Assembly (NCBI RefSeq): GCF_016863115.1
Contig: NZ_BOOG01000012.1
Span: 120,009-184,008, forward strand
Reading direction: 5' to 3'
DNA length: 64,000 nucleotides
From: Sphaerimonospora thailandensis
GTDB taxonomy: Bacteria; Actinomycetota; Actinomycetes; Streptosporangiales; Streptosporangiaceae
Translations under genes and position numbers: made by a program
The notes under the pieces: generated by a model
What the model saw: only the letters and a program-made list of their open reading frames with translations
Told to the model about the DNA's origin: nothing
The model's database searches: none
Shown here: positions 1 through 64,000 of the stretch, piece by piece
Position numbering within the stretch: the stretch's first letter is position 1
Layout: each line of letters starts with the position of its first letter

Positions 1-1016
1 ACCATGTAGAGCGTGGCGCCGGTGCCGGCGTCCTGCGCCCCGGGGTTCCCCTTGGTCATCGCGAACACGCCCAGGGTGATCAGGCCGAAGTGCGAGACCG
101 AGGTGTAGGCGATGAGCCGCATCATGTCGGTCTGCCCGATGGCCACGATCGCGCCGTAGATCACGCCGATCACCGCCAGCACGATCACCAGCGGCGTGAA
201 GTAGGCCGCCGCGTCGGGGAACAGCTGCAGGCAGAAGCGCATCATGCCGAACGTGCCGACCTTGTCGAGCACGCCGACCAGCAGTACGGCGGCGCCCGCC
301 GGGGCCTGGGCGGCGGCGTCGGGCAGCCAGGTGTGGAACGGCCACAGCGGCGCCTTGATCGCGAACGCGACGAAGAAGCCGAGGAACAGCCACTTCTGCG
401 TGTTCACGTCCTGGATGGTGCCGATCAGGTCGGAGAGCATGAAGGTGTTCTTGCCGGCGATCGAGTAGAGCGCGATCACCGCCACCAGCATCAGCAGCCC
501 GCCGAACAGCGAGTACAGCAGGAACTTGACCGAGGCGTACGCCCGCTGCGGCCCGCCGTACGACCCGATCATGAAGTACATCGGGATCAGCATGGCTTCG
601 AAGAAGACGTAGAAGAGGAAGACGTCGGTCGCGGCGAAGACGCCGATCATCATGGCTTCGAGCACGAGGATCAGCGAGAAGTACGTCCGGACCGAGCGTT
701 TGCCCTTCTCGGCGTCATGCCAGGAGGCCAGCACCACGATCGGCACCAGGATCACCGACAGCAGGATCAGCACCAGCGCGATGCCGTCGACGGCGAGGCT
801 GTAGTTCACCCCGAACGCCGGGATCCAGCTGTGGTTCTCCTGGAACTGCCACTGGTCGCCGTTCGGGCTGAACTGCACCGCCATGGTGACGGTCAGCGCC
901 AGGACGATAAGCGAGACCAGCAGGGTGAACTGCTTGGCGAGCTTGTCGTTCCGGATCAGGGTCACACCCAGCGCGCCCAGTACGGACACGCCCATCAGGG
1001 TTGAAAGCCAGGGCAT
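1..1016 (-). CDS. nuoM: NADH-quinone oxidoreductase subunit M (partial, runs off the left edge)
   Basis: This is a proton-pumping membrane subunit of complex I. Translation from 1016 starts [18 protein letters not shown] and continues as a hydrophobic antiporter-like protein with NuoM-type sequence (FEAMLIPMYFMIGSYGG) and no stop before base 1. About 338 residues are visible, so the C-terminal part is missing. The ATG overlaps the nuoL stop by one base (TGATG), which implies translational coupling. nuoN is expected just beyond the left edge and cannot be seen. Confidence 0.93.
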   Translation of the reverse strand, partial: MPWLSTLMGVSVLGALGVTLIRNDKLAKQFTLLVSLIVLALTVTMAVQFSPNGDQWQFQENHSWIPAFGVNYSLAVDGIALVLILLSVILVPIVVLASWHDAEKGKRSVRTYFSLILVLEAMMIGVFAATDVFLFYVFFEAMLIPMYFMIGSYGGPQRAYASVKFLLYSLFGGLLMLVAVIALYSIAGKNTFMLSDLIGTIQDVNTQKWLFLGFFVAFAIKAPLWPFHTWLPDAAAQAPAGAAVLLVGVLDKVGTFGMMRFCLQLFPDAAAYFTPLVIVLAVIGVIYGAIVAIGQTDMMRLIAYTSVSHFGLITLGVFAMTKGNPGAQDAGTGATLYM

Positions 1017-2926
1017 CACAGGTTCCCTACGACGAACCAGGCACCGACCAGGACGGCGGCGCCGACGAATATCGACAGCGCGTACGAGCGGACGAAACCG
1101 GTCTGGACCCTGCGCAGCCGGCCGGACGAGCCGCCGATGGACGCCGCGAGGCCGTTGACCAGTCCGTCGACTCCCCGGTTGTCGAAGAACACCGCCAGCC
1201 GGGTCAGCCACTGGCCGGGACGCATGAACAGCGCCTCGTTCAGCGCGTCGCCGTACAGGTCGCGGCGGGCGAACGTGGTGAGGAACGAGCCGCGCGGGGC
1301 GGTCGCCGGCACCTCGGCCGCGCCGTACCGCAACCAGGCGAACGCGGCGCCGATCGCGACCAGCGCGAGCGTCGCGAGCCCGGGGGCGCTGAACGGGTGG
1401 AACTCGGGCAGGTGCTCGGGCGCACCGACCGCGGGCGACAGGAAGATCATGAACCGGTTGCCCAGGATCAGGTACGCACCCAGGGCGATCGAGCCGATCG
1501 ACAGCAGGAGCAGCGGCACCGTCATCACGGCCGGCGACTCATGCGGGTGCGCCTTGGCGTCCCAGCGCTTCTTGCCGAAGAAGGTCATGAAGACGAGGCG
1601 GGACATGTAGAAGCCGGTGATGCCGGCGCCGAGCACGGCCAGCCAGCCGAGGACGGCGCTGTGCTCCATCGCGGTCTCGATGATGCCGTCCTTGGTGAAG
1701 TAACCGGACAGCAGCGGGAACCCGATGATCGCCAGGTAGCCGACGAGGAAGGTCGCGAAAGTGATCGGCATGACCTTGCGCAGACCGCCGTACTTACGCA
1801 TGTCGACCTCGTCGTTCATGGCGTGCATGACCGATCCGGCGCCGAGGAACATGTCGGCCTTGAAGAAGCCGTGCGTGATCAGGTGCGCGATGGCGAAGGC
1901 GTAACCGGCCGGGCCGACGCCCGCCGCGAGCACCATGTAACCGATCTGCGACATCGTCGATCCGGCGAGGGCCTTCTTGATGTCGTCCTTGGCGGTACCG
2001 ATGATCGCACCGGCGAGCAGCGTGGCCACACCCACGATCGTCACGACGAGCTGCGCGGTCCCGGTGCCCTCGAAGATCGGGCCGGACCGGACGATCAGGT
2101 AGACGCCGGCGGTGACCATGGTCGCGGCGTGGATGAGGGCCGAGACCGGGGTCGGGCCCTCCATCGCGTCCAGGAGCCAGGACTGCAGCGGCAACTGGGC
2201 CGACTTGCCGCACGCGCCGACCAGCAGCAGCAGGCCGATCGCGGTCAGCGTGCCCTGCGAGGCGTCGCCGGCCCGGTCGAGCACGCCGCTGAACGTCAGC
2301 GAGTGGAACGTCGCGAAGATCGTGAACATCGCGATCAGCAGGCCGACGTCGCCGACCCGGTTGACGATGAACGCCTTCTTGGCCGCCGTCGCCGCCGAGG
2401 GCTTGTGCTGCCAGAACCCGATCAGCAGGTAGGACGCCAGACCCACGCCCTCCCAGCCGACGAACAGGGCCAGGTAGTTGTCGGCCAGCACCAGCAGCAG
2501 CATCGCCGCGACGAACAGGTTGAGGTAGGCGAAGAAGCGCCGCCTGTTCGGGTCGTGCGCCATGTAGCCGATCGAGTAGACGTGGATCAGCGAGCCGACG
2601 CCGGTGATCAGCAGGCAGAACGAGATCGACAGCGGGTCGACCAGCAGGCCCACCTTGTCGACGAGGCCCGGGATGAACTCGAACAGCGAGACCCCGCGGC
2701 GGCGCTCGCCCGGGGCGAAGCCCAGCAGCTGGACGAATGCCAGCGCGGCCACCACGAATGACGCGACGGCCATGAGGACACCCAGCAGGTGGCCGAACTT
2801 GTCGGTCCGGCGTCCGCCCAGCAGGAGGACGGCCGCTCCCACCAGGGGCAGGGCGATCATCAGCCAGGCGGCGCCAATCGCTCCGCCGGAGTGCTGTGTG
2901 ATCGATGCGATCTCAGCGGCTTCCAC
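1016..2926 (-). CDS. nuoL: NADH-quinone oxidoreductase subunit L
   Basis: This 636-residue polytopic membrane protein is the distal antiporter-like subunit of complex I. It has the family hallmarks: [20 protein letters not shown] near residue 155, [15 protein letters not shown] near 255, and later [17 protein letters not shown]-terminal hydrophobic region fits the long lateral helix typical of NuoL. Length is normal. It lies between nuoK (9-base gap) and nuoM (1-base overlap) in the same transcript, so the assignment is secure. Confidence 0.97.
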
Positions 2927-2935
2927 GGCTACCTC

Positions 2936-3232
2936 TTAGTGCTTCAGCAGGCTCGCGTCATCGACCGACGCTGACCTGCGGGTTCGGAAGATCGTCACGA
3001 TGATGGCCAGGCCGATGACGACCTCGGCGGCGGCCACGATCATCACGAAGAACGCGATGACCTGCCCGTCGAGGCTGCCGTTCTGCCGGGCGAAGGTGAC
3101 GAACGCCAGGTTGCAGGCGTTGAGCATGAGCTCGACGCACATGAACACCACGATGGCGTTGCGCCGTACGAGCACGCCGACGCCGCCGATGGCGAACAGC
3201 AGCGCGGAGAGCACGAGGTAATGCGTCGTCAC
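2936..3232 (-). CDS. nuoK: NADH-quinone oxidoreductase subunit K
   Basis: This 98-residue three-helix membrane subunit of complex I has the conserved glutamate segment [18 protein letters not shown] in helix 2. A second acidic residue is in helix 3 ([11 protein letters not shown]). Both are parts of the membrane proton path in the family. The length is standard. The ATG overlaps the nuoJ stop in an ATGA quartet. Confidence 0.97.
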
Positions 3233-4104
3233 TTGACGTCCTCCTCCACCAGCGGCTCGGTGTCCCCGACCGTCTCCTCGAAGGGTTCTTCAAGGGGCTT
3301 GGTCGGCTTGGTGTCGGCCACCTGTTCGGCCAGGGTCGACGCCTCCCGCTCGGAAGCGGCCTCCTGCCGGAGGAGCCGGGCGACCTCGGGATCGAGCGTC
3401 CCCTCGGCGGCCTCGTGCCGGGCGAGGACGCGGTTGACCGACAGCGGCGAGACGGTCCCGTCGGGCAGCAGCGCCGGCATGTCGATGGCGTTGTGCCGGG
3501 CGTAGGTCCCGGGACCGGGCAGCGAGGCCGGGTTCTTGCCCGTCTTGCCGAAGGCGACGAACCGGGCCCGCGACATGTCCTTCTGCGTCGGCTTGGCCTC
3601 GGCCCGCTCGCGGTGGGCCAGCACCATCGCGCCGAGCGCGGCGGTGATCAGCAGCGCCGAGGTCACCTCGAACGCGAACACGTGCCGCGTGAAGATCTGC
3701 TCGGCCAGTGACGGCACGTTGCCCGCGGCCGTAGCCTCGGCGAGCCCCTTGGGAGCGGCCAGCATCGCGTTGCCGACGCCGAGGCCGAGCAGTACGGCGA
3801 AGCCGATCCCGGCCACGATCGCCCAGAACCGCTGGCCTCTGATCGTCTCCACCAGCGAGTCGCCGGAGTCGACGCCCACGAGCATGAGCACGAACAGGAA
3901 GAGCATCATGACCGCGCCGGTGTAAACGATGATCTGCACGGCCGCCAGGAACGGAGCGTCCTGGACGGCGTACAGCACCGCCAGCGAAATCATGATCAAG
4001 CCGAGCATGAGGGCCGAGTAGACGGCCCTGCGGCTGAAAACGAGCCCGAGCGCGGCGGCCACCGAGACGACCGCGAGCACCCAGAACGTGATGGACTCAC
4101 CCAT
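3229..4104 (-). CDS. nuoJ: NADH-quinone oxidoreductase subunit J, with long C-terminal tail
   Basis: The first ~165 residues hold the five hydrophobic helices of NuoJ (for example [22 protein letters not shown], the conserved helix-3 region). The protein is 291 residues against about 180 in E. coli. The extra ~115 residues are polar and end in a strongly acidic stretch ([20 protein letters not shown]). I believe long NuoJ tails are common in actinobacteria, but their role is unknown. The gene overlaps nuoI by 8 bases and nuoK by 4. Confidence 0.95.
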
Positions 4105-4612
4105 TGCTACGACCCAACCGGTAGTAGTCCTCTTCGGTCTCGCCGAGACGCATCGGGTGGGGCGGCTGCTCCATGCCCGGTCCGAGCGGCGCGAGGAGCA
4201 TCTCCTTGGTGTAGATCAGCGACTCGCGGCTGGAGTCGGCCAGTTCGTACTCGTTGGTCATCGTGAGCGCCCGGGTTGGGCACGCCTCGATGCACAGGCC
4301 GCACAGGATGCACCGCAAATAGTTGATCTGGTAGACGCGTCCGTACCGCTCACCGGGCGAGTACCGCTCGGTCTCGGTGTTGTCCCCGCCTTCGACATAG
4401 ATGGCGTCGGCGGGGCAGGCCCAGGCGCACAGCTCGCAGCCGACGCACTTCTCCAGGCCGTCCGGCCACCGGTTCAGCTGGTGCCGCCCGTGGAAGCGCG
4501 GCGCGGTCGGCCGCTTCTCCTCCGGATACTGCACCGTCACCGGCTTCTTGAACATGTGGTGGAAGGTGACGCCGAATCCCTTGATCGGGTTCAGCCAATC
4601 AGTTGCTCCCAC
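4097..4612 (-). CDS. nuoI: NADH-quinone oxidoreductase subunit I (two 4Fe-4S clusters)
   Basis: This 171-residue peripheral-arm subunit carries two classical ferredoxin motifs: [16 protein letters not shown] near residue 56 and [16 protein letters not shown] near residue 101. In the family these bind clusters N6a and N6b, which pass electrons from NuoG to NuoB. It overlaps nuoH by 14 bases and nuoJ by 8, consistent with one polycistronic message. Confidence 0.97.
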
Positions 4613-5957
4613 TGGTCACCTCCTTGGCGTCGGCGTGACGGCGCGCTTGTTCCGGCACGACTCCGTGGTAGTGCGGGAGGTCGAGCGGCGGCACCGGGAA
4701 TCCGCCCGCCGTCGGCTCCTCACGCAACTGCTCGAACTCCGCCTCGATCTGGGCGGCCCTGGCCTCCCTGCGGCGCTGGTTGACCGTGTCGAAGCGCAGC
4801 CAGATGGCGAAGGCGCCGATCAGGATCACCGCTCCGATGGCCAGCACCACACCGCGGGTGGTGTCCGGCATCCGCATGGCCTTGAAGGTGGCGGCGATCA
4901 TGATCCAGGCCAGGTTGACCGGGATCAGCACCTTCCACCCGAAGGCCATGAGCTGGTCGTACCGTACGCGGGGCAGCGTGGCACGGATCCAGACGAAGCA
5001 TGCGAACACGATGGCCAGCTTGAGGAAGAACCACAGCATGGGCCACCAGCCGGCGTTCGCCCCGTCCCACAGCGAGATCGGCCAGGGCGCCCGCCAGCCG
5101 CCGAAGAACAGCGTGATGGCCATCGCCGACACCGTGAAGACGTTCACGTACTCGGCCAGCATGAAGATCGCGAACTTCAGCGACGAGGAGTACTCGGTGA
5201 AGAACCCGCCGACCAGCTCGCCCTCACCCTCGGGGAGGTCGAACGGCACGCGGTTGGTCTCGCCCAGCATCGTGACCGCGTAGATCGCGAAGGACGGGAG
5301 CAGCGAGAAGACGTACCACGAGGGCATCGGGATGCTCAGCCCGAAGACGTCCCAGGTGCCGCCCTGCGCCTGCGCGGACACGATCTCCGACGTGGACAGC
5401 GTGCCCGCCTGGAGGAAGACCGCGACGAACGACAGGCCCATGGCGATCTCGTACGACACCACCTGCGCCGCCGAGCGCAGACCGCCGAGCATGGCGTACG
5501 GCGAACGCGATCCCCAGCCGGCGAGCACGATGCCGTAGACGCCGATCGAGGCGGTGGCCAGCACCAGCAACACCGCGACCGGCAGGTCGGTGAGCTGCAG
5601 CGGCGTCTTGTGGCCGAACATCGAGACCATCGGCCCGAACGGCACGACGGAGAAGGCCAGGAACGCCGGCACGGCGAGGATCACCGGCGCCAGGAAGTAG
5701 ATGACCTTGTCCACCGTGCGGGGCATGATGTCTTCCTTCAGCCCCATCTTCAGACCGTCGGCCACCGACTGGAGCAGGCCGAACTTGCCCGCCCGGTTGG
5801 GGCCGTACCGGTGCTGCATGCGCGAGATGAGCTTGCGCTCGGACCATACGCCGAACAGCACGCCCAGCATCAGGAACACGAAGATCGCGACGGCCTTGAT
5901 GATGGTGATCCACAGCGGATCATGGCCGAAGTCGTCCAGCGTGGGTACGTTGTTCAC
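4599..5957 (-). CDS. nuoH: NADH-quinone oxidoreductase subunit H, with C-terminal extension
   Basis: This membrane subunit helps form the quinone-binding site where the peripheral and membrane arms meet. It shows the family motifs [14 protein letters not shown] near residue 50 and [17 protein letters not shown] near residue 240. At 452 residues it is ~120 longer than E. coli NuoH. The excess is a polar tail after the last helix, with [20 protein letters not shown] predicted to be coiled. The ATG overlaps the nuoG stop (ATGA). Confidence 0.96.
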
Positions 5958-8356
5958 GACACGCTCCCGATCGTTACGATGTCGCCGCCCACGGCGCGCA
6001 GGTCGCGGGTGACGGACAGGCCGGCGGAGTTCGACGGCACCCAGACCACCCGGTCCGGCAGGTCGGCGATCCCCACCGGCAGGATCACGCCGTCCCCGAT
6101 GCTGATCTTCCCGCCGTCCGTGACGCCGAGCTCGGCGGCGGTGGCCTCCGACAGCAGCGCGGCGGCCGCGCGTGCGGTCCCGGCCAGGTACGGCTCGCCG
6201 TCCTGGAGTCGGCCGTCGTCCAGCAGCAGATGCCAGGTGGCCAGCACGGCCTCTCCGGCGCGCGGCTCGCGTCCCGTGCGGCCCGTCACCGTCGGGGCGG
6301 CCGGGCGGGCGCCCCGCCAGGCGCGCAGCTCGGCCATCTCGCGGCGGGCGGCCGCGGTGTCCGGCAGGCCGAGGTGGACGTCCATGTGGTCGGCGATCGA
6401 CGCGATGACCCGCAGGTCGCTCATCAGGCCGGGGACGGGGGTGGCCGCCTCGAACTGGCGGCCCCTGCCCTCCCAGTCGACGAACGTGCCCGACTTCTCG
6501 GCCACCGCGGCGACCGGCAGCACCACGTCGGCGCGGTCGGTGATCGCACTGGCCCGGATCTCCAGGCTGACGATGAACGGTGTGTTCTCCAGCGCCGCCA
6601 GCGCCCTGGCCGGATCGGGCAGGTCGTAGGGGTCGACGCCGGCGACGACCAGCGCGTCGAGCTCCTCGCCCAGCGCCGCCTCGATGATGCCGGCGGTGTC
6701 CCGGCCCGGCGTCTGCGGCAGGGCGGCCACATTCCAGGCGCGGGCGACCTCGCCGCGCGCGGTCTCGTCTTCGACCGGGCGGCCGATCGGCAGCAGGCCG
6801 GGCAGGGCGCCCGCCTCCAGCGCTCCCCGCTCACCGGCTCGCCGCGGCACCCAGGCGATCCTCGCCCCGGTCGCCTGCGAGAGCCGTACCAGCGCCGACA
6901 GCGCGCCCGGCGCGGACGCCAGCCGCTCGCCGGCCAGCACGATGGCCCCGGCGGGAAGCAGCTCGTCGGTGACGACATCGCCGAGCGCCTCGGCCTCCGC
7001 GCCCGGGACGGTCCGGATCAGCGTGCCGTTCATCTTGCTCAGGCCCGGCGTTGTGTACGGCGCCAGCGCGTAGACCTTGAGGCCGTTCTTCCGTGCGGCC
7101 TTGCGCAGCCGCAGGAAGACGATCGGCGACTCCTCCTCGGGCTCGAAGCCCACCAGCAGCACCGCCGGGGCGTTCTCGAGGTCGGCGTAGGAGACCTCGA
7201 TGCCCTTGCCCGCGATGGCGTGGGCGAGGAAGGCGGCCTCCTCCGGCGAGTGCGGGCGGGCCCGGAAGTCGATGTCGTTGGTGCCGAGGGCGATCCTGGC
7301 GAACTTGCTGTAGGCGTAGGCGTCCTCGACGGTGAGCCGACCGCCGACCAGCACGCCGGCCCGGCCCCGGGCCTGGGCGAGGCCCTCGGCCGCCACCGCC
7401 AGCGCCTCCGGCCAGGAGGCCGGGACCAGCCGGCCCTCCTCGTCACGGATGAGCGGCGTCTTCAGCCGGTCCGGCTGGGTGGCGTAGGTGAAGGCCCAGC
7501 GGCCCTTGTCGCAGTTCCACTCCTCGTTGACCTGCGGGTCGTCCCCGGCGAGGCGCCGGGTGACCTTGCCGCGCCGGTGGTCGGTGCGCAGCGCGCAGCC
7601 CGAGGCGCAGTGCTCGCACGCGCTCGGCGTCGACACCAGGTCGAACGGCCGGGCACGGAACCGGTAGGCGGCACCGGTCAGCGCGCCCACCGGGCAGATC
7701 TGCACGGTGTTGCCGGAGAAGTAGGACTGGAACGGCACGCCGTCGGCCACCCCCACCTGCTCCTTGGCGCCGCGCTCGAAGAAGTCGATGAGCGGGTCGC
7801 CGGCGATCTGGTCGGAGAACCGGATGCACCGGGCGCACTGGACGCACCGCTCACGGTCGAGCAGCACCTCGCTGGACAGCGAGATCGGCTTGGCGAACGT
7901 CCGCTTCTGCTCCTCGAACCGGCTCTCGCCCTGGCCGTTGGACATCGCCTGGTTCTGCAGCGGGCACTCGCCGCCCTTGTCGCACGTCGGGCAGTCGAGC
8001 GGGTGGTTGATCAGCAGGAACTCCATCACCCCGCGTTGCGCCTTCTCGGCGACCGGCGAGGTGAACTGCGTCTGCACCACCATGCCCTCGGCGACCTCGA
8101 TCGCGCACGAGGGCTGCGGCTTGGGGAAGCCGCGGCCGTTGCCCGCGTCGGTGATCTCCACCAGGCACTGGCGGCAGTTGGCCGCCGGGTCGAGCAGCGG
8201 GTGGTCGCAGAACCTCGGGATCTGGATGCCGAGCAGCTCGGCCGCCCGGATGATCAGCGTGCCCTTCGGGACGGAGACCTGGAAGTTGTCGATGGTGAGC
8301 GTCACCATGTCCACCGGTCGCTCGACCGGCCCGGTCGAGGTCGTCTGGATGCTCAC
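5954..8356 (-). CDS. nuoG: NADH-quinone oxidoreductase subunit G
   Basis: This 800-residue iron-sulfur subunit of the NADH-dehydrogenase arm has an N-terminal 2Fe-2S ferredoxin domain with CRQC ([19 protein letters not shown]). It is followed by [14 protein letters not shown], the 4Fe-4S ligands CVQCARC, and a second cluster region [11 protein letters not shown]. The rest is a molybdopterin-oxidoreductase-like fold. I set the start at the GTG that overlaps the nuoF stop (GTGA, 8353-8356). The open frame continues 87 codons upstream, but that part is only an antisense-like shadow of nuoF. Confidence 0.95.
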
Positions 8357-9639
8357 TTGGCCCCCCACACAGTGGAAGCAGCGGGATCGAACGGGCAGCC
8401 GCCGATCTCGAAGTGCTTGAGGTATTCGTCGCGGAAGTACTTCACCGACGAGTAGACCGGGCTGGTCGCGCCGTCGCCCAGCGCGCAGAACGCGCGGCCG
8501 AGGATGTTGTCCGCGATGTCGACGATCTTCGCCAGGTCCTCCTCCGAGCCCTGGCCCTTCTCCAGCCGCCGGAGCATCAGCTTGAACCAGTAGGTGCCCT
8601 CGCGGCACGGCGTGCACTTCCCGCAGGACTCGTGCGCGTAGAACTCGCTCCAGCGCATCACGGCGCGCACCACACAGGTCGTCTCGTCGAAGATCTGCAG
8701 CGCCCGGGTGCCGAGCATCGAGCCCTTGGCCCCGACCGACTCGAAGTCGAGCGGCACGTCCAGGTGCTCGGAGGTGAAGATCGGCGTCGACGACCCGCCC
8801 GGGGTCCAGAACTTCAGCTCGTGTCCGGCGCGGATGCCGCCCGCCATGTCGAGCAGCTCGCGCAGCGTGATGCCGAGCGGCGCCTCGTACTGCCCCGGCC
8901 GGGTCACGTGCCCCGACAGGGAGAAGATGCCGAAGCCCTTCGACTTCTCGGTGCCCATGCCGGCGAACCAGTCGGCGCCGTTGGCCACGATGCTCGGGAC
9001 CGACGCGATCGACTCGACGTTGTTGACCACGGTCGGAGACGCGTACAGGCCCGCGACGGCGGGGAACGGCGGCTTGAGCCTGGGCTGGCCGCGGTAGCCC
9101 TCCAGCGAGTCGAGCAGCGCGGTCTCCTCACCGCAGATGTACGCCCCGGCGCCGCTGTGCACGACGAGCTCGAGGTTGTAGCCCGAGCCGAGGATGTCGG
9201 CGCCGAGGTACCCCTTCTCGTACGCCTCCCGGACCGCCGCCTGCAGCCGGCGGATGACGTGGAGCACCTCGCCGCGGACGTAGATGAACGCGTGGGAGGC
9301 CCGGATGGCGTAGGCCGTGATGATGACGCCCTCGACGAGCGCGTGCGGGTTGGCCATCATGAGCGGGATGTCCTTGCAGGTCCCCGGCTCGGACTCGTCG
9401 GCGTTCACGACGAGGTAGTGGTCCTTGCCGTCGCCCTGCGGGATGAAGCCCCACTTCATGCCGGTGGGGAAGCCCGCGCCGCCGCGGCCGCGCAGGCCCG
9501 AGTCCTTGACCATCTGGATGACGGCGTCGGGGTCCATGCCGAGGGCCTTCCTGGCCGCGGCGTACTCACCGTATCCGTCGATCGTGAACGAGTCCGGCCG
9601 GTCCCAGTTCCTGGTCAGCACCGGAGTCAGCCGCGTCAT
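8353..9639 (-). CDS. nuoF: NADH-quinone oxidoreductase subunit F (NADH/FMN-binding)
   Basis: This 428-residue subunit oxidises NADH. The FMN/NADH site motif [16 protein letters not shown] is near residue 50, and a further nucleotide-site motif [19 protein letters not shown] is near 165. The N3 cluster ligands [15 protein letters not shown] are near 345. Length and order are standard. The start ATG overlaps the nuoE stop and the stop overlaps the nuoG GTG. Confidence 0.97.
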
Positions 9640-10331
9640 GAAGCGTCGCCCCCCTCGGTCCCCTCGGTCTGCTCACCCGGCTTGGGAGCCTCCCAGCCGT
9701 TGGCCTTGGCCACCTTCAGGCCCTCCAGTGAGGGGCCGGCGGCCGACGGGCCGTCGCCGGCCTGGCCGTCGGGGAACCCGGCGAGGATCCGTGAGGCCTC
9801 TTTGAACGTGCACAGCCGCTTCGGCCCGCGGGTGGGTGAGACCTCCTTGTCGGCCCGCAGGTCGTCGACGAGCTGCCTGGCCGACTCGGGGGTCTGGTTG
9901 TCGAAGAACTCCCAGTTGACCATCATCACCGGCGCGAAGTCACAGGCGGCGTTGCATTCCAGCCGCTCCAGGGTGACCTTCCCGTCGGGGGTCGTCTCGT
10001 CGTGGCCGACGCCGGTGTGCGCGCTGAGCTCGTCCCAGATCTGGTCGCCGCCCATGATCGCGCACAACGTGTTGGTGCACACGCCGACGTTGTATTCGCC
10101 GGCCGGCTCCCGCTTGTACATCGTGTAGAACGTCGCCACGCCGACCACCTCGGCCTTGGACAGGCCGAGCATCTCCGCGCAGAACTCCTGCCCCGCGTCG
10201 GAGATGTAGCCGTCCACCGACTGCACCAGGTGCAGCATCGGCAGCAGCGCCGACCGGGGACGGGGGTAGCGGTCCATGATCTCTTTGGCGTCGGTCTCCA
10301 GACGCTCGCGGACCTCGGGTGAGTACGTCAC
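9636..10331 (-). CDS. nuoE: NADH-quinone oxidoreductase subunit E (2Fe-2S)
   Basis: This is a 231-residue thioredoxin-fold iron-sulfur protein that partners NuoF. The four cluster cysteines are visible as CTNTLC near residue 94 and CNAAC near 130. The C-terminal ~50 residues ([20 protein letters not shown] and onward) are an actinobacterial-style polar extension. It is joined by ATGA overlaps to nuoD and nuoF. Confidence 0.96.
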
Positions 10332-11644
10332 CGATCCACACCTCCCATGACGGGGTCGATCGAGGCGACCGCCGAGATCACGTCGGCGATCATGCCGCCC
10401 TCACACGTCGCGGGCACCGCCTGCAGGTTCGTGAAGGACGGGTCGCGGAAGTGCACGCGGTAGGGGCGGGTCCCGCCGTCGCTCACCACGTGCGCGCCGA
10501 GTTCGCCGCGCGGGGACTCCACCGACGAGTACGCCTGCCCGGCCGGCACCCGGTAGCCCTCGGTCACCAGCTTGAAGTGGTGGATCAGGGCCTCCATCGA
10601 GGTGCCCATGATGTGGGCGATGTGGTCGGGCGAGTTGCCGAGGCCGTCGGGGCCGAGCGCGAGCTGCGACGGCCAGCCGATCTTCTTGTCGTCGATCATC
10701 ACCCGGCCGCCCTTGAGCGGACCGGACAGCCGGTCGAGCGCCTGCTCGATGATCTTCAGGGACTCCTCCATCTCGTCCATGCGGACGAGATAGCGGCCGT
10801 ACACGTCGCAGGTGTTCTGCGTCGGAACGTCGAACTCGTAGGTCTCGTAGCCGCAGTAGGGCTGCGACTTGCGCATGTCCCAGGGCAGCCCGGCGGCCCG
10901 GAGCATCGGGCCGGTGATGCCGAGCGCCATGCAGCCGGTGAGGTCGAGGTAGGCGACGTCCTTGGTGCGCCGCGTGTAGACCGGGTTGGCGTCCAGGAGC
11001 TTGCGCATCTCCTGGATCCGCCCCGGCATGATCTTGAGGAACTCGCCGACCTTGTCGACCGCGCCGGCGGGAAGGTCGACGCTCACGCCGCCGGGCCGTA
11101 CGTAGGCCATGTTCATCCGCAGGCCGGTGATGTACTCCATGATGTCGAGCACCATCTCGCGCTCACGGAAGCCGAACAGCATCGGCGTCGTCGCGCCCAG
11201 CTCCATGCCGAAGGTCGCGATCGCCACCATGTGCGAGGAGATCCGGGTGAGCTCCATCATCATGACCCGGATGGCCTGCGCACGCTCCGGCACCCGGTCG
11301 GTGATGCCGAGCAGCTTCTCCACGGCCATGCAGTACGCGGTCTCGTTGAAGATCGGCGCGAGGTAGTCCATGCGGGTGACGAACGTGACCCCCTGGGTCC
11401 ACGTCCGGAACTCCATGTTCTTCTCGATGCCGGTGTGCAGGTAACCGATCACCGTGCGTGCCTCGGTCACCGTCTCGCCGTCCAGGGTCAGCACGAGCCG
11501 GAGCACGCCGTGTGTCGACGGGTGCTGCGGACCCATGTTGACGACCAGGCGGTCCTCGGACGAATCGGTGACGGTCTGCACCAGCTCGTCCCAGTCCTGG
11601 CCCGCGACGTCGTAGATCCGGCCCTCGGCCTCAGTAGTACTCAT
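10328..11644 (-). CDS. nuoD: NADH-quinone oxidoreductase subunit D
   Basis: This 438-residue subunit lines the quinone cavity together with NuoB and belongs to the hydrogenase large-subunit fold. It carries [20 protein letters not shown] and [13 protein letters not shown] near the N-terminus. I chose the ATG at 11644 because it overlaps the nuoC stop (ATGA) and begins [13 protein letters not shown]. The longer frame upstream is the nuoC region read in a wrong frame. Confidence 0.96.
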
Positions 11645-12327
11645 GAGTACGACCTCCTCTGGTCCGGCGCGGGGACCTCGGCGCCCCGGTACTCGACCGG
11701 GATCCCACCAAGGGGATAGTCCTTGCGCTGCGGGTGGCCCTCCCAGTCGTCGGGCATCTCGATCCGGGTCAACCCGGGGTGACCGTCGAAGATGATCCCG
11801 AAGAAGTCGTAGGTCTCCCGCTCGTGCCAGTCGTGCGTGGGGTAGACCGAAACAGTGGAGGGAATGTGCGGATCGGCGTCGGGACAGGCGACCTCCACCC
11901 GGATGCGCCGGTTGTGCGTGATCGAGCACAGGTGGTAGACCGCGTGCAGCTCGGCGCCCGTTTCCCCAGGGTAGTGCACCCCGGAGACGCCCAGAGACAG
12001 CTCGAACCGCAGCGCGGGGTCGTCGCGCAGGTGCTTCATGACCTCCGGCAGGCGCTCCCGCGCCACGTGGAAGGTGATCTCGCCGTGGTCGACGACCGTT
12101 CGCTCGATCGCGTCACCGGCGACCGGCTCGAGCGCGTCGGCCACCGCGTCGAAGTACGACCCGTACGGCCGGGCGCTGCCCTGCCCGGGCGCGCGCCGTA
12201 CGATCAGGCGGCCGTAGCCGGAGGTGTCCCCGGTGCCGCCGGCGCCGAACATGCCCCGGCGGACGATCGGCTGCTGTTCGTCCGGCACGGTGGGCAGATT
12301 CGCGGGGCTTACGTTCTCGTCGCTCAC
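11641..12327 (-). CDS. nuoC: NADH-quinone oxidoreductase subunit C
   Basis: This is a 228-residue peripheral-arm subunit. The family signature lies in [20 protein letters not shown], followed by [16 protein letters not shown]. The start is GTG at 12327, overlapping the nuoB stop (GTGA). The frame also stays open upstream, but that translation is nonsense from nuoB. The N-terminal ~45 residues are polar and variable. Confidence 0.95.
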
Positions 12328-12875
12328 TTCCCGGCCCCCTGGTCGATCAGCGGCAGCGTGCGCAGCGCCTGGCGCTCGAGTTCGTCGATCTGCCTGGCCC
12401 GGTGCGCGCCGAACTTCATGTTCTGGATCTTGTCGTGAAGTTTGACGATGGCGTCGATCAGCATCTCCGGCCGCGGCGGACAGCCGGGCAGGTAGATGTC
12501 GACCGGCACCACGTGGTCCACGCCCTGCACGATGGCGTAGTTGTTGAACATCCCGCCGCTGGACGCGCAGACCCCCATGGCGATGACCCACTTGGGCTCG
12601 GCCATCTGGTCGTAGATCTGGCGCAGCACGGGCGCCATCTTCTGCGACAGTCGTCCCGCCACGATCATCAGGTCGGCCTGACGCGGCGTGGCGGAGGCGC
12701 GCTCCATGCCGAAGCGGGCCAGGTCGTGCTTGGGGCCTCCGGTGGCCATCAGCTCGATGGCGCAGCACGCGAGGCCGAAGGTGGCAGGCCAGACCGAGTT
12801 CTTTCTGGCCCAACCGGCCACCTGCTCGACGGTGCTCAGGATGAATCCGCTGGGGAGTTTCTCTTCAAGACCCAT
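12324..12875 (-). CDS. nuoB: NADH-quinone oxidoreductase subunit B (cluster N2)
   Basis: This 183-residue subunit binds terminal cluster N2, which reduces menaquinone. The adjacent cysteines [15 protein letters not shown] (near residue 36) and the GCPPRPEML motif (near 135) are the N2 ligands. The ATG at 12875 begins [15 protein letters not shown] and lies two bases after the nuoA TAG stop. Confidence 0.97.
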
Positions 12876-12877
12876 GG

Positions 12878-13237
12878 CTAGTCCCAATCCAGTCCGCGGC
12901 GCCGCCACACGTAGGCGTACGCCACCAGCACGGTGACGATGAACAGCACCATCTCGACCAGCCCGAACAGGCCGAGCTTGTCGAAGGCGACCGCCCACGG
13001 ATAGAGGAAGATGATCTCGATGTCGAACACGATGAACAACATCGCCGTGATCATGTACTTCAACGGGAAGCGCCCGCCGCCGACCGGCTGGGGAGTGGGC
13101 TCGATGCCGCACTCGTAAGCGTCCAGCTTGGCGCGGTTCCAGCGCTTCGGCCCCGTGAAGGGCGCGATGCTTACGGAGAACACGGCGAACCCCGCCGCGA
13201 GGACCGCGAGCACCAGAATCGGCACATACAGCTGCAT
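12878..13237 (-). CDS. nuoA: NADH-quinone oxidoreductase subunit A
   Basis: This 119-residue membrane protein has three hydrophobic helices and the conserved loop [20 protein letters not shown], including the Cys residue of the quinone-site loop. It is the first nuo gene and lies 70 bases downstream of the geranylgeranyl-reductase-family gene. No clear promoter was seen in that gap, so the two are probably co-transcribed. Confidence 0.96.
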
Positions 13238-13307
13238 GGCTACATGTCCTCGCTTGCTCGATGGATCGGGGCGGTCTGAGTGCAGAGAATGTCATTCATG
13301 CGGATGT

Positions 13308-14681
13308 TCATGCGGATGGAGCCACCTTGGACAGGGCGTTGATGATGCGGTCGGAGGCGTCGCCCCGCCGGTCTGTGAGGTTAGCCAGAAGTTTGAAGGC
13401 GAACCTCATCAGAGTGGGATGGGGCAGTCCGTGCCGCGTGGCGAAGTTCATCACCCCGGGTCTGCCGATCGCCTCGACGAACATGCGGCCGAGGGTGAAG
13501 TATCCGCCATATGCGTCTTTGAGGATACGCGGATAGGCGAGCAGCGCCCGCTCCCGCTGAGCGGCGGTGCCGCGGGCGAGCGCCTGCACGATGACCTCGG
13601 CGGCGATCCTGCCGGTCTCCATGGCGTACGCGATGCCCTCGCCGTTGAACGGGTTGATCGTCCCGCCGGCGTCGCCGACGAGCACCAGCCCGCGAGTGTA
13701 GTGGGGTTGCCGGTTGAAGGCCATGGGCAGGGCTGCGCCCCTGACGGGGGCGGTCATGTTCTCTTCCGTGCAGCCCCACTCGGCCGGCATGTTCTTCACC
13801 CAGCGCCTGAGCAGGTCGCGGTAGTCGATGTTCTTGAAGGCCTCGCTGGTGTTGAGCAGGCCGAGACCGATGTTGGCCGTGCCGTCGCCCACGCCGAAGA
13901 TCCAGCCGTAGCCGGGCAGCAGCCGGTCGCCGTCCCACAGCTCCAGCCACGTCTCCAGGTAGTCGTCGTCGTGGCGCGGACTGCGGAAGTAGGTCCGTAC
14001 GGCCACGCCCATGGGCCGGTCGGCGCGCTTGTGCAGGCCCATCGCGATCGAGAGGCGGGTGGAGTTGCCGTCGGCGGCGACCACGAGACGGGCCGTGTAA
14101 CTTTCATCACCGTCGTGTTCGCCCCGGCCGTCGTGCCGGACCTTGACCCCCGTGACGTGCCCGCTGCGCTCGTCCAGGATCGGGCCGGTGACGTTGGCGC
14201 CCTCGATCACGTGGACGCCCGCGCTCTCGGCATGCCTGACCAGGATCTCGTCGAAGTCGGCGCGGGTGCGCACCAGGCCGAAGTCGGGGAAGCTGTGCAG
14301 CTCGGGCCAGTCGAGCTCGAGGCGCAGGCCGCCGCCGACCACTCGCAGGCCCCGGTTCCTGATCCAGCCGGGACCGTCGATGTCGACGCCCATGGTCACG
14401 AGTTCCTTGACCGCGCGCGGCGTGAGGCCGTCACCGCAGACCTTCTCCCGGGGGAACCGGGTCTTTTCCAGCAGCAGGACGCGCAGGCCGGACTTGGCCA
14501 GGTGAAAGGCTGTGGTGGAGCCGGCCGGGCCCGCCCCGACGACGATTACGTCGGCGTCGACTCCCCGCTGTGCGCGGGCTTGCTCGGCGCGGACGCTTGT
14601 TCGCTCGCTTCGCTCGGCGCGCACGCTTGTTCGCTCGCTTCGCTCGGCGCGCCCACCTGTTCGCTCGCTTCGCTCGCTCAC
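13308..14681 (-). CDS. Geranylgeranyl reductase family FAD-dependent oxidoreductase
   Basis: This protein of up to 457 residues has an N-terminal Rossmann motif (VVGAGPAGSTTAFHLAKSG), the KVCGDGLTPRAVKEL motif of the family, and the second FAD motif LVLVGDAGGTINPFNGEGIA. Relatives reduce isoprenoid double bonds, for example in the menaquinone side chain (MenJ of mycobacteria). Its place between menG and the nuo operon fits menaquinone metabolism. The first ~33 residues are SERSERT-type repeats from a 30-bp tandem repeat. The start is uncertain: GTG at 14681 has no clear ribosome site, and in-frame GTGs lie inside the repeat. Confidence 0.85.
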   Translation of the reverse strand: MSERSERTGGRAERSERTSVRAERSERTSVRAEQARAQRGVDADVIVVGAGPAGSTTAFHLAKSGLRVLLLEKTRFPREKVCGDGLTPRAVKELVTMGVDIDGPGWIRNRGLRVVGGGLRLELDWPELHSFPDFGLVRTRADFDEILVRHAESAGVHVIEGANVTGPILDERSGHVTGVKVRHDGRGEHDGDESYTARLVVAADGNSTRLSIAMGLHKRADRPMGVAVRTYFRSPRHDDDYLETWLELWDGDRLLPGYGWIFGVGDGTANIGLGLLNTSEAFKNIDYRDLLRRWVKNMPAEWGCTEENMTAPVRGAALPMAFNRQPHYTRGLVLVGDAGGTINPFNGEGIAYAMETGRIAAEVIVQALARGTAAQRERALLAYPRILKDAYGGYFTLGRMFVEAIGRPGVMNFATRHGLPHPTLMRFAFKLLANLTDRRGDASDRIINALSKVAPSA

Positions 14682-14684
14682 TGG
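14595..14684. repeat. 30-bp tandem direct repeat, three units
   Basis: Units begin at 14595, 14625 and 14655, with core TTCGCTCGCTTCGCTCGG on the plus strand. The first two are nearly identical and the third diverges at both ends. A partial fourth copy is visible before 14595. The period is a multiple of three, so copy changes keep the reductase frame open. There are no spacers, so it is not a CRISPR array. Confidence 0.9.
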
Positions 14685-14730
14685 GGGACCTGTCCTGTCA
14701 GGAAGGAGGCCTCGGGGGCCCTTCGTGCTT

Positions 14731-14748
14731 TTGTGAACAACTTCACAA
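14731..14748. promoter_or_regulatory. Rex operator upstream of the reductase/nuo block
   Basis: The sequence TTGTGAACAACTTCACAA is a perfect inverted repeat (TTGTGAA, 4-base spacer, TTCACAA). It matches the consensus recognised by the NADH/NAD+-sensing repressor Rex. It lies 50 bases upstream of the reductase start and downstream of menG. Rex is encoded in this window at ~48 kb and has its own copy of the site. Regulation of nuo by Rex is known in Streptomyces. Confidence 0.85.
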
Positions 14749-14789
14749 ACTGTCGCGCCGCAGTCTAGCTCCTATCGATCGGTCAGGTG

Positions 14790-15518
14790 TCAGACGGGTG
14801 GCCGCACCGCTCTGTGGAGCGCCACGATGCCGAGGGTCAGATTGCGCCAGGCGATCTTCTCCCAGCCCGCTTCCCGAATAATCTCGGCCAACGCGGCCTG
14901 GTCGGGCCACTCCCGGATCGACTCCGCAAGGTATTCATAGGAGTCCGGATTCGAGCTGACCAACCGGGCCACCGGAGGCAGCAACTTCATCAAATACTGA
15001 TGATAGACCAGGTCAAAGGGCTTTACGACCGGTGTGGAGAACTCACAGATCACCAACCGCCCACCCGGTTTGGTCACCCGCAGCATTTCACCCAGAGCCT
15101 GCCCGGTATGCGCCACGTTCCGCAGCCCGAACGAGATCGTCACCGCGTCGAAAACCTGATCGGCGAACGGTAGCCGCAGGGCGTCCCCCGCGACGAAGGT
15201 CACGCCGCGTACGCCGCCGCCGTACAGCCCTGAGCCGCCGCGTCGCATGACGCCGGTACGCAGCATGCCGAGCGAGAAGTCGCACGCGATGGCCCGCGCG
15301 CCGAGCGTGGTGAACGCGTCGGTCGAGGTGCCGGTGCCGGCGGCGAGATCGAGGACGAGCTCGCCGGGGCCCGCGTCGACCGCCGTGGCGGCGGCCTTCC
15401 GCCACGACCGGTCCATTCCGAGGGAGAGGACGTCGTTGACCAGGTCATACCGCCGGGCCGTGCGATCGAACATCGCGGCGACCTCATGCGGCTGCTTGTC
15501 CAGCGATGCGCGCGTCAT
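14790..15518 (-). CDS. menG: Demethylmenaquinone methyltransferase
   Basis: This 242-residue class I SAM methyltransferase of the UbiE/MenG family performs the last step of menaquinone synthesis. Motif I is [16 protein letters not shown] near residue 50, the family signature [15 protein letters not shown] is near 130, and [15 protein letters not shown] follows. I chose the ATG at 15518 ([18 protein letters not shown]). The frame stays open further upstream without homology. It lies upstream of the reductase and nuo genes, consistent with supply of the quinone used by complex I. Confidence 0.93.
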
Positions 15519-15784
15519 GGACGCAAGCCTAGGTGTACGCCCCGGTCCACGCGGCCGCCGCCGTCCGGCCACCGGCACCCGATGAGCGGAACGTAGTTCT
15601 TCGATTACGCTCAGTCTGCTAGAACTTGGGGAATGTGCGCGAGAAACGTACTGGTCACCGCACCGGCCACGGCAGCCCTCGGGGTAAAGACGTTCCTGAC
15701 CGCAAAGAGGGGCAATTGGTGGGAAGCCACACGACAGAGACTCGTGCATGAGTACCATGCCCGAGTCGACCCGTTCCCGGCCTC

Positions 15785-15994
15785 CTAGTCCTCTCTCGCC
15801 CTCCGGCGATTCCCGGTGATCCGCTGACTGACCGCGTCGCGCTGCTTGGACAGCAGCACATAGCTGGCCAGCCCGCTCACCAGGAAGGCCGCGGCGAGCA
15901 GTAGGAGGCTGCGCATGCCGACGAGATACAGGACGCCGACGGCGACGGCGAACAGGCCGAGCCGTGAAAGGGTGTAAACGAGAACCGGACGCAC
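15785..15994 (-). CDS. DUF4229 family small membrane protein
   Basis: This 69-residue protein has two hydrophobic helices (roughly residues 4-24 and 28-48) and a basic tail ([13 protein letters not shown]). It matches my knowledge of the DUF4229 family, which is often near menaquinone genes in actinobacteria; its function is unknown. The start is GTG at 15994. The 266 bases between it and menG hold no convincing gene. Confidence 0.75.
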
Positions 15995-16254
15995 AGCGTC
16001 GAGGTTACGTCACCCTGTCGGCACGGCTGACTCTCTTCGCATCCGGTGCGAGCGCTGCTAGGGTTCACATCAAGGCGCTTTTGTAAAGAAACACCCATGA
16101 GCGCCCCAAAGATGCTCTATCATATAACAATCGGGCACTGAGCCGGTAACAACCCGTGATCTTCGGCGAAAACCACGGATAAATCAGGCTTCGCTCGGCA
16201 CACTGGTTAACCTGTCCGCCCGCTGCAGGACGCGGGACGCGAGGGGGAGAGATT

Positions 16255-16476
16255 GTGGAGAGTAGCAGCGAGCGACTGCTGACTCCTGGAGAGGTTGCCG
16301 CCCTCTTCAGGGTCGACCCGAAGACCGTGACCCGTTGGGCCGCGGCCGGGCGCATCAGCAGTATCCGTACCCCCGGAGGGCACCGGCGCTTTCGTGAATC
16401 GGAAGTGCACGCCCTCCTTCGCGGCGAGGACGTCCTGACGGCTGACCGGCCGAACGGCGACTCACCGCGAGTCTGA
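16255..16476 (+). CDS. bldC: BldC-like MerR-type DNA-binding regulator
   Basis: This 73-residue protein is essentially a single winged-helix domain: LLTPGEVAALFRVDPKTVTRWAAAGRI followed by the wing RTPGGHRRFRESEVHALL. It closely matches BldC, the small MerR-like regulator that delays development in Streptomyces by cooperative DNA binding. The start GTG at 16255 has a strong ribosome site (GAGGGGGAGA, ending 4 bases upstream). The 260 bases upstream are relatively AT-rich and presumably hold its promoter. The symbol is by homology. Confidence 0.88.
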   Translation: MESSSERLLTPGEVAALFRVDPKTVTRWAAAGRISSIRTPGGHRRFRESEVHALLRGEDVLTADRPNGDSPRV

Positions 16477-16497
16477 CACAGGTAGGTAGCAGCATCA

Positions 16498-16535
16498 GGT
16501 GATCCTGCGCAACACCCGGAAGGCGCAGGGTCACC
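16498..16535. terminator. Hairpin between convergent genes, likely bidirectional terminator
   Basis: A 13-base stem (GGTGATCCTGCGC paired with GCGCAGGGTCACC, one G-T pair) encloses a 12-base loop. It sits 22 bases after the bldC stop and before the end of the convergent gene at 16593. No T-run follows, as is common in high-GC actinobacteria. Confidence 0.7.
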
Positions 16536-16592
16536 AGGTCAGACTGCCCCGACCGGCATCGTCCTGCTCTTGTGCCGGCCGAACCTGCTCGT

Positions 16593-16829
16593 TCAGTCCT
16601 GCTCGGCCTTGAAGGCCAGGAACTCCCGCTCGAGTTCGTCGTTCTCGGCCAGCCAGCGGCTGCGCCGCCGCTCCGCCTCCTCCTCGGTGACCGACTCGGC
16701 CGCCCAGCGTTCGTAATCGGGTTCGCCCGGGACGATCTCCACGTACGCGTTGCCGATCAGACGGCCGTCATCGCTGGTCAGCGATTGAGGCACGCGGAGT
16801 GTGCCGTCATCGAGCCGGATCACATACAT
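16593..16829 (-). CDS. Hypothetical small acidic protein
   Basis: This 78-residue, strongly charged protein has a likely beta N-terminal half (MYVIRLDDGTLRVPQSL) and a helical C-terminal half rich in Glu and Arg (ESVTEEEAERRRSRWLAEN). It has no signal peptide or membrane segment, and no family is recognised. It starts 15 bases after the stop of the metallopeptidase gene on the same strand, so the two are probably co-expressed. Confidence 0.6.
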   Translation of the reverse strand: MYVIRLDDGTLRVPQSLTSDDGRLIGNAYVEIVPGEPDYERWAAESVTEEEAERRRSRWLAENDELEREFLAFKAEQD

Positions 16830-16844
16830 CCGAACTCACCGTCC

Positions 16845-17777
16845 CTAGATTCCGTAACGCCGGTTGAAGAACAGCATGACGCCCAGTGCCGTCCGCGTGT
16901 CGCCGCCGAGCATGTCCACCAGGGCCGGGCGCTGCCGGGACGCGATCGCCGCGAACGCGTCGGCGAAGAACTCCTTGCGCCCGAGGCCGCCGGGCTGCCG
17001 GTGGAACGACGACGCGAGCAGCGGCAGGCACTCCTCGTAGAGGGCGGCGAACTCGGGAGAGTCGGACACCCACTCCCCCGGGCCCGCGTCCACGTCGTCC
17101 AGTGCGTGCCCGACCTCGTGCATCATCACGTCAGGCGTCGGCGACGGCCGGTCCCCCACCACGATCTTGCGGTCGCCGTACGCGCCGGCGCAGACATCCC
17201 AGGTCGCCCGCCCCGACGGCAGCGGCGCCCCGCGCAGGTAGCCCATGTCGTCCAGGTCGGGCACGCCGCCGCGGCCGACGTAGATCCCGTCCAGCCCGAT
17301 GGCCAGCTTGGCCTTGAGTTGCTCGGGCAGCCGCGCCAGGCTGTCGACGGCACGTACGGCATCCGCCGGGGGAGGCCCCTCCGCCGCGTCCCACTGCCGG
17401 TAGAGGATGCGCTCCAGCGGCCCGCAGTGCCGGCGGCCGTCTCCCAGGTCGGGAACGTCCGGCGGATGCGGCCGGGCTCGCAGGGGCTGGTCGTCGAGTT
17501 CGAAGTCGTGCCACGTGTACTGCGGCCGGTCGTCCACCACCGGGGCGGTCACCGCGTGCACCCGCTCCACCGAGCGTTCCGGTGACCATTCACCCGGCCA
17601 CTCGGTCGGCCATTCTGTTGGCCGCTCCGGCGCCCGTTCCGTAGTCCGTTCCCCGGTCCGTTCGCGCTCACGTGAGCGCTCCGGGACGTCCAGCCTGCGT
17701 CGCGACGACATGTACAGCCCGCGCTGCCACCACCGCGTCCCTCGCCGGTGGCGGCCTCTGTCGGCCGGCTCCGCCAT
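16845..17777 (-). CDS. Putative zinc metallopeptidase, lethal-factor-like (HEVGH ... EFFADAF)
   Basis: This protein of about 310 residues has HEVGHALD near residue 220 and EFFADAFAAI near 269. The paired HExxH and downstream glutamate motif resembles the anthrax lethal-factor-like (ATLF/M34) peptidase fold. The N-terminal ~75 residues are low-complexity Arg/Glu/Thr/Pro repeats (ERTGERTTERAPERPTEWPT) with no signal peptide, so it may act in the cytoplasm. I prefer ATG 17777, which has AGTGGGG upstream; the frame extends to 17813. Family placement is by motif only. Confidence 0.6.
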   Translation of the reverse strand: MAEPADRGRHRRGTRWWQRGLYMSSRRRLDVPERSRERERTGERTTERAPERPTEWPTEWPGEWSPERSVERVHAVTAPVVDDRPQYTWHDFELDDQPLRARPHPPDVPDLGDGRRHCGPLERILYRQWDAAEGPPPADAVRAVDSLARLPEQLKAKLAIGLDGIYVGRGGVPDLDDMGYLRGAPLPSGRATWDVCAGAYGDRKIVVGDRPSPTPDVMMHEVGHALDDVDAGPGEWVSDSPEFAALYEECLPLLASSFHRQPGGLGRKEFFADAFAAIASRQRPALVDMLGGDTRTALGVMLFFNRRYGI

Positions 17778-17900
17778 CAGACCCCACTTACTGGTTGACG
17801 TTCGTCTCCGCACGCTCTGTACCGGTCCACCGTACGATGCCGTCCCGGCCTCGTCACCCGGAACGACTGTTCGGGATCGGCGTGACGTTCAGGTGGTGGC

Positions 17901-18242
17901 ATGGCTTACCGTGTGGGCATGCCTAGCGTGGTTATCGGTCTGGCGCTGCTGGCGTTCTGGCTCTACTGCCTGTTCGATGTGATCACGACCCCTGAGCAGG
18001 CCGTACGGAACCTGCCCAAGGTGCTGTGGGTCCTCATCGTGGTGTTCCTCGCGGGCCTGGGCGGCCTGTTCTGGCTGATCCTCGGCCGTCCCACTGCCGC
18101 GCCCGCGGCCGTACGGGAGCCGAGGGAGACCTTCGGACCGCTGGGAGGCCGGGGGACCGCGAGAGCCCAGGCCCCACGTGGCCCGGAGGACGACCCCGAG
18201 TTCCTCCGCCACCTGGAACGCCGCCTCCGCGAGGAAGACTGA
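17901..18242 (+). CDS. PLDc_N-domain membrane protein
   Basis: This 113-residue protein has two hydrophobic segments (residues ~9-28 and ~43-63) around the pattern LFDVITTPEQAVRNLPKVLWVLI. That is typical of the PLDc_N domain, a membrane module found alone in many actinobacterial small proteins. The C-terminal half is polar and charged. An AGGTGG ribosome site precedes ATG 17901; a second ATG at 17919 is possible. Function is unknown. Confidence 0.72.
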   Translation: MAYRVGMPSVVIGLALLAFWLYCLFDVITTPEQAVRNLPKVLWVLIVVFLAGLGGLFWLILGRPTAAPAAVREPRETFGPLGGRGTARAQAPRGPEDDPEFLRHLERRLREED

Positions 18243-18258
18243 GAATCAGTACGGCGAA

Positions 18259-19563
18259 TCAGACGGTGAGGTCGAACCGCCGTCCGCTGCGCCATTCGAC
18301 CAGCATCACGGTGGCGTCGTCCTGAAGGCTGCCGCGTTGGTGTCGCAGGATGGCGTGGATCAGCCGGCGCACGGTCTCCGGAGCGGAGATGCCGTCGGCC
18401 TCCCGCTTGATGATGAAGTCGGTGAAGCGTCCCAGCCCGAATCGCTCCCCCTCGGGGGTCCGCGCCTCGGTGATGCCGTCCGTGTAGAACAGCAGCCGGT
18501 CGCCGGGCTCGAGCTGATATCGGGGAAGCCTGCTCGCGGAGCTGAGGGCGAAGCCCATCGGCAGGTCGGGCGGGCTGTCCAGAACAGCGGCGACCCGTCC
18601 GTGCCGCAGGACCAGCGGAGGGAGATGCCCTCGGTTCACCCAGGTCAACCAGCCGGTGCGCAGGCTCAGGTCGGCCAGGATGCCGGTGGCGAACCGAGAC
18701 CCGGCGAACTGGTCGGAGATGGCCTCGTCGATCGCGTCGCTGACCGCGAGCAGGCCGATGTCCCTGCGGCGGTTGTTGCGGTACGACCCCAGCGCGATGG
18801 TGGCGGTCAGCCCCGCCGAGGTGTCGTGCCCCATGGCATCGAAGATCGCCATATGCAGGACGTCGTAGTCGAGGCCGTAGTCGAAGGCGTCTCCGCCCAC
18901 GAGGTAGGCCGGCTCCAACTCCGCGCTGACCGTGAACGTGTCGGTGGCGAAGGTCCTGACCGGCATCAGGGTCCACAACACCTCGGCGGACAGGTGCATG
19001 TCGTCTGTGCGCACCAGCCGCTTGTAGGCGTCGCTCGGGTCACGCTTGCTCATCACCATCAGGGCGACCAGCGAGCCCAGCTCGACCACCCGCCGCTGGG
19101 CGGTCTCGTCGACCCGGGGCACGGTCACCCCGAGCACGCCGACCCGTTCGGTGCTGTCGAGCAGCGGTACCCACAGACGGCGGGCGTCGCCGCTCGCCAC
19201 CGGCTCGGCGCGGTCGGCGCGGTCGGCGTCGGAGTCGGTGACGGGACGGACCTGGACGATCTCCAAGTTGCGGTAGGCACGCCCGGCGAGGGTGGTGTCG
19301 ATGGGGATGCGCTTGAGCGGTTCTCCCGACGCGTCCCGCTGGCCGGGCAGCGGCATGAGATACCGCCCCTGCAGGTCGGTCACATAGATCATGACCTCGG
19401 TGAAGCCGATCGGCCGGACATGCTCGGCGACCACCCGGGCCAGATCCCTGAGCGGGGTCAAATGGTGTAAGCGCACCAGATTGCCCAGGATCCGCTCGTC
19501 GGCGCATCCGCACGCGGGCACGTCTTCCCCGCCCACCTGCGTCAACTCCCCGGCGGACGCCAC
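18259..19563 (-). CDS. SpoIIE-type PP2C serine phosphatase (copy 2)
   Basis: This 434-residue protein has an N-terminal GAF-like sensor region (IYVTDLQGRYLMPLPGQR) and a C-terminal PPM/SpoIIE phosphatase domain. Metal-binding aspartates appear in VGGDAFDY and IFDAMGHDTSAGL, and LLFYTDGITEAR lies near the end. Such proteins dephosphorylate anti-anti-sigma factors in stress and development cascades. It overlaps the paralogous upstream gene by 22 bases, and the two share long identical stretches. No partner anti-sigma or STAS gene lies beside it. Confidence 0.85.
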   Translation of the reverse strand: MASAGELTQVGGEDVPACGCADERILGNLVRLHHLTPLRDLARVVAEHVRPIGFTEVMIYVTDLQGRYLMPLPGQRDASGEPLKRIPIDTTLAGRAYRNLEIVQVRPVTDSDADRADRAEPVASGDARRLWVPLLDSTERVGVLGVTVPRVDETAQRRVVELGSLVALMVMSKRDPSDAYKRLVRTDDMHLSAEVLWTLMPVRTFATDTFTVSAELEPAYLVGGDAFDYGLDYDVLHMAIFDAMGHDTSAGLTATIALGSYRNNRRRDIGLLAVSDAIDEAISDQFAGSRFATGILADLSLRTGWLTWVNRGHLPPLVLRHGRVAAVLDSPPDLPMGFALSSASRLPRYQLEPGDRLLFYTDGITEARTPEGERFGLGRFTDFIIKREADGISAPETVRRLIHAILRHQRGSLQDDATVMLVEWRSGRRFDLTV

Positions 19564-20783
19564 TCGACCAGCATCATGGTGGCGTCGTCCTGGAGACCAC
19601 CCAACTGGTGGTCCATGACCGCGTGGATCACTCGCCGCACGATCTCCGGCCCCGCCAGCCCGTCGGCTTCGCCGCGCAGGACCAGATCGGTGAATCGCTC
19701 CAGGCCGAACCGCTCCCCGGTGGGAGATCTCGCCTCGGTCATGCCGTCGGTGTACAGCAGCAGCCGGTCGCCGGGCTCGAGCCGACGGCGGGCGAGCCCG
19801 GCGGCCGGGCCCAGGCTGAAGCCCATCGGCGGATCCGGCGGGCTGTCCAGCACACCGGCCACCCGACTCTTCCGCAGCAGCAGCGGCGGGGGATGCCCGC
19901 GGTTCACCCAGGTCAGGCTGCCGTTGCGGATGTTCAGATCGGCCAGGATGCCGGTGGCGTACCGGGAGGTCGAGAACTGATCGGCGATCGCGTCGTCGAT
20001 CGCGTCGCTGGCCGCGAGCAGTTCGATGCCCTGACGTCGGTTGTTGCGATGGGACCCCAGCGCGATGGCACTGGTCAACCCGGCGGAGGTGTCATGCCCG
20101 ATGGCATCGAAGATCGCCAAGTGCAGGGTGTGGCCGGCGAGGGCGTAGTCGAAGGCATCCCCGCCGACGGCGTAGGCCGGCTCCAGTCCGGCGCTGACCG
20201 CGACCACGTCGGTGGCGAAGGTCCTGGCCGGCATGAGGGTCCACAGCAGCTCGGCGCCCACGCGCATGGAATGACCGCGCACCAACTGCTTGTACGAGTC
20301 ACTGGCGTGCCGCTTGCCCGCCACCACCAGCGCGATCAACAAGGCCAGGTCGGTGACCCGGCGCTCGGTGACCTCGTCGGCCACGGGCGCGGTCACCCCG
20401 AGCACCCCGATGCGTTCGACTCCGTCCACCAGCGGGGCCCACAGGCGCACCGGACCGCCGACTCCGGCCTGCGGCGGCTGCGCGGCGACACGGGCGGGAT
20501 CGGCCTGGACGATCTCCACATTACGGAAGGCGCGGCCTGCCAGCGTCGTGTCGACAGGGATCGGGTCCAGCAGCTCACCGTGCGCGTCGCGCTGGCCGGG
20601 CAGCGGCAGGAAGGACAGATGTCGCAGATCCGCCACATAGATCATCAACTCGGAGAAGCCCAGACGCGCGGCCTGCTCTGCCGCCAGGGCCGCCATCCGC
20701 TCCATGGGCACCAGCGGATGCGCGCGCAGCAGGTCGGCCAGGACGACCGCGCCCTCAGCGTCACACGTAGGTTGATCGGCCAC
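19542..20783 (-). CDS. SpoIIE-type PP2C serine phosphatase (copy 1)
   Basis: This 413-residue paralogue of the downstream gene has the same layout: GAF-like region (IYVADLRHLSFLPLPGQR, TTLAGRAFRNVEIVQ) then the PPM domain (VGGDAFDYAL, IFDAIGHDTSAGL, LLLYTDGMTEARS). It is the first gene of the pair and lies 70 bases downstream of ccsB. Both copies keep the catalytic aspartates, so both are likely active. They differ mainly in the N-terminal segment, which may sense different signals. Confidence 0.85.
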   Translation of the reverse strand: MADQPTCDAEGAVVLADLLRAHPLVPMERMAALAAEQAARLGFSELMIYVADLRHLSFLPLPGQRDAHGELLDPIPVDTTLAGRAFRNVEIVQADPARVAAQPPQAGVGGPVRLWAPLVDGVERIGVLGVTAPVADEVTERRVTDLALLIALVVAGKRHASDSYKQLVRGHSMRVGAELLWTLMPARTFATDVVAVSAGLEPAYAVGGDAFDYALAGHTLHLAIFDAIGHDTSAGLTSAIALGSHRNNRRQGIELLAASDAIDDAIADQFSTSRYATGILADLNIRNGSLTWVNRGHPPPLLLRKSRVAGVLDSPPDPPMGFSLGPAAGLARRRLEPGDRLLLYTDGMTEARSPTGERFGLERFTDLVLRGEADGLAGPEIVRRVIHAVMDHQLGGLQDDATMMLVEWRPPGS

Positions 20784-20853
20784 AGGAACTCCCCCGACTT
20801 CGCTCCTGTCCCTTCTTCCCTACCCAGAATCGCCCATGCGGAAGCGAATGTCT

Positions 20854-21876
20854 CTAACGGGGCACGTCGGCGTACGAGTGGAGGCCGGAAAGGAAGACGT
20901 TCACCCCGATCAGGTTGAACAGCAGACACGCGAACGCGACGAGCGACACGATGATGGCGGCCCTGCCGCGCCATCCGGCCGTCGCCCGGGCGTGGAGGTA
21001 GGCGGCGTACACGATCCAGGTGATGAAGGACCACACCTCCTTGGGATCCCAGCCCCAGTAGCGGCCCCATGCCCGGTCTGCCCACAGCGCCCCGGCGATG
21101 ACGGCGAACGTCCAGATGGGGAAGGCGATCACGATCGCGCTGTGCGCGATGCGCTCGAGGTCGGCCCGGGCGGGCAGGACGGACGGCCGCCCGTCGTGGC
21201 GGATCAGGTAGAGGATCGCGCAGACGCCGGCCAAGGTGAACAGCCCGCTCGCGGCGATGGCTGCGCTGACATGGATCGCGATCCAGTACGAGTGCAGCGC
21301 GGGCATCACCGGCCCGGCCTGGACGTGCAGGAAGAGGACGGCGAAGCCGAGCCCGAGTGCCGCGGTGACGGTCACGAACGCGCCGAGGAAGCGGATCGGC
21401 CGCCGCATCAGCACCACGAGAAACGTCGTGACGGCGGCGAAACACAGCGCCACCACGAACTCGTACATGTTGCCCCACGGCCACCGATCGGCGGCGAGAC
21501 CGCGGGCGAGGATGCCGACGAGGTGGCCCGCCCACGCGATCCAGGTGAGGACGACGGCCACGCCGCCCGCCCGCACGGCCCAAGCAGCCGGCTCAGGCTC
21601 GGTACGGCTCCCGCCCCCGGCCGTGTCGCCTGCCGCATCGGCCGACGCCTCGTCGACACCGACGTCACCACCACCGACGTCACCACCACCGCCGCCGGCA
21701 CGAGCGCCGACCAGCTCACGCCGGGTGGCGACGGCGGCGGCCGCCGTACGGGCCCTGCCGAAGGCGAGTTCCAGCGCGAAACCGATCATGGCGACCAGAT
21801 AGAGCAGGACGGTGACCAAAATCAGCTGGTCGCTCAGCGTGGCCAGTCCCTGGTTCACCTGCGTTGGCATATTCAC
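20854..21876 (-). CDS. ccsB: Cytochrome c biogenesis protein CcsB (CcsA/ResC type)
   Basis: This 340-residue polytopic protein has the heme-handling WWD-type motif WGWDPKEVWSFITWIVYAAY near residue 270. It is the heme-delivery half of the System II cytochrome c synthase and partners ResB. A Gly/Asp-rich linker (residues ~60-90, GGGGGDVGGGDVGVDEAS) is inserted after the first helix. The start is GTG at 21876, sharing one base with the resB stop (TAGTG). Confidence 0.92.
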   Translation of the reverse strand: MNMPTQVNQGLATLSDQLILVTVLLYLVAMIGFALELAFGRARTAAAAVATRRELVGARAGGGGGDVGGGDVGVDEASADAAGDTAGGGSRTEPEPAAWAVRAGGVAVVLTWIAWAGHLVGILARGLAADRWPWGNMYEFVVALCFAAVTTFLVVLMRRPIRFLGAFVTVTAALGLGFAVLFLHVQAGPVMPALHSYWIAIHVSAAIAASGLFTLAGVCAILYLIRHDGRPSVLPARADLERIAHSAIVIAFPIWTFAVIAGALWADRAWGRYWGWDPKEVWSFITWIVYAAYLHARATAGWRGRAAIIVSLVAFACLLFNLIGVNVFLSGLHSYADVPR

Positions 21877-23492
21877 TACTCCTCGCGAAGCATGGTGACG
21901 ATCTCGGCGAACTCCGCGGAGAAGGCCGCACCACTGCCTTCGGTGCGGGTCAATCCTCCCACCGTGACCTTCCCGTCCCGCACCCGCACCCAGACGCGCC
22001 GACGGCGGATGGTCAGGGACAGCACCAGCCCGAGCACGGCGGCGGACGCGGCCAGCAGCGCGGGCAGCCGACCCGGGTCATAGGTGGTCTGCAGGCTGAT
22101 CCACTCCTTGACGCCGGTGAACTGGATCTTCCCGGTGCCGTCGGCCAGTTCGAGGGTGTCGCCGACGGCCAGCGGCTTGGGCTGGGCGGACATCTTGCCG
22201 AGCGGCTTCAGCCCGTCGGTGTCGAGCTGGTAGACCGACTGCGGCACACCCGACCTCATGCCGAGGTCTCCCCCGAACGGGAAGATCTGCACCGTCGGGT
22301 TGACCGCGCCGGGGAACACCGAGACCCACGCGTCGCCGTTCGGCACGGTGGTGGGCAGGAAGCGGCCCAGGAAGCCGAGCTGCAGCGGCTGGGCGTCCGG
22401 GGCCTTGATGACGCATTCGGACGTGTAGGTGGCCTGGTCGGCGGCGAGACACGGCACCGGTCCCTCGTAGGCCACCTGGCCCTTGCCGTCGGTCACTTTG
22501 AACGTCGGAGCGTAACCGTGGCCGATGAGGTAGGTCAGCGTGCCGTCGACGTCCAGCGGCTCGTTGACCTTGAGGTCGAAGTCCCGCGGTGTCGATGTCG
22601 GGGATTCCTGGACCGAGAGCTTCGCGCTGTAGTCGAGCGGCTGGCCCTGTTTGGCCCCGGCCGCCACATACGTGGCCTCGAAGTCCTTCAGCGTGAACGA
22701 GAACGGCTGCAGCGACTCGGCCGACACCTGCTGCCCCGGCATGAACCGGTCGTAGGCCGCCACCGCGTTGGCGAAGCCGTCACCTTCGACCACGAGCACG
22801 TTGCCGCGGTAGCCGTACAGTGCGCCGGCGCCGACCGCGAACAGAATCGCGAGCAGCGCGACGTGGAAGAGCAGGTTGCCGGTCTCGCGCAGGTAGCCCT
22901 TCTCCGCCGCCACCCAGTCGGACCCAGTGACCGCGTCGTGCCCGGTGACGACCCGGAACCGCCTGCGGCGCAGCCGTTTCGCCGCCTCCTCGGCAGTCAG
23001 GTCGCCCTCGAATGCCTCACCGTGCGGCAGGCGCAGCAGGTTGCGCGGGGCGGCCGGGGGTTTGCGGCGGATCTCCTTGACGTGGAGCAGGGCGCGGGGC
23101 AGCACGCACCCGGCCAGTGAGACGAACAGCAGCAGGTAGATCGCGGCGAACCAGGGCGCGCTGAACACGTCGAACATCCAGAACCGGTCGAGCCATTTCG
23201 CCGCGGTCGGACTGTCCTGGAAATACCGCGCGACCTGGCCGGGATCGACGCCGCGCTGTGGGTAGATCGACCCGGGGATCGACGCGAGCGCGAACAGGAA
23301 CAGCAGGATCAGCGCGGTCCGCATCGAGGTGAGCGTCCGCCAGCCCCAGCGGAGCCAGCCGACCACCCCCAACCCGGCCGGCCGCCTGGACTCCGCCGCG
23401 GCCTGTTCGACCGGCTGCTCCTCGACCGACTGCTCTACGGCAGGCTTCGTCGCTTCGGTGTCGCTGGGCATGTTGTCGCGCTGCGCCATCAT
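21876..23492 (-). CDS. resB: Cytochrome c biogenesis protein ResB
   Basis: This protein of about 538 residues is the second half of the System II cytochrome c synthase. It has three N-terminal membrane helices (LRWGWRTLTSMRTALILLFL and following), a large extracytoplasmic domain, and a final helix near the C-terminus. The N-terminal ~45 residues are acidic and Gln-rich. The start is ATG at 23492 (or the next ATG, 23489), overlapping the ccdA TGA. Longer upstream frames are ccdA shadows. Confidence 0.92.
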   Translation of the reverse strand: MMAQRDNMPSDTEATKPAVEQSVEEQPVEQAAAESRRPAGLGVVGWLRWGWRTLTSMRTALILLFLFALASIPGSIYPQRGVDPGQVARYFQDSPTAAKWLDRFWMFDVFSAPWFAAIYLLLFVSLAGCVLPRALLHVKEIRRKPPAAPRNLLRLPHGEAFEGDLTAEEAAKRLRRRRFRVVTGHDAVTGSDWVAAEKGYLRETGNLLFHVALLAILFAVGAGALYGYRGNVLVVEGDGFANAVAAYDRFMPGQQVSAESLQPFSFTLKDFEATYVAAGAKQGQPLDYSAKLSVQESPTSTPRDFDLKVNEPLDVDGTLTYLIGHGYAPTFKVTDGKGQVAYEGPVPCLAADQATYTSECVIKAPDAQPLQLGFLGRFLPTTVPNGDAWVSVFPGAVNPTVQIFPFGGDLGMRSGVPQSVYQLDTDGLKPLGKMSAQPKPLAVGDTLELADGTGKIQFTGVKEWISLQTTYDPGRLPALLAASAAVLGLVLSLTIRRRRVWVRVRDGKVTVGGLTRTEGSGAAFSAEFAEIVTMLREE

Positions 23493-24223
23493 CAGATCAC
23501 CGGCTCGAATCCGGTCACCCAGCCCTGCAGGCGGATGATCATGTCGCCCCACAGACCGGTCACGAGCAGCACGCCCACTGCGACGAGCATGGCACCCCCG
23601 ATGCGAGTGATGAGCGGCGTGTGACGGCGCACCGCCTTGAACGCGTGCAACGCCTTCCGGTAGGCGAGCCCGGCCAGCACGAACGGCAGGCCGAGACCCA
23701 GCGCGTACGCGAAGGCGAGCACGGCCCCGCGTACGGCGCTGCCCTGATCGACCGAGAGCGTGAGGACCACGGCCAGCGTCGGCCCGATGCAGGGCGTCCA
23801 GCCGAGTCCGAAGACGATCCCGAGCAGCGGCGCCCCGGCGAGCCCGGCGGCCGGGAGCCGGTGGATCCGCACGTCCCGCTGCAGACCCGGGATGAGCCCG
23901 AGGAACGCCAGTCCGAGGACGATCGTGACCGCGCCGAGCACGCGCGTGATGACCTCGGCGTTGCCCAGCAGCATGCCCCCGAGGCCGCCGAAGAGCGCGC
24001 CGCCGAGCACGAAAACGGCCGCGAAGCCGAGCACGAACAGCGCGCTGCCCAGCACCATCCGCCCCCGCCTGGGGTCCCCGGTCATACCCGTGACGTACGA
24101 CAGGTAGCCGGGGACCAGCGGCAGCACGCACGGGGAGACGAACGACACCAGGCCGGCGATCACCGCGATCGGGACGGCCACCAGCAGCGAGCCGGACGCG
24201 ACCGCCGTGCCGAGATCACCCAT
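23492..24223 (-). CDS. ccdA: Cytochrome c biogenesis protein CcdA (thiol-disulfide transmembrane carrier)
   Basis: This 243-residue protein has six hydrophobic segments and the paired redox motifs VSFVSPCVLPLVPGYLSYV (Cys in helix 1) and GLGWTPCIGPTLAVVL (Cys in helix 4). These mark the CcdA family, which passes reductant to the extracytoplasmic thioredoxin that keeps apocytochrome c reduced. It lies between the TlpA-like gene and resB, in the usual System II order. Confidence 0.93.
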   Translation of the reverse strand: MGDLGTAVASGSLLVAVPIAVIAGLVSFVSPCVLPLVPGYLSYVTGMTGDPRRGRMVLGSALFVLGFAAVFVLGGALFGGLGGMLLGNAEVITRVLGAVTIVLGLAFLGLIPGLQRDVRIHRLPAAGLAGAPLLGIVFGLGWTPCIGPTLAVVLTLSVDQGSAVRGAVLAFAYALGLGLPFVLAGLAYRKALHAFKAVRRHTPLITRIGGAMLVAVGVLLVTGLWGDMIIRLQGWVTGFEPVI

Positions 24224-24226
24224 CGG

Positions 24227-24859
24227 TCACCGGCCGCCTTCGTCGGCCACCCTGGTGACGGCGGCCAACAGGTCGTCGTACTTGACCTTGCCGAGGGCGC
24301 GGGCGGCGATGCGGCCCTTAGCGTCGATGATCAGAGTCGAGGGGATCGCGGCCGGGGGCACGGTGCCCTGGAAGGCCAGCAGCACCTTGCCGGTCTTGTC
24401 GAAGATGCTCGGGTAGCCGGGCTGCACGCTGCGCTCGAACGCCTGGGCGGAGGCCTCGAGGTCCTTGAAGTTGACCCCGACGAACTCCACTCCCCTGGGC
24501 TTCGTCACGGCCGCGATGTCCTTGAGCACCGGTCCCTCGGCCCGGCAGGGGGCGCACCAGGACGCCCAGAAGTTCAGCACGTAGATCTTGCCCGGCTGCA
24601 GCTTCGCCGTGCCGCCGTCCAGCGTGGGCCCCTCGATCGCCGGGGCCGCGTGGCGCTGCGCGGCATCGAAGAACTCGACCCGCCCGTCGCCGGCGATGAA
24701 CCGTGTGTCGCCGGATTTCGGTTGGGCGGCCTGGTTGCCCGCGCAGCCCGCCAGGGCCGTGACGGCGGTCACGGCCAGCGCCGCGATCGCGGCCAGGCTC
24801 TTGACGGGCCTTCCAGCGGGCCTTTCGGCGGGCCTTCCGGCGGACCTCTTGGCGGACAC
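24227..24859 (-). CDS. TlpA/ResA-family thioredoxin lipoprotein
   Basis: This protein of about 210 residues has a lipoprotein signal (AAIAALAVTAVTALAGC) and a thioredoxin fold with redox centre NFWASWCAPCRAEGP. The later TVPPAAIPSTLIID segment supplies the cis-proline region. It likely reduces apocytochrome c haem-binding cysteines using electrons from CcdA. I chose GTG 24859 because GGGAGA lies upstream at good spacing; the frame extends to 24880. The N-terminus has a short repeat, GRPAERPAGRP, ahead of the hydrophobic core. Confidence 0.88.
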   Translation of the reverse strand: MSAKRSAGRPAERPAGRPVKSLAAIAALAVTAVTALAGCAGNQAAQPKSGDTRFIAGDGRVEFFDAAQRHAAPAIEGPTLDGGTAKLQPGKIYVLNFWASWCAPCRAEGPVLKDIAAVTKPRGVEFVGVNFKDLEASAQAFERSVQPGYPSIFDKTGKVLLAFQGTVPPAAIPSTLIIDAKGRIAARALGKVKYDDLLAAVTRVADEGGR

Positions 24860-24882
24860 GGAAAGAGGATCTCCCTGCACTA

Positions 24883-24912
24883 CGATCGGTAGAGCTTCCA
24901 GCCTACCGATCG
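24883..24912. promoter_or_regulatory. Perfect 10-bp inverted repeat upstream of the TlpA-like gene
   Basis: CGATCGGTAG and CTACCGATCG flank a 10-base spacer, 24 bases upstream of the chosen TlpA start and after the histidine phosphatase gene. It could be an operator or an RNA hairpin ending the upstream gene. No T-run follows on the minus strand. Confidence 0.5.
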
Positions 24913-24925
24913 ACTGCCGTGCCCG

Positions 24926-24964
24926 GTCCGGTGCCCCAGTCCGGTGGCCCAGTCCGGTGGCCCC
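24926..24964. repeat. 13-bp tandem repeat, three units
   Basis: Three near-identical units of GTCCGGTGGCCCA begin at 24926, 24939 and 24952; the first has one difference. They lie in the gap between the histidine phosphatase and the TlpA-like gene. No function is suggested. Confidence 0.7.
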
Positions 24965-24980
24965 GCCGGAGAGCCGGTCC

Positions 24981-25643
24981 TCAGCCGGTCTCCTCGAACA
25001 TCGCGGCCTCGCCCTGCGGCGGCGTACCTCTCACCAGTGCTCCCGCGGGCTCGCTGTAGCCGACGCTGACCAGACGGTCGCCCTCGAACGTGAAGCTGGT
25101 GAGGCTCGCCAGCTCGCACTGCCTGCGGCGCGGGTCGTGCCAGAGCCGTCGGCCCTCCGCCGCGAGTCGGGTGACCCAGATGGGCAGTTGGTGGCTGACG
25201 AGCAGCGCCTCGTGACCGCGCGCCTGCCCGCGAGCGTCGTCGATGACCGACTTCATCCGCGCCACGACCTCGACGTACGGCTCGCCCCAGGATGGGCGGA
25301 AGGGGTTCATGAAGTGCCGGTAGCGGCGGGGATCGCGGAAGAGCGGCCCACCGCCGCCGACGCGCAGGCCCTCGAAGACGTTGGCCGCCTCGGTCAGCCG
25401 GTCGTCGAGTCCGATCTCCAGCCCCAGCATTCGGGCGGACGGCGCGGCCGTCTCCTGGGCGCGCTCCATCGGAGAGCTCAGGACGGCGACGATGTCCCGG
25501 CCGGCGACCGCCTTGGCGACCGTCTCCGCCATCCGCCGCCCGAGTCCGGACAGGTGGTAACCGGGCAGCCTGCCGTACAGCACACCGGTGGGATTGTCGA
25601 CCTCACCATGGCGCAGGAGGTGGACGACGGTCATCTCACTCAT
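24981..25643 (-). CDS. Histidine phosphatase family protein (phosphoglycerate-mutase-like)
   Basis: This 220-residue protein has the phosphohistidine motif LLRHGEVDNPTGVLYGRLPG at residue 9 and the later LLVSHQLPIW with the second catalytic His. These mark the branch-1 histidine phosphatase superfamily; the substrate is unknown. In actinobacteria a member commonly sits between hemL and the resA/ccdA/resB/ccsB genes. Here it is separated from hemL by ~11.5 kb. It overlaps the LysR gene by 8 bases. Confidence 0.88.
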   Translation of the reverse strand: MSEMTVVHLLRHGEVDNPTGVLYGRLPGYHLSGLGRRMAETVAKAVAGRDIVAVLSSPMERAQETAAPSARMLGLEIGLDDRLTEAANVFEGLRVGGGGPLFRDPRRYRHFMNPFRPSWGEPYVEVVARMKSVIDDARGQARGHEALLVSHQLPIWVTRLAAEGRRLWHDPRRRQCELASLTSFTFEGDRLVSVGYSEPAGALVRGTPPQGEAAMFEETG

Positions 25644-26550
25644 GGTCCCGACAGCCTACAGCGCACGCATGCCGGAGGGCTTCGACGGCCGCGCGGATGG
25701 CGGGTCGACGGGCCGCGTCGGTCCGCCAGATGGCGTAGATCTGCCGCATGGGCGACGGCTCGATCTCCAGTACGGCGACGCCCGGCGGCAGCGGCCCGCG
25801 CCCCAGTCGGGGGATCAGCGCGCAACCGTGGCCGCCTGCGACGAACGCGAGCTGGGTCGGGTACTCGTCGGCCATGCAGACGATGTGGGGCTCCCTCTCG
25901 GCCGACCGGAGCAGGAACGTCAGGAAGTCGTGGCAGACCGTGCCCGGCGACGAGCTGATCCAGTCGTCCCCGGCCAACTCGGCGATCCGCACCGCGCCCG
26001 AACCGGCCAGCGGGTGGCCGATCGGCACCACGACGTCGGCGACGTCGTCGAGCAGCGTCGCACGCGACAGACCGTCGGGCAGCGCCATCGGACGGTTGAG
26101 CCAGTCCTGCACCACGGCGAGATCGATCTCGCCCCGGGAGACCTCGCGGATCTGCCGCTCCGGCTCGCGCTCGTAGACGAGCAGGTCGAGATCGGGATGA
26201 CGCTCCTTCAGTGTGGACAGCGCACCGGGCAGGATGCCCCGGGCTCCCGTCGGGAAGGCGGCCATCGTCAGCTTGCCGACGACCGTGCCCCGCAGCGCCT
26301 CGAAATCGGCCTCAGCGGTCTCCACCAGGGCGAGGATGCGCTGCGCGTGATCGGCCAGCAGGCCGGCCGCGTCGGTCAGCCGCACCCCGCGTCCACTGCG
26401 CTCGACGAGCACGCTGCCGGTCTCGCGTTCGAGCTTGGCGATCTGCTGGGAGATGGCCGACGGGGTGACCATCAGCGCCTCGGCCGCCGCGCCCACCGAC
26501 CCGTACACCGAGACCGCGTGCAACGCCTTCAGCCGATTCAAATCCAACAT
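25636..26550 (-). CDS. LysR family transcriptional regulator
   Basis: This 304-residue regulator has an N-terminal winged HTH (MLDLNRLKALHAVSVYGSVG, then TPSAISQQIAKLERETG) and a substrate-binding LysR domain with VVVPIGHPLAGSG. The upstream 107 bases include an AT-rich segment (26555-26590), the likely promoter. It runs on the same strand as the histidine phosphatase, with overlapping ends. The effector is unknown. Confidence 0.9.
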   Translation of the reverse strand: MLDLNRLKALHAVSVYGSVGAAAEALMVTPSAISQQIAKLERETGSVLVERSGRGVRLTDAAGLLADHAQRILALVETAEADFEALRGTVVGKLTMAAFPTGARGILPGALSTLKERHPDLDLLVYEREPERQIREVSRGEIDLAVVQDWLNRPMALPDGLSRATLLDDVADVVVPIGHPLAGSGAVRIAELAGDDWISSSPGTVCHDFLTFLLRSAEREPHIVCMADEYPTQLAFVAGGHGCALIPRLGRGPLPPGVAVLEIEPSPMRQIYAIWRTDAARRPAIRAAVEALRHACAVGCRDHE

Positions 26551-26657
26551 GTAAGCCAGACTAAAACCAAATCCCTAAAAAATCTCATCTGCGCTCAATC
26601 GTCATGTCAGGGCTGCATCTATGCAGGTAATGCGGCACTCGGGGCGATAGACGGAGA

Positions 26658-27428
26658 TCAGACTGCGGCGTTCACTAGCTCCATCAGGTGGGAGGGCGAG
26701 CCGGTGCCGGGGATCGGGGCGACATGGTCGCCGAGGGACAGAAGCCATCGCAGGGCAGTGCGGCCTCCATCGGCGGTGAGCGCGCCGGCGTTCAACGGCC
26801 GATAGGCCACGAAGGGGATGCCGCGGTCGCGGCAGTAGCCGACGGCAGGGTCGTCTGGCTCGTCGCGGTTGAGGCAGTTCTGCACTGCGGCGATCGGGAC
26901 GATGCGGGCGGCCTCCTCGATCTGGGCGCATGAGACCTTGGACAGCCCCACCGCCCGAATCTTGCCCTCCTTGTGGAGGTCGGCGAGCTCGCCGACCTGA
27001 TCGGCGAGGGGCACGGCCGGGTCGATGCGGTGCAGGTAGCACAGCCCAATCGTTTCGGTTGCCAGGCGTCGCAGGCTGGCTTCCACCGCGGCGCGCAGGT
27101 AGTCGGGCCGACCGAGCGGACGCCAGATGTTCGGGCCGGGGCGTATCATGCCGACCTTGGTGGCGACAAGCACCTGGTCGGGGTAGGGGTGGAGCGCCGT
27201 GCGGACGAGCTCTTCAACGGTGTGCGGGCCGTAGGCGTCTGCGGTGTCGATGTGGGTGATGCCCGCTTCGATCGCCTGGCGGAGCACGGCGACCGCAGCG
27301 AGCGGGTCGGTGGGGTGGTCCCAGGTGCCGGGGCCGGTCAGGCGCATGGTGCCGAAGCCCAGGCGGGAGACTGGCTTGTCGGCGATGGCGATGGTGCCGC
27401 CAGGTGCGGCCGTAGTTTCGTCATTCAT
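26658..27428 (-). CDS. Aldo/keto reductase, last gene of the nucleotide-modification operon
   Basis: This 256-residue protein is the short NADPH-dependent TIM-barrel form of the family. It has GFGTMRLTG, the catalytic Asp/Tyr in HIDTADAYGPH, the Lys in VATKVGMI, and the His in LCYLHRIDP. The end lists PIPGTGSPSHL, the usual cofactor-binding segment. I chose ATG 27428 (MNDETTAAPG), 5 bases after the exonuclease stop. It may reduce a carbonyl made by the radical SAM or ThyA-like step, but that is inference. Confidence 0.88.
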   Translation of the reverse strand: MNDETTAAPGGTIAIADKPVSRLGFGTMRLTGPGTWDHPTDPLAAVAVLRQAIEAGITHIDTADAYGPHTVEELVRTALHPYPDQVLVATKVGMIRPGPNIWRPLGRPDYLRAAVEASLRRLATETIGLCYLHRIDPAVPLADQVGELADLHKEGKIRAVGLSKVSCAQIEEAARIVPIAAVQNCLNRDEPDDPAVGYCRDRGIPFVAYRPLNAGALTADGGRTALRWLLSLGDHVAPIPGTGSPSHLMELVNAAV

Positions 27429-27433
27429 GAGAA

Positions 27434-28084
27434 TTAAAATCCCAGGGTGAGTTGCTCCTGCGGTCCCGGCGCGACGTTCTCTCCATCCATCGGGACACCG
27501 GCAAGCCGGACGAGTTCGGCCATCGTGGTGTCGCCCCGGCTCGGCAGGACAGCGATCAGCGCGGGTAGCAGTAGCGTCACTGCGACCGTGTCCCATAGCG
27601 CTCGGTGTGGTTGTCCATCCGGGACGAGGGCGTTCACCTGCTCTGTCAGACGGTGTTCGGTTAGCAAGGCGGTGAGGGATTTGCCGGTCCGGTTACCGTG
27701 GACGTAGCGGGCCAGGCGGAGGGTGTCGAGCAGCGCGGCCGGGCGTAAGCGTGGGGAGCGCCGGTGCAGCAGGCGCCAGTCGACCCGTACGTTGTGCCCG
27801 ACGATGATCGCGGCCTGGACGCGGTCCCGTACGGCGGGCTCGACGGCGTTCCACGGCGGGGCTTGGGCGAGGATCTCGTTGGTCAGGCCGGGTGAGGTCC
27901 AGGGGCGGCGCGGGATGCGCCGCCCCGGGTTGACGAGCGAGTGCCACCCCTGGTCGAGGGCGGGACGGCCGACAGCCATGGGGACGAGCGCGATCTCCAG
28001 GATCGCTTCGTCATCGTGGTCTTGGCTGCCGCTGCCCTCCAGGTCGAGCGCGACCATCGGAGTCTGTTCCCACCGCTGCGGCAT
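27434..28084 (-). CDS. DnaQ-like 3'-5' exonuclease (DEDDh)
   Basis: This 216-residue protein contains all DEDDh residues: D14 and E16 in ALDLEGSG, D102 in GHNVRVDWRLL, and H160 and D165 in HRALWDT. This fold degrades single-stranded DNA, RNA or oligonucleotides. It is not a polymerase subunit here, since no clamp-binding motif or polymerase is nearby. It follows the radical SAM gene by 24 bases and precedes the aldo/keto reductase by 5. It might remove modified or unmodified ends, but its substrate is unknown. Confidence 0.85.
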   Translation of the reverse strand: MPQRWEQTPMVALDLEGSGSQDHDDEAILEIALVPMAVGRPALDQGWHSLVNPGRRIPRRPWTSPGLTNEILAQAPPWNAVEPAVRDRVQAAIIVGHNVRVDWRLLHRRSPRLRPAALLDTLRLARYVHGNRTGKSLTALLTEHRLTEQVNALVPDGQPHRALWDTVAVTLLLPALIAVLPSRGDTTMAELVRLAGVPMDGENVAPGPQEQLTLGF

Positions 28085-28108
28085 CGCTCGTCACCTCTTC
28101 AGTCGTGG

Positions 28109-29386
28109 TCAGTCGTCGTCGTGGCGCGCGCTTGCGGCGAGCCGTTCGCGGGCCTGCTCAAGCAGGTCCTGTTCCTCTGGGGTCAGTGTGTACCCTTCCA
28201 GGGCCCGCCCGTGGGCGGAATGGACGTGCGGGTGTTCGACTTCCCAGACCTGGTATCCGAAGTAGTGCTGCAGCGCGTAGCGGCGCTGCTCCCCGAGCTT
28301 GGCGGTCAAGACATGCCCGTCCTCGATGAGGAATGGTGTGTCGGGATCGAAACCGAACATCTCCAGGGCGGTCCGGAACTCGTCGGGGGTTGGCGCTTTC
28401 AGGGCCTGTCGGCACCGTGCGACCTGCTCAGATGGGCAGATGTCGCACAGTTCCGGTACGCCGAGGTGGCCGTTGTAGTCGGGCAACTTCCAGGCGGCGG
28501 TCACCCCGCAACTCGTCTTGCGGTACAGGGGGATGGAGATACCTGAGTCGCGCCAGGCCTGGACAACGCTGGCGTCGAGTTCGCCGGGGAGGACCTTGCG
28601 GCGCTGCCAGTTGTCGGCGTACGGCACCGGCACGCCAAGGTCGCGCAGGTAGGTGGCGTTTTCCTCCTTGTGGTAGTAGCCGGTGAAGACGATCGCGTCG
28701 ACGCCGGTCTCGTCGGCGACCTGGAGAACTCCGGCCATGGTGTCGGGGTCGTCGTTCCACCCGGGGACGATGGGCCTCCAGTACAGGATCACCTTCGTGT
28801 TGCCCCGGTGGGCGGCGGCCGTGCGAATGGAGTCGACGGTGGTGCTGGTCTTGGCGATCGGCTCGACTCGGGCATCGTTGATCCCCGAGTAGGTGAACAG
28901 CAGCGTCGGCCGGATGTACTGCAGTCGGCCGAGCCTGGCCATGTCTTCTTCTCGGACGTGGAAGCGGGTGATGATGAGCACGAGGTTGCTCAGGCCGCGC
29001 CGGTCCAGTTCCTCCAGAACGGCGAAGGTGTGCGGTTTCACCCCGGGCAAGAACGGGTCGGTGGCCTTGTTGAACAGCTGCAGCGGCGTGGTGTGCGGCA
29101 GGAACTCCGGGTGGGCTACGAGCATCTCGACGGCTTCGGGCGTGGTGACGAGCATCTGAGGGACCTTGTCGTCGAAGTTTCCCCAGAAGTGCCGTACGCA
29201 GTAGCCGCAGTCGAGCGGGCAGCCGACGATGTGGTTGAGCGACAGCCCGGACTTGCGGTTGCCGACGATGAGCCGCATGTAGGGGTCGAGGGTGGCCTGC
29301 TGCTCGGCGGGCATGACCTTCAGGTCGGTGGGCCGCAGCCCGGCGCGGTGGATGGTCGGGGGCGGGAGAACAGGTTCCGCGGTCAT
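28109..29386 (-). CDS. Radical SAM enzyme with CxxxCxxC and a C-terminal Cys cluster
   Basis: This 425-residue protein has the radical SAM cluster motif CPLDCGYC (C56, C60, C63) near the N-terminus and a TIM-barrel-like region to ~residue 250. Four more cysteines at 293, 314, 317 and 325 (TSCG, ELCDIC, ARC) could bind an auxiliary Fe-S cluster. The CxxxCxxC spacing and early position recall the spore-photoproduct-lyase-like group, but I cannot assign a reaction. The ATG overlaps the NDK-like stop (ATGA), so it belongs to the modification operon. Confidence 0.85.
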   Translation of the reverse strand: MTAEPVLPPPTIHRAGLRPTDLKVMPAEQQATLDPYMRLIVGNRKSGLSLNHIVGCPLDCGYCVRHFWGNFDDKVPQMLVTTPEAVEMLVAHPEFLPHTTPLQLFNKATDPFLPGVKPHTFAVLEELDRRGLSNLVLIITRFHVREEDMARLGRLQYIRPTLLFTYSGINDARVEPIAKTSTTVDSIRTAAAHRGNTKVILYWRPIVPGWNDDPDTMAGVLQVADETGVDAIVFTGYYHKEENATYLRDLGVPVPYADNWQRRKVLPGELDASVVQAWRDSGISIPLYRKTSCGVTAAWKLPDYNGHLGVPELCDICPSEQVARCRQALKAPTPDEFRTALEMFGFDPDTPFLIEDGHVLTAKLGEQRRYALQHYFGYQVWEVEHPHVHSAHGRALEGYTLTPEEQDLLEQARERLAASARHDDD

Positions 29387-29913
29387 TGTTCCTCCGTGAG
29401 TAGATGGATCCCGGTGGGGCCGTACCAGATGCCGATGTCGCGTGCGACGCAGCCGGGGCGGTCGCTGGTGTGGATCAGGTTGTCGATCAGCTGGCCGCGG
29501 GCGCGGGCCTGCCGCAGGCTGTCGATGCCGAACCGGCCACGGATGGTGCCGGGGTCGGCGGTGGAGGGGTCGGTCGGTCCGATCAGGGTCCGCAGCCGGG
29601 CGGGCGCGTTGTCGCCGTTGGCGATGGCCACGACCACTTGCTGGCCGACATACAGCCGGCGCAGGTCGGTGGCGACGTCGAAGCCGAACTCGGCCGACAC
29701 CTGCGGGGCGAGCATGTCGTCGTAGTGGGCCATGACCTGCTGCTCAGTGGCAGCGATCAGGCGGGGGTGGGATACCTGGACATGCTCGGCCAGGCAGGCC
29801 AGGACCTGATCGACCAGGCCCCGGAGGACGCAGTCGGGCTTGAGCAGGATGGCCGACCAGCGGGTCCAGTCGATGCCGCCAGGGGCCCGCCGGATGCCGG
29901 GCTGGGCGATCAT
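29383..29913 (-). CDS. Nucleoside-diphosphate-kinase-like protein
   Basis: This 176-residue protein aligns by eye with NDK. It has ILLKPD (K25), HYDDM (Y64), ARLRTLIGPTDPS (R108), PGTIRGRFG (R125), N145 and H148 in NLIHTSD. These match the ATP-binding and phosphohistidine residues of E. coli NDK (K11, Y51, R87, R104, N114, H117 in its own numbering). It is ~30 residues longer, mainly N-terminal and before N145. It is unlikely to be the housekeeping gene, given its operon. It is coupled by ATGA overlaps on both sides. Confidence 0.8.
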   Translation of the reverse strand: MIAQPGIRRAPGGIDWTRWSAILLKPDCVLRGLVDQVLACLAEHVQVSHPRLIAATEQQVMAHYDDMLAPQVSAEFGFDVATDLRRLYVGQQVVVAIANGDNAPARLRTLIGPTDPSTADPGTIRGRFGIDSLRQARARGQLIDNLIHTSDRPGCVARDIGIWYGPTGIHLLTEEQ

Positions 29914-30956
29914 GGCGTGACCGCCTGCACGGGTGCGGCATTCGGGACGGCCGGGATGTACAGGGGCGGGATCCGGCCGGGCCACCGCTGGGCGAGCAGC
30001 CACCGGTACAACGCGGGGAGGGTGTCGAGGACGCCGCCGCTGACCGTGCCGTCCTGGTGAACGATCTGGCGGTGCACCTCGAACAGGGCCAGGACGTGCT
30101 GCCAGTACGGGTCGAGCATGGCGACGTCGGCGGCCTTCGGGTTCAGCGGGCTGTCGTTGGTCCGCAGGCGCTGCTCCCATTCAAGGACGGTGGCCAGCGT
30201 GTCGGGGCCGGTAGGCGGCATGGTCGGCGGGTCGAGTGCGGGGGCGGCAGTCTCGGCGAGGGTGGCCTCGGCCCGGGGAAGGTCGGCGACGGCCAGGTGC
30301 ATGGACGACACGAGGTGGGTGTAGGTGCCGAGGGGGACGCCGAGGTGCTGGGCAGTGTACTCGGCGATCACGGTGAAGGAGAACACGTCGCAGGCCAGGC
30401 CGATCCAGGCGTCGTTGCCGCGCATGAACGCCACGGTGTGCAGCGCGCCGTCGCGGAGGAGGAACTGCAGGGCGAGGGTGCAGGCGACGTCGGGATTGCC
30501 GGGGTCGGCCAGTTCGGTGGGCCTCATGATGACCATGGCCGCGCGTTTGCTGCCGGCATCGCGGCGCAGCAGGTCCACCACATGATCCCATTGGGAGGCG
30601 CCGGGTGGGGTGAACAGGCGCGGCCCGTAGGCAGTGCCGGTCAGGTGCTGCCCGTCGGCCGACAGTGCCCGCAGCCGGGGCGCGTAGTAGGCGATCATAT
30701 CGAGGTCGTCGCGGCCGGCCAGATACCACAGCGCCTCGGCGTAGTTGAACACGATGTTCGGACGGCGGGCCACCAGGTAGGGGATGCGATGGCGGGGGTC
30801 GGTGAGGGTGAAGCCGGCGCCGAGGATCTCGCTGAAGGTTTTCCCTCGCGCGCTGGCCGTGTAGTTCGGCTGGGTGAGAATCCGGTGCAGCACCGCCCGG
30901 TAGGCGTCGTGGAACGTCGCGAAGGTAGGCAGGCCGACGGGGGCAGGGGGTGTCAC
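29910..30956 (-). CDS. Thymidylate-synthase-fold enzyme, predicted (d)CMP hydroxymethylase-like
   Basis: This 348-residue protein shares the ThyA landmarks: NYAEALWYLAGRDD, GTAYGPRLF, SKRAAMVIMRP, the catalytic Cys C159 in DVACTLALQFLL, R179, and IGLACDVFSF. The base-reading Asn of ThyA (E. coli N177, 31 residues after C146) is Asp here (D190, also 31 residues after C159). That Asn-to-Asp change is known from dCMP/CMP hydroxymethylases such as T4 gp42. ThyA Y209 is replaced by Ala. The start GTG overlaps the glycosyltransferase stop (GTGA). Confidence 0.8.
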   Translation of the reverse strand: MTPPAPVGLPTFATFHDAYRAVLHRILTQPNYTASARGKTFSEILGAGFTLTDPRHRIPYLVARRPNIVFNYAEALWYLAGRDDLDMIAYYAPRLRALSADGQHLTGTAYGPRLFTPPGASQWDHVVDLLRRDAGSKRAAMVIMRPTELADPGNPDVACTLALQFLLRDGALHTVAFMRGNDAWIGLACDVFSFTVIAEYTAQHLGVPLGTYTHLVSSMHLAVADLPRAEATLAETAAPALDPPTMPPTGPDTLATVLEWEQRLRTNDSPLNPKAADVAMLDPYWQHVLALFEVHRQIVHQDGTVSGGVLDTLPALYRWLLAQRWPGRIPPLYIPAVPNAAPVQAVTP

Positions 30957-31990
30957 CGGTACGCCTTTCTCGTGGAGTGGGTCAGGGTGGCCATGAGCCG
31001 TTCGAGCTCGGCGACCTGGCGGGAGTGGCGGAACAGGTTGAGCCGGTTGAGACAGGCGGCGATCAGGTCGGCGTGCTCGGGCGTGCCCTGGATGCCACGG
31101 AGCCAGGCCAGGCGCTCCAGGACCTCGTCGCCATCGGCGACATGCAACTCGGTGGGAGTGATCTGGTCGGCGCTGAGGAGGGTGGTCGGGGTCAGGGGCA
31201 AGCACCCGGCCAGCACCGCTTCGGGGAACCGCTGGGACACAGATCCGGTCGCGGAGTACCGGTCGGGCATGAGCAGGACCGTGGCCAGCGCGGTGCTGTA
31301 GATGGGGCTGACCTCGGTGAACGGGGCACGGCCGGTGAAGTTCACATGCGGCCATGGTTCGATGCGGGTCCACTTGCCGGCCACCCGATGGGGAACGCGG
31401 GCGGCGGGCGGCGCGAAGAACCGGTCGAACGCCTCATCGCGGTCGTACTGGTTGCCGACGTAGGCCAGATCCAACGGCCGGTCCGCGACGGCGAGCCGGG
31501 TAGGGTCGGCGGCCTCCAGCAGGTCGTCGGGGACCATCGCCGCCAACGTCGGGGCCGGGGGTGACGGCCGAAGGGCGGGATCGCAGACGATGACGTGCGG
31601 GGTTCCACGCAGCAGGTCGTCGGAGGGGAGTTGCCGGTCGGTGTCCCACAACACCGTCGGGGTGCCCCGATCGGTGTAATGGGCGAGCAGGTCGGCCTGG
31701 CGGTGCAGGTCGCAGGTGTGCCCGGTCGTGCCGCACGGAGTGGTGTTACGGCCGGGCAGCGGCCACCGCCACTCGCAGAACAGCACATCCAGCGGGGGAA
31801 GCCCAGTGTCCCAGACGTAGGGCTGGGCTGTGCCGGCCTCCAGGCGGTCGCGATCCTGCTGCAGCAGGATCACCTCGTGGCCGTGGCCCAGAAGGGTGTC
31901 GATGATGCCCTGACGCCAGAACCGGCCGCCGTCAGGGGTGTCCACGATGCCGGGGCCGATGAAGCCCCAGAAGCTGTAACCGATCCTCAT
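30953..31990 (-). CDS. Glycosyltransferase (CgeB/GT4-like), first gene of the operon
   Basis: This 345-residue protein has a Rossmann-like N-terminus (MRIGYSFWGFIGPGIVDTPD, later HGHEVILLQQ). The C-terminal sugar-nucleotide-binding pattern SVSQRFPEAVLAGCLPLTP resembles CgeB-type and GT-B glycosyltransferases. ATG 31990 has a very strong ribosome site (AAGGAGGAGA, 7 bases upstream). An in-frame extension to GTG 32134 also reads as protein-like and would couple it to the HATPase gene. A role in glycosylating the modified nucleotide is inferred from context only. Confidence 0.72.
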   Translation of the reverse strand: MRIGYSFWGFIGPGIVDTPDGGRFWRQGIIDTLLGHGHEVILLQQDRDRLEAGTAQPYVWDTGLPPLDVLFCEWRWPLPGRNTTPCGTTGHTCDLHRQADLLAHYTDRGTPTVLWDTDRQLPSDDLLRGTPHVIVCDPALRPSPPAPTLAAMVPDDLLEAADPTRLAVADRPLDLAYVGNQYDRDEAFDRFFAPPAARVPHRVAGKWTRIEPWPHVNFTGRAPFTEVSPIYSTALATVLLMPDRYSATGSVSQRFPEAVLAGCLPLTPTTLLSADQITPTELHVADGDEVLERLAWLRGIQGTPEHADLIAACLNRLNLFRHSRQVAELERLMATLTHSTRKAYR

Positions 31991-32140
31991 GCCACGATCT
32001 CCTCCTTCGGGGATGTGACCGACCCGGGTGTATTCCGGGCGCGTACTGGATGCGCATCGCACCGCGCCATGGCGCCGATGCCAGTTCGCCCACTCGTGCA
32101 GTAGGTCCACGTACCGCACGGCGGTCTCTGGCACCCGTGC

Positions 32141-32677
32141 TCAGGGCGATGAGAACAGGGAGACCTGGGGTCGGAAAGGCGGGGTCGATACCTCGAACCA
32201 GACACCGGTGCCCCAGCGGCCTGTGCCGTACAGCCGAACCGTCCGAGCCCCGCACCGTCCCCCGGTATAGGCCACGACGATTCGCAGGCCTCGCTCACTG
32301 TCGGTCAGCAGGTGGCCGCCGTCGGAGCTGCCAAGAGGGCGATCGAGCAAACGGTCGACCAGGGCTGCGCCGTTTCCGGAGACGGCCACCTCAACGTGAA
32401 CGGGCAGACCGGCCTCGTACAGAATTCGCAGCTCATAGGGGCCGGGTGCATGCCTGATGGCGTTGGTCGCCAGCTCAGAGATCACTAGTTCCAGCTCATC
32501 GACCACCTCAGAATCGATGGGAATGCCGGACAGTCGCTCCCGCAGGAGGAGCCTGGCTCGGCGAGGTGCGTCACGAGGAGGCAAGCACCATACGGACGTC
32601 CGGTACCAGTTGCTGCGAAGCGATCGATATGTGGCCTGAGCCAGTGGTTCGGCAGGTGGAGCATGCGTGGGAAGCAT
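32141..32677 (-). CDS. HATPase_c ATP-binding protein (anti-sigma-factor kinase type)
   Basis: This protein of about 178 residues is a single GHKL ATPase domain. It has the N-box ELVISELATNAIRHAPGPYE and the G2-like box DSERGLRIVVAYTGG. Such stand-alone domains resemble RsbW/SpoIIAB anti-sigma kinases, which are very abundant in actinomycetes, often beside XRE regulators. ATG 32677 has AGGAG six bases upstream; the frame extends to 32692. It lies upstream of the modification operon and is divergent from the XRE-TPR gene. Confidence 0.85.
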   Translation of the reverse strand: MLPTHAPPAEPLAQATYRSLRSNWYRTSVWCLPPRDAPRRARLLLRERLSGIPIDSEVVDELELVISELATNAIRHAPGPYELRILYEAGLPVHVEVAVSGNGAALVDRLLDRPLGSSDGGHLLTDSERGLRIVVAYTGGRCGARTVRLYGTGRWGTGVWFEVSTPPFRPQVSLFSSP

Positions 32678-32918
32678 CGCCACTCCTGTCACAGAGAGCT
32701 ATCAGGGACTGCACTAAGTGAACCCTGTGTCGCTCCCGATAGTCACCCCGGTCCCAGACATGGTTTCCATGCACGCCTCCCAGCCTCTGACCTGCGAATT
32801 CGCAACAGAAGACGATGGACCTATGCCGCCGATACGGTCGCTGTCCGATTTGTGCTGTTGCCGATCACGGCCATCAGGGCAACCCTGGCCACCAGAAGCC
32901 TCACACGAGGGAGCCTTG

Positions 32919-34418
32919 ATGAGCGGATGGAGCAAGCGAGACGTCAATCGTCTTCGATCACGGATGACCCAGCAGGGCCGGAGCGTGGAAGAGATCGCCG
33001 AGGAGATCCGGCACCTGTGCGGTTGCTCCCGGCTGGCTGCCTTCCGCATGGCGCACGGGCTCAGCCAGCCTGAGGTGGTCGACCGGTACCGGCAGGACGC
33101 CCCGGCATCGGTCATCGATCAGCCGCTGCTGTCGCGGCTGGAGATGTTCCCCGCCGTCGGATCACGATCACCGCAGGCGACTCAGATCATCGCCCTGGCC
33201 GGCGTCTACGGGACCACGCCGCTACGCCTGCTGGATCCCCAGGCGCTGGACCGGATGGACGCCCAGGAACGCGCCGTCCTGATGCGCTGCAACGCCGCCT
33301 TCGCCCCGGCCGTACCGGTTCCGGCCAGTGAGACAGCCGGTGAGACAGCTTCACCTGCGACATCCCGGTCACGAGAAAGCCTGATGCCCGGGAGCATAGA
33401 AAGAGAGGTTGAGATGGCCGCACGCAGAGCGCTGCGATTCGCCGTCATGGTCGAGGGCAGCAACGTCGGACCCGAGACCCTGGATCAGCTCCATGACGAG
33501 GTGGCCCGCCTCGCACTGGCCTATCAGCAGCAGCCACTCCCCATCCTGCTGGGGGAACTGATCGACTTGCAGGACGTGTCCTTCCGCCTGATCGAGGGCC
33601 GCCAGCGGCCCGCCGAGACCGCGGAGATGTACCTGCTCACCGGCGTCATCTGCGGCATGCTCGCCAAGGCCAGCCACGACCTGGGTGAACCGCATTCGGC
33701 GATGACTCAGGCGCGCACCGCCTTCGTGTGCGCGGAAAACGCCGGCCACGACGGCCTGCGCGCCTGGACCCGCGGCCTACAATCGATGATCGCGTACTGG
33801 GCGGGCTGGCCGAACGAGGCCGCTCGCTATGCGCAATCCGGAGCCGAGCCGGCCACCCGGACGCGGGGAACCGCGGCAGTGTGGCTCCCCGCCCAGGAGG
33901 CCCGAGTGTGGGCCACCCTCGGAGACGAGATCCGCGCATTGGAGGCGATCACTCGCGCGACCGATGCCCGCGACCAGGTCGAGGCCGACGACCTGGACGC
34001 CATCGGCGGCATCATGACCTTCCCCAGACCGCGTCAGCTGTACTACGCCGCCGATACTCACGTGTGGCTGCCCGGCAACGAAGACCGAGCTGACCGCTTC
34101 GCCGCTGAAGCTATCACCGCGTACGGCGAGGCCGACCCCGCGGACCGCTCCTTCAGCGACGAAGCCGGAGCCCGGGCCGACCAGGCACTGGCCCGGGTCA
34201 ACCTCGGCGACGTCGACGGTGCTGTCGAAGCTCTCCGCCCTGTCCTCGATCTACCCTCCGATCAGCGGATCGGCGGCATCGTCTCCAGCACCATGCGGGT
34301 CCACACCGCACTGCGCATGCCCCAGTACCGAAACGCCGCAGCCGCACGCGACCTGCAACGAGAAATCGAGTTCTACAGCCAGACGCCCGCAGCGGCGGCG
34401 CTACCCCGAAGTCGTTAG
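32919..34418 (+). CDS. XRE-type HTH regulator with tetratricopeptide-like region
   Basis: This 499-residue protein has an N-terminal helix-turn-helix region (residues ~16-95, GRSVEEIAEEIRHLCGCSRL, AAFRMAHGLSQPEVVDRY). A long alpha-helical C-terminal half contains TPR-like Ala/Leu repeats (AKASHDLGEPHSAMTQARTA). I chose ATG 32919 because GAGGGAG precedes it; the frame stays open to 32718 without protein-like sequence. It is divergent from the HATPase gene across a 241-base gap, so it may control both itself and the operon. Confidence 0.82.
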   Translation: MSGWSKRDVNRLRSRMTQQGRSVEEIAEEIRHLCGCSRLAAFRMAHGLSQPEVVDRYRQDAPASVIDQPLLSRLEMFPAVGSRSPQATQIIALAGVYGTTPLRLLDPQALDRMDAQERAVLMRCNAAFAPAVPVPASETAGETASPATSRSRESLMPGSIEREVEMAARRALRFAVMVEGSNVGPETLDQLHDEVARLALAYQQQPLPILLGELIDLQDVSFRLIEGRQRPAETAEMYLLTGVICGMLAKASHDLGEPHSAMTQARTAFVCAENAGHDGLRAWTRGLQSMIAYWAGWPNEAARYAQSGAEPATRTRGTAAVWLPAQEARVWATLGDEIRALEAITRATDARDQVEADDLDAIGGIMTFPRPRQLYYAADTHVWLPGNEDRADRFAAEAITAYGEADPADRSFSDEAGARADQALARVNLGDVDGAVEALRPVLDLPSDQRIGGIVSSTMRVHTALRMPQYRNAAAARDLQREIEFYSQTPAAAALPRSR

Positions 34419-34427
34419 TCTCGCCGC

Positions 34428-35006
34428 ATGTACCCGGTCACGCTCACCTCCTCAACCGTCAGCCTGCGCGAGTTCGCCGCCCCTGACGACGTGGACGCCG
34501 TATTGGCCATCTACGGCGACCCACGTGTTACCGAGCACCTGAGCTTCGAGCCACGCGACCGGACTCAGGTAGAAGCCACCCTCACAAGCGCGACCAAGGC
34601 CGCCAGGGGCGAACCGCGGACCGAGTACTCCTTGGCCGCGGTCCGTCCCACGGGAGATGTCATCGCCTTCGCCCGCCTGGCCATCGACACCCAGCATCCC
34701 GGCCAGAACAGCGGGCAGATCGGCTTCGCGCTCCGCGCCGACCAGTGGGAGCAGGGACTCGGCAGCCAGGTGGTGGAACTCCTGCTGCGGCTTGGCTTCG
34801 ACGAACTCGGCCTGCACCGCATCTGGGGCGCCCGCAGCCCCGACAACCACGCCTCCAGACGGCTGATGCGAAAGCTCGGCATGATCGAGGAAGGCCGCAT
34901 CCGTGACCATCTCCTCGTACGAGGCCGGTGGCGGGACTCCATCGTCCACTCGATCCTCGAACACGAATGGCAGCCAAGCCCCTCCCCTGCTTCATCTGAA
35001 CGATAG
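34428..35006 (+). CDS. GNAT-family N-acetyltransferase (RimJ/RimL type)
   Basis: This 192-residue protein starts VTLTSSTVSLREFAAPDDVD. It has the acetyl-CoA-binding segment LRADQWEQGLGSQVVELLLR and the C-terminal NHASRRLMRKLGMIEEGR, all typical of RimJ/RimL-like acetyltransferases. Targets can be protein N-termini, antibiotics or metabolites, and none can be chosen here. It follows the XRE-TPR gene by 9 bases, so they are likely co-transcribed. Confidence 0.85.
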   Translation: MYPVTLTSSTVSLREFAAPDDVDAVLAIYGDPRVTEHLSFEPRDRTQVEATLTSATKAARGEPRTEYSLAAVRPTGDVIAFARLAIDTQHPGQNSGQIGFALRADQWEQGLGSQVVELLLRLGFDELGLHRIWGARSPDNHASRRLMRKLGMIEEGRIRDHLLVRGRWRDSIVHSILEHEWQPSPSPASSER

Positions 35007-35147
35007 GACAACGAGGACGAGAAGCGAGTGAGTGAAATCAGGATAGACGACACCGTTGACGCCCGGCGCGCGTCAACGCCCGCATGGTGTTCCCCGCAGC
35101 CCAGTGCCTGGGGTTCATGGGTGATGACAGGCAGCGCGAAAACGAAG

Positions 35148-35795
35148 ATGAGCCAGATAATCATGCATGGCGACGACAACGCCACTACGGTGCACGACGT
35201 GAGCAGCGCGCTCGAGTACTGGCCTGCCCCGCCGCCCTGGGGATGGACCGCGGAAGATCTCGATCACCTGCCCCCGGAAGGTCCCAACGGGGAGCCCGAC
35301 TTCTTCGAACACGTCGAACTGATCGATGGAGCACTTGTCCTCAGGGCACCCCAGCGGCGGTTCCACCAGCGGCTCATCCGCGGACTGACCGCGTGCCTCG
35401 ACTCGCAGGCCCCGGCGCACCTCGCGCCGGTGCACCGTATGGACGTCAAGCTCGGGCACCGGACACGCCCGTGTCCCGATGTAGCGGTCATCGACGCCGA
35501 GGCCGCGGCGGACATGGCCCGCACCTTCTATGAGACGCGGGAGGTCCATCTCGTGATCGAGATCGTCTCTCCGGAGTCGGTGGAGCGCGACCGCAAGCTC
35601 AAGCCGCTGCGGTACGCGGAGGCGGGCATTCCCCACTTCTGGCGGGTGGAGGAGAACGAGGGCAGACCCGTCGTCTACGTATACGAGCGCGACCCGGCCA
35701 CCGGTTCGTACGGCCTCACCGGCATCCACCACGGCCTGCTGACCGTGTCCGTACCCTTCCAGATCGAGATCGACCTCGACGCACTGGTCAAGTAG
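35148..35795 (+). CDS. Uma2 family (DUF820, PD-(D/E)XK-like) protein
   Basis: This protein of about 215 residues shows the Uma2 pattern: VELIDGALVLRAPQRRFHQR, RPCPDVAVIDAE, and VHLVIEIVSPESVERDRKLKPLRYAEAG. The Asp and the Glu-x-Val-Ser pattern are those of the restriction-endonuclease-like fold. These proteins are common in actinobacteria and of largely unknown function. The frame is open from GTG 35028 (21 bases after the GNAT stop), but that 40-codon extension lacks family similarity and typical codon use. Confidence 0.75.
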   Translation: MSQIIMHGDDNATTVHDVSSALEYWPAPPPWGWTAEDLDHLPPEGPNGEPDFFEHVELIDGALVLRAPQRRFHQRLIRGLTACLDSQAPAHLAPVHRMDVKLGHRTRPCPDVAVIDAEAAADMARTFYETREVHLVIEIVSPESVERDRKLKPLRYAEAGIPHFWRVEENEGRPVVYVYERDPATGSYGLTGIHHGLLTVSVPFQIEIDLDALVK

Positions 35796-35901
35796 TGGCC
35801 CGTCTATCGGGTTGGTAGACCCTGTCTCAGGCCTTCTGGCGCATGATATCTACGGGGGGAGACAGGAAAGATGTACGGTGAGCTCAAGAAAGGGGCTTGC
35901 C

Positions 35902-37140
35902 ATGCTTCTCAACTTCCGATTGGCGAATGTTCTCTCATTCCGAGACGACCAGCGACTGTCACTGATCGCGACGGAGTTGAACGATGGCTCTGCTCGACCG
36001 CTACCCATCCGGGAGGGGAGACGTCCGGTGTCGGTCGTCCCGGTGGTGGCCATCTATGGAGCCAACGCCTCCGGCAAGACCAACACGCTGGCCGGACTAC
36101 GTCTGATGCGTCAGGCTGTGCTGAGGTCCGTCGCGTGGATCAATGAGGAGTCCCCCCTCCGGCGCGTCCCTTTCGCCCTCGATCCGAAATGCGCCACGGA
36201 GTCATCCTTCTACGAGATAGACCTGGAACTCGGCGGAATCCGCTACACGTATGGGTTCGAGATCGATGACGAGCGTGTACAGGCCGAGTGGTTGCACGCC
36301 TACCCGAAGGGCCGACGCCAGGTCTGGTTCGACCGCGACGGAGATGAGATCCACTTTGCCGGGGAAGGCTTGCGTGGCGAGAAGCAGGACCTGGTGCGCA
36401 AGACCCGGCCTGACGCCCTGTTTCTCGCAGTTGCCGCGGAATGGAACAACGAGCAGTTGCTACCCGTGTTCGAGTGGTTTCGCGACAATGTCTGGTTGAT
36501 CAGCCCGGAACAGGATCTACCGGGGCGTCAGAGGTTCACCCAGGAGAGAGCGACGCGTGACGGACAGTTCAGAGATCAGGTGAGCCGCCTCATGGCGGTC
36601 GCCGATCTGGGGATCGTCGGATTCGATCTGAAGTCACTGCGGCGCGGAGAGCTACGCTTCCTTCACCGGGCCGAGGAGCACACCGCGTCTCTCGAATTCG
36701 CACACGAATCGATGGGGACGCGGTCCTGGTTCGCGATGGTCGGGCCGCTGCTCGATGCATTCCAGCAAGGCGCCCTGGTCCTTGTGGACGAACTGGATGC
36801 CAGCCTCCACCCGACGATGGCCGCCGAGGTGATCCGCATGTTCGAAGATCCCGAGGTCAATGCCCGTGGCGCCCAGATGGTCTTCACGACTCATGACGCA
36901 TCCCTGTTGCGTCCCCTGGCCGGCGGCGAGCGGATCCTGGATCGAGACACGGTTTGGATGACCGAGAAGGACTTTCGAGGGTCCACTCAGCTTTACCCCC
37001 TGTCGAGTCTGCGACCGCCCCCGCGCCCGAACGAAAACCTCGAACGGGGCTGGCTTCTCGGCCGCTTCGGTGGTTCCCCCCGCATCGCACCCGGCGAACT
37101 CGTGCGGGAGATCGGAGAGGCGCTCGCGTGGGTGAAGTGA
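35902..37140 (+). CDS. AAA ATPase (AAA_15/AAA_21, ABC-ATPase-like)
   Basis: This 412-residue protein has Walker A in IYGANASGKTNTL (residues 52-60), Walker B in ALVLVDELDASLHP (near 291), and the switch-region MVFTTHDASLL. The pattern fits single-protein ABC-like ATPases related to the abortive-infection and RloA/OLD group. Many of these act in phage defence with a partner; none is adjacent. An AAAGGGG ribosome site precedes ATG 35902. Upstream, 35796-35901 holds no gene. The stop lies 3 bases from the convergent hemL end. Confidence 0.82.
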   Translation: MLLNFRLANVLSFRDDQRLSLIATELNDGSARPLPIREGRRPVSVVPVVAIYGANASGKTNTLAGLRLMRQAVLRSVAWINEESPLRRVPFALDPKCATESSFYEIDLELGGIRYTYGFEIDDERVQAEWLHAYPKGRRQVWFDRDGDEIHFAGEGLRGEKQDLVRKTRPDALFLAVAAEWNNEQLLPVFEWFRDNVWLISPEQDLPGRQRFTQERATRDGQFRDQVSRLMAVADLGIVGFDLKSLRRGELRFLHRAEEHTASLEFAHESMGTRSWFAMVGPLLDAFQQGALVLVDELDASLHPTMAAEVIRMFEDPEVNARGAQMVFTTHDASLLRPLAGGERILDRDTVWMTEKDFRGSTQLYPLSSLRPPPRPNENLERGWLLGRFGGSPRIAPGELVREIGEALAWVK

Positions 37141-37143
37141 GCT

Positions 37144-38433
37144 TCAGGCGGCCTGGGCGGCGGCTTTGGCGGCGGTGGGGAGGGCGTCGGTGACGCGGCT
37201 GAGCGCCTCGTCGTCGTGGGCGGCCGACAGGAACCATGCCTCGAACGCCGACGGCGGCAGATAGACGCCCTGGTCGAGCATGCTGTGGAAGAACGCCCGG
37301 TACGCCCCGGAGTCCTGGGCCTTGGCCGAGTCGAAGTCGACGACCGGCCCGCCCGTGAAGAAGATCGAGAAGAGGTTGCCGGCCCGCTGGAGCCGGTGGG
37401 GCACGCCCGCTGCGCTCAGCGCGTCGGAAGCGGCCTGGCCGACCGCCTGGGCCGCCGCGTCCACCCGGTCGTAGACGCCCTGATCGCAGGCCCGCAGCGT
37501 GGCCAGCCCGGCGGCGCAGGCCAGCGGGTTACCCGACAGCGTGCCCGCCTGGTAGACGGGCCCCTCGGGGGCGAGGTGGGCCATCACGTCTGCCCGCCCG
37601 CCGAACGCCGCCGCCGGCAGACCGCCGCCCATCACCTTGCCGAACGTCATGAGGTCGGCCTCGACCGGGTCGATTCCGTACCAGCCGGAGGCGGAGACCC
37701 GGAAGCCGGTCAGCACCTCATCGAGGATCAGCAGCGCGCCGTGCTCGGTGCACAGCTCACGCAGTCGCCGGTTGAAGCCGGCCGCCGGGGGCACCACGCC
37801 CATGTTCGCCGGGCACGCCTCAGTGATCACGCAGGCGATCTCGAACGCCCGGAACGCCTCCTCGACGGCCGCCACCGAGTTGTACGGCAGGACGATCGTG
37901 TCGGCCGCCGAGGCCCCGGTGACCCCGGGGGTGTCGGGCAGCCCGAAGGTGACCACGCCGGAGCCGGCGGAGGCCAGCAGCGCGTCCACGTGACCGTGAT
38001 AGCAGCCCGCGAACTTGATGATCTTAGATCGGCCGGTGAAGCCGCGCGCGAGCCGTACGGCCGACATCGTGGCCTCGGTGCCGGAGCTGACCAGGCGGAC
38101 CTTCTCGACCGGGGCGACACGGGAGACGATCTCCTCGGCGAGTAGGACCTCGCCCTCGGTCGCGGTGCCGAACGAGAAACCGTGGCCGACGGCCTCCTCC
38201 ACGGCAGCCACGACGGCGGGGTGCCGGTGGCCGAGGATCATCGGGCCCCAAGAACACACCAGATCGACGTAGCGGTTGCCGTCCACGTCGGTGACGTACG
38301 GCCCCTGGCCGGAGGCCATGAAACGGGGTGTGCCGCCCACGGCGCCGAAGGCGCGGACCGGCGAGTTCACTCCGCCGGGGACGACCTCACCGGCGCGGGC
38401 GAACAGGGCCTCCGAAGTCTGCGTTCGAGTCAC
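37144..38433 (-). CDS. hemL: Glutamate-1-semialdehyde 2,1-aminomutase
   Basis: This 429-residue PLP enzyme converts glutamate-1-semialdehyde to 5-aminolevulinate, the second C5-pathway step toward heme. Signature segments are [45 protein letters not shown], and the PLP lysine in [13 protein letters not shown]. Length is normal. It is separated from hemB by the SARP cassette and from the histidine phosphatase by the accessory segment. Confidence 0.96.
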
Positions 38434-38614
38434 GCCCCCAGCCTACGGATGCCCCTCCCACCCTTGCCAAGCACCCCGATCACGCCGTCATGATCACAAG
38501 CCGCACGACCCACTCCGCACCGAACCCCGCTCTCAATTAAATCACCATCGGGAGAGATATGACCATATTGTCCGAATTGATCGATCGGATTTCTGAAAGA
38601 CCTTCACTCAACGC

Positions 38615-38644
38615 TTGACATATCGGGATTTATCCGAATAGCTT
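38615..38644 (+). promoter_or_regulatory. Candidate promoter of the SARP cassette
   Basis: A perfect -35 box TTGACA (38615-38620) is followed by an 18-base spacer and TAGCTT (38639-38644), which resembles the actinobacterial -10 pattern. The spacer holds an imperfect inverted repeat (TCGGGATTTATCCGA). The transcript would start ~55 bases before ATG 38705. The 271 bases between hemL and the SARP gene hold no gene and are unusually AT-rich. Confidence 0.6.
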
Positions 38645-38704
38645 AGCCGCGTCGAGCTATGACCTAGGGCATGAGCGGCTGGCGAATACGGGGGATCGGG
38701 CGCA

Positions 38705-39523
38705 ATGCTTGTTCGCTTTCGGCTGTCCGGACGGGTTCTTGTGGAGACCGACGGAGACGAACAGCCTATTTCCAAAGCTCCACTACGCGGGCTCTTCGCA
38801 GTGCTCCTACTCAACGCTGGAAGAACGGTATCGGCGATCGATCTCCTCGAGAATCTGTGGGAGAACCCAGGTAGATCCGCTCCCGCTAACCTCCGCAACT
38901 ACGTCGCACGCCTTCGGGCCGAACTTGTGGCCATCGATCCGGTCCTGGCCAAAAGACTCGTCACTCTTCGCGCGGGAGTCGGAAGCTCGGGAGGTTACTA
39001 TTACGATGCCGACCCGGGGGAAGTCGATGTGCACCGCTTCCAGCAACTCACCGTGGCAGGCGGCGCCCTCTTGGCGAAACGCGACTACGGTCAGGCAGAG
39101 AGCATCCTTCTGCAAGCCTTGAGTCTCTGGCGTGGCCCCGCCGGTCAGGACTGTACCGCCGCTCCACAGCTCCGCGAGCGGTTAGCTGGTATGGCCGAGC
39201 ACTACATGACGGCCCAGAGTCAGTTAATCTCTGCCCGACTAGCTCTTGGTCATGATCGGGTGCTTATCCCGGAGATTCAGCAGCATCTTGCCAGAGACGC
39301 CTTCCGGGAAGACATCTGGTGCCAGTTGATTTGCGCTACCTATCTCGGCGGAAGCACAAAAGACTCTCTCGATCTCGTCGGCCAGGCGCGACGCCTGATT
39401 ATCGATGAGTTGGGCGTCGAGCCCTCCGATGCGCTGGGGCGATTACAGCATGCGATACTCGAGCGACGAGATGATGTGATCCGATTTTGGTGCAACTCGG
39501 CTGAGCCTCACGTTCGGCACTGA
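38705..39523 (+). CDS. SARP/AfsR-family regulator with BTAD domain
   Basis: This 272-residue protein has an N-terminal OmpR-like winged helix (residues ~1-90, VLLLNAGRTVSAIDLLENLW) and a BTAD helical domain to ~245 (GEVDVHRFQQLTVAGGALLA). This layout defines SARP activators of specialised-metabolite clusters. It contains three in-frame TTA codons (39182, 39224, 39443), rare in GC-rich actinomycetes and suggesting bldA-type control. It heads a four-gene plus-strand cassette. Confidence 0.88.
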   Translation: MLVRFRLSGRVLVETDGDEQPISKAPLRGLFAVLLLNAGRTVSAIDLLENLWENPGRSAPANLRNYVARLRAELVAIDPVLAKRLVTLRAGVGSSGGYYYDADPGEVDVHRFQQLTVAGGALLAKRDYGQAESILLQALSLWRGPAGQDCTAAPQLRERLAGMAEHYMTAQSQLISARLALGHDRVLIPEIQQHLARDAFREDIWCQLICATYLGGSTKDSLDLVGQARRLIIDELGVEPSDALGRLQHAILERRDDVIRFWCNSAEPHVRH

Positions 39524-39565
39524 TCGTCGCGGTTGCTCGCTTACTTCTTGCTGCCGTGGTCGTTG

Positions 39566-39895
39566 ATGACCGCACCGCCGCTCCTAAACGGAGATACCAG
39601 GGCCCTTGAGGTCATCGCCGTTCGCGAGCTGCTGAAACAACTGGATTTGGCCGACGCGATCCTGGCCCTGTCGGCCCCGTCCTACCAGTGGTTTCCACAC
39701 ATCAGCCAGATCTGGCTGATCGAACCGATACTCCACCACTCCGCAACCGACCTCATGGTGATGCACGAGATATGCAATCAGAACGCACCCACATGGTTCG
39801 ATCATCTTGTAGGTCAAGGCGATCGCTTTGACGGAGAACGGGCAAGTTTCCTCGACCATATTCCGCTTGCCCGCCACAACCAAGTGGAAGGGTAA
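39566..39895 (+). CDS. Hypothetical small protein of the SARP cassette
   Basis: This protein of about 109 residues begins MTAPPLLNGDTRALEVIAVR and is mostly helical, with a His- and Asp-rich centre (HHSATDLMVMHEICNQNAPT). No membrane helix, signal peptide or recognised family is visible. The frame can start at TTG 39533. It ends 6 bases before the C39-like gene, so it is translated with the cassette. Function is unknown. Confidence 0.5.
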   Translation: MTAPPLLNGDTRALEVIAVRELLKQLDLADAILALSAPSYQWFPHISQIWLIEPILHHSATDLMVMHEICNQNAPTWFDHLVGQGDRFDGERASFLDHIPLARHNQVEG

Positions 39896-39901
39896 CAGAG
39901 C

Positions 39902-40840
39902 ATGCACAAAAGGCCAATGGCTCTGGCCACCGCAGCGGCACTTGCCGTGACAGTTCTCTCACCGACCGTCGCACTCGCCAGCACCAGCGACCCCGAGTCA
40001 GTCACCCCAGACGGTGAGATCATCAATGTCGACCGTAACCAGGACAGGCCGACGAACGGAATCTCTGGAAACTGGACCGGCAGCAGCGTCCCCTCGGCTG
40101 AGACTCCCATCGTGCCGGACACCCAGCAGGCGCGCGACAAGATGGCGCTGACCATGGCATGGGAGAAGGCAGTTAAGGGAGAGATTCCGGCCAGCGACTA
40201 CCTGGCAGCGGAACAGAAGTACCACACGTCTTACGACTTGCCGTTGCCGACCAGAACCCTGTCCAACGACGTCTCCGCTCTGGCCGCCCCCTCCAGCAGA
40301 ACCCTGTCCCTGACCCATGCCCCGCAGATCAACGGCTATTTCTGTGGGCCCGCCACCGGTACCATGATGATCAAGATGGCGGACGGCGGAATCCGGAGCA
40401 AGGCCACCGGTGAGTCGTTCGGCCAGACCAATCTGGGCAATGCCTCACACATGCGGACCTCGATCAACAAGGTCACCGACTGGGGTTCGAAACTCTTCGT
40501 CACAGGGATCAACAAGTGGCGCGGCACCAATTACTATGTGCAGGTGAACTCCCCCAGCCTGTCGGTATTCAAGGCTGCAATCAAGAACAGCATCGGCTCC
40601 AACGGCATGCCGCTTGCCGCCGACACCGTCGAGTTCCAGGGTGGCGCCCACTACAACAACCACCCTAACAGGACTATCGGGCACTGGATCACCGCCTACG
40701 GCTACACCGGGAACGGCGACACCGTCAAGTGGGCCGATCCGTCGACCAACCTCTGGAGTTCGAATGGCGTCAAGGCCACTTTCACCTACAGTGCCAGTGG
40801 CTTCGCTCAGTTCCTCAAGAGCAACGGGATAGCCTACTAA
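39902..40840 (+). CDS. Secreted C39-like cysteine peptidase
   Basis: This 312-residue protein has a Sec signal (residues ~1-27, MALATAAALAVTVLSPTVALAS) and a C39_2-like domain. The likely triad is C148 in GYFCGPATGTMM, H261 in TIGHWITAYGY and D279 in VKWADPSTN. C39_2 proteins process secreted peptides or cleave cell-surface targets. It sits between the small protein and the lipoprotein, with gaps of 6 and 1 bases. Substrate is unknown, though a cassette product is possible. Confidence 0.78.
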   Translation: MHKRPMALATAAALAVTVLSPTVALASTSDPESVTPDGEIINVDRNQDRPTNGISGNWTGSSVPSAETPIVPDTQQARDKMALTMAWEKAVKGEIPASDYLAAEQKYHTSYDLPLPTRTLSNDVSALAAPSSRTLSLTHAPQINGYFCGPATGTMMIKMADGGIRSKATGESFGQTNLGNASHMRTSINKVTDWGSKLFVTGINKWRGTNYYVQVNSPSLSVFKAAIKNSIGSNGMPLAADTVEFQGGAHYNNHPNRTIGHWITAYGYTGNGDTVKWADPSTNLWSSNGVKATFTYSASGFAQFLKSNGIAY

Positions 40841-40841
40841 G

Positions 40842-42122
40842 ATGCGCACCTTCTGGATCTCGGGGTCGACGTTGCTTGTCGCCTTAGTATCGCTTACCGC
40901 TTGCAGTGCCGGCCCAGGGCAGAGGTCCAGTGAAACCGCGCGGCCGCCCGTACAGTCATCTGGGTCACCCGCGTCGGCACAGCCGCGGAAGGAGACCAAC
41001 TCCTTCCGCGTGCTGTCCGCGCTGGACACGAAAGACGCCCAGAAAGCGACTGGCGGAGTGCAGCACAAAGAAATATTCACCACATCGAGTCGTCTGGCCG
41101 ATGGCACGTACACCAGCATTCGCATGCTGAGGCCAGATGGCTCCCTGGTGGTTGATGTCGGCGGAAAGGATCAGGCCGAAAACGGAAAAATCCTCATACC
41201 TCCGAAGACTTTGGGTCTCTACAGCAGGGAAGGTTACCGTCCTTTTCCGGGTTCGGTCAGGATCGGCGCCGATCGGCAGCGGCAGATCGACAGCCTCAAC
41301 ACCAACGGACCCATAACCGCCTGGTCGGAGACCGAGAGCACGAGTTGGCCCTTCCCCCTGGACTGGAGAGTGGTCGCCTACAACGCCGCCGACCACAGCA
41401 CCAACGTGCTCGGCGATTCCACAAAGATCGCCGGAACCACCGATATTCCGGAAGCGGCCGGCGGCACCTCACTGGTCGTGGGAAAACACCAGATCTTCTG
41501 GGCCACCGCCTACCCTATCGGCGAGGACAAGCGACCGTTCGGGACCAAAATCATCACCAGCCGACCGGATGGTGAGGGCGGAATGACGGTCGTCGCAGAA
41601 AACGCCAAGCTCCCGGCCGTCGTGGGCGACGATCTGTACTATGTGCGGACCAATGAAATCGCGCCCCAGGTTCCGGAGGGCCGGTATGAGATCTGGCGAA
41701 GATCACCGGAGGGAAAGCACGACCCGGTGCTCTCCGGCACGATGCAAGGAGAGCAGACGGTCACCGTCTTGAAGGCGACGCCTTCCGGGCGATTGGCCTG
41801 GGTGGTCTCAGCCGGAGAGAAGCGCACGTCCACGCTCTTCCTCTGGGAGCCGACCGACAACACCGCGACCACGATCACAATGCACCACTTCGGCGCGCCG
41901 ACCATGAGCCTCGACGTCACCGACCGCCTGGTCGCCTGGGGCGACGGCAGCGCCAATGACGGGGGCGAGTACGTCTTCGATCGCAAGCAAGGAAAGATCT
42001 GGCACATTCACACCGAGGTGGGTTTCAGCTCGGCCCGCACGGCAGGTGACTTCATCGCCTGGTCCGACATCCCTGAAGGTGAGAACTTTGCCATCTGGCA
42101 CGTCGCCCATTGGAAAGGGTAA
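40842..42122 (+). CDS. Secreted lipoprotein with TolB-like beta-propeller
   Basis: This 426-residue protein has a lipoprotein signal ending LVSLTAC with the acylated Cys at 21, then a Ser/Pro-rich linker. The rest is made of repeated beta-strand blocks (GKHQIFWATAYPIGEDKR, SGRLAWVVSAGEKRTSTLFL) of propeller type. It starts one base after the C39-like stop, so the two are probably exported together. It is likely anchored to the outer face of the membrane. Function is unknown. Confidence 0.72.
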   Translation: MRTFWISGSTLLVALVSLTACSAGPGQRSSETARPPVQSSGSPASAQPRKETNSFRVLSALDTKDAQKATGGVQHKEIFTTSSRLADGTYTSIRMLRPDGSLVVDVGGKDQAENGKILIPPKTLGLYSREGYRPFPGSVRIGADRQRQIDSLNTNGPITAWSETESTSWPFPLDWRVVAYNAADHSTNVLGDSTKIAGTTDIPEAAGGTSLVVGKHQIFWATAYPIGEDKRPFGTKIITSRPDGEGGMTVVAENAKLPAVVGDDLYYVRTNEIAPQVPEGRYEIWRRSPEGKHDPVLSGTMQGEQTVTVLKATPSGRLAWVVSAGEKRTSTLFLWEPTDNTATTITMHHFGAPTMSLDVTDRLVAWGDGSANDGGEYVFDRKQGKIWHIHTEVGFSSARTAGDFIAWSDIPEGENFAIWHVAHWKG

Positions 42123-42143
42123 CGGGCTGACACCCGGCAATAC

Positions 42144-42788
42144 TCACTCGCAGAAGTCGGCGAGCAGGTCGAGGACGCGCAGCGGGTCGGGGAGGGGACG
42201 GCCGTCGGGCGGCCGGATCCACCGCACGGCGTCGTCGTCGGGCAGCGTCGAGGGCGGCGCGAGGACGTAGCTGTCCCGGCAGTGCCAGCGCAGACTCGGG
42301 GTGGCGTCGATGGTCGCGGGCCCCGCGTCGAGGTGGCACGACCACCACTCGTCCTCATCCTCGGGGGCTCCCCGGGTGGCCACGTAAAAAAGAACCCGGT
42401 CGCCGTTCTCGGCGACCGGGCCCGTCTCGAAGCCGGCGGCGTCCATCGCGGCCAGCGTGGCGGATCCCACGGCGACGGGTACGTCGAACACGTCGAACAC
42501 CCGGCCGGTCGGCAGGATCACGTTGGCCTCGGGCTCCTGCCGCCACCATCGCGTGAGCAGCGTGGCGTCCGTCGTGGCCTGCACCTGCCAGGCGGGCGAC
42601 AGCGGATGCCTGCCTGGATCGGGACAGCCGACCCGGTCACACGAGCAGGCCCTGCCGCCCTCGGTCAGCGGATGGGCGCCGGGACAACTCGCCCAACCGA
42701 GCTGGGCGTATTCCAACACTGCCGTGATCTTGCGTGGCGCCCGGTGCGGACGCCGTTTCGCGCGCCGGGCCAGCGGCACCCCCACCAT
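42144..42788 (-). CDS. Prim-Pol-type (bifunctional DNA primase/polymerase) domain protein
   Basis: This 214-residue protein has the Cys/His-rich start of actinobacterial Prim-Pol-like proteins (SCPGAHPL, ACSCDRVGCPDPGRHPLSPAW) and later ILPTGRVFDVFDVPV. These small stand-alone versions are common in actinobacteria and their activity is unproven. ATG 42788 has GGGAGGAG upstream. It lies between the SARP cassette and hemB. A terminator-like hairpin with a T-run lies inside the coding sequence. Confidence 0.75.
   Translation of the reverse strand: MVGVPLARRAKRRPHRAPRKITAVLEYAQLGWASCPGAHPLTEGGRACSCDRVGCPDPGRHPLSPAWQVQATTDATLLTRWWRQEPEANVILPTGRVFDVFDVPVAVGSATLAAMDAAGFETGPVAENGDRVLFYVATRGAPEDEDEWWSCHLDAGPATIDATPSLRWHCRDSYVLAPPSTLPDDDAVRWIRPPDGRPLPDPLRVLDLLADFCE
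42386..42420 (-). terminator. Intragenic terminator-like hairpin with T-run
   Basis: On the minus strand a perfect 10-base stem (CCCGGTCGCC / GGCGACCGGG) with a 6-base loop is followed by TTCTTTTTT, inside the Prim-Pol-like gene. The stem spans 42395-42420. It has the form of an intrinsic terminator but encodes protein (VAENGDRVLFYV), so it may be chance or attenuation. Confidence 0.55.
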
Positions 42789-42820
42789 GGCGCTCCTCCC
42801 CACAATGCACTGTTGACCAG

Positions 42821-43807
42821 TCAGGATAGTCGGCGCGCCACCTCGGTCGCCCAGTAGGTCAGGATCAGGTCGGCTCCGGCGCGGCGGATCGCGACCAGCG
42901 ACTCCATGATGATCCGCTCGCGGTCGATCCAGCCGTTCGCCGCCGCCGCCTCGACCATCGCGTACTCGCCGCTGACCTGGTAGGCCGCGACCGGAACGTC
43001 GACCAGGTCGCGCACCTGGCGGAGGACGTCGAGGTAGGCCAGCGCGGGCTTGACCATCACCGCGTCCGCGCCCTCGGCGAGGTCGAGCCGCACCTCGCGC
43101 AGCGCCTCGCCGACCGGCCCCGCCGGATCCTGCTGGTAGGCCGCGCGGTCGCCGAACTGGGGCGCGCACTCCGCCGCGTCCCGGAACGGTCCGTAGAAGG
43201 CGGAGGCGTACTTCGCCGAGTAGGCCATGATCGGGATGTCGGCGAAGCCGTTCGCGTCCAGCGCCGCCCGGATGGCCGCGACCTGGCCGTCCATCATGCC
43301 GCTCGGCGCGACCATCTGGGCGCCCGCGGCCGCCTGGGCGACCGCCGCCGCCGCGTAACGTTCCAGGGTGGCGTCGTTGTCCACCTCCCCGGTGTCGGTC
43401 AGCAGGCCGCAGTGCCCGTGATCGGTGTACTCGTCCAGGCAGGTGTCGGTCATCACGACGAGCGAGTCGCCCACCTCGCCGGCGATATCCCGCAGCGCGA
43501 CCTGCACGATCCCGTCCGGATCGTCGGCGGCCGAGCCGCGCGCGTCCTTGTGCGCCGGGATGCCGAACAGCATGATGCCGCCGACACCCGCCTCGGCCGC
43601 CTCATGGGCCGCCTTGCGCAGCGACTCGCGGGTGTGCTGAACGACACCCGGCATCGACGCCACCGGCTGCGGCTCGACGATGCCCTCCTTGACGAACACC
43701 GGCAGGATCAGATCGGCCGGGTGCGGCCGCGTCCCCGCGACCATGCGGCGCATAGCCTCGGTACGGCGCAGCCGCCGCGGGCGAACCTGCGGAAAACGCG
43801 CGTTCAC
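42821..43807 (-). CDS. hemB: Porphobilinogen synthase (delta-aminolevulinic acid dehydratase)
   Basis: This 328-residue enzyme condenses two 5-aminolevulinate molecules. The two active-site lysines are in [17 protein letters not shown] and [12 protein letters not shown]. The metal-site motif [13 protein letters not shown] carries Cys-Asp-Cys rather than three Cys. It follows hemD in the rex-hemACDB block by 7 bases. Confidence 0.96.
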
Positions 43808-43814
43808 TGTGGTC

Positions 43815-45416
43815 TCACCTCACCCTGCGGCGGGCGCCTCTGCGCATCTGGGACGGCCGGCGCGGCACCTCTCCCGCCGTGACGGCCGCGTGCCGCATCT
43901 TGGCACCATAGTCCGCCAGGGCGGCGGCGAGGGTGGAAGCCGACGGTTTCTCCGACATGACGTCGACCCGCAGGCCGAACTCCTCGGCGGTCTTCGCCGT
44001 CTGCGGGCCGATCACCGCGATGACGGTGACATTGTGCGGTTTGCCGGCGATGCCGACGAGGTTCCGTACGGTCGACGACGAGGTGAACAGCACCGCGTCG
44101 AACCCGCCGCCCTTGATCGCCTCCCGGATCGGCGCGGGTGGGGGCGCCGCGCGCACGGTCCGGTAGGCCGTGATGTCGTCGCACTCCCAGCCGAGATCGG
44201 TGAGCCCGGCGACGAGCGCCTCGGTCGCGATGTCCGCCCGGGGCAGCAGGACGCGGTTGATGGGGTCCAGCATCGAGTCGTACGGCGGCCACTCGGCCAG
44301 CAGCCCCTCCGACGACTGCTCGCCCGCCGGCATCAGGTCGGGCCGCACGCCGAACTCCACCAGCGCCCGGGCGGTGGCCTCGCCCACCGCCGCGACCTTG
44401 AGCCCGGAGAACGCCCGCGCGTCGAGGCTGTACTCCTCGAACTTCTCCCGCACCGCCTTCACCGCGTTGGCGCTGGTGAAGGCGACCCACTCGTAGCGGC
44501 CGTTGACCAGACCCTTGATCGCCCGATCCATCTGCTGCGGGGTGCGCGGCGGCTCGACGGAGATCGTCGGCACCTCCTCGGGCACCGCGCCGTATGAACG
44601 CAGCTGATCCGACAGCCCCTGGGCCTGCTCCTTGGTGCGCGGCACCAGCACCCGCCAGCCGAACAGCGGCTTGGTCTCGAACCAGGACATGCGTTCCCGC
44701 TGGGCGACGTTCTCCCCAATGGTGATCAACGCGGGCTCGGTCATTCCGGCGTGCTTGAGGTCGGGGCCCAGGCGGCCGAGCGTGGAGACCACGGTGTACT
44801 GCTCGATGGTCGTGCCGTCACTGGTGACCGCCACCGGCGTGGTGTCCGGCATCCCCGCCGCGATCAGCGCCTTGCCGATCGGTACGGCTTCCGCCACGCC
44901 GTTGTAGATCACGAGTGTGCCGGCACAGGTCGCGTGCGCGGCCCAGTCGTCCACCTGGGCGGCGTCGACGACCCGGAACTCCGGGACGGCGGCGGCCGGC
45001 GGGATGCCCGCGTAGGCCGGCACGGCCGTCGCCGGCGTGACGCCGGGAACGACCTCGAACTCGACGTCGGCCTTGCCGCACGCCGCGACCTCCTCGGTCA
45101 CCGAGGAGAAGAACGACGGGTCGCCGGGGCACAGCCGTACGACGGTCCGTCCGGCCCTGGCCTCCTGAAGGATCTTCAATGACACGGAGTTCTCCGCCGG
45201 GTGCGCCGAGACGTCCGTCGTCTCCACGACCTCGACGCCCTTCCGGCAGTGGCGCAGCAGAGAGCCGTACGCCCCGCGGTCCAGGACGACGACGTCCGCC
45301 TTGCTCAGCAGGTCGGCACCACGCAGCGTGAGGAGGTTCTCGTCACCCGGGCCGGCGCCGACGAACGCGACGAACCCGGACCGGGACTGTGGACTGTGGT
45401 CAATAGCGGGGCTCAA
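43815..45416 (-). CDS. hemD: Fused uroporphyrinogen-III C-methyltransferase / uroporphyrinogen-III synthase
   Basis: This 533-residue protein has an N-terminal SAM-dependent CobA-like domain ([48 protein letters not shown]). A C-terminal HemD domain begins near 260 ([20 protein letters not shown]) with [16 protein letters not shown]. The fusion is usual in actinobacteria and links heme and siroheme or cobalamin branches. The start overlaps the hemC stop by 4 bases. Confidence 0.94.
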
Positions 45417-46330
45417 TGGGCCTGCTCCCCCATCAACGTGCCGGCCCCTTCCGCGATCATGGCGGCCGCGAGGTCGCGACCCAGCTCCATGGCCGCCGGA
45501 GAAGGTCCGGAGGTGGACTTGCGCACGGACCGGAGGCCGTCGACGGCGACGACGGCCGCGGTCAGATTGAGAATGTGCCCGTCACCGGAGGCGAAGGCAC
45601 CTACCGGCGCCGAGCATCCGGCCTCGAGGGCGGCGAGCACCGAGCGCTCTGCCGTCACCGCCGCCCGCGTGTGCGGGTCGTCGAGGACGTTCAGCAACTC
45701 GATGAGATCGGTGCGGCTCGCCAGGCACTCGACGGCGAGGGCGCCCTGCCCGGGGGCGGGCAGCACCTCGTCCACCTCGAACACCTGCGAGATGTCGGAG
45801 TCCCGGCCGAGACGGCCCAGCCCGGCGGCGGCCATGACCACGCCGTCCAGCTCGCCGGAGGTGACCTTGCCGATGCGGGTGTCCCCGTTCCCCCTGATGG
45901 GGACGTACTCCAGGTCCGGTCTGAGCATGCGGAGCTGGGAGACCCGGCGCGGCGAGCCGGTGCCGATCCGCGCCCCGGCGGGCAGGTCGGCGAACTTGGC
46001 TTTGCTGACGAGTGCGTCCCGCGGGTCGTCCCGCACGGTGATCGCGGCCAGGGCGATCCGCTCGTCCGGGGTCGTGGGCAGGTCCTTCAGCGAGTGGACG
46101 GCGAAGTCGATCTCGCCGTCGATCAGCTTGTTGCGCAGTTCGCTCACGAAGACGCCGGTCCCGCCGAGCTGGGTCAGGTGGGCCCGCGAGACGTCGCCGA
46201 ACGTCGTGACGCCCACCAGTTGTACGGCTCGGCCGGTGCGTGCGGTCAGGCGGTCGCCGACGCGCCCGGACTGGGTGGTCGCCATCACGCTCTTGCGGGT
46301 GCCCATCCGCAGGGCGGCGTCACCGCTCAT
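45413..46330 (-). CDS. hemC: Porphobilinogen deaminase (hydroxymethylbilane synthase)
   Basis: This 305-residue enzyme links four porphobilinogens into hydroxymethylbilane. It shows VHSLKDLPTT, RDALVSKAKFADLP, and the cofactor-binding Cys in LEAGCSAPVGAFA. Length is normal. Its ends overlap hemA and hemD by 4 bases each. Confidence 0.96.
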   Translation of the reverse strand: MSGDAALRMGTRKSVMATTQSGRVGDRLTARTGRAVQLVGVTTFGDVSRAHLTQLGGTGVFVSELRNKLIDGEIDFAVHSLKDLPTTPDERIALAAITVRDDPRDALVSKAKFADLPAGARIGTGSPRRVSQLRMLRPDLEYVPIRGNGDTRIGKVTSGELDGVVMAAAGLGRLGRDSDISQVFEVDEVLPAPGQGALAVECLASRTDLIELLNVLDDPHTRAAVTAERSVLAALEAGCSAPVGAFASGDGHILNLTAAVVAVDGLRSVRKSTSGPSPAAMELGRDLAAAMIAEGAGTLMGEQAH

Positions 46331-47652
46331 TGGTCTGCCTCCATCCTGGAAACGGCCTCCGGAGCCGCCGGGTCGAGGTCGAACAGCTCGCGAAGCGCCT
46401 CCGCGTACTGATCGCCCCCCGGCGAAGCGGCCAGTTTCTTGATCCGCACAGTCGGCTCGTGCAGCAGCTTGTCCACCACCCTGCGCACGGTCTGGGTGAC
46501 CTCGTCGCGCACCCGCCCGTCGAGCTCGGGCAGCCGCGACATCAGCCGGCCGATCTCGGCCTCGACCACGCCCGCGGCCATGCTGCGCAGCGCTATCACG
46601 GTCGGCGTCACCACGGAGGCCCGTTCGGCGTCCAGGTAGGCCGCGGCCTCCTCCGCGATGATGCGCCGGACATCGCCGATGGCCCGGCCTCGCCCGCCGT
46701 CGGTCACTGCCTCGGACGGGTCGTCGGAGCCCAGCCCGGACCGCTGCATCGACTCCAGGTCGACCAGCGTCACCTCCGGGAGCGCCCGCACACCGGGATC
46801 CACGTCGTGCGGCAGCGCCAGGTCGAGCAGGAACAGCGCGTCGTGGCGGCCCCGCATCGCGGTCTCCACCATTTCGACGGTGATCGACCGGTGACCCGCC
46901 CCCACACAGGAGATGACCAGGTCGGCCCTGGCCAGCTCGGCCTGGACCGCCGCCGACTCCACGGCCCGCCCGCCGACGATCCCGGCGAGCCGTACGGCGC
47001 GCTCGAAGGTGCGGTTGGCGATGACGATGTCGGTGACGCCGGCCCGGGACAGGGTCGCGGCCGCCAGCGAGCTCATCGAACCCGCGCCGACGACCAGGGC
47101 ACGTCTGCCCGCGATCGGGCCGATGACCCGCTCGGCGAGGGTCAGGCCCACCCCGACCAGCGAGGCCCCGGCCTGGTCGATGCCGGTCTCGGCGTGGGCC
47201 CGCTTACCGACGCGCAGCGCGTGCTGGGCGAGTTCGTTGAGTATGGTCCCGGCGGTGCCCTCGTCCTGGGCCAGCCGCAGCGCCGAGCGGATCTGACCGA
47301 GGATCTGCCCCTCGCCGACGACCATGGAGTCGAGCCCACAGGCGACGGAGAACAGGTGCTGGACCGCGCGCTCCTGGTAGTGCACGTAGAGGTGGTCGGC
47401 GAGCTGCCCGGTCGGCAGGCCGGAGTGCACGGCCAGCAGGTTCGTCACCGCCGTCACGCCGCCGTGGAAGCGGTCGACGGCCGCGTAGACCTCCACCCGG
47501 TTGCACGTGGACACGACGAGGGCCTCGGCGACGTTCTCGTCCTGCCGCACGTCGTGCAGCAGCTTGACGAGCGCGTCGCCGCTCACCGTGACGCGCTCGA
47601 GCAGCGCCACCGGGGTCGTGCGATGACTGAGGCCGACGGCCAGGAGACTCAT
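46327..47652 (-). CDS. hemA: Glutamyl-tRNA reductase
   Basis: This 441-residue NADPH enzyme reduces glutamyl-tRNA to glutamate-1-semialdehyde, the first committed step of heme synthesis in this pathway. The catalytic Cys is in VVSTCNRVEVYAAVD near residue 50, and the NADPH-binding domain has RALVVGAGSMSSLAAA near 190. It starts 25 bases after rex, so Rex likely controls it. Confidence 0.96.
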   Translation of the reverse strand: MSLLAVGLSHRTTPVALLERVTVSGDALVKLLHDVRQDENVAEALVVSTCNRVEVYAAVDRFHGGVTAVTNLLAVHSGLPTGQLADHLYVHYQERAVQHLFSVACGLDSMVVGEGQILGQIRSALRLAQDEGTAGTILNELAQHALRVGKRAHAETGIDQAGASLVGVGLTLAERVIGPIAGRRALVVGAGSMSSLAAATLSRAGVTDIVIANRTFERAVRLAGIVGGRAVESAAVQAELARADLVISCVGAGHRSITVEMVETAMRGRHDALFLLDLALPHDVDPGVRALPEVTLVDLESMQRSGLGSDDPSEAVTDGGRGRAIGDVRRIIAEEAAAYLDAERASVVTPTVIALRSMAAGVVEAEIGRLMSRLPELDGRVRDEVTQTVRRVVDKLLHEPTVRIKKLAASPGGDQYAEALRELFDLDPAAPEAVSRMEADQ

Positions 47653-47677
47653 GAGTTCGCTCCGTTCGATCGCTCAC

Positions 47678-48343
47678 TCACATGACCACCCCGTCCGCTT
47701 TGCGCTGCTCGTGGAACGCCAGGATCTGCAACTCGATCGATAAATCGACTTTTCGGACATCCACTCCATCGGGTACGGACAGGACGACCGGAGCGAAGTT
47801 CAGGATGCTCGTCACCCCCGCCTCGATGACCCGGTCACAGACCTGCTGGGCCGCGCTCGCCGGAGTCGCGATCACCACAATCGACACCCCACGCCTTTTG
47901 ATCACGGTTTCCAGCTCGTCGGCGTGCTCGACGGTCAACCCCGCGATACGGTCGCCCACCACCTGCGGGTCCCCGTCGAGCAGGCCCGCGATCCTGAACC
48001 CCCTGGACACGAACCCGCCATAGTTGGCGAGGGCTCGCCCGAGGTTACCCACCCCGACGATGGCCACGGCCCAGTCCTGGGTGAGACCCAGCTCACGGGA
48101 GATCTGGTAGATCAGATACTGGACGTCGTAGCCCACTCCCCGGGTGCCGTACGAGCCGAGGTGGGACAGGTCCTTGCGGAGTTTGGCCGAGTTCACCCCG
48201 GCGGCCGCCGCGAGATCCTCCGAGCTGACCGTCGGAGTCCCCCGCTCGGCCAGCCCATTGAGCGCGCGCAGGTACAGCGGCAGCCTCGCCACGGTGGCGT
48301 CGGGGATACCGCGGTCGCGTGCTTGCGGGATACGGCGGGTCAC
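47678..48343 (-). CDS. rex: Redox-sensing transcriptional repressor Rex
   Basis: This ~221-residue repressor senses the NADH/NAD+ ratio. It has an N-terminal winged helix (GIPDATVARLPLYLRALNGL, AAAAGVNSAKLRKDLSHLG) and a Rossmann NADH domain (VAIVGVGNLGRALANYGGF). I prefer GTG 48343 because GGAG lies upstream at good spacing and the length then matches S. coelicolor Rex. ATG 48379 in the same frame is an alternative, but it has no ribosome site. Rex leads hemA-hemC-hemD-hemB. Confidence 0.95.
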   Translation of the reverse strand: MTRRIPQARDRGIPDATVARLPLYLRALNGLAERGTPTVSSEDLAAAAGVNSAKLRKDLSHLGSYGTRGVGYDVQYLIYQISRELGLTQDWAVAIVGVGNLGRALANYGGFVSRGFRIAGLLDGDPQVVGDRIAGLTVEHADELETVIKRRGVSIVVIATPASAAQQVCDRVIEAGVTSILNFAPVVLSVPDGVDVRKVDLSIELQILAFHEQRKADGVVM

Positions 48344-48392
48344 GTGCCGGAACTCCAAGGGGTGAAGGCGATTGGACATCAGATTAGTGCCT

Positions 48393-48410
48393 TTGTGAAG
48401 GCATGCACAA
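48393..48410. promoter_or_regulatory. Rex operator upstream of rex
   Basis: TTGTGAAGGCATGCACAA matches the Rex inverted repeat TTGTGAA-N4-TTCACAA with one mismatch in the second arm. It overlaps a possible minus-strand promoter (TTGTGC, 18-base spacer, TAATCT). The arrangement supports autoregulation of rex and the heme genes, as known in Streptomyces. Confidence 0.8.
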
Positions 48411-48494
48411 AGTCGGGCCTGTGTCTCCACTGTCCCAGGCCGGACGCTCGATCGCGAACTCGCCCCGTGCTCTTCGCCCGAATAAGCTGGGAAC

Positions 48495-48731
48495 ATGGCG
48501 CGGATCATGTTGCTCGGGAAACCCGGGTGCCACCTGTGCGAGGAAGCCCGCGCGGTGGTCGAACGCGTGGCCGGCGATCTCGGGGTGAGCTGGGAGGAGC
48601 GCGACATCACCCGGTCCCCCGAGGACTTCGCAAAGTACTGGGAGATGATCCCCGTCCTCCTGGTCGACGGTGTGCAGCAGGGCTACTGGCACATCGACGA
48701 GGCCCGCCTGCGCGCCGCGCTGTCCCGTTGA
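48495..48731 (+). CDS. Glutaredoxin-family protein
   Basis: This 78-residue single-domain thioredoxin-fold protein has the redox motif KPGCHLCEEARAVVERV near residue 10 and a cis-Pro region MIPVLLVDGVQQGYW. It lacks a signal peptide, so it acts in the cytoplasm. It is divergent from rex, and the 115 bases between them contain the Rex operator, so it may also respond to Rex. Close relatives occur next to rex in Streptomyces. Confidence 0.88.
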   Translation: MARIMLLGKPGCHLCEEARAVVERVAGDLGVSWEERDITRSPEDFAKYWEMIPVLLVDGVQQGYWHIDEARLRAALSR

Positions 48732-48758
48732 GGCCGCGAAGCCCGCGAAGAACGCACT

Positions 48759-50372
48759 CTAGAAGAGCGCGGTCGGGAGCGGGACGACCTTGGCCGCGTT
48801 GACGGAGAGTTCGATGACGTTCGCCGCCAGCACCAGCGGCTGCCGTTCTGTGACGAAGCGCTCCATGTGCGGCTGGCGCTGGTGCTCTGTGTAGCCGACT
48901 TCATCCCGGTAAAGCTCATAGACGATGCGCTGGAGCGGTGCCGACTTGACCGCGTGGCAGACGAAGACCAGCGTGTCCGGCTCGTTACGCCGCACCGCCT
49001 CGACCGTCTCCTCCGCCAGCTTGTCGAACGCCTCTCCCGAGCCGTCCAGCAGCGTGAACACCGTCAGCAGCCCGTAGATGCCGGGCGCCGGGCGCACCGT
49101 GCGGTCGCCGTGTTTGGCCGCCTGCCCTGTCGCATGCTGTCCCGCCGCATGCTGTCCCGCCGCATGCTGTCCCGCCGCGTGCGACCCGGTCGCGCGCTGC
49201 CTGGCCGCTGCCCCGCCGAAACCGACCCCGAAGTTCGCCGCGAGCTCCTCGGGGATCGGCGCGGCCTCGGGAACCGGCGGCGCCCCGACCGGCATGCCGT
49301 ACTCGGGCCCGTACTCGGGTCCGTACTCGGGCGAGACCATAATCTGGCCCGTGGCGGGACCGCCGAAGTCGTCCGGCCGGGGCTGCCGGGGATCGAAGTC
49401 CGGAGGGGGAGGGAAATCGCCCTGCGGCCGCCTGGGGGGAAAATCGTCCCGGTGCTGTCGCATCCTGGCGGCGTAGTCGACCTCGCTCTGCTCACCGGCC
49501 CGATATTCCGCGACGAGGTCGCCCAGACCGGAGCGGCGCGGCGGGATCGCACCTCCCGCCTGGGAATCCGCCGAAGCGCTCACCTGCCCCCTGCTTGAGC
49601 GGGCTGAGCGGGCCGCGGTGGATGGCCGAGTAGCGGCGCTTCGCCCTTCCGCGGCGTCGTAGCCGTCGTCGTCCTCATCATCATCCTCGTCGTCGTACGG
49701 CGCGAGCGGCCGGGCCACGGCGTACCAGATCCCGCCGGCGGCCGCGGCCATGAGAGCCACGATCACGATCCCGGGGAGCGTGAGTTCCAGCGCGGCCGAC
49801 AGCGCCATGCCCGCCGGAGCGAGCACGACCGTCGCGTTCATGTTGTCGACGTCGTAGTCGTCTCCGTCGCGCCAACTCAGCATGGCGATCGCCAGCGAGA
49901 TCAGCAGCATCAGGATCACGAGCCCGTGTACTCCGCGCAGCAGCCACTCGGGCCAGAGGTCCCAGTGCGCCGGACCGTCGGGAAGCCGCTTGGTGAACTG
50001 TCCGGCGAGGGGGTCGAACAGCATGATCACCGACCCGACCACGGTGATGGAGACGCCGATCAGCCACCCCGCGAAACGGGCCGACGCCTTCTCGGCCAGC
50101 AGTTGCATCACGCCCACCGCGAGCCACAGCGGTGCCAGCAGCGATCCGGTGATCTGGAGCGCCCGGAAGGTCGGCCCCCCGAAACCGGCGAGGTGACCGA
50201 TGCCGATCGCACCGAGCGACAGGGTCAGCGCGCCCGTGGTGATGCTCCAGGCGATCAGCCAGCCCGCGGGCTCGCCGCGAAGACGATTGACGAGCACACC
50301 GGTCGTTATCCCGGCGAGCAGGGCGCCGGCGAACGCGAGGAGAGCGACAACGAGTTCCATGGTGGACCCCAT
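48759..50372 (-). CDS. Membrane protein with C-terminal antibiotic-biosynthesis-monooxygenase-like (ABM) domain
   Basis: This protein of about 537 residues has six or more N-terminal hydrophobic helices (residues ~1-220) and an acidic stretch (YDDEDDDEDDDGYD). A long disordered linker includes HAAGQ repeats and EYGPEYGPEYG. The C-terminal ~100 residues (GIYGLLTVFTLLDGSGEAFD, RDEVGYTEHQRQPHMERF) resemble ABM/Dabb-type dimeric ferredoxin-like domains, usually cytosolic enzymes. The start ATG is 50372 or 50360. Function is unknown. Confidence 0.7.
   Translation of the reverse strand: MGSTMELVVALLAFAGALLAGITTGVLVNRLRGEPAGWLIAWSITTGALTLSLGAIGIGHLAGFGGPTFRALQITGSLLAPLWLAVGVMQLLAEKASARFAGWLIGVSITVVGSVIMLFDPLAGQFTKRLPDGPAHWDLWPEWLLRGVHGLVILMLLISLAIAMLSWRDGDDYDVDNMNATVVLAPAGMALSAALELTLPGIVIVALMAAAAGGIWYAVARPLAPYDDEDDDEDDDGYDAAEGRSAATRPSTAARSARSSRGQVSASADSQAGGAIPPRRSGLGDLVAEYRAGEQSEVDYAARMRQHRDDFPPRRPQGDFPPPPDFDPRQPRPDDFGGPATGQIMVSPEYGPEYGPEYGMPVGAPPVPEAAPIPEELAANFGVGFGGAAARQRATGSHAAGQHAAGQHAAGQHATGQAAKHGDRTVRPAPGIYGLLTVFTLLDGSGEAFDKLAEETVEAVRRNEPDTLVFVCHAVKSAPLQRIVYELYRDEVGYTEHQRQPHMERFVTERQPLVLAANVIELSVNAAKVVPLPTALF
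49131..49175. repeat. 15-bp tandem repeat, three perfect units
   Basis: Three identical units of CGCATGCTGTCCCGC begin at 49131, 49146 and 49161; a fourth, diverged, follows. They encode HAAGQ repeats in the linker of the ABM-like protein and keep its frame. Copy number could vary between strains. Confidence 0.9.
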
Positions 50373-50471
50373 GCTGCCGGACAATCCCTTCTCATCGGTA
50401 GCCGGTGCCCGGCCCTGTACGGGTAGAGTGTTCGAGCACGCCGACTCCCCTTCCCCCCCAAGGGACACCGG

Positions 50472-51098
50472 ATGCCGAACACGTGGCCGTTGGCCGGGCT
50501 GTCCCCACCAGCCACCGCCCGCCGCATCACCCGCGAGCACGAGCACGATCGTGACGAAATGCGGGCGCTGGTGCTGCGCGCCAAGACGGGCGACAGCGAG
50601 GCGTTCGGCATGCTCTATGACCGATACCTCGACCTGGTCTACAGATATGTCTACTTTCGGGTGGGCGGTCACGCCCTCGCCGAGGACCTCACCAGCGAGA
50701 CGTTCCTGCGCGCGTTGCGCGGCATCACCGACTTCACCTGGCAGGGCCGCGACTTCGGGGCCTGGCTGGTGACGATCGCCCGCAATCTTGTCACCGACCA
50801 CTACAAGTCGGGCCGCAACCGCCTGGAGGTGACCACGGCCGAGGTGTTCGACACGCCCCTCGACGGCCCGCACATCCCCGAGAACGCCGTTGTCGCGAAC
50901 ATGGTCAACGAACGCGTGATGCAGGCGATCAAGCAGCTCGGCGCGGAGCAGCAGGAGTGCGTGATCCTACGGTTCCTGCACGGGATGTCGCTCGCCGAGA
51001 CCGCACTGATCATGGGCAAGAAGAGCGGGGCGATCAAGGCACTGCAGTTCCGCGCGATCAAGTCACTGGCCCGCGCGCTACCGAAGGATCTCGATTAG
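50472..51098 (+). CDS. bldN: BldN-like ECF sigma factor
   Basis: This 208-residue sigma factor has region 2 (AFGMLYDRYLDLVYRYVYFR, SETFLRALRGI, FTWQGRDFGAWL) and region 4 (QQECVILRFLHGMSLAETAL) of the ECF class. It matches Streptomyces sigma-BldN closely, and the next gene resembles its anti-sigma RsbN. It controls aerial-hypha genes in the family. An AAGGGA ribosome site precedes ATG 50472. The symbol is by homology. Confidence 0.86.
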   Translation: MPNTWPLAGLSPPATARRITREHEHDRDEMRALVLRAKTGDSEAFGMLYDRYLDLVYRYVYFRVGGHALAEDLTSETFLRALRGITDFTWQGRDFGAWLVTIARNLVTDHYKSGRNRLEVTTAEVFDTPLDGPHIPENAVVANMVNERVMQAIKQLGAEQQECVILRFLHGMSLAETALIMGKKSGAIKALQFRAIKSLARALPKDLD

Positions 51099-51152
51099 CA
51101 CAACCTGCCGTAACTCCATCGGTTTCACCTCGTTGGGCAAGTGTAGGGGTCG

Positions 51153-51854
51153 ATGATCAAGCGGGGGACGGCGGGGAGCGTCATGGGCCGGTGGAAGAAC
51201 TCGCGCCGGGTCGCGGCACGCGTCGCCGATCTCGGCGCGATTCCCGGCCCGAGCCCGGAGTTCCATGCCCGCCTGCGCGCGGAGTTGCTTCGGGAGCACG
51301 CCACCGAGAGGGCGCGGCAGGTCGCCGCCGCCCCGAAGGCGATCCGGCGCCGGCACCGGCGCCGCGCGGCCCGCCGTCGCTCGGCGCTCGGCCCGATCCT
51401 GGTGTTCGCGCTGCTGATGGTCGGCATGTTCGCCACCGGTGTCAAGACGCATAACTCTGTACCGGGTGACCTGCTCTATCCGCTCAAACGGGGGGCCGAG
51501 TCGACGCTGCTGTCCCTGGCGTACGACGATGAGGACCTCGCCCGGCGGGAGATGGCGGCGGCACATCTGCGGGCGGCGGAGACGGCATGCCTCCTCGACG
51601 AGCCCGCTCCGCGGGAGTCCTCGCCGGAACGGCGCCGGCTGATCGAGGAGACCCTCGACGACATGGACACCACGACGAGGGCCGCCCTGAGCCACGTCGT
51701 GCGCGACAGCCAGACGACCGGCGAGGCCCGCCGCTTCGCACGTCAGCAGCGCACATTGGTGGAGCCGCTGCTGCCGAAGCTCGACCGGAAAAATCGCGAC
51801 AAAGCGCAGCAGTACCTGAGCTATATCGACTCCTTCGCGGCTCCCGGCCAGTGA
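51153..51854 (+). CDS. RsbN-like membrane anti-sigma factor (DUF5667)
   Basis: This 233-residue protein has a cytoplasmic N-terminus with basic run RRRHRRRAARRRS, one transmembrane helix (GPILVFALLMVGMFATGV, ~83-102), and an external helical domain (PGDLLYPLKRGAESTLLSL) of DUF5667 type. It follows the BldN-like gene by 54 bases, like RsbN in Streptomyces, which sequesters sigma-BldN at the membrane. The start may be ATG 51183, which has a better ribosome site. Confidence 0.78.
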   Translation: MIKRGTAGSVMGRWKNSRRVAARVADLGAIPGPSPEFHARLRAELLREHATERARQVAAAPKAIRRRHRRRAARRRSALGPILVFALLMVGMFATGVKTHNSVPGDLLYPLKRGAESTLLSLAYDDEDLARREMAAAHLRAAETACLLDEPAPRESSPERRRLIEETLDDMDTTTRAALSHVVRDSQTTGEARRFARQQRTLVEPLLPKLDRKNRDKAQQYLSYIDSFAAPGQ

Positions 51855-51916
51855 CACGGCACCCGCCGCTCACGCTCACGTCGCGCACGCGCTCCCGGCG
51901 GTTAAGCTGATGAGCC

Positions 51917-52786
51917 ATGAGGCGGCTATTGCGACGGCGGGAGGCGGCGGAAATGGCCGGTGAGGTGGCTGCCGCAGCGGTCATCGCGGCCCCGGCGGTC
52001 GAGCCCGACCCCACGGCGGCCGCGTTCTTCGACGTCGACAACACGATGATGCGCGGCGCCTCGATCTACCACTTCGCCCGCGGCCTGGCCGCGCGGGGCC
52101 TGTTCACCACCAGGGATCTCACCAAGTTCGCCCTCGGCCAGGCGTGGTTTCGGATCCGGGGCAACGAGAACCCTGAGCACATCGCCAAGGCCAAGGAGAT
52201 GGCGCTCGCGTTCGTGGCCGGCCTGAAGGTCGACGACGTCGTACGGCTGGGCGAGGAGATCTACGACGAGGTGATGGCCGACCGGGTCTGGGCCGGCACC
52301 CGGGCCCTGGCCCAGGGGCACCTGGACGCCGGACAGCGGGTGTGGCTGGTTACCGCCACCCCGATCGAGCTGGCCCGGGTGATCGCCCAGCGACTCGGCC
52401 TGACCGGGGCTCTCGGCACGGTGGCGGAGACCTCCGGCGGCGCCTATACCGGCAGGCTCGTCGGCGACCTGCTCCACGGGCCGGCCAAGGCCGAGGCCAT
52501 CCGGGCGCTGGCCCGCCGCGAGGGACTCGACCTGTCCCGCTGCTCGGCCTACAGCGACTCGGCCAACGACCTGCCGATGCTATCGCTGGTCGGGCACCCG
52601 CATGCGATCAACCCCGACAGCGAGCTGCGCGAACACGCCAGGGAGCACGGCTGGGACACCCGCGACTTCCGGACCGGCCGCAAGGTCACGATGGTCGGTC
52701 TGCCCATCGCCGCGACCGCCGGCGCGATCGCGGGAGGCGTGGCGGCCGGCATCGCCCTGCGCAAGCACTACCGCTCGATGGTCTGA
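51917..52786 (+). CDS. HAD-IB family phosphatase (SerB-like)
   Basis: This 289-residue protein has the HAD nucleophile motif AFFDVDNTMMRGAS near residue 37, LVTATPIELARVIA as motif II, and AYSDSANDLPML as motifs III/IV. It resembles SerB-type phosphatases and the HAD-IB proteins found beside acyltransferases. A hydrophobic Gly/Ala C-terminus (ATAGAIAGGVAAGIALRKHY) may associate with the membrane. The convergent acyltransferase next to it suggests a lipid-related role. Confidence 0.86.
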   Translation: MRRLLRRREAAEMAGEVAAAAVIAAPAVEPDPTAAAFFDVDNTMMRGASIYHFARGLAARGLFTTRDLTKFALGQAWFRIRGNENPEHIAKAKEMALAFVAGLKVDDVVRLGEEIYDEVMADRVWAGTRALAQGHLDAGQRVWLVTATPIELARVIAQRLGLTGALGTVAETSGGAYTGRLVGDLLHGPAKAEAIRALARREGLDLSRCSAYSDSANDLPMLSLVGHPHAINPDSELREHAREHGWDTRDFRTGRKVTMVGLPIAATAGAIAGGVAAGIALRKHYRSMV

Positions 52787-52850
52787 TCTCCCCGCTCCAG
52801 CCCGGCCCCGGCTCCCGCCGCTCATGACGAGAACGACACAGCCCGAACGG

Positions 52851-53720
52851 TCAGAACGGCTGGAATGCGGGGCCGCGGCGGAGACGGACGTCATTGAGCC
52901 GCTGTTGCATGGTTTCCCGGATGTGATCGGTCAGCTCGAAGATCACGGCCGGATCGTCGGCCTGCTCCGGGTCGAACTCGTCGGTGCGGATCGGCTCGCC
53001 GAACTCGATCAGCCACTTCGACGGCAGCGGAACCAGCCCGAACAGGCCGAGCCAGGGGAAGAACGGAGTGATCGGCAGGTACGGCAGGCCGAGCATCCTG
53101 GCCAGCACCGGAACCTCGCCGATCTTGGGATAGATCTCCTCCGCCCCCACGATCGAGCAGGGAACGATCGGCACGCCGGCCCGGATCGCCGAGGTGACGA
53201 AGCCGCCCCGGCCGAACCGCTGGAGCCGATAACGCTCCGAGAACGGCTTGCCGATGCCCTTGAAGCCCTCGGGGAACACCCCGACCAGCTCTCCCTTGCG
53301 CAGCAGCCGGTCGGCGTCCTCCGGGCAGGCCAGCGTGTGTCCGCCCTTGCGGGCCAGATGTCCCAGCACGGGAAGCTGGTAGACCAGGTGCGCGCCCAGC
53401 AACCGGACCGCGCGGCCCGCCTCGTCGTGCGACGCGACCTGCAGCATCAGCGCGTCGAGCGGCAGCGTGCCGGAGTGATTGGCCACGACGAGGGCACCCG
53501 AGTCCACGGGCACGTTCTCCAGACCGAGGGTCTCCACCCGGAACCAGTGCCGGTAGAGCGGCCGCAGCAGCTCAAGCAGCACCTTGTCGTGAAATTCCGG
53601 ATCGAAACCGAACTCGTCGATCTCGTAATCTCCCGAGATCCTGCGCCGCAGGAACGCGAACAGCTCGGTCATCGCCTCGCCCGCATCCCGGCTCGTCTCG
53701 GGGCCCGTCGGCTCGCTCAT
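52851..53720 (-). CDS. Lysophospholipid acyltransferase family protein
   Basis: This 289-residue protein has the acyltransferase motif VVANHSGTLPLDALML (HxxxxD) and the later VGVFPEGFKGIGKPFSERYR. This family makes phosphatidic acid or related lipids at the membrane. ATG 53720 overlaps the epimerase stop (ATGA); the longer upstream frame is a shadow. The pairing with a HAD-IB phosphatase and an epimerase is conserved near BldN in actinobacteria. Confidence 0.9.
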   Translation of the reverse strand: MSEPTGPETSRDAGEAMTELFAFLRRRISGDYEIDEFGFDPEFHDKVLLELLRPLYRHWFRVETLGLENVPVDSGALVVANHSGTLPLDALMLQVASHDEAGRAVRLLGAHLVYQLPVLGHLARKGGHTLACPEDADRLLRKGELVGVFPEGFKGIGKPFSERYRLQRFGRGGFVTSAIRAGVPIVPCSIVGAEEIYPKIGEVPVLARMLGLPYLPITPFFPWLGLFGLVPLPSKWLIEFGEPIRTDEFDPEQADDPAVIFELTDHIRETMQQRLNDVRLRRGPAFQPF

Positions 53721-54652
53721 CGCCGTACCGCCAGGAAGTCTTCGAACGCGGCGGCCGTACCGAACTTCGGCCGCCGGCCGAGCTCGGCGGCGAGCCGACC
53801 GGCGTCCACGACCCGTCCGTGCGTCAGCAGCGAGAGCTGTTCCGACGAGAAGCCGAGAATCCGCAGCGCCGGGGACGGCACCGGCACCACCGGCCGGCCC
53901 GCCCGCCGAGCGCACTGGGACAGGAGCAGCACGCCGTCGCCGGCCACGTTGAACACGCCCGGGTGGTCCTGCCGCGCCACGCGGCCGAGCACCTCGACCG
54001 CGTCGTCCTCATGAACGAACTGCAACCGCGGGTCGAAGCCGAACACGGAGGGCAGCACAGGCTGCGAGAAGTACCGCGTCAACGGCGAATCGACACCGGG
54101 ACCCATCAGGGCGGCGAACCGCAACGTGGTGGTCACCACGTCCGGCCGCCGCCGGGAGAAGCCCCGGACGCTCGCCTCGACCTCGACCGCGTCCTTCTCG
54201 TAACCGTGGTGCGACGCCTCGGCCGGCTCGGTGTCCTCACTGAACACGGCCGGGGCGTTCGGCGACGAGCCGTACACGGCCGTGGTCGAGCGCACCACCA
54301 CCCTGCGCACCGTCTCCGATCGCTGGCACGCCGCCAATAACTGCATGGTGCCGATGACGTTGTGCTCCTTGACGGCTGAGCGGCTCTTGGCCGGACCGCT
54401 CACCAGGCTCAGATGCACCACGGTGTCGACGTCCGCCGCCGAGATGACCCGCACCACGTCAGGGCTGCGCAGGTCGACGCGGACGAATTCGGTACGGCCG
54501 AGCGGCGGCGTGCCGTCATCCCGGGACAGGGAGGAGGGCGGCACCGTGTCGACGCCGATCACACGGTCGACGTCCGGGTCCGCGGCGAGAGCGCTCGCCA
54601 CTCGCCGGCCGATATGGCGGGAGACCCCGGTGACGAGCACGTTATGGGCCAT
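53717..54652 (-). CDS. NAD-dependent epimerase/dehydratase (extended SDR)
   Basis: This 311-residue protein begins with a Rossmann motif variant (NVLVTGVSRHIGRRVASALA) and has GVDTVPPS, VVHLSLVSG and RSTTAVYGSSPNAP, typical of extended SDR nucleoside-sugar epimerases. The normal catalytic Tyr-x3-Lys appears as HHGYEKDAVE. The substrate is unknown. It is co-transcribed with the acyltransferase. Confidence 0.87.
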   Translation of the reverse strand: MAHNVLVTGVSRHIGRRVASALAADPDVDRVIGVDTVPPSSLSRDDGTPPLGRTEFVRVDLRSPDVVRVISAADVDTVVHLSLVSGPAKSRSAVKEHNVIGTMQLLAACQRSETVRRVVVRSTTAVYGSSPNAPAVFSEDTEPAEASHHGYEKDAVEVEASVRGFSRRRPDVVTTTLRFAALMGPGVDSPLTRYFSQPVLPSVFGFDPRLQFVHEDDAVEVLGRVARQDHPGVFNVAGDGVLLLSQCARRAGRPVVPVPSPALRILGFSSEQLSLLTHGRVVDAGRLAAELGRRPKFGTAAAFEDFLAVRR

Positions 54653-54687
54653 CGACGCCTCGCATGGCAGGTGCGCGCTCCGTCCGG

Positions 54688-54786
54688 CTACTTCTTGTTA
54701 CGCCGCTGGATGCGCGTCTTCTTGAGCAGCTTGCGGTGCTTCTTCTTGGCCATGCGCTTGCGGCGCTTCTTGATCACAGAGCCCAC
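54688..54786 (-). CDS. bS22-like (AURKAIP1/COX24 domain) small ribosomal peptide
   Basis: This tiny 32-residue, very basic peptide reads [20 protein letters not shown] and then [12 protein letters not shown]. It is nearly identical to actinobacterial bS22, a ribosomal protein found in mycobacterial 30S subunits. The start is GTG at 54786 and a GGGGG ribosome site lies just upstream. It follows the HTH gene on the same strand. Confidence 0.9.
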
Positions 54787-54915
54787 GGGACCCCCAGGTG
54801 AAGGTGGCGGATGTCGAAACCGGCGCGCGAGCGCACACCGGCTCAACAGCCTACCGGCGATCCGCGGTAGATCGCTCCCCAGGGACCCCGCGTGGCCGCT
54901 GATCAGCGGGCCGCC

Positions 54916-55119
54916 TCATCCGGCTTCGATGAACGCGTCCCTCAAGTAGTCGTGCACCGCCTGCTCCGGCACTCTGAAGGAACGGCCGACCCTGATGGCC
55001 GGCAACTCGCCCGAGTGCACGAGCCGGTACACCGTCATCTTGGACACCCGCATGACAGTGGCCACCTCTGCCACCGTCAGAAACTTCACCTCGCTGAGAG
55101 GTCTTTCGCCTGCACCCAT
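54916..55119 (-). CDS. Excisionase/BldC-type HTH DNA-binding protein
   Basis: This ~67-residue protein is a single winged helix: FLTVAEVATVMRVSKMTVYR, then HSGELPAIRVGRSFRVPEQA. This family includes excisionase-like and BldC-like regulators. It matches the helix-turn-helix gene next to bS22 in other actinobacteria. I chose ATG 55119 (MGAGERPLSEVKF); the frame extends to 55167 through basic, unlikely sequence. Confidence 0.84.
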   Translation of the reverse strand: MGAGERPLSEVKFLTVAEVATVMRVSKMTVYRLVHSGELPAIRVGRSFRVPEQAVHDYLRDAFIEAG

Positions 55120-55421
55120 CGGACGCCTCTTCCGCACGTGTTTCCGGGTTATCCCCACTGGTGCCATCGCTCACGCACGTGTACTGCTGTCAGCGTAAGT
55201 CGGGACTCCGAGTAGGCAAACCCCCCATTTTGCGGCCCCGCTTCGGCAAAATGGGGAAAATCGCTGGCAGCAGCCGCCCCGCCCCTCACATCACAATGCT
55301 GGAACAGACCAACGCCTTACCCTTCAGCCTCTCCCAGGAACACCGAAAAGTTGGCAAACGGTGGGGCGAGGGATCGGAAAGTGGCTACGAGATACCCTGA
55401 TTTGGGATGCCCGAAAGGCGT
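55120..55421. other. Intergenic region with an 11-bp inverted repeat
   Basis: No gene is seen here. It holds an 11-base perfect inverted repeat (CCCCATTTTGC, 55223-55233, and GCAAAATGGGG, 55246-55256) with a 12-base loop. It lies between the end of AcuC and the HTH start, so it may be an AcuC terminator or an HTH operator. The rest is relatively AT-rich and featureless. Confidence 0.55.
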
Positions 55422-56594
55422 TCAGGGCATCGGATCCAGGCCGTGGAGCGGGAAGACCGCGTTCCTGGTCGCCATGATCGCCCGATCGGTCGCGTCCGCC
55501 GGGTCGTATCCCTCGGAGATCTCGCGCCAGGACGCGTCCCGCCCGTCGGTCATCGTCAGCGGCGCCGTCTCCTCCAGCCGCTCCTCGACCAGGGCACGCC
55601 AGCTTCCCGGAGTCGGCGTCCGCGGGTCGACGGGGGTGCCGACCGCCTCCGCGATCAGATGCGTCCACGCCCGCGGCACGACCCGCACGAGTTCGTAACC
55701 TCCGCCGCCCACGGCGATCCACCGTCCGCCCGCGGTCTCATGGGCCAGCCCGTGCAGCGCCGCGTAAGCCGTACGCTGGCCGTCCACGCTCAGCATGAGG
55801 TTGGCGAGCGGATCGAGCGCGTGGCTGTCGCAGCCCTGCTGCGTCACCAGCACCTCCGGCGCGAACTCGCGCAGCAGCGGCGGCACGACGGCGTGGAAGG
55901 CCCGCAGCCAGCCCGCGTCACCGCAACCGGCGGGCAGCGCCACGTTGACCGCGCTGCCCTCCGCCCCCTCGGCGCCCGTCTCCTGCGGAAAGCCCGTTCC
56001 CGGGAAGAGCGTGCGCGGGCTCTCGTGCAAGCTGATCGTGAGCACCCGCGGATCGTCGTAGAACATCGCCTGGACGCCGTCGCCGTGGTGGACGTCGACG
56101 TCCACGTAGGCGACCCTGGAGGCGCCCTGGGACAGCAGCCAGGCGATCGCCACGGCCGGGTCGTTGTAGACGCAGAACCCGCTCGCCGTGGCCGCCATCG
56201 CGTGGTGCAGGCCGCCCGCCACGTTGACGGCGTGCTCGGCCTCGCCGCGCCACACCGCGCGTGCCGCAGCCAGGGTCGCCCCGGTCACCAGGGCCGCCGC
56301 CTCATGCACGCCGACGAAGGCGGGGTTGTCGTCCGTGCCCAGCCCGTGGCGCAGGTCGGGACGGCCGCTCCTGGAGACCGCCTTGACCGCCTCGATGTAG
56401 TCCCGTTTGTGCACGAGTGCCAGCTCGTCGTCCGTAGCCGGGACGCAACCGCCCATTTCGGCGCCGTCCAGCACGCCCAGATCGCGGGCGAGGGCCATGG
56501 TGAGCTCGACGCGCACCGGTGCGAGTGGATGACCGGGACCGAAATCGTAGGAAACCAGGGCGTCATCCCAGATGACGCGTACCGCCTGACTCAT
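55422..56594 (-). CDS. acuC: Acetoin utilization protein AcuC (class I/IIa histone-deacetylase fold)
   Basis: This ~390-residue protein has the deacetylase motifs AGGLHHAMAATASGFCVYND, YVDVDVHHGDGVQAMFYDD and GYELVRVVPRAWT. AcuC deacetylates proteins such as acetyl-CoA synthetase in Bacillus. It keeps the Zn ligands (D, H, D). ATG 56594 (MSQAVRVIWDD) is preferred over GTG 56600. It lies 19 bases after the ABC permease gene on the same strand. Confidence 0.9.
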   Translation of the reverse strand: MSQAVRVIWDDALVSYDFGPGHPLAPVRVELTMALARDLGVLDGAEMGGCVPATDDELALVHKRDYIEAVKAVSRSGRPDLRHGLGTDDNPAFVGVHEAAALVTGATLAAARAVWRGEAEHAVNVAGGLHHAMAATASGFCVYNDPAVAIAWLLSQGASRVAYVDVDVHHGDGVQAMFYDDPRVLTISLHESPRTLFPGTGFPQETGAEGAEGSAVNVALPAGCGDAGWLRAFHAVVPPLLREFAPEVLVTQQGCDSHALDPLANLMLSVDGQRTAYAALHGLAHETAGGRWIAVGGGGYELVRVVPRAWTHLIAEAVGTPVDPRTPTPGSWRALVEERLEETAPLTMTDGRDASWREISEGYDPADATDRAIMATRNAVFPLHGLDPMP

Positions 56595-56613
56595 GACCAC
56601 GACCGTATCGCGG

Positions 56614-57794
56614 TCATTCGCTGCGCAGGGCGACCACCGGGTCGAGCCGGCCCGCCCGCCGGGCCGGCGCGACCCCGAAGAAGACGCCGACCACCGCCGA
56701 GACCCCGAAGGCGAGGACGATCGACCACCAGGTGATCGCGGCCGGCACCGGCGTGACCGCCCCGATCAGCAGCGCCCCGCCCACGCCGAGGACGATGCCG
56801 ATCGTGCCGCCGATCGTCGTCAGCAGCACGGCCTCGATGAGGAACTGCCCGAGTATGTCCCGCTGACGGGCGCCGAGGGCCTTGCGCAGACCGATCTCCT
56901 TGGTGCGCTCCCGCACTCCGACGAGCATGATGTTGGACACCCCGACCCCGCCGACCAGCAGCGAGATGCCGGCGATGGCGGCCAGCACCCCGGTGAGCAT
57001 GCCGAGGACCGTGCCGATCGTGCCGAGGAGCTGCGTCTGGGTGACGGCGGAGAACTTCTCATCCGGGTAGCGGGCCTCCAGCGCGGCCACCACCCGGCCG
57101 CGCAGCGGCTCGATCTCGTCGGGACCGGAGGCGCCGACCGCGACGCCGTTGATCCGGTCGAGCCCGATCAGCCGCTGCGCCGTGGTGACCGGGACGTGCA
57201 CCTCCTGGTCCCTGGCGACGCCGAAGGTGGAGCCGACCGTCTCATAAACCCCGACCACCCGGAACCGCACCCCGGCGATCGCCACCTGACGGCCGACCGG
57301 GTCCACGTCGCCGAACAGCTTCCTGGCCACCTCAGCGCCCAGGACGGCCACCCGGCGACGGGTGTCGACATCGGTCCCGCTCAGGTAGCGCCCGCGGTGC
57401 AACGGCCGTTCGAAGATGCCGGGCATGTACTCGTCGGTGCCGGTGATCGTGGCGAACACCTCGATGCGCCCCATCCGGACGGGCTCGCCGGAGTTCACGG
57501 CGACCGTCACCTTCGACGGGTCGCCGACGACGCGCCTCAGATAGGCCACGTCGGCCAGGTCGAGGCGGCTCTGCGTCGGCACGGCGCCCAGCCCCACCTG
57601 GCCGGGCACCACCAGGATGATGTTGCTGCCCAGTCCGGCGATCTCCTTCTCGACCGCGTTCTTGGCCCCGGTGCCGATCGCCACCAGGATCACCACCGCC
57701 AGCACACCGATGATCACGCCGAGCATGGTGAGCATGGTGCGCAACCGGTTGACCCGGAGTGCCTCCAGCGCCATCCGGAGCGCTTCGGCCGTCC

Positions 57795-57798
<4 letters not shown>
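56614..57798 (-). CDS. ABC transporter permease (MacB/FtsX family)
   Basis: This 394-residue permease has one N-terminal helix, a periplasmic domain (~55-260) and three C-terminal helices with VRERTKEIGLRKALGARQRD, the FtsX/MacB signature. These proteins couple the ATPase to substrate export or signalling across the membrane. It is encoded with its ATPase and adaptor; its start overlaps the ATPase stop by 4 bases. Confidence 0.9.
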
Positions 57799-58594
<796 letters not shown>

Positions 58595-58598
<4 letters not shown>

Positions 58599-60067
58599 GG
58601 GAGGGGCTGGCCGGGGCGGATGGTGTCCGCGGCCCTGACCACGACGCGCTCGCCCGGCGACACCCCGGCGAGGATCTCCACGACCGCGTCGCCCTGCGCG
58701 CCCAGCCTGACCACGCGGCGCTCGGCCCTGCCGTCGCGCACCGCCCAGACGATGGCGTCCCGCCCGCTGGTCACGACCGCCGAAGCGGGTACGGCCACCG
58801 CGTCGGGGGACTGCCGCACGGTGAGCCGCACCACCGCGCTCATCCCCGGTTTGGGCGCGGGGGCCGCGCCGCCGCCGTCGTAGGCGCCCTCGCCGAGTTC
58901 GAGCCGTACGGGATAGCTGACGCCGCCGGTCGCCCCCTGCTTGGGTGAAATGCCGACGCCCACCACCGTGGCGGGGTAGCTCGCGCCGGTCACCGCATCG
59001 AACTCGGCCTGGGCCGGGGTCCCCTTCTTCACGAGCAGCACGTCGGTCTCGTCGACGTCGGCCGAGAGCGTGAGCGTGGAGACATCGGTCACCGTGACGA
59101 TGGCGTCCCCCGCGGCGACCGGCACCCCGGCCGCGATGACACCGCTCGACCGGCCGCTGCCGGGAGCCGTCAGCCGACCGCTGAGCGCGCCCAGGTCACC
59201 CAGGCCGCCGAGGCTGCCCGCGCCGCCGAGCGCGCCCAGGCCGCCGAGGCCCGACGCGCCGCCGGAGGAGGGACCCCCGAGCGTGACCACTCCAGCGAAC
59301 GGCGCCCTGACGACCAGGGCGTCCACGGTCCGCCTGGCGGCCAGCACGGCGGCCCTGGTCTGCGACCGCGAGGCCTCCTGCAGGGACGACATGGACGCCG
59401 TCAGCCCACTCAGGCCCGACCGCAACTGGCCGGTCAGCTGCGTGGTCAGCCGGCCGGTCACCTGTGAGAGCGCCTGGTTGAGCGACCGGTTGAGGCTCGC
59501 GACCACCTGATCGAGCGCCCGCCGCTGGTCCCGCTGCCGCGCCTGCGCCTCGTCGATCGCGGACAGCAGGGCGGCCCTGATCGCGGGGTCGTCTATCGCC
59601 TTCGCCGCCTTCCTGGCCCTGGCGAAGCCCTGTGCGACCTGCGAGTCCAGGGACGTGGCGGTCAGGTTCAGGCTCGGCAGGCTCACGGCTGCCGCCCCGG
59701 GGCCCGACGGCAGGCCGGACCCGCCGGGCACCCCGGCCATGGAGATCGGCCGGGCTGCCTTCCTGTCGGCCTTCTTGGCCTCGGCGAGATGCTCTCGCGC
59801 CTGAGGTGAGCTGATCCGCGCCAGGATCTGGCCCTTCTTCACCGTGTCGCCGTCCTGGACGTATATCGCGGCGACGGTGCCCGAGACCGGGGCCGTCATG
59901 GTGGCGGCGGCCCGCGCGACGACGGTCGCCGGCGCCTCGACGACCTCACTGACCGGTGCACGGGCGACCGTACCGATCTGCGCTCTGGCCGGCTCAGCGG
60001 AGGTGCAGCCGGCGACCAGGAGAATCGGAACGGCGAGCAACGGGAGAAGCCCGCGACGAAACGTCAC
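58595..60067 (-). CDS. MacA/HlyD-like membrane-fusion adaptor (lipoprotein)
   Basis: This 490-residue protein has a lipoprotein signal (LLPLLAVPILLVAGC), a biotinyl-lipoyl-like domain (VSGTVAAIYVQDGDTVKKGQ), a long alpha-helical hairpin region and a beta-barrel domain. A glycine-rich stretch (GGASGLGGLGALGGAGSLGG) sits in the middle. In Gram-positive bacteria such adaptors link MacB-like permeases to the cell surface. It heads the efflux operon. Confidence 0.88.
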
Positions 60068-60108
60068 CGGCCCATCGTAAAGGGAAGGTCAAGCGCCTTT
60101 CCGGGAGA

Positions 60109-60136
60109 CCGGCTGACGGCCTGGCCGGTCAGCCGG
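60109..60136 (-). terminator. Hairpin at the end of proC
   Basis: A 9-base stem (CCGGCTGAC, GTCAGCCGG) with a 10-base loop overlaps the proC stop and precedes the efflux operon. No T-run follows, so it is a candidate only. Confidence 0.55.
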
Positions 60137-60923
60137 AGGCGAGCCGGCGGCTGCGGTCGCGAGCGGCCTCGATGGCGTCGAGGAACGCCGCGCGCACGCG
60201 GTGCCGTTCGAGCTCGGCGATGGCGGAGATCGTGGTGCCACCGGGCGAGGTCACGGCCTCGCGCAGGATCACCGGGTGCTCACCCGAGTCGCGCAGCATG
60301 ATCGCCGCGCCGACGATCGACTGCGTGACCATGTCGAGCGCGGCGGCGCGGGGCATGCCCAGCAGGATGCCCGCGTCGACCATGGCCTCGACCAGGTAGA
60401 AGAAGTACGCCGGTCCGCTGCCGGACAGCGCGGTGGCCGCGTCCTGCTGTGATTCCGGGATGCGCAGCACCTTGCCGACCGGGCTGAGCAGCGCCTCCGT
60501 GCGCTTCAGGTGCTCCTCTGACGCGTACGAGCCCGCCGAGATGACGCTCATGGCCTCGTCGACCAGAACCGGGGTGTTGGACATGACCCGGACGACCGGG
60601 ACCTGCCCCTCCAGCCGGGACTCGACGAACCCGGTCGTGATGCCGGCGGCCACGGAGATCACCAGCCGGTCGGCCGGCACGTACGGCGCGATCTCGGCCA
60701 GCAGCGTCTGCATGTCCTGCGGCTTGACCGCCAGGATGAGCGTCTCGGCGCCCTTGGCGGCCTCGGCGTTGTCCGCCACCGCCACGCCGTACCGCTCACG
60801 CAGCGCGTCGGCCCGGTCCGGCCGACGTGCCGTCGCTATGATCTGCTCGGACCTGAGCCCGGCGCGCAGCAGCCCCGAGAGCAGGGCCTCACCCATCTTG
60901 CCGGTCCCGAGAATCGCGATCAT
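60129..60923 (-). CDS. proC: Pyrroline-5-carboxylate reductase
   Basis: This 264-residue NADPH enzyme makes proline from pyrroline-5-carboxylate. It has IAILGTGKMGEALLSGLL, AVKPQDMQTLLAEIAPY, and the family signature ending in REAVTSPGGTTISAIAELER. Length is normal. It is transcribed alone on the minus strand; the 232 bases upstream presumably hold promoters for it and for the divergent hydrolase gene. Confidence 0.95.
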   Translation of the reverse strand: MIAILGTGKMGEALLSGLLRAGLRSEQIIATARRPDRADALRERYGVAVADNAEAAKGAETLILAVKPQDMQTLLAEIAPYVPADRLVISVAAGITTGFVESRLEGQVPVVRVMSNTPVLVDEAMSVISAGSYASEEHLKRTEALLSPVGKVLRIPESQQDAATALSGSGPAYFFYLVEAMVDAGILLGMPRAAALDMVTQSIVGAAIMLRDSGEHPVILREAVTSPGGTTISAIAELERHRVRAAFLDAIEAARDRSRRLASG

Positions 60924-61155
60924 GCATCTACCTCTTCATGGAGATCTTCCTCGCGGCCTGCCGAGCCCCCTGGCGAACCCGCCGACGAGCCCATTGAGCT
61001 TACCGCCCACGTGACGAAGCGACCGTGCTCGAGTTGCGGTTTCGCAACCGACTGGGCGTCGTTGCCGACTCTTACTGCCCCTGTCAGGAATGATCGCTCG
61101 ATGGCGCCGTAAGCCGGTTCCAACGAGGAGCCGCCCGCGCTGAAGGGGTAACCAG

Positions 61156-62739
61156 GTGAAGAAGATCCTCATCGCGCTGGCCGCGGCCGGCCTGGGGCTG
61201 AGTGGAGCACTGGTCGCCGGACCCGCGACCGCCGATGCGCCCCGGGCCCCCGAACACACCCCGCCGGCTCCGCAGTGGCCCCCTCTCCAATGGGCACAGT
61301 GCGAGAACCTCCCGGCGGGCATCGAGTGCGCGATGGTCGAGGTCCCGATGGACTACCACCGGCCACGCGGCCAGAAAATCAAGATCGCGGTGTCGCGCAA
61401 GAAGGCCACCGACACGGCCCACTACCAGGGCGCCCTGCTGTTCAACCCGGGCGGCCCCGGCGGCAGCGGCCTGGCCTACCCGGCAGTCATGGGGGCGCGG
61501 CTAGGCGCCGATCTGGCCGCGCGGTACGACCTGATCGGCTTCGACCCGCGCGGCGTCGGCGCCAGCGAGCCGTCGCTCAGTTGCGACCCGCACTACTCCG
61601 ACCCCGTGCGGCCCGACTACGTGCCGGCGAACCCGCCGGAGGAGCTCGCCTGGGCCGAACGGGCACGCGGCTACGCCGCGGCGTGCGGCGAGAAGTACGG
61701 CGAGCTGCTCAAGCACATGTCTACGACCGACGCGGCCATGGACATGGACCAGATCCGCAAGGCGCTCGGCCGGCGGCAGATCAGCTACGTCGGCTACTCC
61801 TACGGCACCTACCTCGGCGCCACCTACGCCACGCTGTTCCCGGGCAACGTACGCCGCCTGGTCCTGGACAGCATCGTCAATCCCAAGCGGATCTGGTACG
61901 GCCACAACCTCGACCAGAACCACGCCTTCGAGGCCCGGGCCAAGGAATTCTTCGCCTGGATCGCCAAGTACGACGACACCTACCACCTGGGCACGACGGC
62001 CGCCGACGTGGAGAAGGCCTACTACGCCGCCCGCGCCAAGCTGAAGGCGACCCCCGCCGGGGGCAAGGTCGGGCCGGACGAACTCGACGACACGTTCCTC
62101 GCCGGCGGCTACCTCAAGAGCCGCTGGCCACGCCTCGCCGAGGCGCTCGCGAAGTACGCCACGGCGGGCGAGACGGACGCGCTGCTCAGCGCCTTCGGCG
62201 TCTACGGCGACAACAGCGGTGACGACAACACGCTGGCGGTCTACTCCGCCGTCGAGTGCTCAGACGCCCGCTGGCCGCGCGACTGGACCACCTGGCACGC
62301 CGACTGGTCGCGGTCGTACCGTACGGCGCCCTTCCTGAGCTGGGGGAACGCCTGGTTCAACGCCCAGTGCGCGTTCTGGCCGGTGCACGGGCACGAGCAG
62401 CGGATCGACGGCCGGTCGGTCAAGGACGCGCTGTTCTTCCAGGACACCAAGGACGCGGCCACGCCGTACCAGGGCGGTCTCGAGATGCACAAGCTGTTCC
62501 CGACCTCGCGCCTGGTGGTGATGGACGGCGGCGGCAACCACGGCCTGACCGGTCGCGGCGACGCCTGCGTCGATGACATCTGGAAGGCGTACCTGTCCGA
62601 CGGCACGCTGCCCGCGAGCCGGCCGGGGCCGGACGCGCACTGCGCGCCGTTCCCCGACCCGGTGCCGCCGTCCGTGGCCGCGACGCTCAAGTCCGCGGCC
62701 CCGCAGCAGCACGACGACTGGGTGCCGGGCGAGCGCTGA
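61156..62739 (+). CDS. Secreted alpha/beta hydrolase with TAP-like C-terminus
   Basis: This 527-residue protein has a Sec signal (residues ~1-27), the alpha/beta-hydrolase nucleophile elbow SYVGYSYGTYLGATYATLF near residue 215, and a C-terminal TAP-like domain near the conserved VVMDGGGNHGLTGRGD. It resembles Streptomyces tripeptidyl aminopeptidases and related esterases. The start is GTG 61156 with AAGGGG upstream. Confidence 0.86.
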   Translation: MKKILIALAAAGLGLSGALVAGPATADAPRAPEHTPPAPQWPPLQWAQCENLPAGIECAMVEVPMDYHRPRGQKIKIAVSRKKATDTAHYQGALLFNPGGPGGSGLAYPAVMGARLGADLAARYDLIGFDPRGVGASEPSLSCDPHYSDPVRPDYVPANPPEELAWAERARGYAAACGEKYGELLKHMSTTDAAMDMDQIRKALGRRQISYVGYSYGTYLGATYATLFPGNVRRLVLDSIVNPKRIWYGHNLDQNHAFEARAKEFFAWIAKYDDTYHLGTTAADVEKAYYAARAKLKATPAGGKVGPDELDDTFLAGGYLKSRWPRLAEALAKYATAGETDALLSAFGVYGDNSGDDNTLAVYSAVECSDARWPRDWTTWHADWSRSYRTAPFLSWGNAWFNAQCAFWPVHGHEQRIDGRSVKDALFFQDTKDAATPYQGGLEMHKLFPTSRLVVMDGGGNHGLTGRGDACVDDIWKAYLSDGTLPASRPGPDAHCAPFPDPVPPSVAATLKSAAPQQHDDWVPGER

Positions 62740-62762
62740 CGTCCCACCCGTCATTCAGAGCA

Positions 62763-62788
62763 CCCGGCCCGCCGGCTCGCGGGCCGGG
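62763..62788 (+). terminator. Terminator after the hydrolase gene
   Basis: A perfect 10-base stem (CCCGGCCCGC, GCGGGCCGGG) with a 6-base loop lies 23 bases after the hydrolase stop. It has no T-run, as is common in actinobacteria. Confidence 0.65.
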
Positions 62789-62843
62789 GGCTCCCGCGTC
62801 GCTCATCGGTGAACCCGGCCGACGCGGTAACCGTTTCAGGGAT

Positions 62844-63299
62844 ATGAGGACCTTCTGGCTCGTCGCGCTCCTGTTCATGGCCGCCGCCTGCGGAGACCCC
62901 TCGTCCACATCGGCGTCGGGATCGGGGTCCGGGTCGAGCGGACCCGACGAGCCGGTCGGCGTGCCGGCCAGTACGGCCGCGCCGAGCGGTTCGCCGTCCC
63001 CCGTAACCCCGGTGGGGCACACTCTCAACACTCACAAGGTGCCGTGGGTCAGCGCGACTCCCTCTGGGGACGGGCGATCGCTTGACGTCGTCTGGTGGTC
63101 GGGCGTCGAGCCGTGCAATGTGCTCGACCGGGTCGAGGTCGACGAACAGGCGGACAAGGTGATCGTCACGCTCTACGAGGGCCAGGACCCGCGCTCGCCC
63201 GACGCGGTCTGCATTCTCATCGCGATCCAGAAGACGACCAAGGTCGAGTTGCGCGCCCCGCTGGCCGACCGGAAGATCGTCGACGGTGCGGCGAGTTGA
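62844..63299 (+). CDS. Secreted lipoprotein, paralogue A
   Basis: This 151-residue protein has a lipoprotein signal (LVALLFMAAAC, Cys 16), then a Ser/Pro linker. The conserved core contains VVWWSGVEPCNVLDRVEV, VIVTLYEGQDPRS and LRAPLADRKIVDGA. The next gene carries the same core. Two conserved Cys suggest a disulfide. Function is unknown. Confidence 0.75.
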   Translation: MRTFWLVALLFMAAACGDPSSTSASGSGSGSSGPDEPVGVPASTAAPSGSPSPVTPVGHTLNTHKVPWVSATPSGDGRSLDVVWWSGVEPCNVLDRVEVDEQADKVIVTLYEGQDPRSPDAVCILIAIQKTTKVELRAPLADRKIVDGAAS

Positions 63300-63361
63300 G
63301 CCCCGCACCCAGACTGGGCCGCGACTTGAACCGCGATGCCGCCGCCTCCGTACTTAGGGGT

Positions 63362-63877
63362 ATGCGTACCATCCACGGCATCACCACGACCACGGTCGCC
63401 GGTGCGGCCATCGCGGCGGTCGTCACCACCATCCTCACCGTGACGACCGCCTCCGGGGCGCTGGGCGCTCCCGGCCGCATCTCGCCCTCGGCCTCGCCCG
63501 GCCCGGTCGCCCCCGCGGTGGGCCCCTCGTCCCCCGCGGATGCCGGCCCGGTGAAACCGCACCGGCGCACGCTGGGCACGCACAAGGTGCGATGGCGCAG
63601 CGTCAAGCCCATCGCCCACGGCAGGAAACTGCGGATCACCTGGTGGTCGGGGGTCGCTCCGTGCACCGTGCTCGACCGCGTCAAGACGAAGGAGACGGCC
63701 AGGAAGGTGGTCGTCACCCTCTACGAGGGCACCGATCCGGCCGCCAAGGACACGATGTGCATCTCGATCGCCATCAAGAAGTCCACCACCGTGAAGCTGC
63801 GCGCCCCGCTCGGCAAGCGCAAGATCGTCGACGGTGCCAAGCCCAAGCCAACACCAGAGCCCACACCCCCCGCGTGA
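63362..63877 (+). CDS. Secreted protein, paralogue B
   Basis: This ~171-residue protein shares the core of paralogue A (ITWWSGVAPCTVLDRVKTKE, VVVTLYEGTDP, LRAPLGKRKIVDGA), with both Cys conserved. Its N-terminus has a signal-like hydrophobic segment (TTTVAGAAIAAVVTTILTVT) and no lipobox. The tail is Pro/Lys-rich. ATG 63362 is chosen; the frame extends upstream into paralogue A. Its stop overlaps the 53-bp repeat. Confidence 0.75.
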   Translation: MRTIHGITTTTVAGAAIAAVVTTILTVTTASGALGAPGRISPSASPGPVAPAVGPSSPADAGPVKPHRRTLGTHKVRWRSVKPIAHGRKLRITWWSGVAPCTVLDRVKTKETARKVVVTLYEGTDPAAKDTMCISIAIKKSTTVKLRAPLGKRKIVDGAKPKPTPEPTPPA

Positions 63878-64000
63878 TCTTGCACTTACTCGCAGAGATG
63901 GCCGACGACCTGCACAAACTCCATTCGTGATCTTGCAGTTGCTTGCACAGAAGGCCGATGACCTGCGCCATCCCCCTTCATGACCTTGCAGAAAATCACC
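63873..64000. repeat. 53-bp tandem repeat, at least 2.4 units, continuing past the window
   Basis: Units begin at 63873, 63926 and 63979 and start CGTGATCTTGCA (third CATGACCTTGCA). They contain CAGAAGGCCGATGACCTGC-like sequence and diverge slightly. The first unit overlaps the stop codon of the preceding gene. They have no spacers and are not a CRISPR array. Confidence 0.8.

Follow-up and report, generated by a model that had tools for sequence, protein, structure and literature searches.

A recurrent hydroxymethylase, kinase, radical SAM and exonuclease cassette in actinobacteria and its possible role in modified cytidine nucleotide synthesis

Introduction

Several described systems handle pyrimidine nucleotides with enzymes of the kinds considered here. 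The closest to a single enzyme of our locus is MilA, the CMP 5-hydroxymethylase of mildiomycin biosynthesis, which reads cytosine through Asp186 (PMC5175136); the mildiomycin pathway also has MilB, whereas the operon described below lacks MilB and instead pairs its hydroxymethylase with a nucleoside-diphosphate-kinase-like protein (NDK), a radical SAM enzyme (RS) and an exonuclease (EXO). The hydroxymethyl-C pathway of phage T4 shares with the operon a hydroxymethylase, an NDK and, by prediction, a glycosyltransferase of the BGT-like GT-B kind, while the operon differs in its ribonucleotide-type residues, its location in a chromosomal island and the presence of RS, EXO and an aldo/keto reductase (AKR). 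The antiviral viperins, which make ddhCTP, resemble it in joining a radical SAM enzyme to a kinase and to a cytidine triphosphate, the latter proposed in our case. Viperin's ddhCMP is removed from RNA by a viral 3'-5' exonuclease (PMC9415739).

Likeness at the level of gene content, as opposed to RS sequence comparison, extends to the 4'-thiothymidine genes thmABC and to albomycin AbmM, where passages of PMC12691670 likewise describe a radical SAM enzyme, a kinase and self-resistance at the nucleotide level; unlike our cassette, thmABC as presented there has no hydroxymethylase, NDK or exonuclease. The anti-phage systems found with DefensePredictor also use nucleotide-modifying genes, one of them a thymidylate synthase, and excerpts of that report count thymidylate synthase and 5-hydroxymethyluracil kinase among the domains newly validated in such systems; its main text is without the terms 'radical SAM', 'photolyase' and 'exonuclease', unlike the cassette (PMC13092281). 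Other radical SAM contexts appear in parts of PMC10853773 and PMC7159879.

A six-gene operon in an acquired island

The window, a stretch of 64,000 nucleotides from Sphaerimonospora thailandensis, contains all six open reading frames of the minus-strand operon that the original prediction had described, in the order given there. Their starts were picked from overlaps and ribosome-binding sites:

31990-30953, minus strand: GT, 345 aa, putative GT-B glycosyltransferase; predicted acceptor, a 5-hydroxymethyl group
30956-29910, minus strand: HM, 348 aa, MilA-family cytidylate 5-hydroxymethylase (ThyA fold); its GTG overlaps the GT stop
29913-29383, minus strand: NDK, 176 aa, nucleoside-diphosphate-kinase-like; ATGA overlap; Pfam NDK 3.7e-19
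29386-28109, minus strand: RS, 425 aa, radical SAM enzyme; ATGA overlap
28084-27434, minus strand: EXO, 216 aa, DEDDh 3'-5' exonuclease; 24-nt gap to RS; Pfam RNase_T 4.7e-10
27428-26658, minus strand: AKR, 256 aa, aldo/keto reductase; 5-nt gap to EXO; Pfam Aldo_ket_red 6.5e-52

The Pfam matches of GT (Glyco_trans_1_2, E 0.0043) and of RS (Radical_SAM, E 0.033) fall short of the cut-offs, and the two assignments rest on motifs, structural models and conservation.

The operon lies in an 8.5-kb acquired island that carries its own regulators and an acetyltransferase:

26604-35141, strand not assigned: acquired island of 8,538 bp that a genome of the same genus lacks
32141-32692, minus strand: HATPase, anti-sigma-type ATPase fold, upstream of the operon; HATPase_c_2 5.4e-7
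32718-34418, plus strand: divergent HTH/TPR regulator, NsdA-like; NCBIfam NF053720, 91 bits (cut-off 75); true start probably downstream of 32718
34428-35006, plus strand: GNAT acetyltransferase; Pfam 1.3e-22

At the empty site of the same-genus genome (L103), positions 5014 and 5066 match window positions 26603 and 35142, and HM was not found in that genome at E<=1e-50. GC content is 67.9% in the island and 70.9% in the two flanking stretches, and no attachment repeats stood out at the island ends. The accessory genes have counterparts beside other cassettes: a 44% relative of the HATPase lies upstream of HM in L018 and L060, while in L120 a 40% relative of the HTH/TPR regulator is divergent from the cassette and adjoined by a 51% relative of the GNAT gene. 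HM itself is patchy, occurring in 15 of 200 sampled genomes of the host's family and 6 of 394 of the class (the host's own genome being counted in each).

HM resembles a CMP hydroxymethylase

Alignment of HM to MilA (PDB 5JNH, 5B6D; E 1e-91) shows homology over residues 10-329, next to a Pfam TS match of 8e-12, and places E74, K137, C159, G180, D190 and H220 at the informative positions. The catalytic pair is present (C159 = MilA Cys155, E74 = MilA Glu68) and D190 coincides with the cytosine-reading Asp186, which bears out the earlier identification of a ThyA-fold cytidylate hydroxymethylase with the key Asp. Among 48 rows of a residue table (from which HMs under 230 aa, the copies L001, L044 and L045, and HMs that fall outside the main cluster, L035, L047, L048, L054 and L055 among them, were omitted), this Asp and the whole K/D/C/E/H signature are kept in 40 of 40 RS-linked rows. 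Source annotations name HM relatives 'thymidylate synthase'.

MilA and HM have in common the catalytic Glu and Cys, the Asp, Lys133 and His216. At the sites that set ribose preference, Lys133 corresponds to K137 (Lys in 40/40) and Ala176 to G180 (Gly in 28, Ala in 12), and these residues favour the ribonucleotide CMP over dCMP as the predicted substrate. The two enzymes differ at Tyr218, which holds the ribose 2'-OH in MilA and is A222 in HM; the position is Asn, Gly or Ala in 41 of 41 RS-linked rows including L031, and Tyr in 6 of 7 rows without RS. Owing to this loss, CMP itself may not be the HM substrate. No MilB-type N-glycosidase (PF05014) was matched anywhere in the host genome.

In NDK, residues K25, Y64, R108, R125 and N145 and the phospho-His H148 are kept in 38 of 38 rows, in line with the kinase originally proposed; a second, stronger NDK match lies elsewhere in the genome, on contig C20. 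EXO has the catalytic set D14, E16, D102, H160 and D165, with D102 replaced by Glu in 3 of 41 rows, and its profile matches a PolC-type exonuclease in the PDB at E 1e-27. For GT a GT-B fold is predicted, and T4 5hmC-DNA beta-glucosyltransferase shares first place among its VIA matches with other entries. In T4 DNA beta-glucosyltransferase (GT63) the catalytic residue is Asp100. A weak profile match points toward the same T4 enzyme, and a D100A entry is also among the listed structure matches, while PDB searches with the single GT or RS sequence gave nothing useful. The fold and weak profile match of GT point to the T4 parallel drawn in the original prediction, and since the HM residues favour CMP over dCMP, what is shared with T4 is likely the chemistry and probably not the target.

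The cassette recurs in actinobacteria

A search for the gene set in other genomes, which the original prediction had called for, found NDK, RS and EXO adjoining HM in 40 of 52 HM-bearing loci examined, loci that are not independent (L005 and L007, for instance, are nearly identical). The order HM-NDK-RS-EXO on a single strand is kept in all 40 of these core loci, and this recurrence, order and strand rule out a chance run of genes. With starts taken automatically from a simple gene caller (which missed the RS of L031, found by tblastn), 4-nt overlaps occur at 25 of 36 HM>NDK and 26 of 35 NDK>RS junctions, and gene fusions join HM to NDK (P0078) and NDK to RS (P0162). AKR is present in 16/40 core loci, GT was not seen in 18/40, and an AAA gene (Pfam AAA_28) is present in 10/40. 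The fixed actinobacterial core is HM-NDK-RS-EXO, with GT and AKR as optional members. As the original prediction had supposed, no described system with the exact set emerged from PADLOC or from a literature search outside bioRxiv that included few subscription papers.

Pairwise distances of RS and EXO correlate with rho 0.77, second only to HM-GT and uncorrected for host phylogeny. Their subtypes are not always matched: in L002, RS is 79% but EXO 32% identical to the window's copies.

A radical SAM core without the hydroxymethylase

RS carries the CxxxCxxC motif (C56/C60/C63) and four further invariant cysteines, C293/C314/C317/C325, predicted to form a second Fe-S site; two distant RS sequences in the alignment are annotated with late starts. 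Its predicted fold is nearest spore photoproduct lyase, tied with PFL activase and with viperin lower, a ranking that excludes nothing. Compared with SplB, RS has an extra C-terminal part containing C293, C314, C317 and C325, and no spore context. The RS profile gave chance-like rows only against the PDB, and RS matched no PADLOC model, viperin included, at E<=1. The RS substrate could be a nucleic acid.

RS genes occur in three phyla (Actinomycetota, Pseudomonadota and Cyanobacteriota), where plasmids or chromosomes carry them, and cassette relatives are found also on Streptomyces and alphaproteobacterial plasmids. Nine plasmid loci without HM were examined: eight have RS-EXO-AAA and the Nostoc locus has RS-AAA. 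The deeper cross-phylum core is RS with EXO and AAA, without HM, and RS need not work with 5-hmC. As a thymidylate kinase, AAA received weak rows only (E 0.03-0.08), mixed with unrelated ones, and L129 encodes a SAMHD1-like HD protein.

In five of the nine HM-free plasmid loci a named anti-phage or modification gene lies within 7 kb (dGTPase and TIR; ABC-3C; N-6 DNA methylase; DncV/patatin/ThiF; SduA and ABC-3C), while near the other four named defence genes were absent. Plasmids are often defence-rich; a small control of four 45-kb stretches from four such plasmids, with 157 features, held a single gene of this sort, for an AbiEi antitoxin domain. The actinobacterial cassette, by comparison, stands outside clear defence islands. 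From 231 listed neighbours, 206 were scanned with Pfam (100 and 106) and the second 106 also with PADLOC, which gave few hits; regulators of the development or secondary-metabolism type are abundant among these neighbours. NUDIX proteins were found in 9 of the 106 and were not among the 25 commonest families listed for the other 100. The original gene set, then, consists of six real genes, but the optional status of GT and AKR, the HM-free RS-EXO-AAA core, the island and the defence neighbours had been missed.

A proposed pathway and its alternatives

Our preferred reading, with a probability of roughly 0.45, treats the operon as the actinobacterial version of an HM-NDK-RS-EXO cassette that is carried by plasmids and islands and is predicted to make a modified 5-hydroxymethyl-CTP, likely an antiviral or antimetabolite nucleotide. 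Judged from family and residues, HM would use methylene-THF to turn CMP into 5-hydroxymethyl-CMP. The diphosphate may come from a CMP kinase of the host or from the kinase-like AAA protein found in some sister cassettes, and NDK, its active site intact, would raise it to the triphosphate. RS might then perform radical chemistry on sugar or base, perhaps with a second Fe-S cluster, GT would place a sugar on the 5-CH2OH, and AKR may add a redox tailoring step. A triphosphate-level product is suggested by an NDK besides the genome's other one, by AAA in 10/40 core loci and by the NUDIX neighbours. For such a modified-CTP system a defensive role is likely, in which EXO would either protect the producer by removing the analogue from host 3' ends or act as a nucleic-acid effector. 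Several observations weigh against this reading: the loss of Tyr218 in HM, the lack of a visible GT in 18/40 cassettes, an RS fold nearer to spore photoproduct lyase than to viperin, the HM-free loci, the mismatched RS and EXO subtypes of L002, the position of actinobacterial cassettes outside clear defence islands among many regulators of the development or secondary-metabolism type, and the four plasmid loci in which named defence genes are missing.

A bolder version, which we consider rather doubtful, holds that RS-EXO-AAA is a cross-phylum immune module, unrelated to viperin, that makes a chain-poisoning nucleotide, and that actinobacteria added HM, NDK and a T4-like GT to obtain a glucosylated 5-hydroxymethyl-CTP weapon, with EXO as the antidote proofreading host nucleic acids. 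Were the antiviral reading to hold, radical SAM chemistry would have, next to viperin, a second way of making antiviral nucleotides, one that combines a hydroxymethylase of secondary metabolism with a phage-like glucosyltransferase and an exonuclease that proofreads; the system would also supply new nucleotide analogues and offer a natural case of producer self-protection by exonuclease.

Somewhat unlikely, in our judgement, is a small set of biosynthetic genes for a 5-hydroxymethylcytidine nucleoside antibiotic that is secreted, following the logic of mildiomycin or bacimethrin, with EXO, NUDIX or MazG-like proteins for self-resistance. MilA is a nucleoside-antibiotic enzyme (PMC5175136), resistance to 4'-thiothymidine runs through a triphosphatase according to passages of PMC12691670, HTH/TPR, DUF5753 and HATPase proteins are among the neighbours, and L040 combines HM and GT of the cassette kind with carbamoyltransferase and sugar genes. 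However, PF05014 is missing from the genome, the 25 commonest families listed for each neighbour half include no exporter save AA_permease_2 (2/100), a producer NDK seems to us unusual for a secreted nucleoside, and in other phyla the RS-EXO-AAA core has defence genes as neighbours. Even if the product were a secreted nucleoside, HM-NDK-RS-EXO would be a biosynthetic unit for which the literature and PADLOC searches found no description.

Incorporation of 5-hydroxymethyl-C into RNA or DNA, to be glucosylated by GT and altered by RS, is improbable: the modelled likeness of GT to T4 DNA beta-glucosyltransferase and of the RS fold to spore photoproduct lyase, a DNA enzyme, would suit it, as would an NDK feeding a polymerase, but the residues that select for ribose (Lys, and Gly or Ala) argue for CMP, the operon has no polymerase, methylase or restriction partner, and 18/40 cassettes show no GT. 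Still less do we expect RS and EXO to be a nucleic-acid-targeting effector, in which RS damages or recognises a foreign or hypermodified target, EXO degrades it, and HM, NDK and GT supply a host-protecting mark. The pair persists without HM, its distance correlation is exceeded by HM-GT alone and EXO is DnaQ/PolC-like; against this, the AAA partner and the SAMHD1-like protein of L129 point to nucleotides, and no specificity subunit was recognised. Ordinary pyrimidine metabolism, with a spare thymidylate synthase and NDK, would fit the annotation of HM relatives, yet has next to no probability: Asp instead of Asn at the uracil-reading position, the presence of ThyX and the genome's second NDK led us to reject housekeeping thymidylate synthesis, and HM is a patchy island gene.

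Carriage on contigs called viral

At E<=1e-10, RS was found in none of 50,697 phage records, and a lytic-phage cassette is accordingly not supported. Nine contigs called viral by IMG/VR hold RS, and the cassette may be carried by prophage-like elements. Seven of these contigs (L114, L115 and L118-L122) have HM, NDK, RS and EXO; L116 and L117 have RS, EXO and AAA, without HM. Among the copies, L044 is the isolate locus L021, and L045 is identical to L037 letter for letter where compared.

The operon belongs to a conserved, mobile cassette

The gene number, strand and order of the original prediction were borne out: six genes form one operon. Gene starts were picked by overlaps and ribosome-binding sites, and the longest open reading frames of HM, NDK, GT and AKR extend farther upstream than the starts used here.

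31990 to 26658, minus strand, six-gene operon, in the order:
GT, minus strand, glycosyltransferase of predicted GT-B fold
HM, minus strand, MilA-family cytidylate 5-hydroxymethylase; GTG start at 30956, within the 3' end of GT
NDK, minus strand, nucleoside-diphosphate-kinase-like protein; ATG start within an ATGA overlap
RS, minus strand, radical SAM enzyme, predicted to carry two Fe-S clusters; ATG start within an ATGA overlap
EXO, minus strand, DEDDh 3'-5' exonuclease, 24 nt downstream of RS
AKR, minus strand, aldo/keto reductase, 5 nt downstream of EXO

Comparison loci came from one scan of named genomes (42), one viral-contig scan (6) and, for the remainder, plasmid searches; the tally of 52 HM loci leaves out the window's own genome as well as two viral contigs that duplicate other loci. 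NDK, RS and EXO accompany HM in 40 of these (36 genomes, 1 viral contig and 3 plasmids), always on a single strand and with the same gene order; NDK and RS are present in 41. Optional genes among the 40 are GT (22), AKR (16), the kinase-like partner AAA (10) and a related NUDIX gene (3). The 12 loci outside this core are L011 (where the contig stops after RS), L024, L030, L038, L040, L042, L047-L050, L054 and L055. A methyltransferase and a nucleoside 2-deoxyribosyltransferase adjoin HM in L050 and L054, the gene company of bacimethrin-type pathways.

Pairwise distances correlate in all ten pairs of HM, NDK, RS, EXO and GT (rho 0.46 to 0.81; HM-GT 0.81, RS-EXO 0.77, HM-NDK 0.69), with 0 of 999 permutations as high for each pair. 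HM occurs in 15 of 200 genomes of a family-level sample and in 6 of 394 of a class-level sample, own genome included in both; NDK and RS stand beside it in 14 of the 16 outside family-level places fetched (the exceptions being L069 and L071) and in 4 of 5 outside class-level loci. At E<=1e-30, RS was detected in 1 of 396 genomes of the phylum, the window's own. The system is a conserved, mobile cassette, of which no earlier description was found in the literature searched, in agreement with the original remark that no described system with this exact set was known.

Several variants were also observed. Five streptomycete-type cassettes (L118, L120, L121, L122 and L051) show two tandem matches to the NDK stretch. 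Catenuloplanes japonicus (L025, L027) and Actinoallomurus iriomotensis (L004, L008) both have the cassette in duplicate, with the copies on separate contigs, and protein P0273, from a Pseudonocardiaceae MAG, joins a GT of the window's clade to an extra C-terminal P-loop part, kinase-like as judged by eye.

HM appears to have an altered sugar pocket

HM matches the CMP 5-hydroxymethylase MilA (PDB 5jnh, 5b6d) over residues 10-329 at E 1e-91, far above its best thymidylate synthase match (E 4e-12). In alignment, using the published numbering (PMC5175136), MilA Glu68, Lys133, Cys155, Asp186 and His216 correspond to HM E74, K137, C159, D190 and H220, while Ala176 is G180 and Tyr218, described there as holding the 2'-OH of CMP, is A222. 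The originally proposed synthesis, phosphorylation and glycosylation of a modified cytidine-type nucleotide is partly supported, by a cytidylate hydroxymethylase (MilA match, D190) and an NDK that keeps its catalytic residues; glycosylation and the identity of the product are proposals.

The E, K, C, D and H residues are retained in all 40 RS-linked HM rows, window included, in which the Ala176 position is G (28) or A (12) and the Tyr218 position is N in 31, G in 7 and A in 2. Eight rows were counted as RS-less, one of which (L031) has an RS missed by the gene caller; in the other seven the Tyr218 position is Tyr (6) or Ile (1), and Arg replaces Lys in 3. In the HM tree, RS-linked rows require 2 label changes versus a shuffled mean of 6.6 (0 of 500 shuffles as low), with L040_2 the sole intruder and branch support of 93/95, not starred. 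From the tree and residue counts, the cassette HMs seem to form a single lineage whose sugar pocket has changed. The enzyme is predicted to use a ribonucleotide, though one whose sugar may already be altered.

A related core without HM lies near defence genes on some plasmids

A plasmid search with RS gave 32 records, and a second query gave 25; among the 20 of the 32 that were listed, identity to RS was 43-53% in alphaproteobacteria, Nocardia and Nostoc. We read nine plasmid loci lacking annotated HM or NDK, and tblastn found neither gene in the first eight. RS is followed by AAA in all nine, with EXO between them in eight (the exception being Nostoc), an HD protein after AAA in four and AKR in two. 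The one HD protein searched, from L129, is a relative of the SAMHD1 and EF1143-type phosphohydrolases. Five of the nine loci have named genes for anti-phage defence or modification no more than 7 kb away.

Table. Named anti-phage or modification genes within 7 kb of HM-free plasmid loci
Locus 1 of 5: anti-phage dGTPase and TIR
Locus 2 of 5: ABC-3C
Locus 3 of 5: N-6 DNA methylase
Locus 4 of 5: DncV/patatin/ThiF
Locus 5 of 5: SduA and ABC-3C

The other four had no such named gene within that distance; their neighbours included nucleases, helicases or toxin-antitoxin genes, or no gene of these kinds. Four 45-kb control stretches from four of the same plasmids (157 features) held one comparable gene, encoding an AbiEi antitoxin domain. 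The four-gene RS-EXO-AAA-HD sets of rhizobia and Labrenzia (L126, L127, L129 and L135), which lie near defence genes, are a candidate anti-phage system in their own right; Sinorhizobium meliloti M162 carries such a set. Around actinobacterial cassettes the defence signal is weak: a scan of 106 neighbouring proteins matched one Lamassu-type protein, one CRISPR I-U protein and a few candidates.

The cassette lies in a genomic island

In the same-genus genome L103, the match to the window ends at 26603 and restarts at 35142, with 51 bp between. Absent as one block is therefore 26604-35141, comprising the six genes, a HATPase, an HTH/TPR regulator and a GNAT protein; 35779-37120 and 38449-42143 are likewise absent. 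TlpA, PGM and hemL genes adjoin in several relatives, and a LysR gene lies in between in others. The hemL-PGM interval (25644-37143 and 38449-42143) looks like a hotspot. The AAA_21 gene (35812-37140) and the BTAD regulator/C39-like block are also missing from the same-genus genome.

In the metagenomic locus L120, genes related to the window's HTH gene at 40% and to its GNAT gene at 51% are divergent from the HM-NDK-RS-EXO-AAA-AKR genes of that locus, and in 30 of 40 RS-cluster loci the fetched stretch contains an HTH regulator from one of four recurring clusters. The regulators may therefore belong to a wider unit.

Proposed product

The presence of NDK in the 40 core cassettes and of AAA and NUDIX/MazG partners in some, together with the failure to find MilB in the genome or any exporter in the most frequent families of neighbouring genes, argues for a triphosphate used within the cell. 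In viperin, a radical SAM enzyme acts on cytidine triphosphate, with a kinase adjoining. An exonuclease has been described that cuts viperin's ddhCMP out of RNA (PMC9415739). We therefore favor a modified 5-hmCTP as the cassette product: RS would alter 5-hmCTP, GT, where present, would glycosylate it, and EXO could serve as antidote or effector. Against this reading, the alphaproteobacterial version lacks HM, so the shared RS chemistry may be independent of 5-hmC, and the regulators in actinobacteria would also suit secondary metabolism.

A secreted nucleoside is a serious alternative, strengthened by L040, in which a carbamoyltransferase accompanies HM and GT. Besides two HMs, one of which has R/S/Y, residues of the dCMP type, this Amycolatopsis palatopharyngis locus (L040:3961-15013) encodes an epimerase, an O-carbamoyltransferase and a GT from the same clade as that of the window; NDK and RS were not found in it. 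The carbamoyltransferase shares a Pfam family with an enzyme shown to carbamoylate 5hmC in DNA, RNA and 5hmCTP (PMC8670742), and L040 is possibly a second 5hmC pathway. Two Amycolatopsis loci encode related long proteins divergently beside HM (L040:679-3768 and L043:6743-9946); the L040 protein is 1029 aa long and matches OMPdecase and HEAT.
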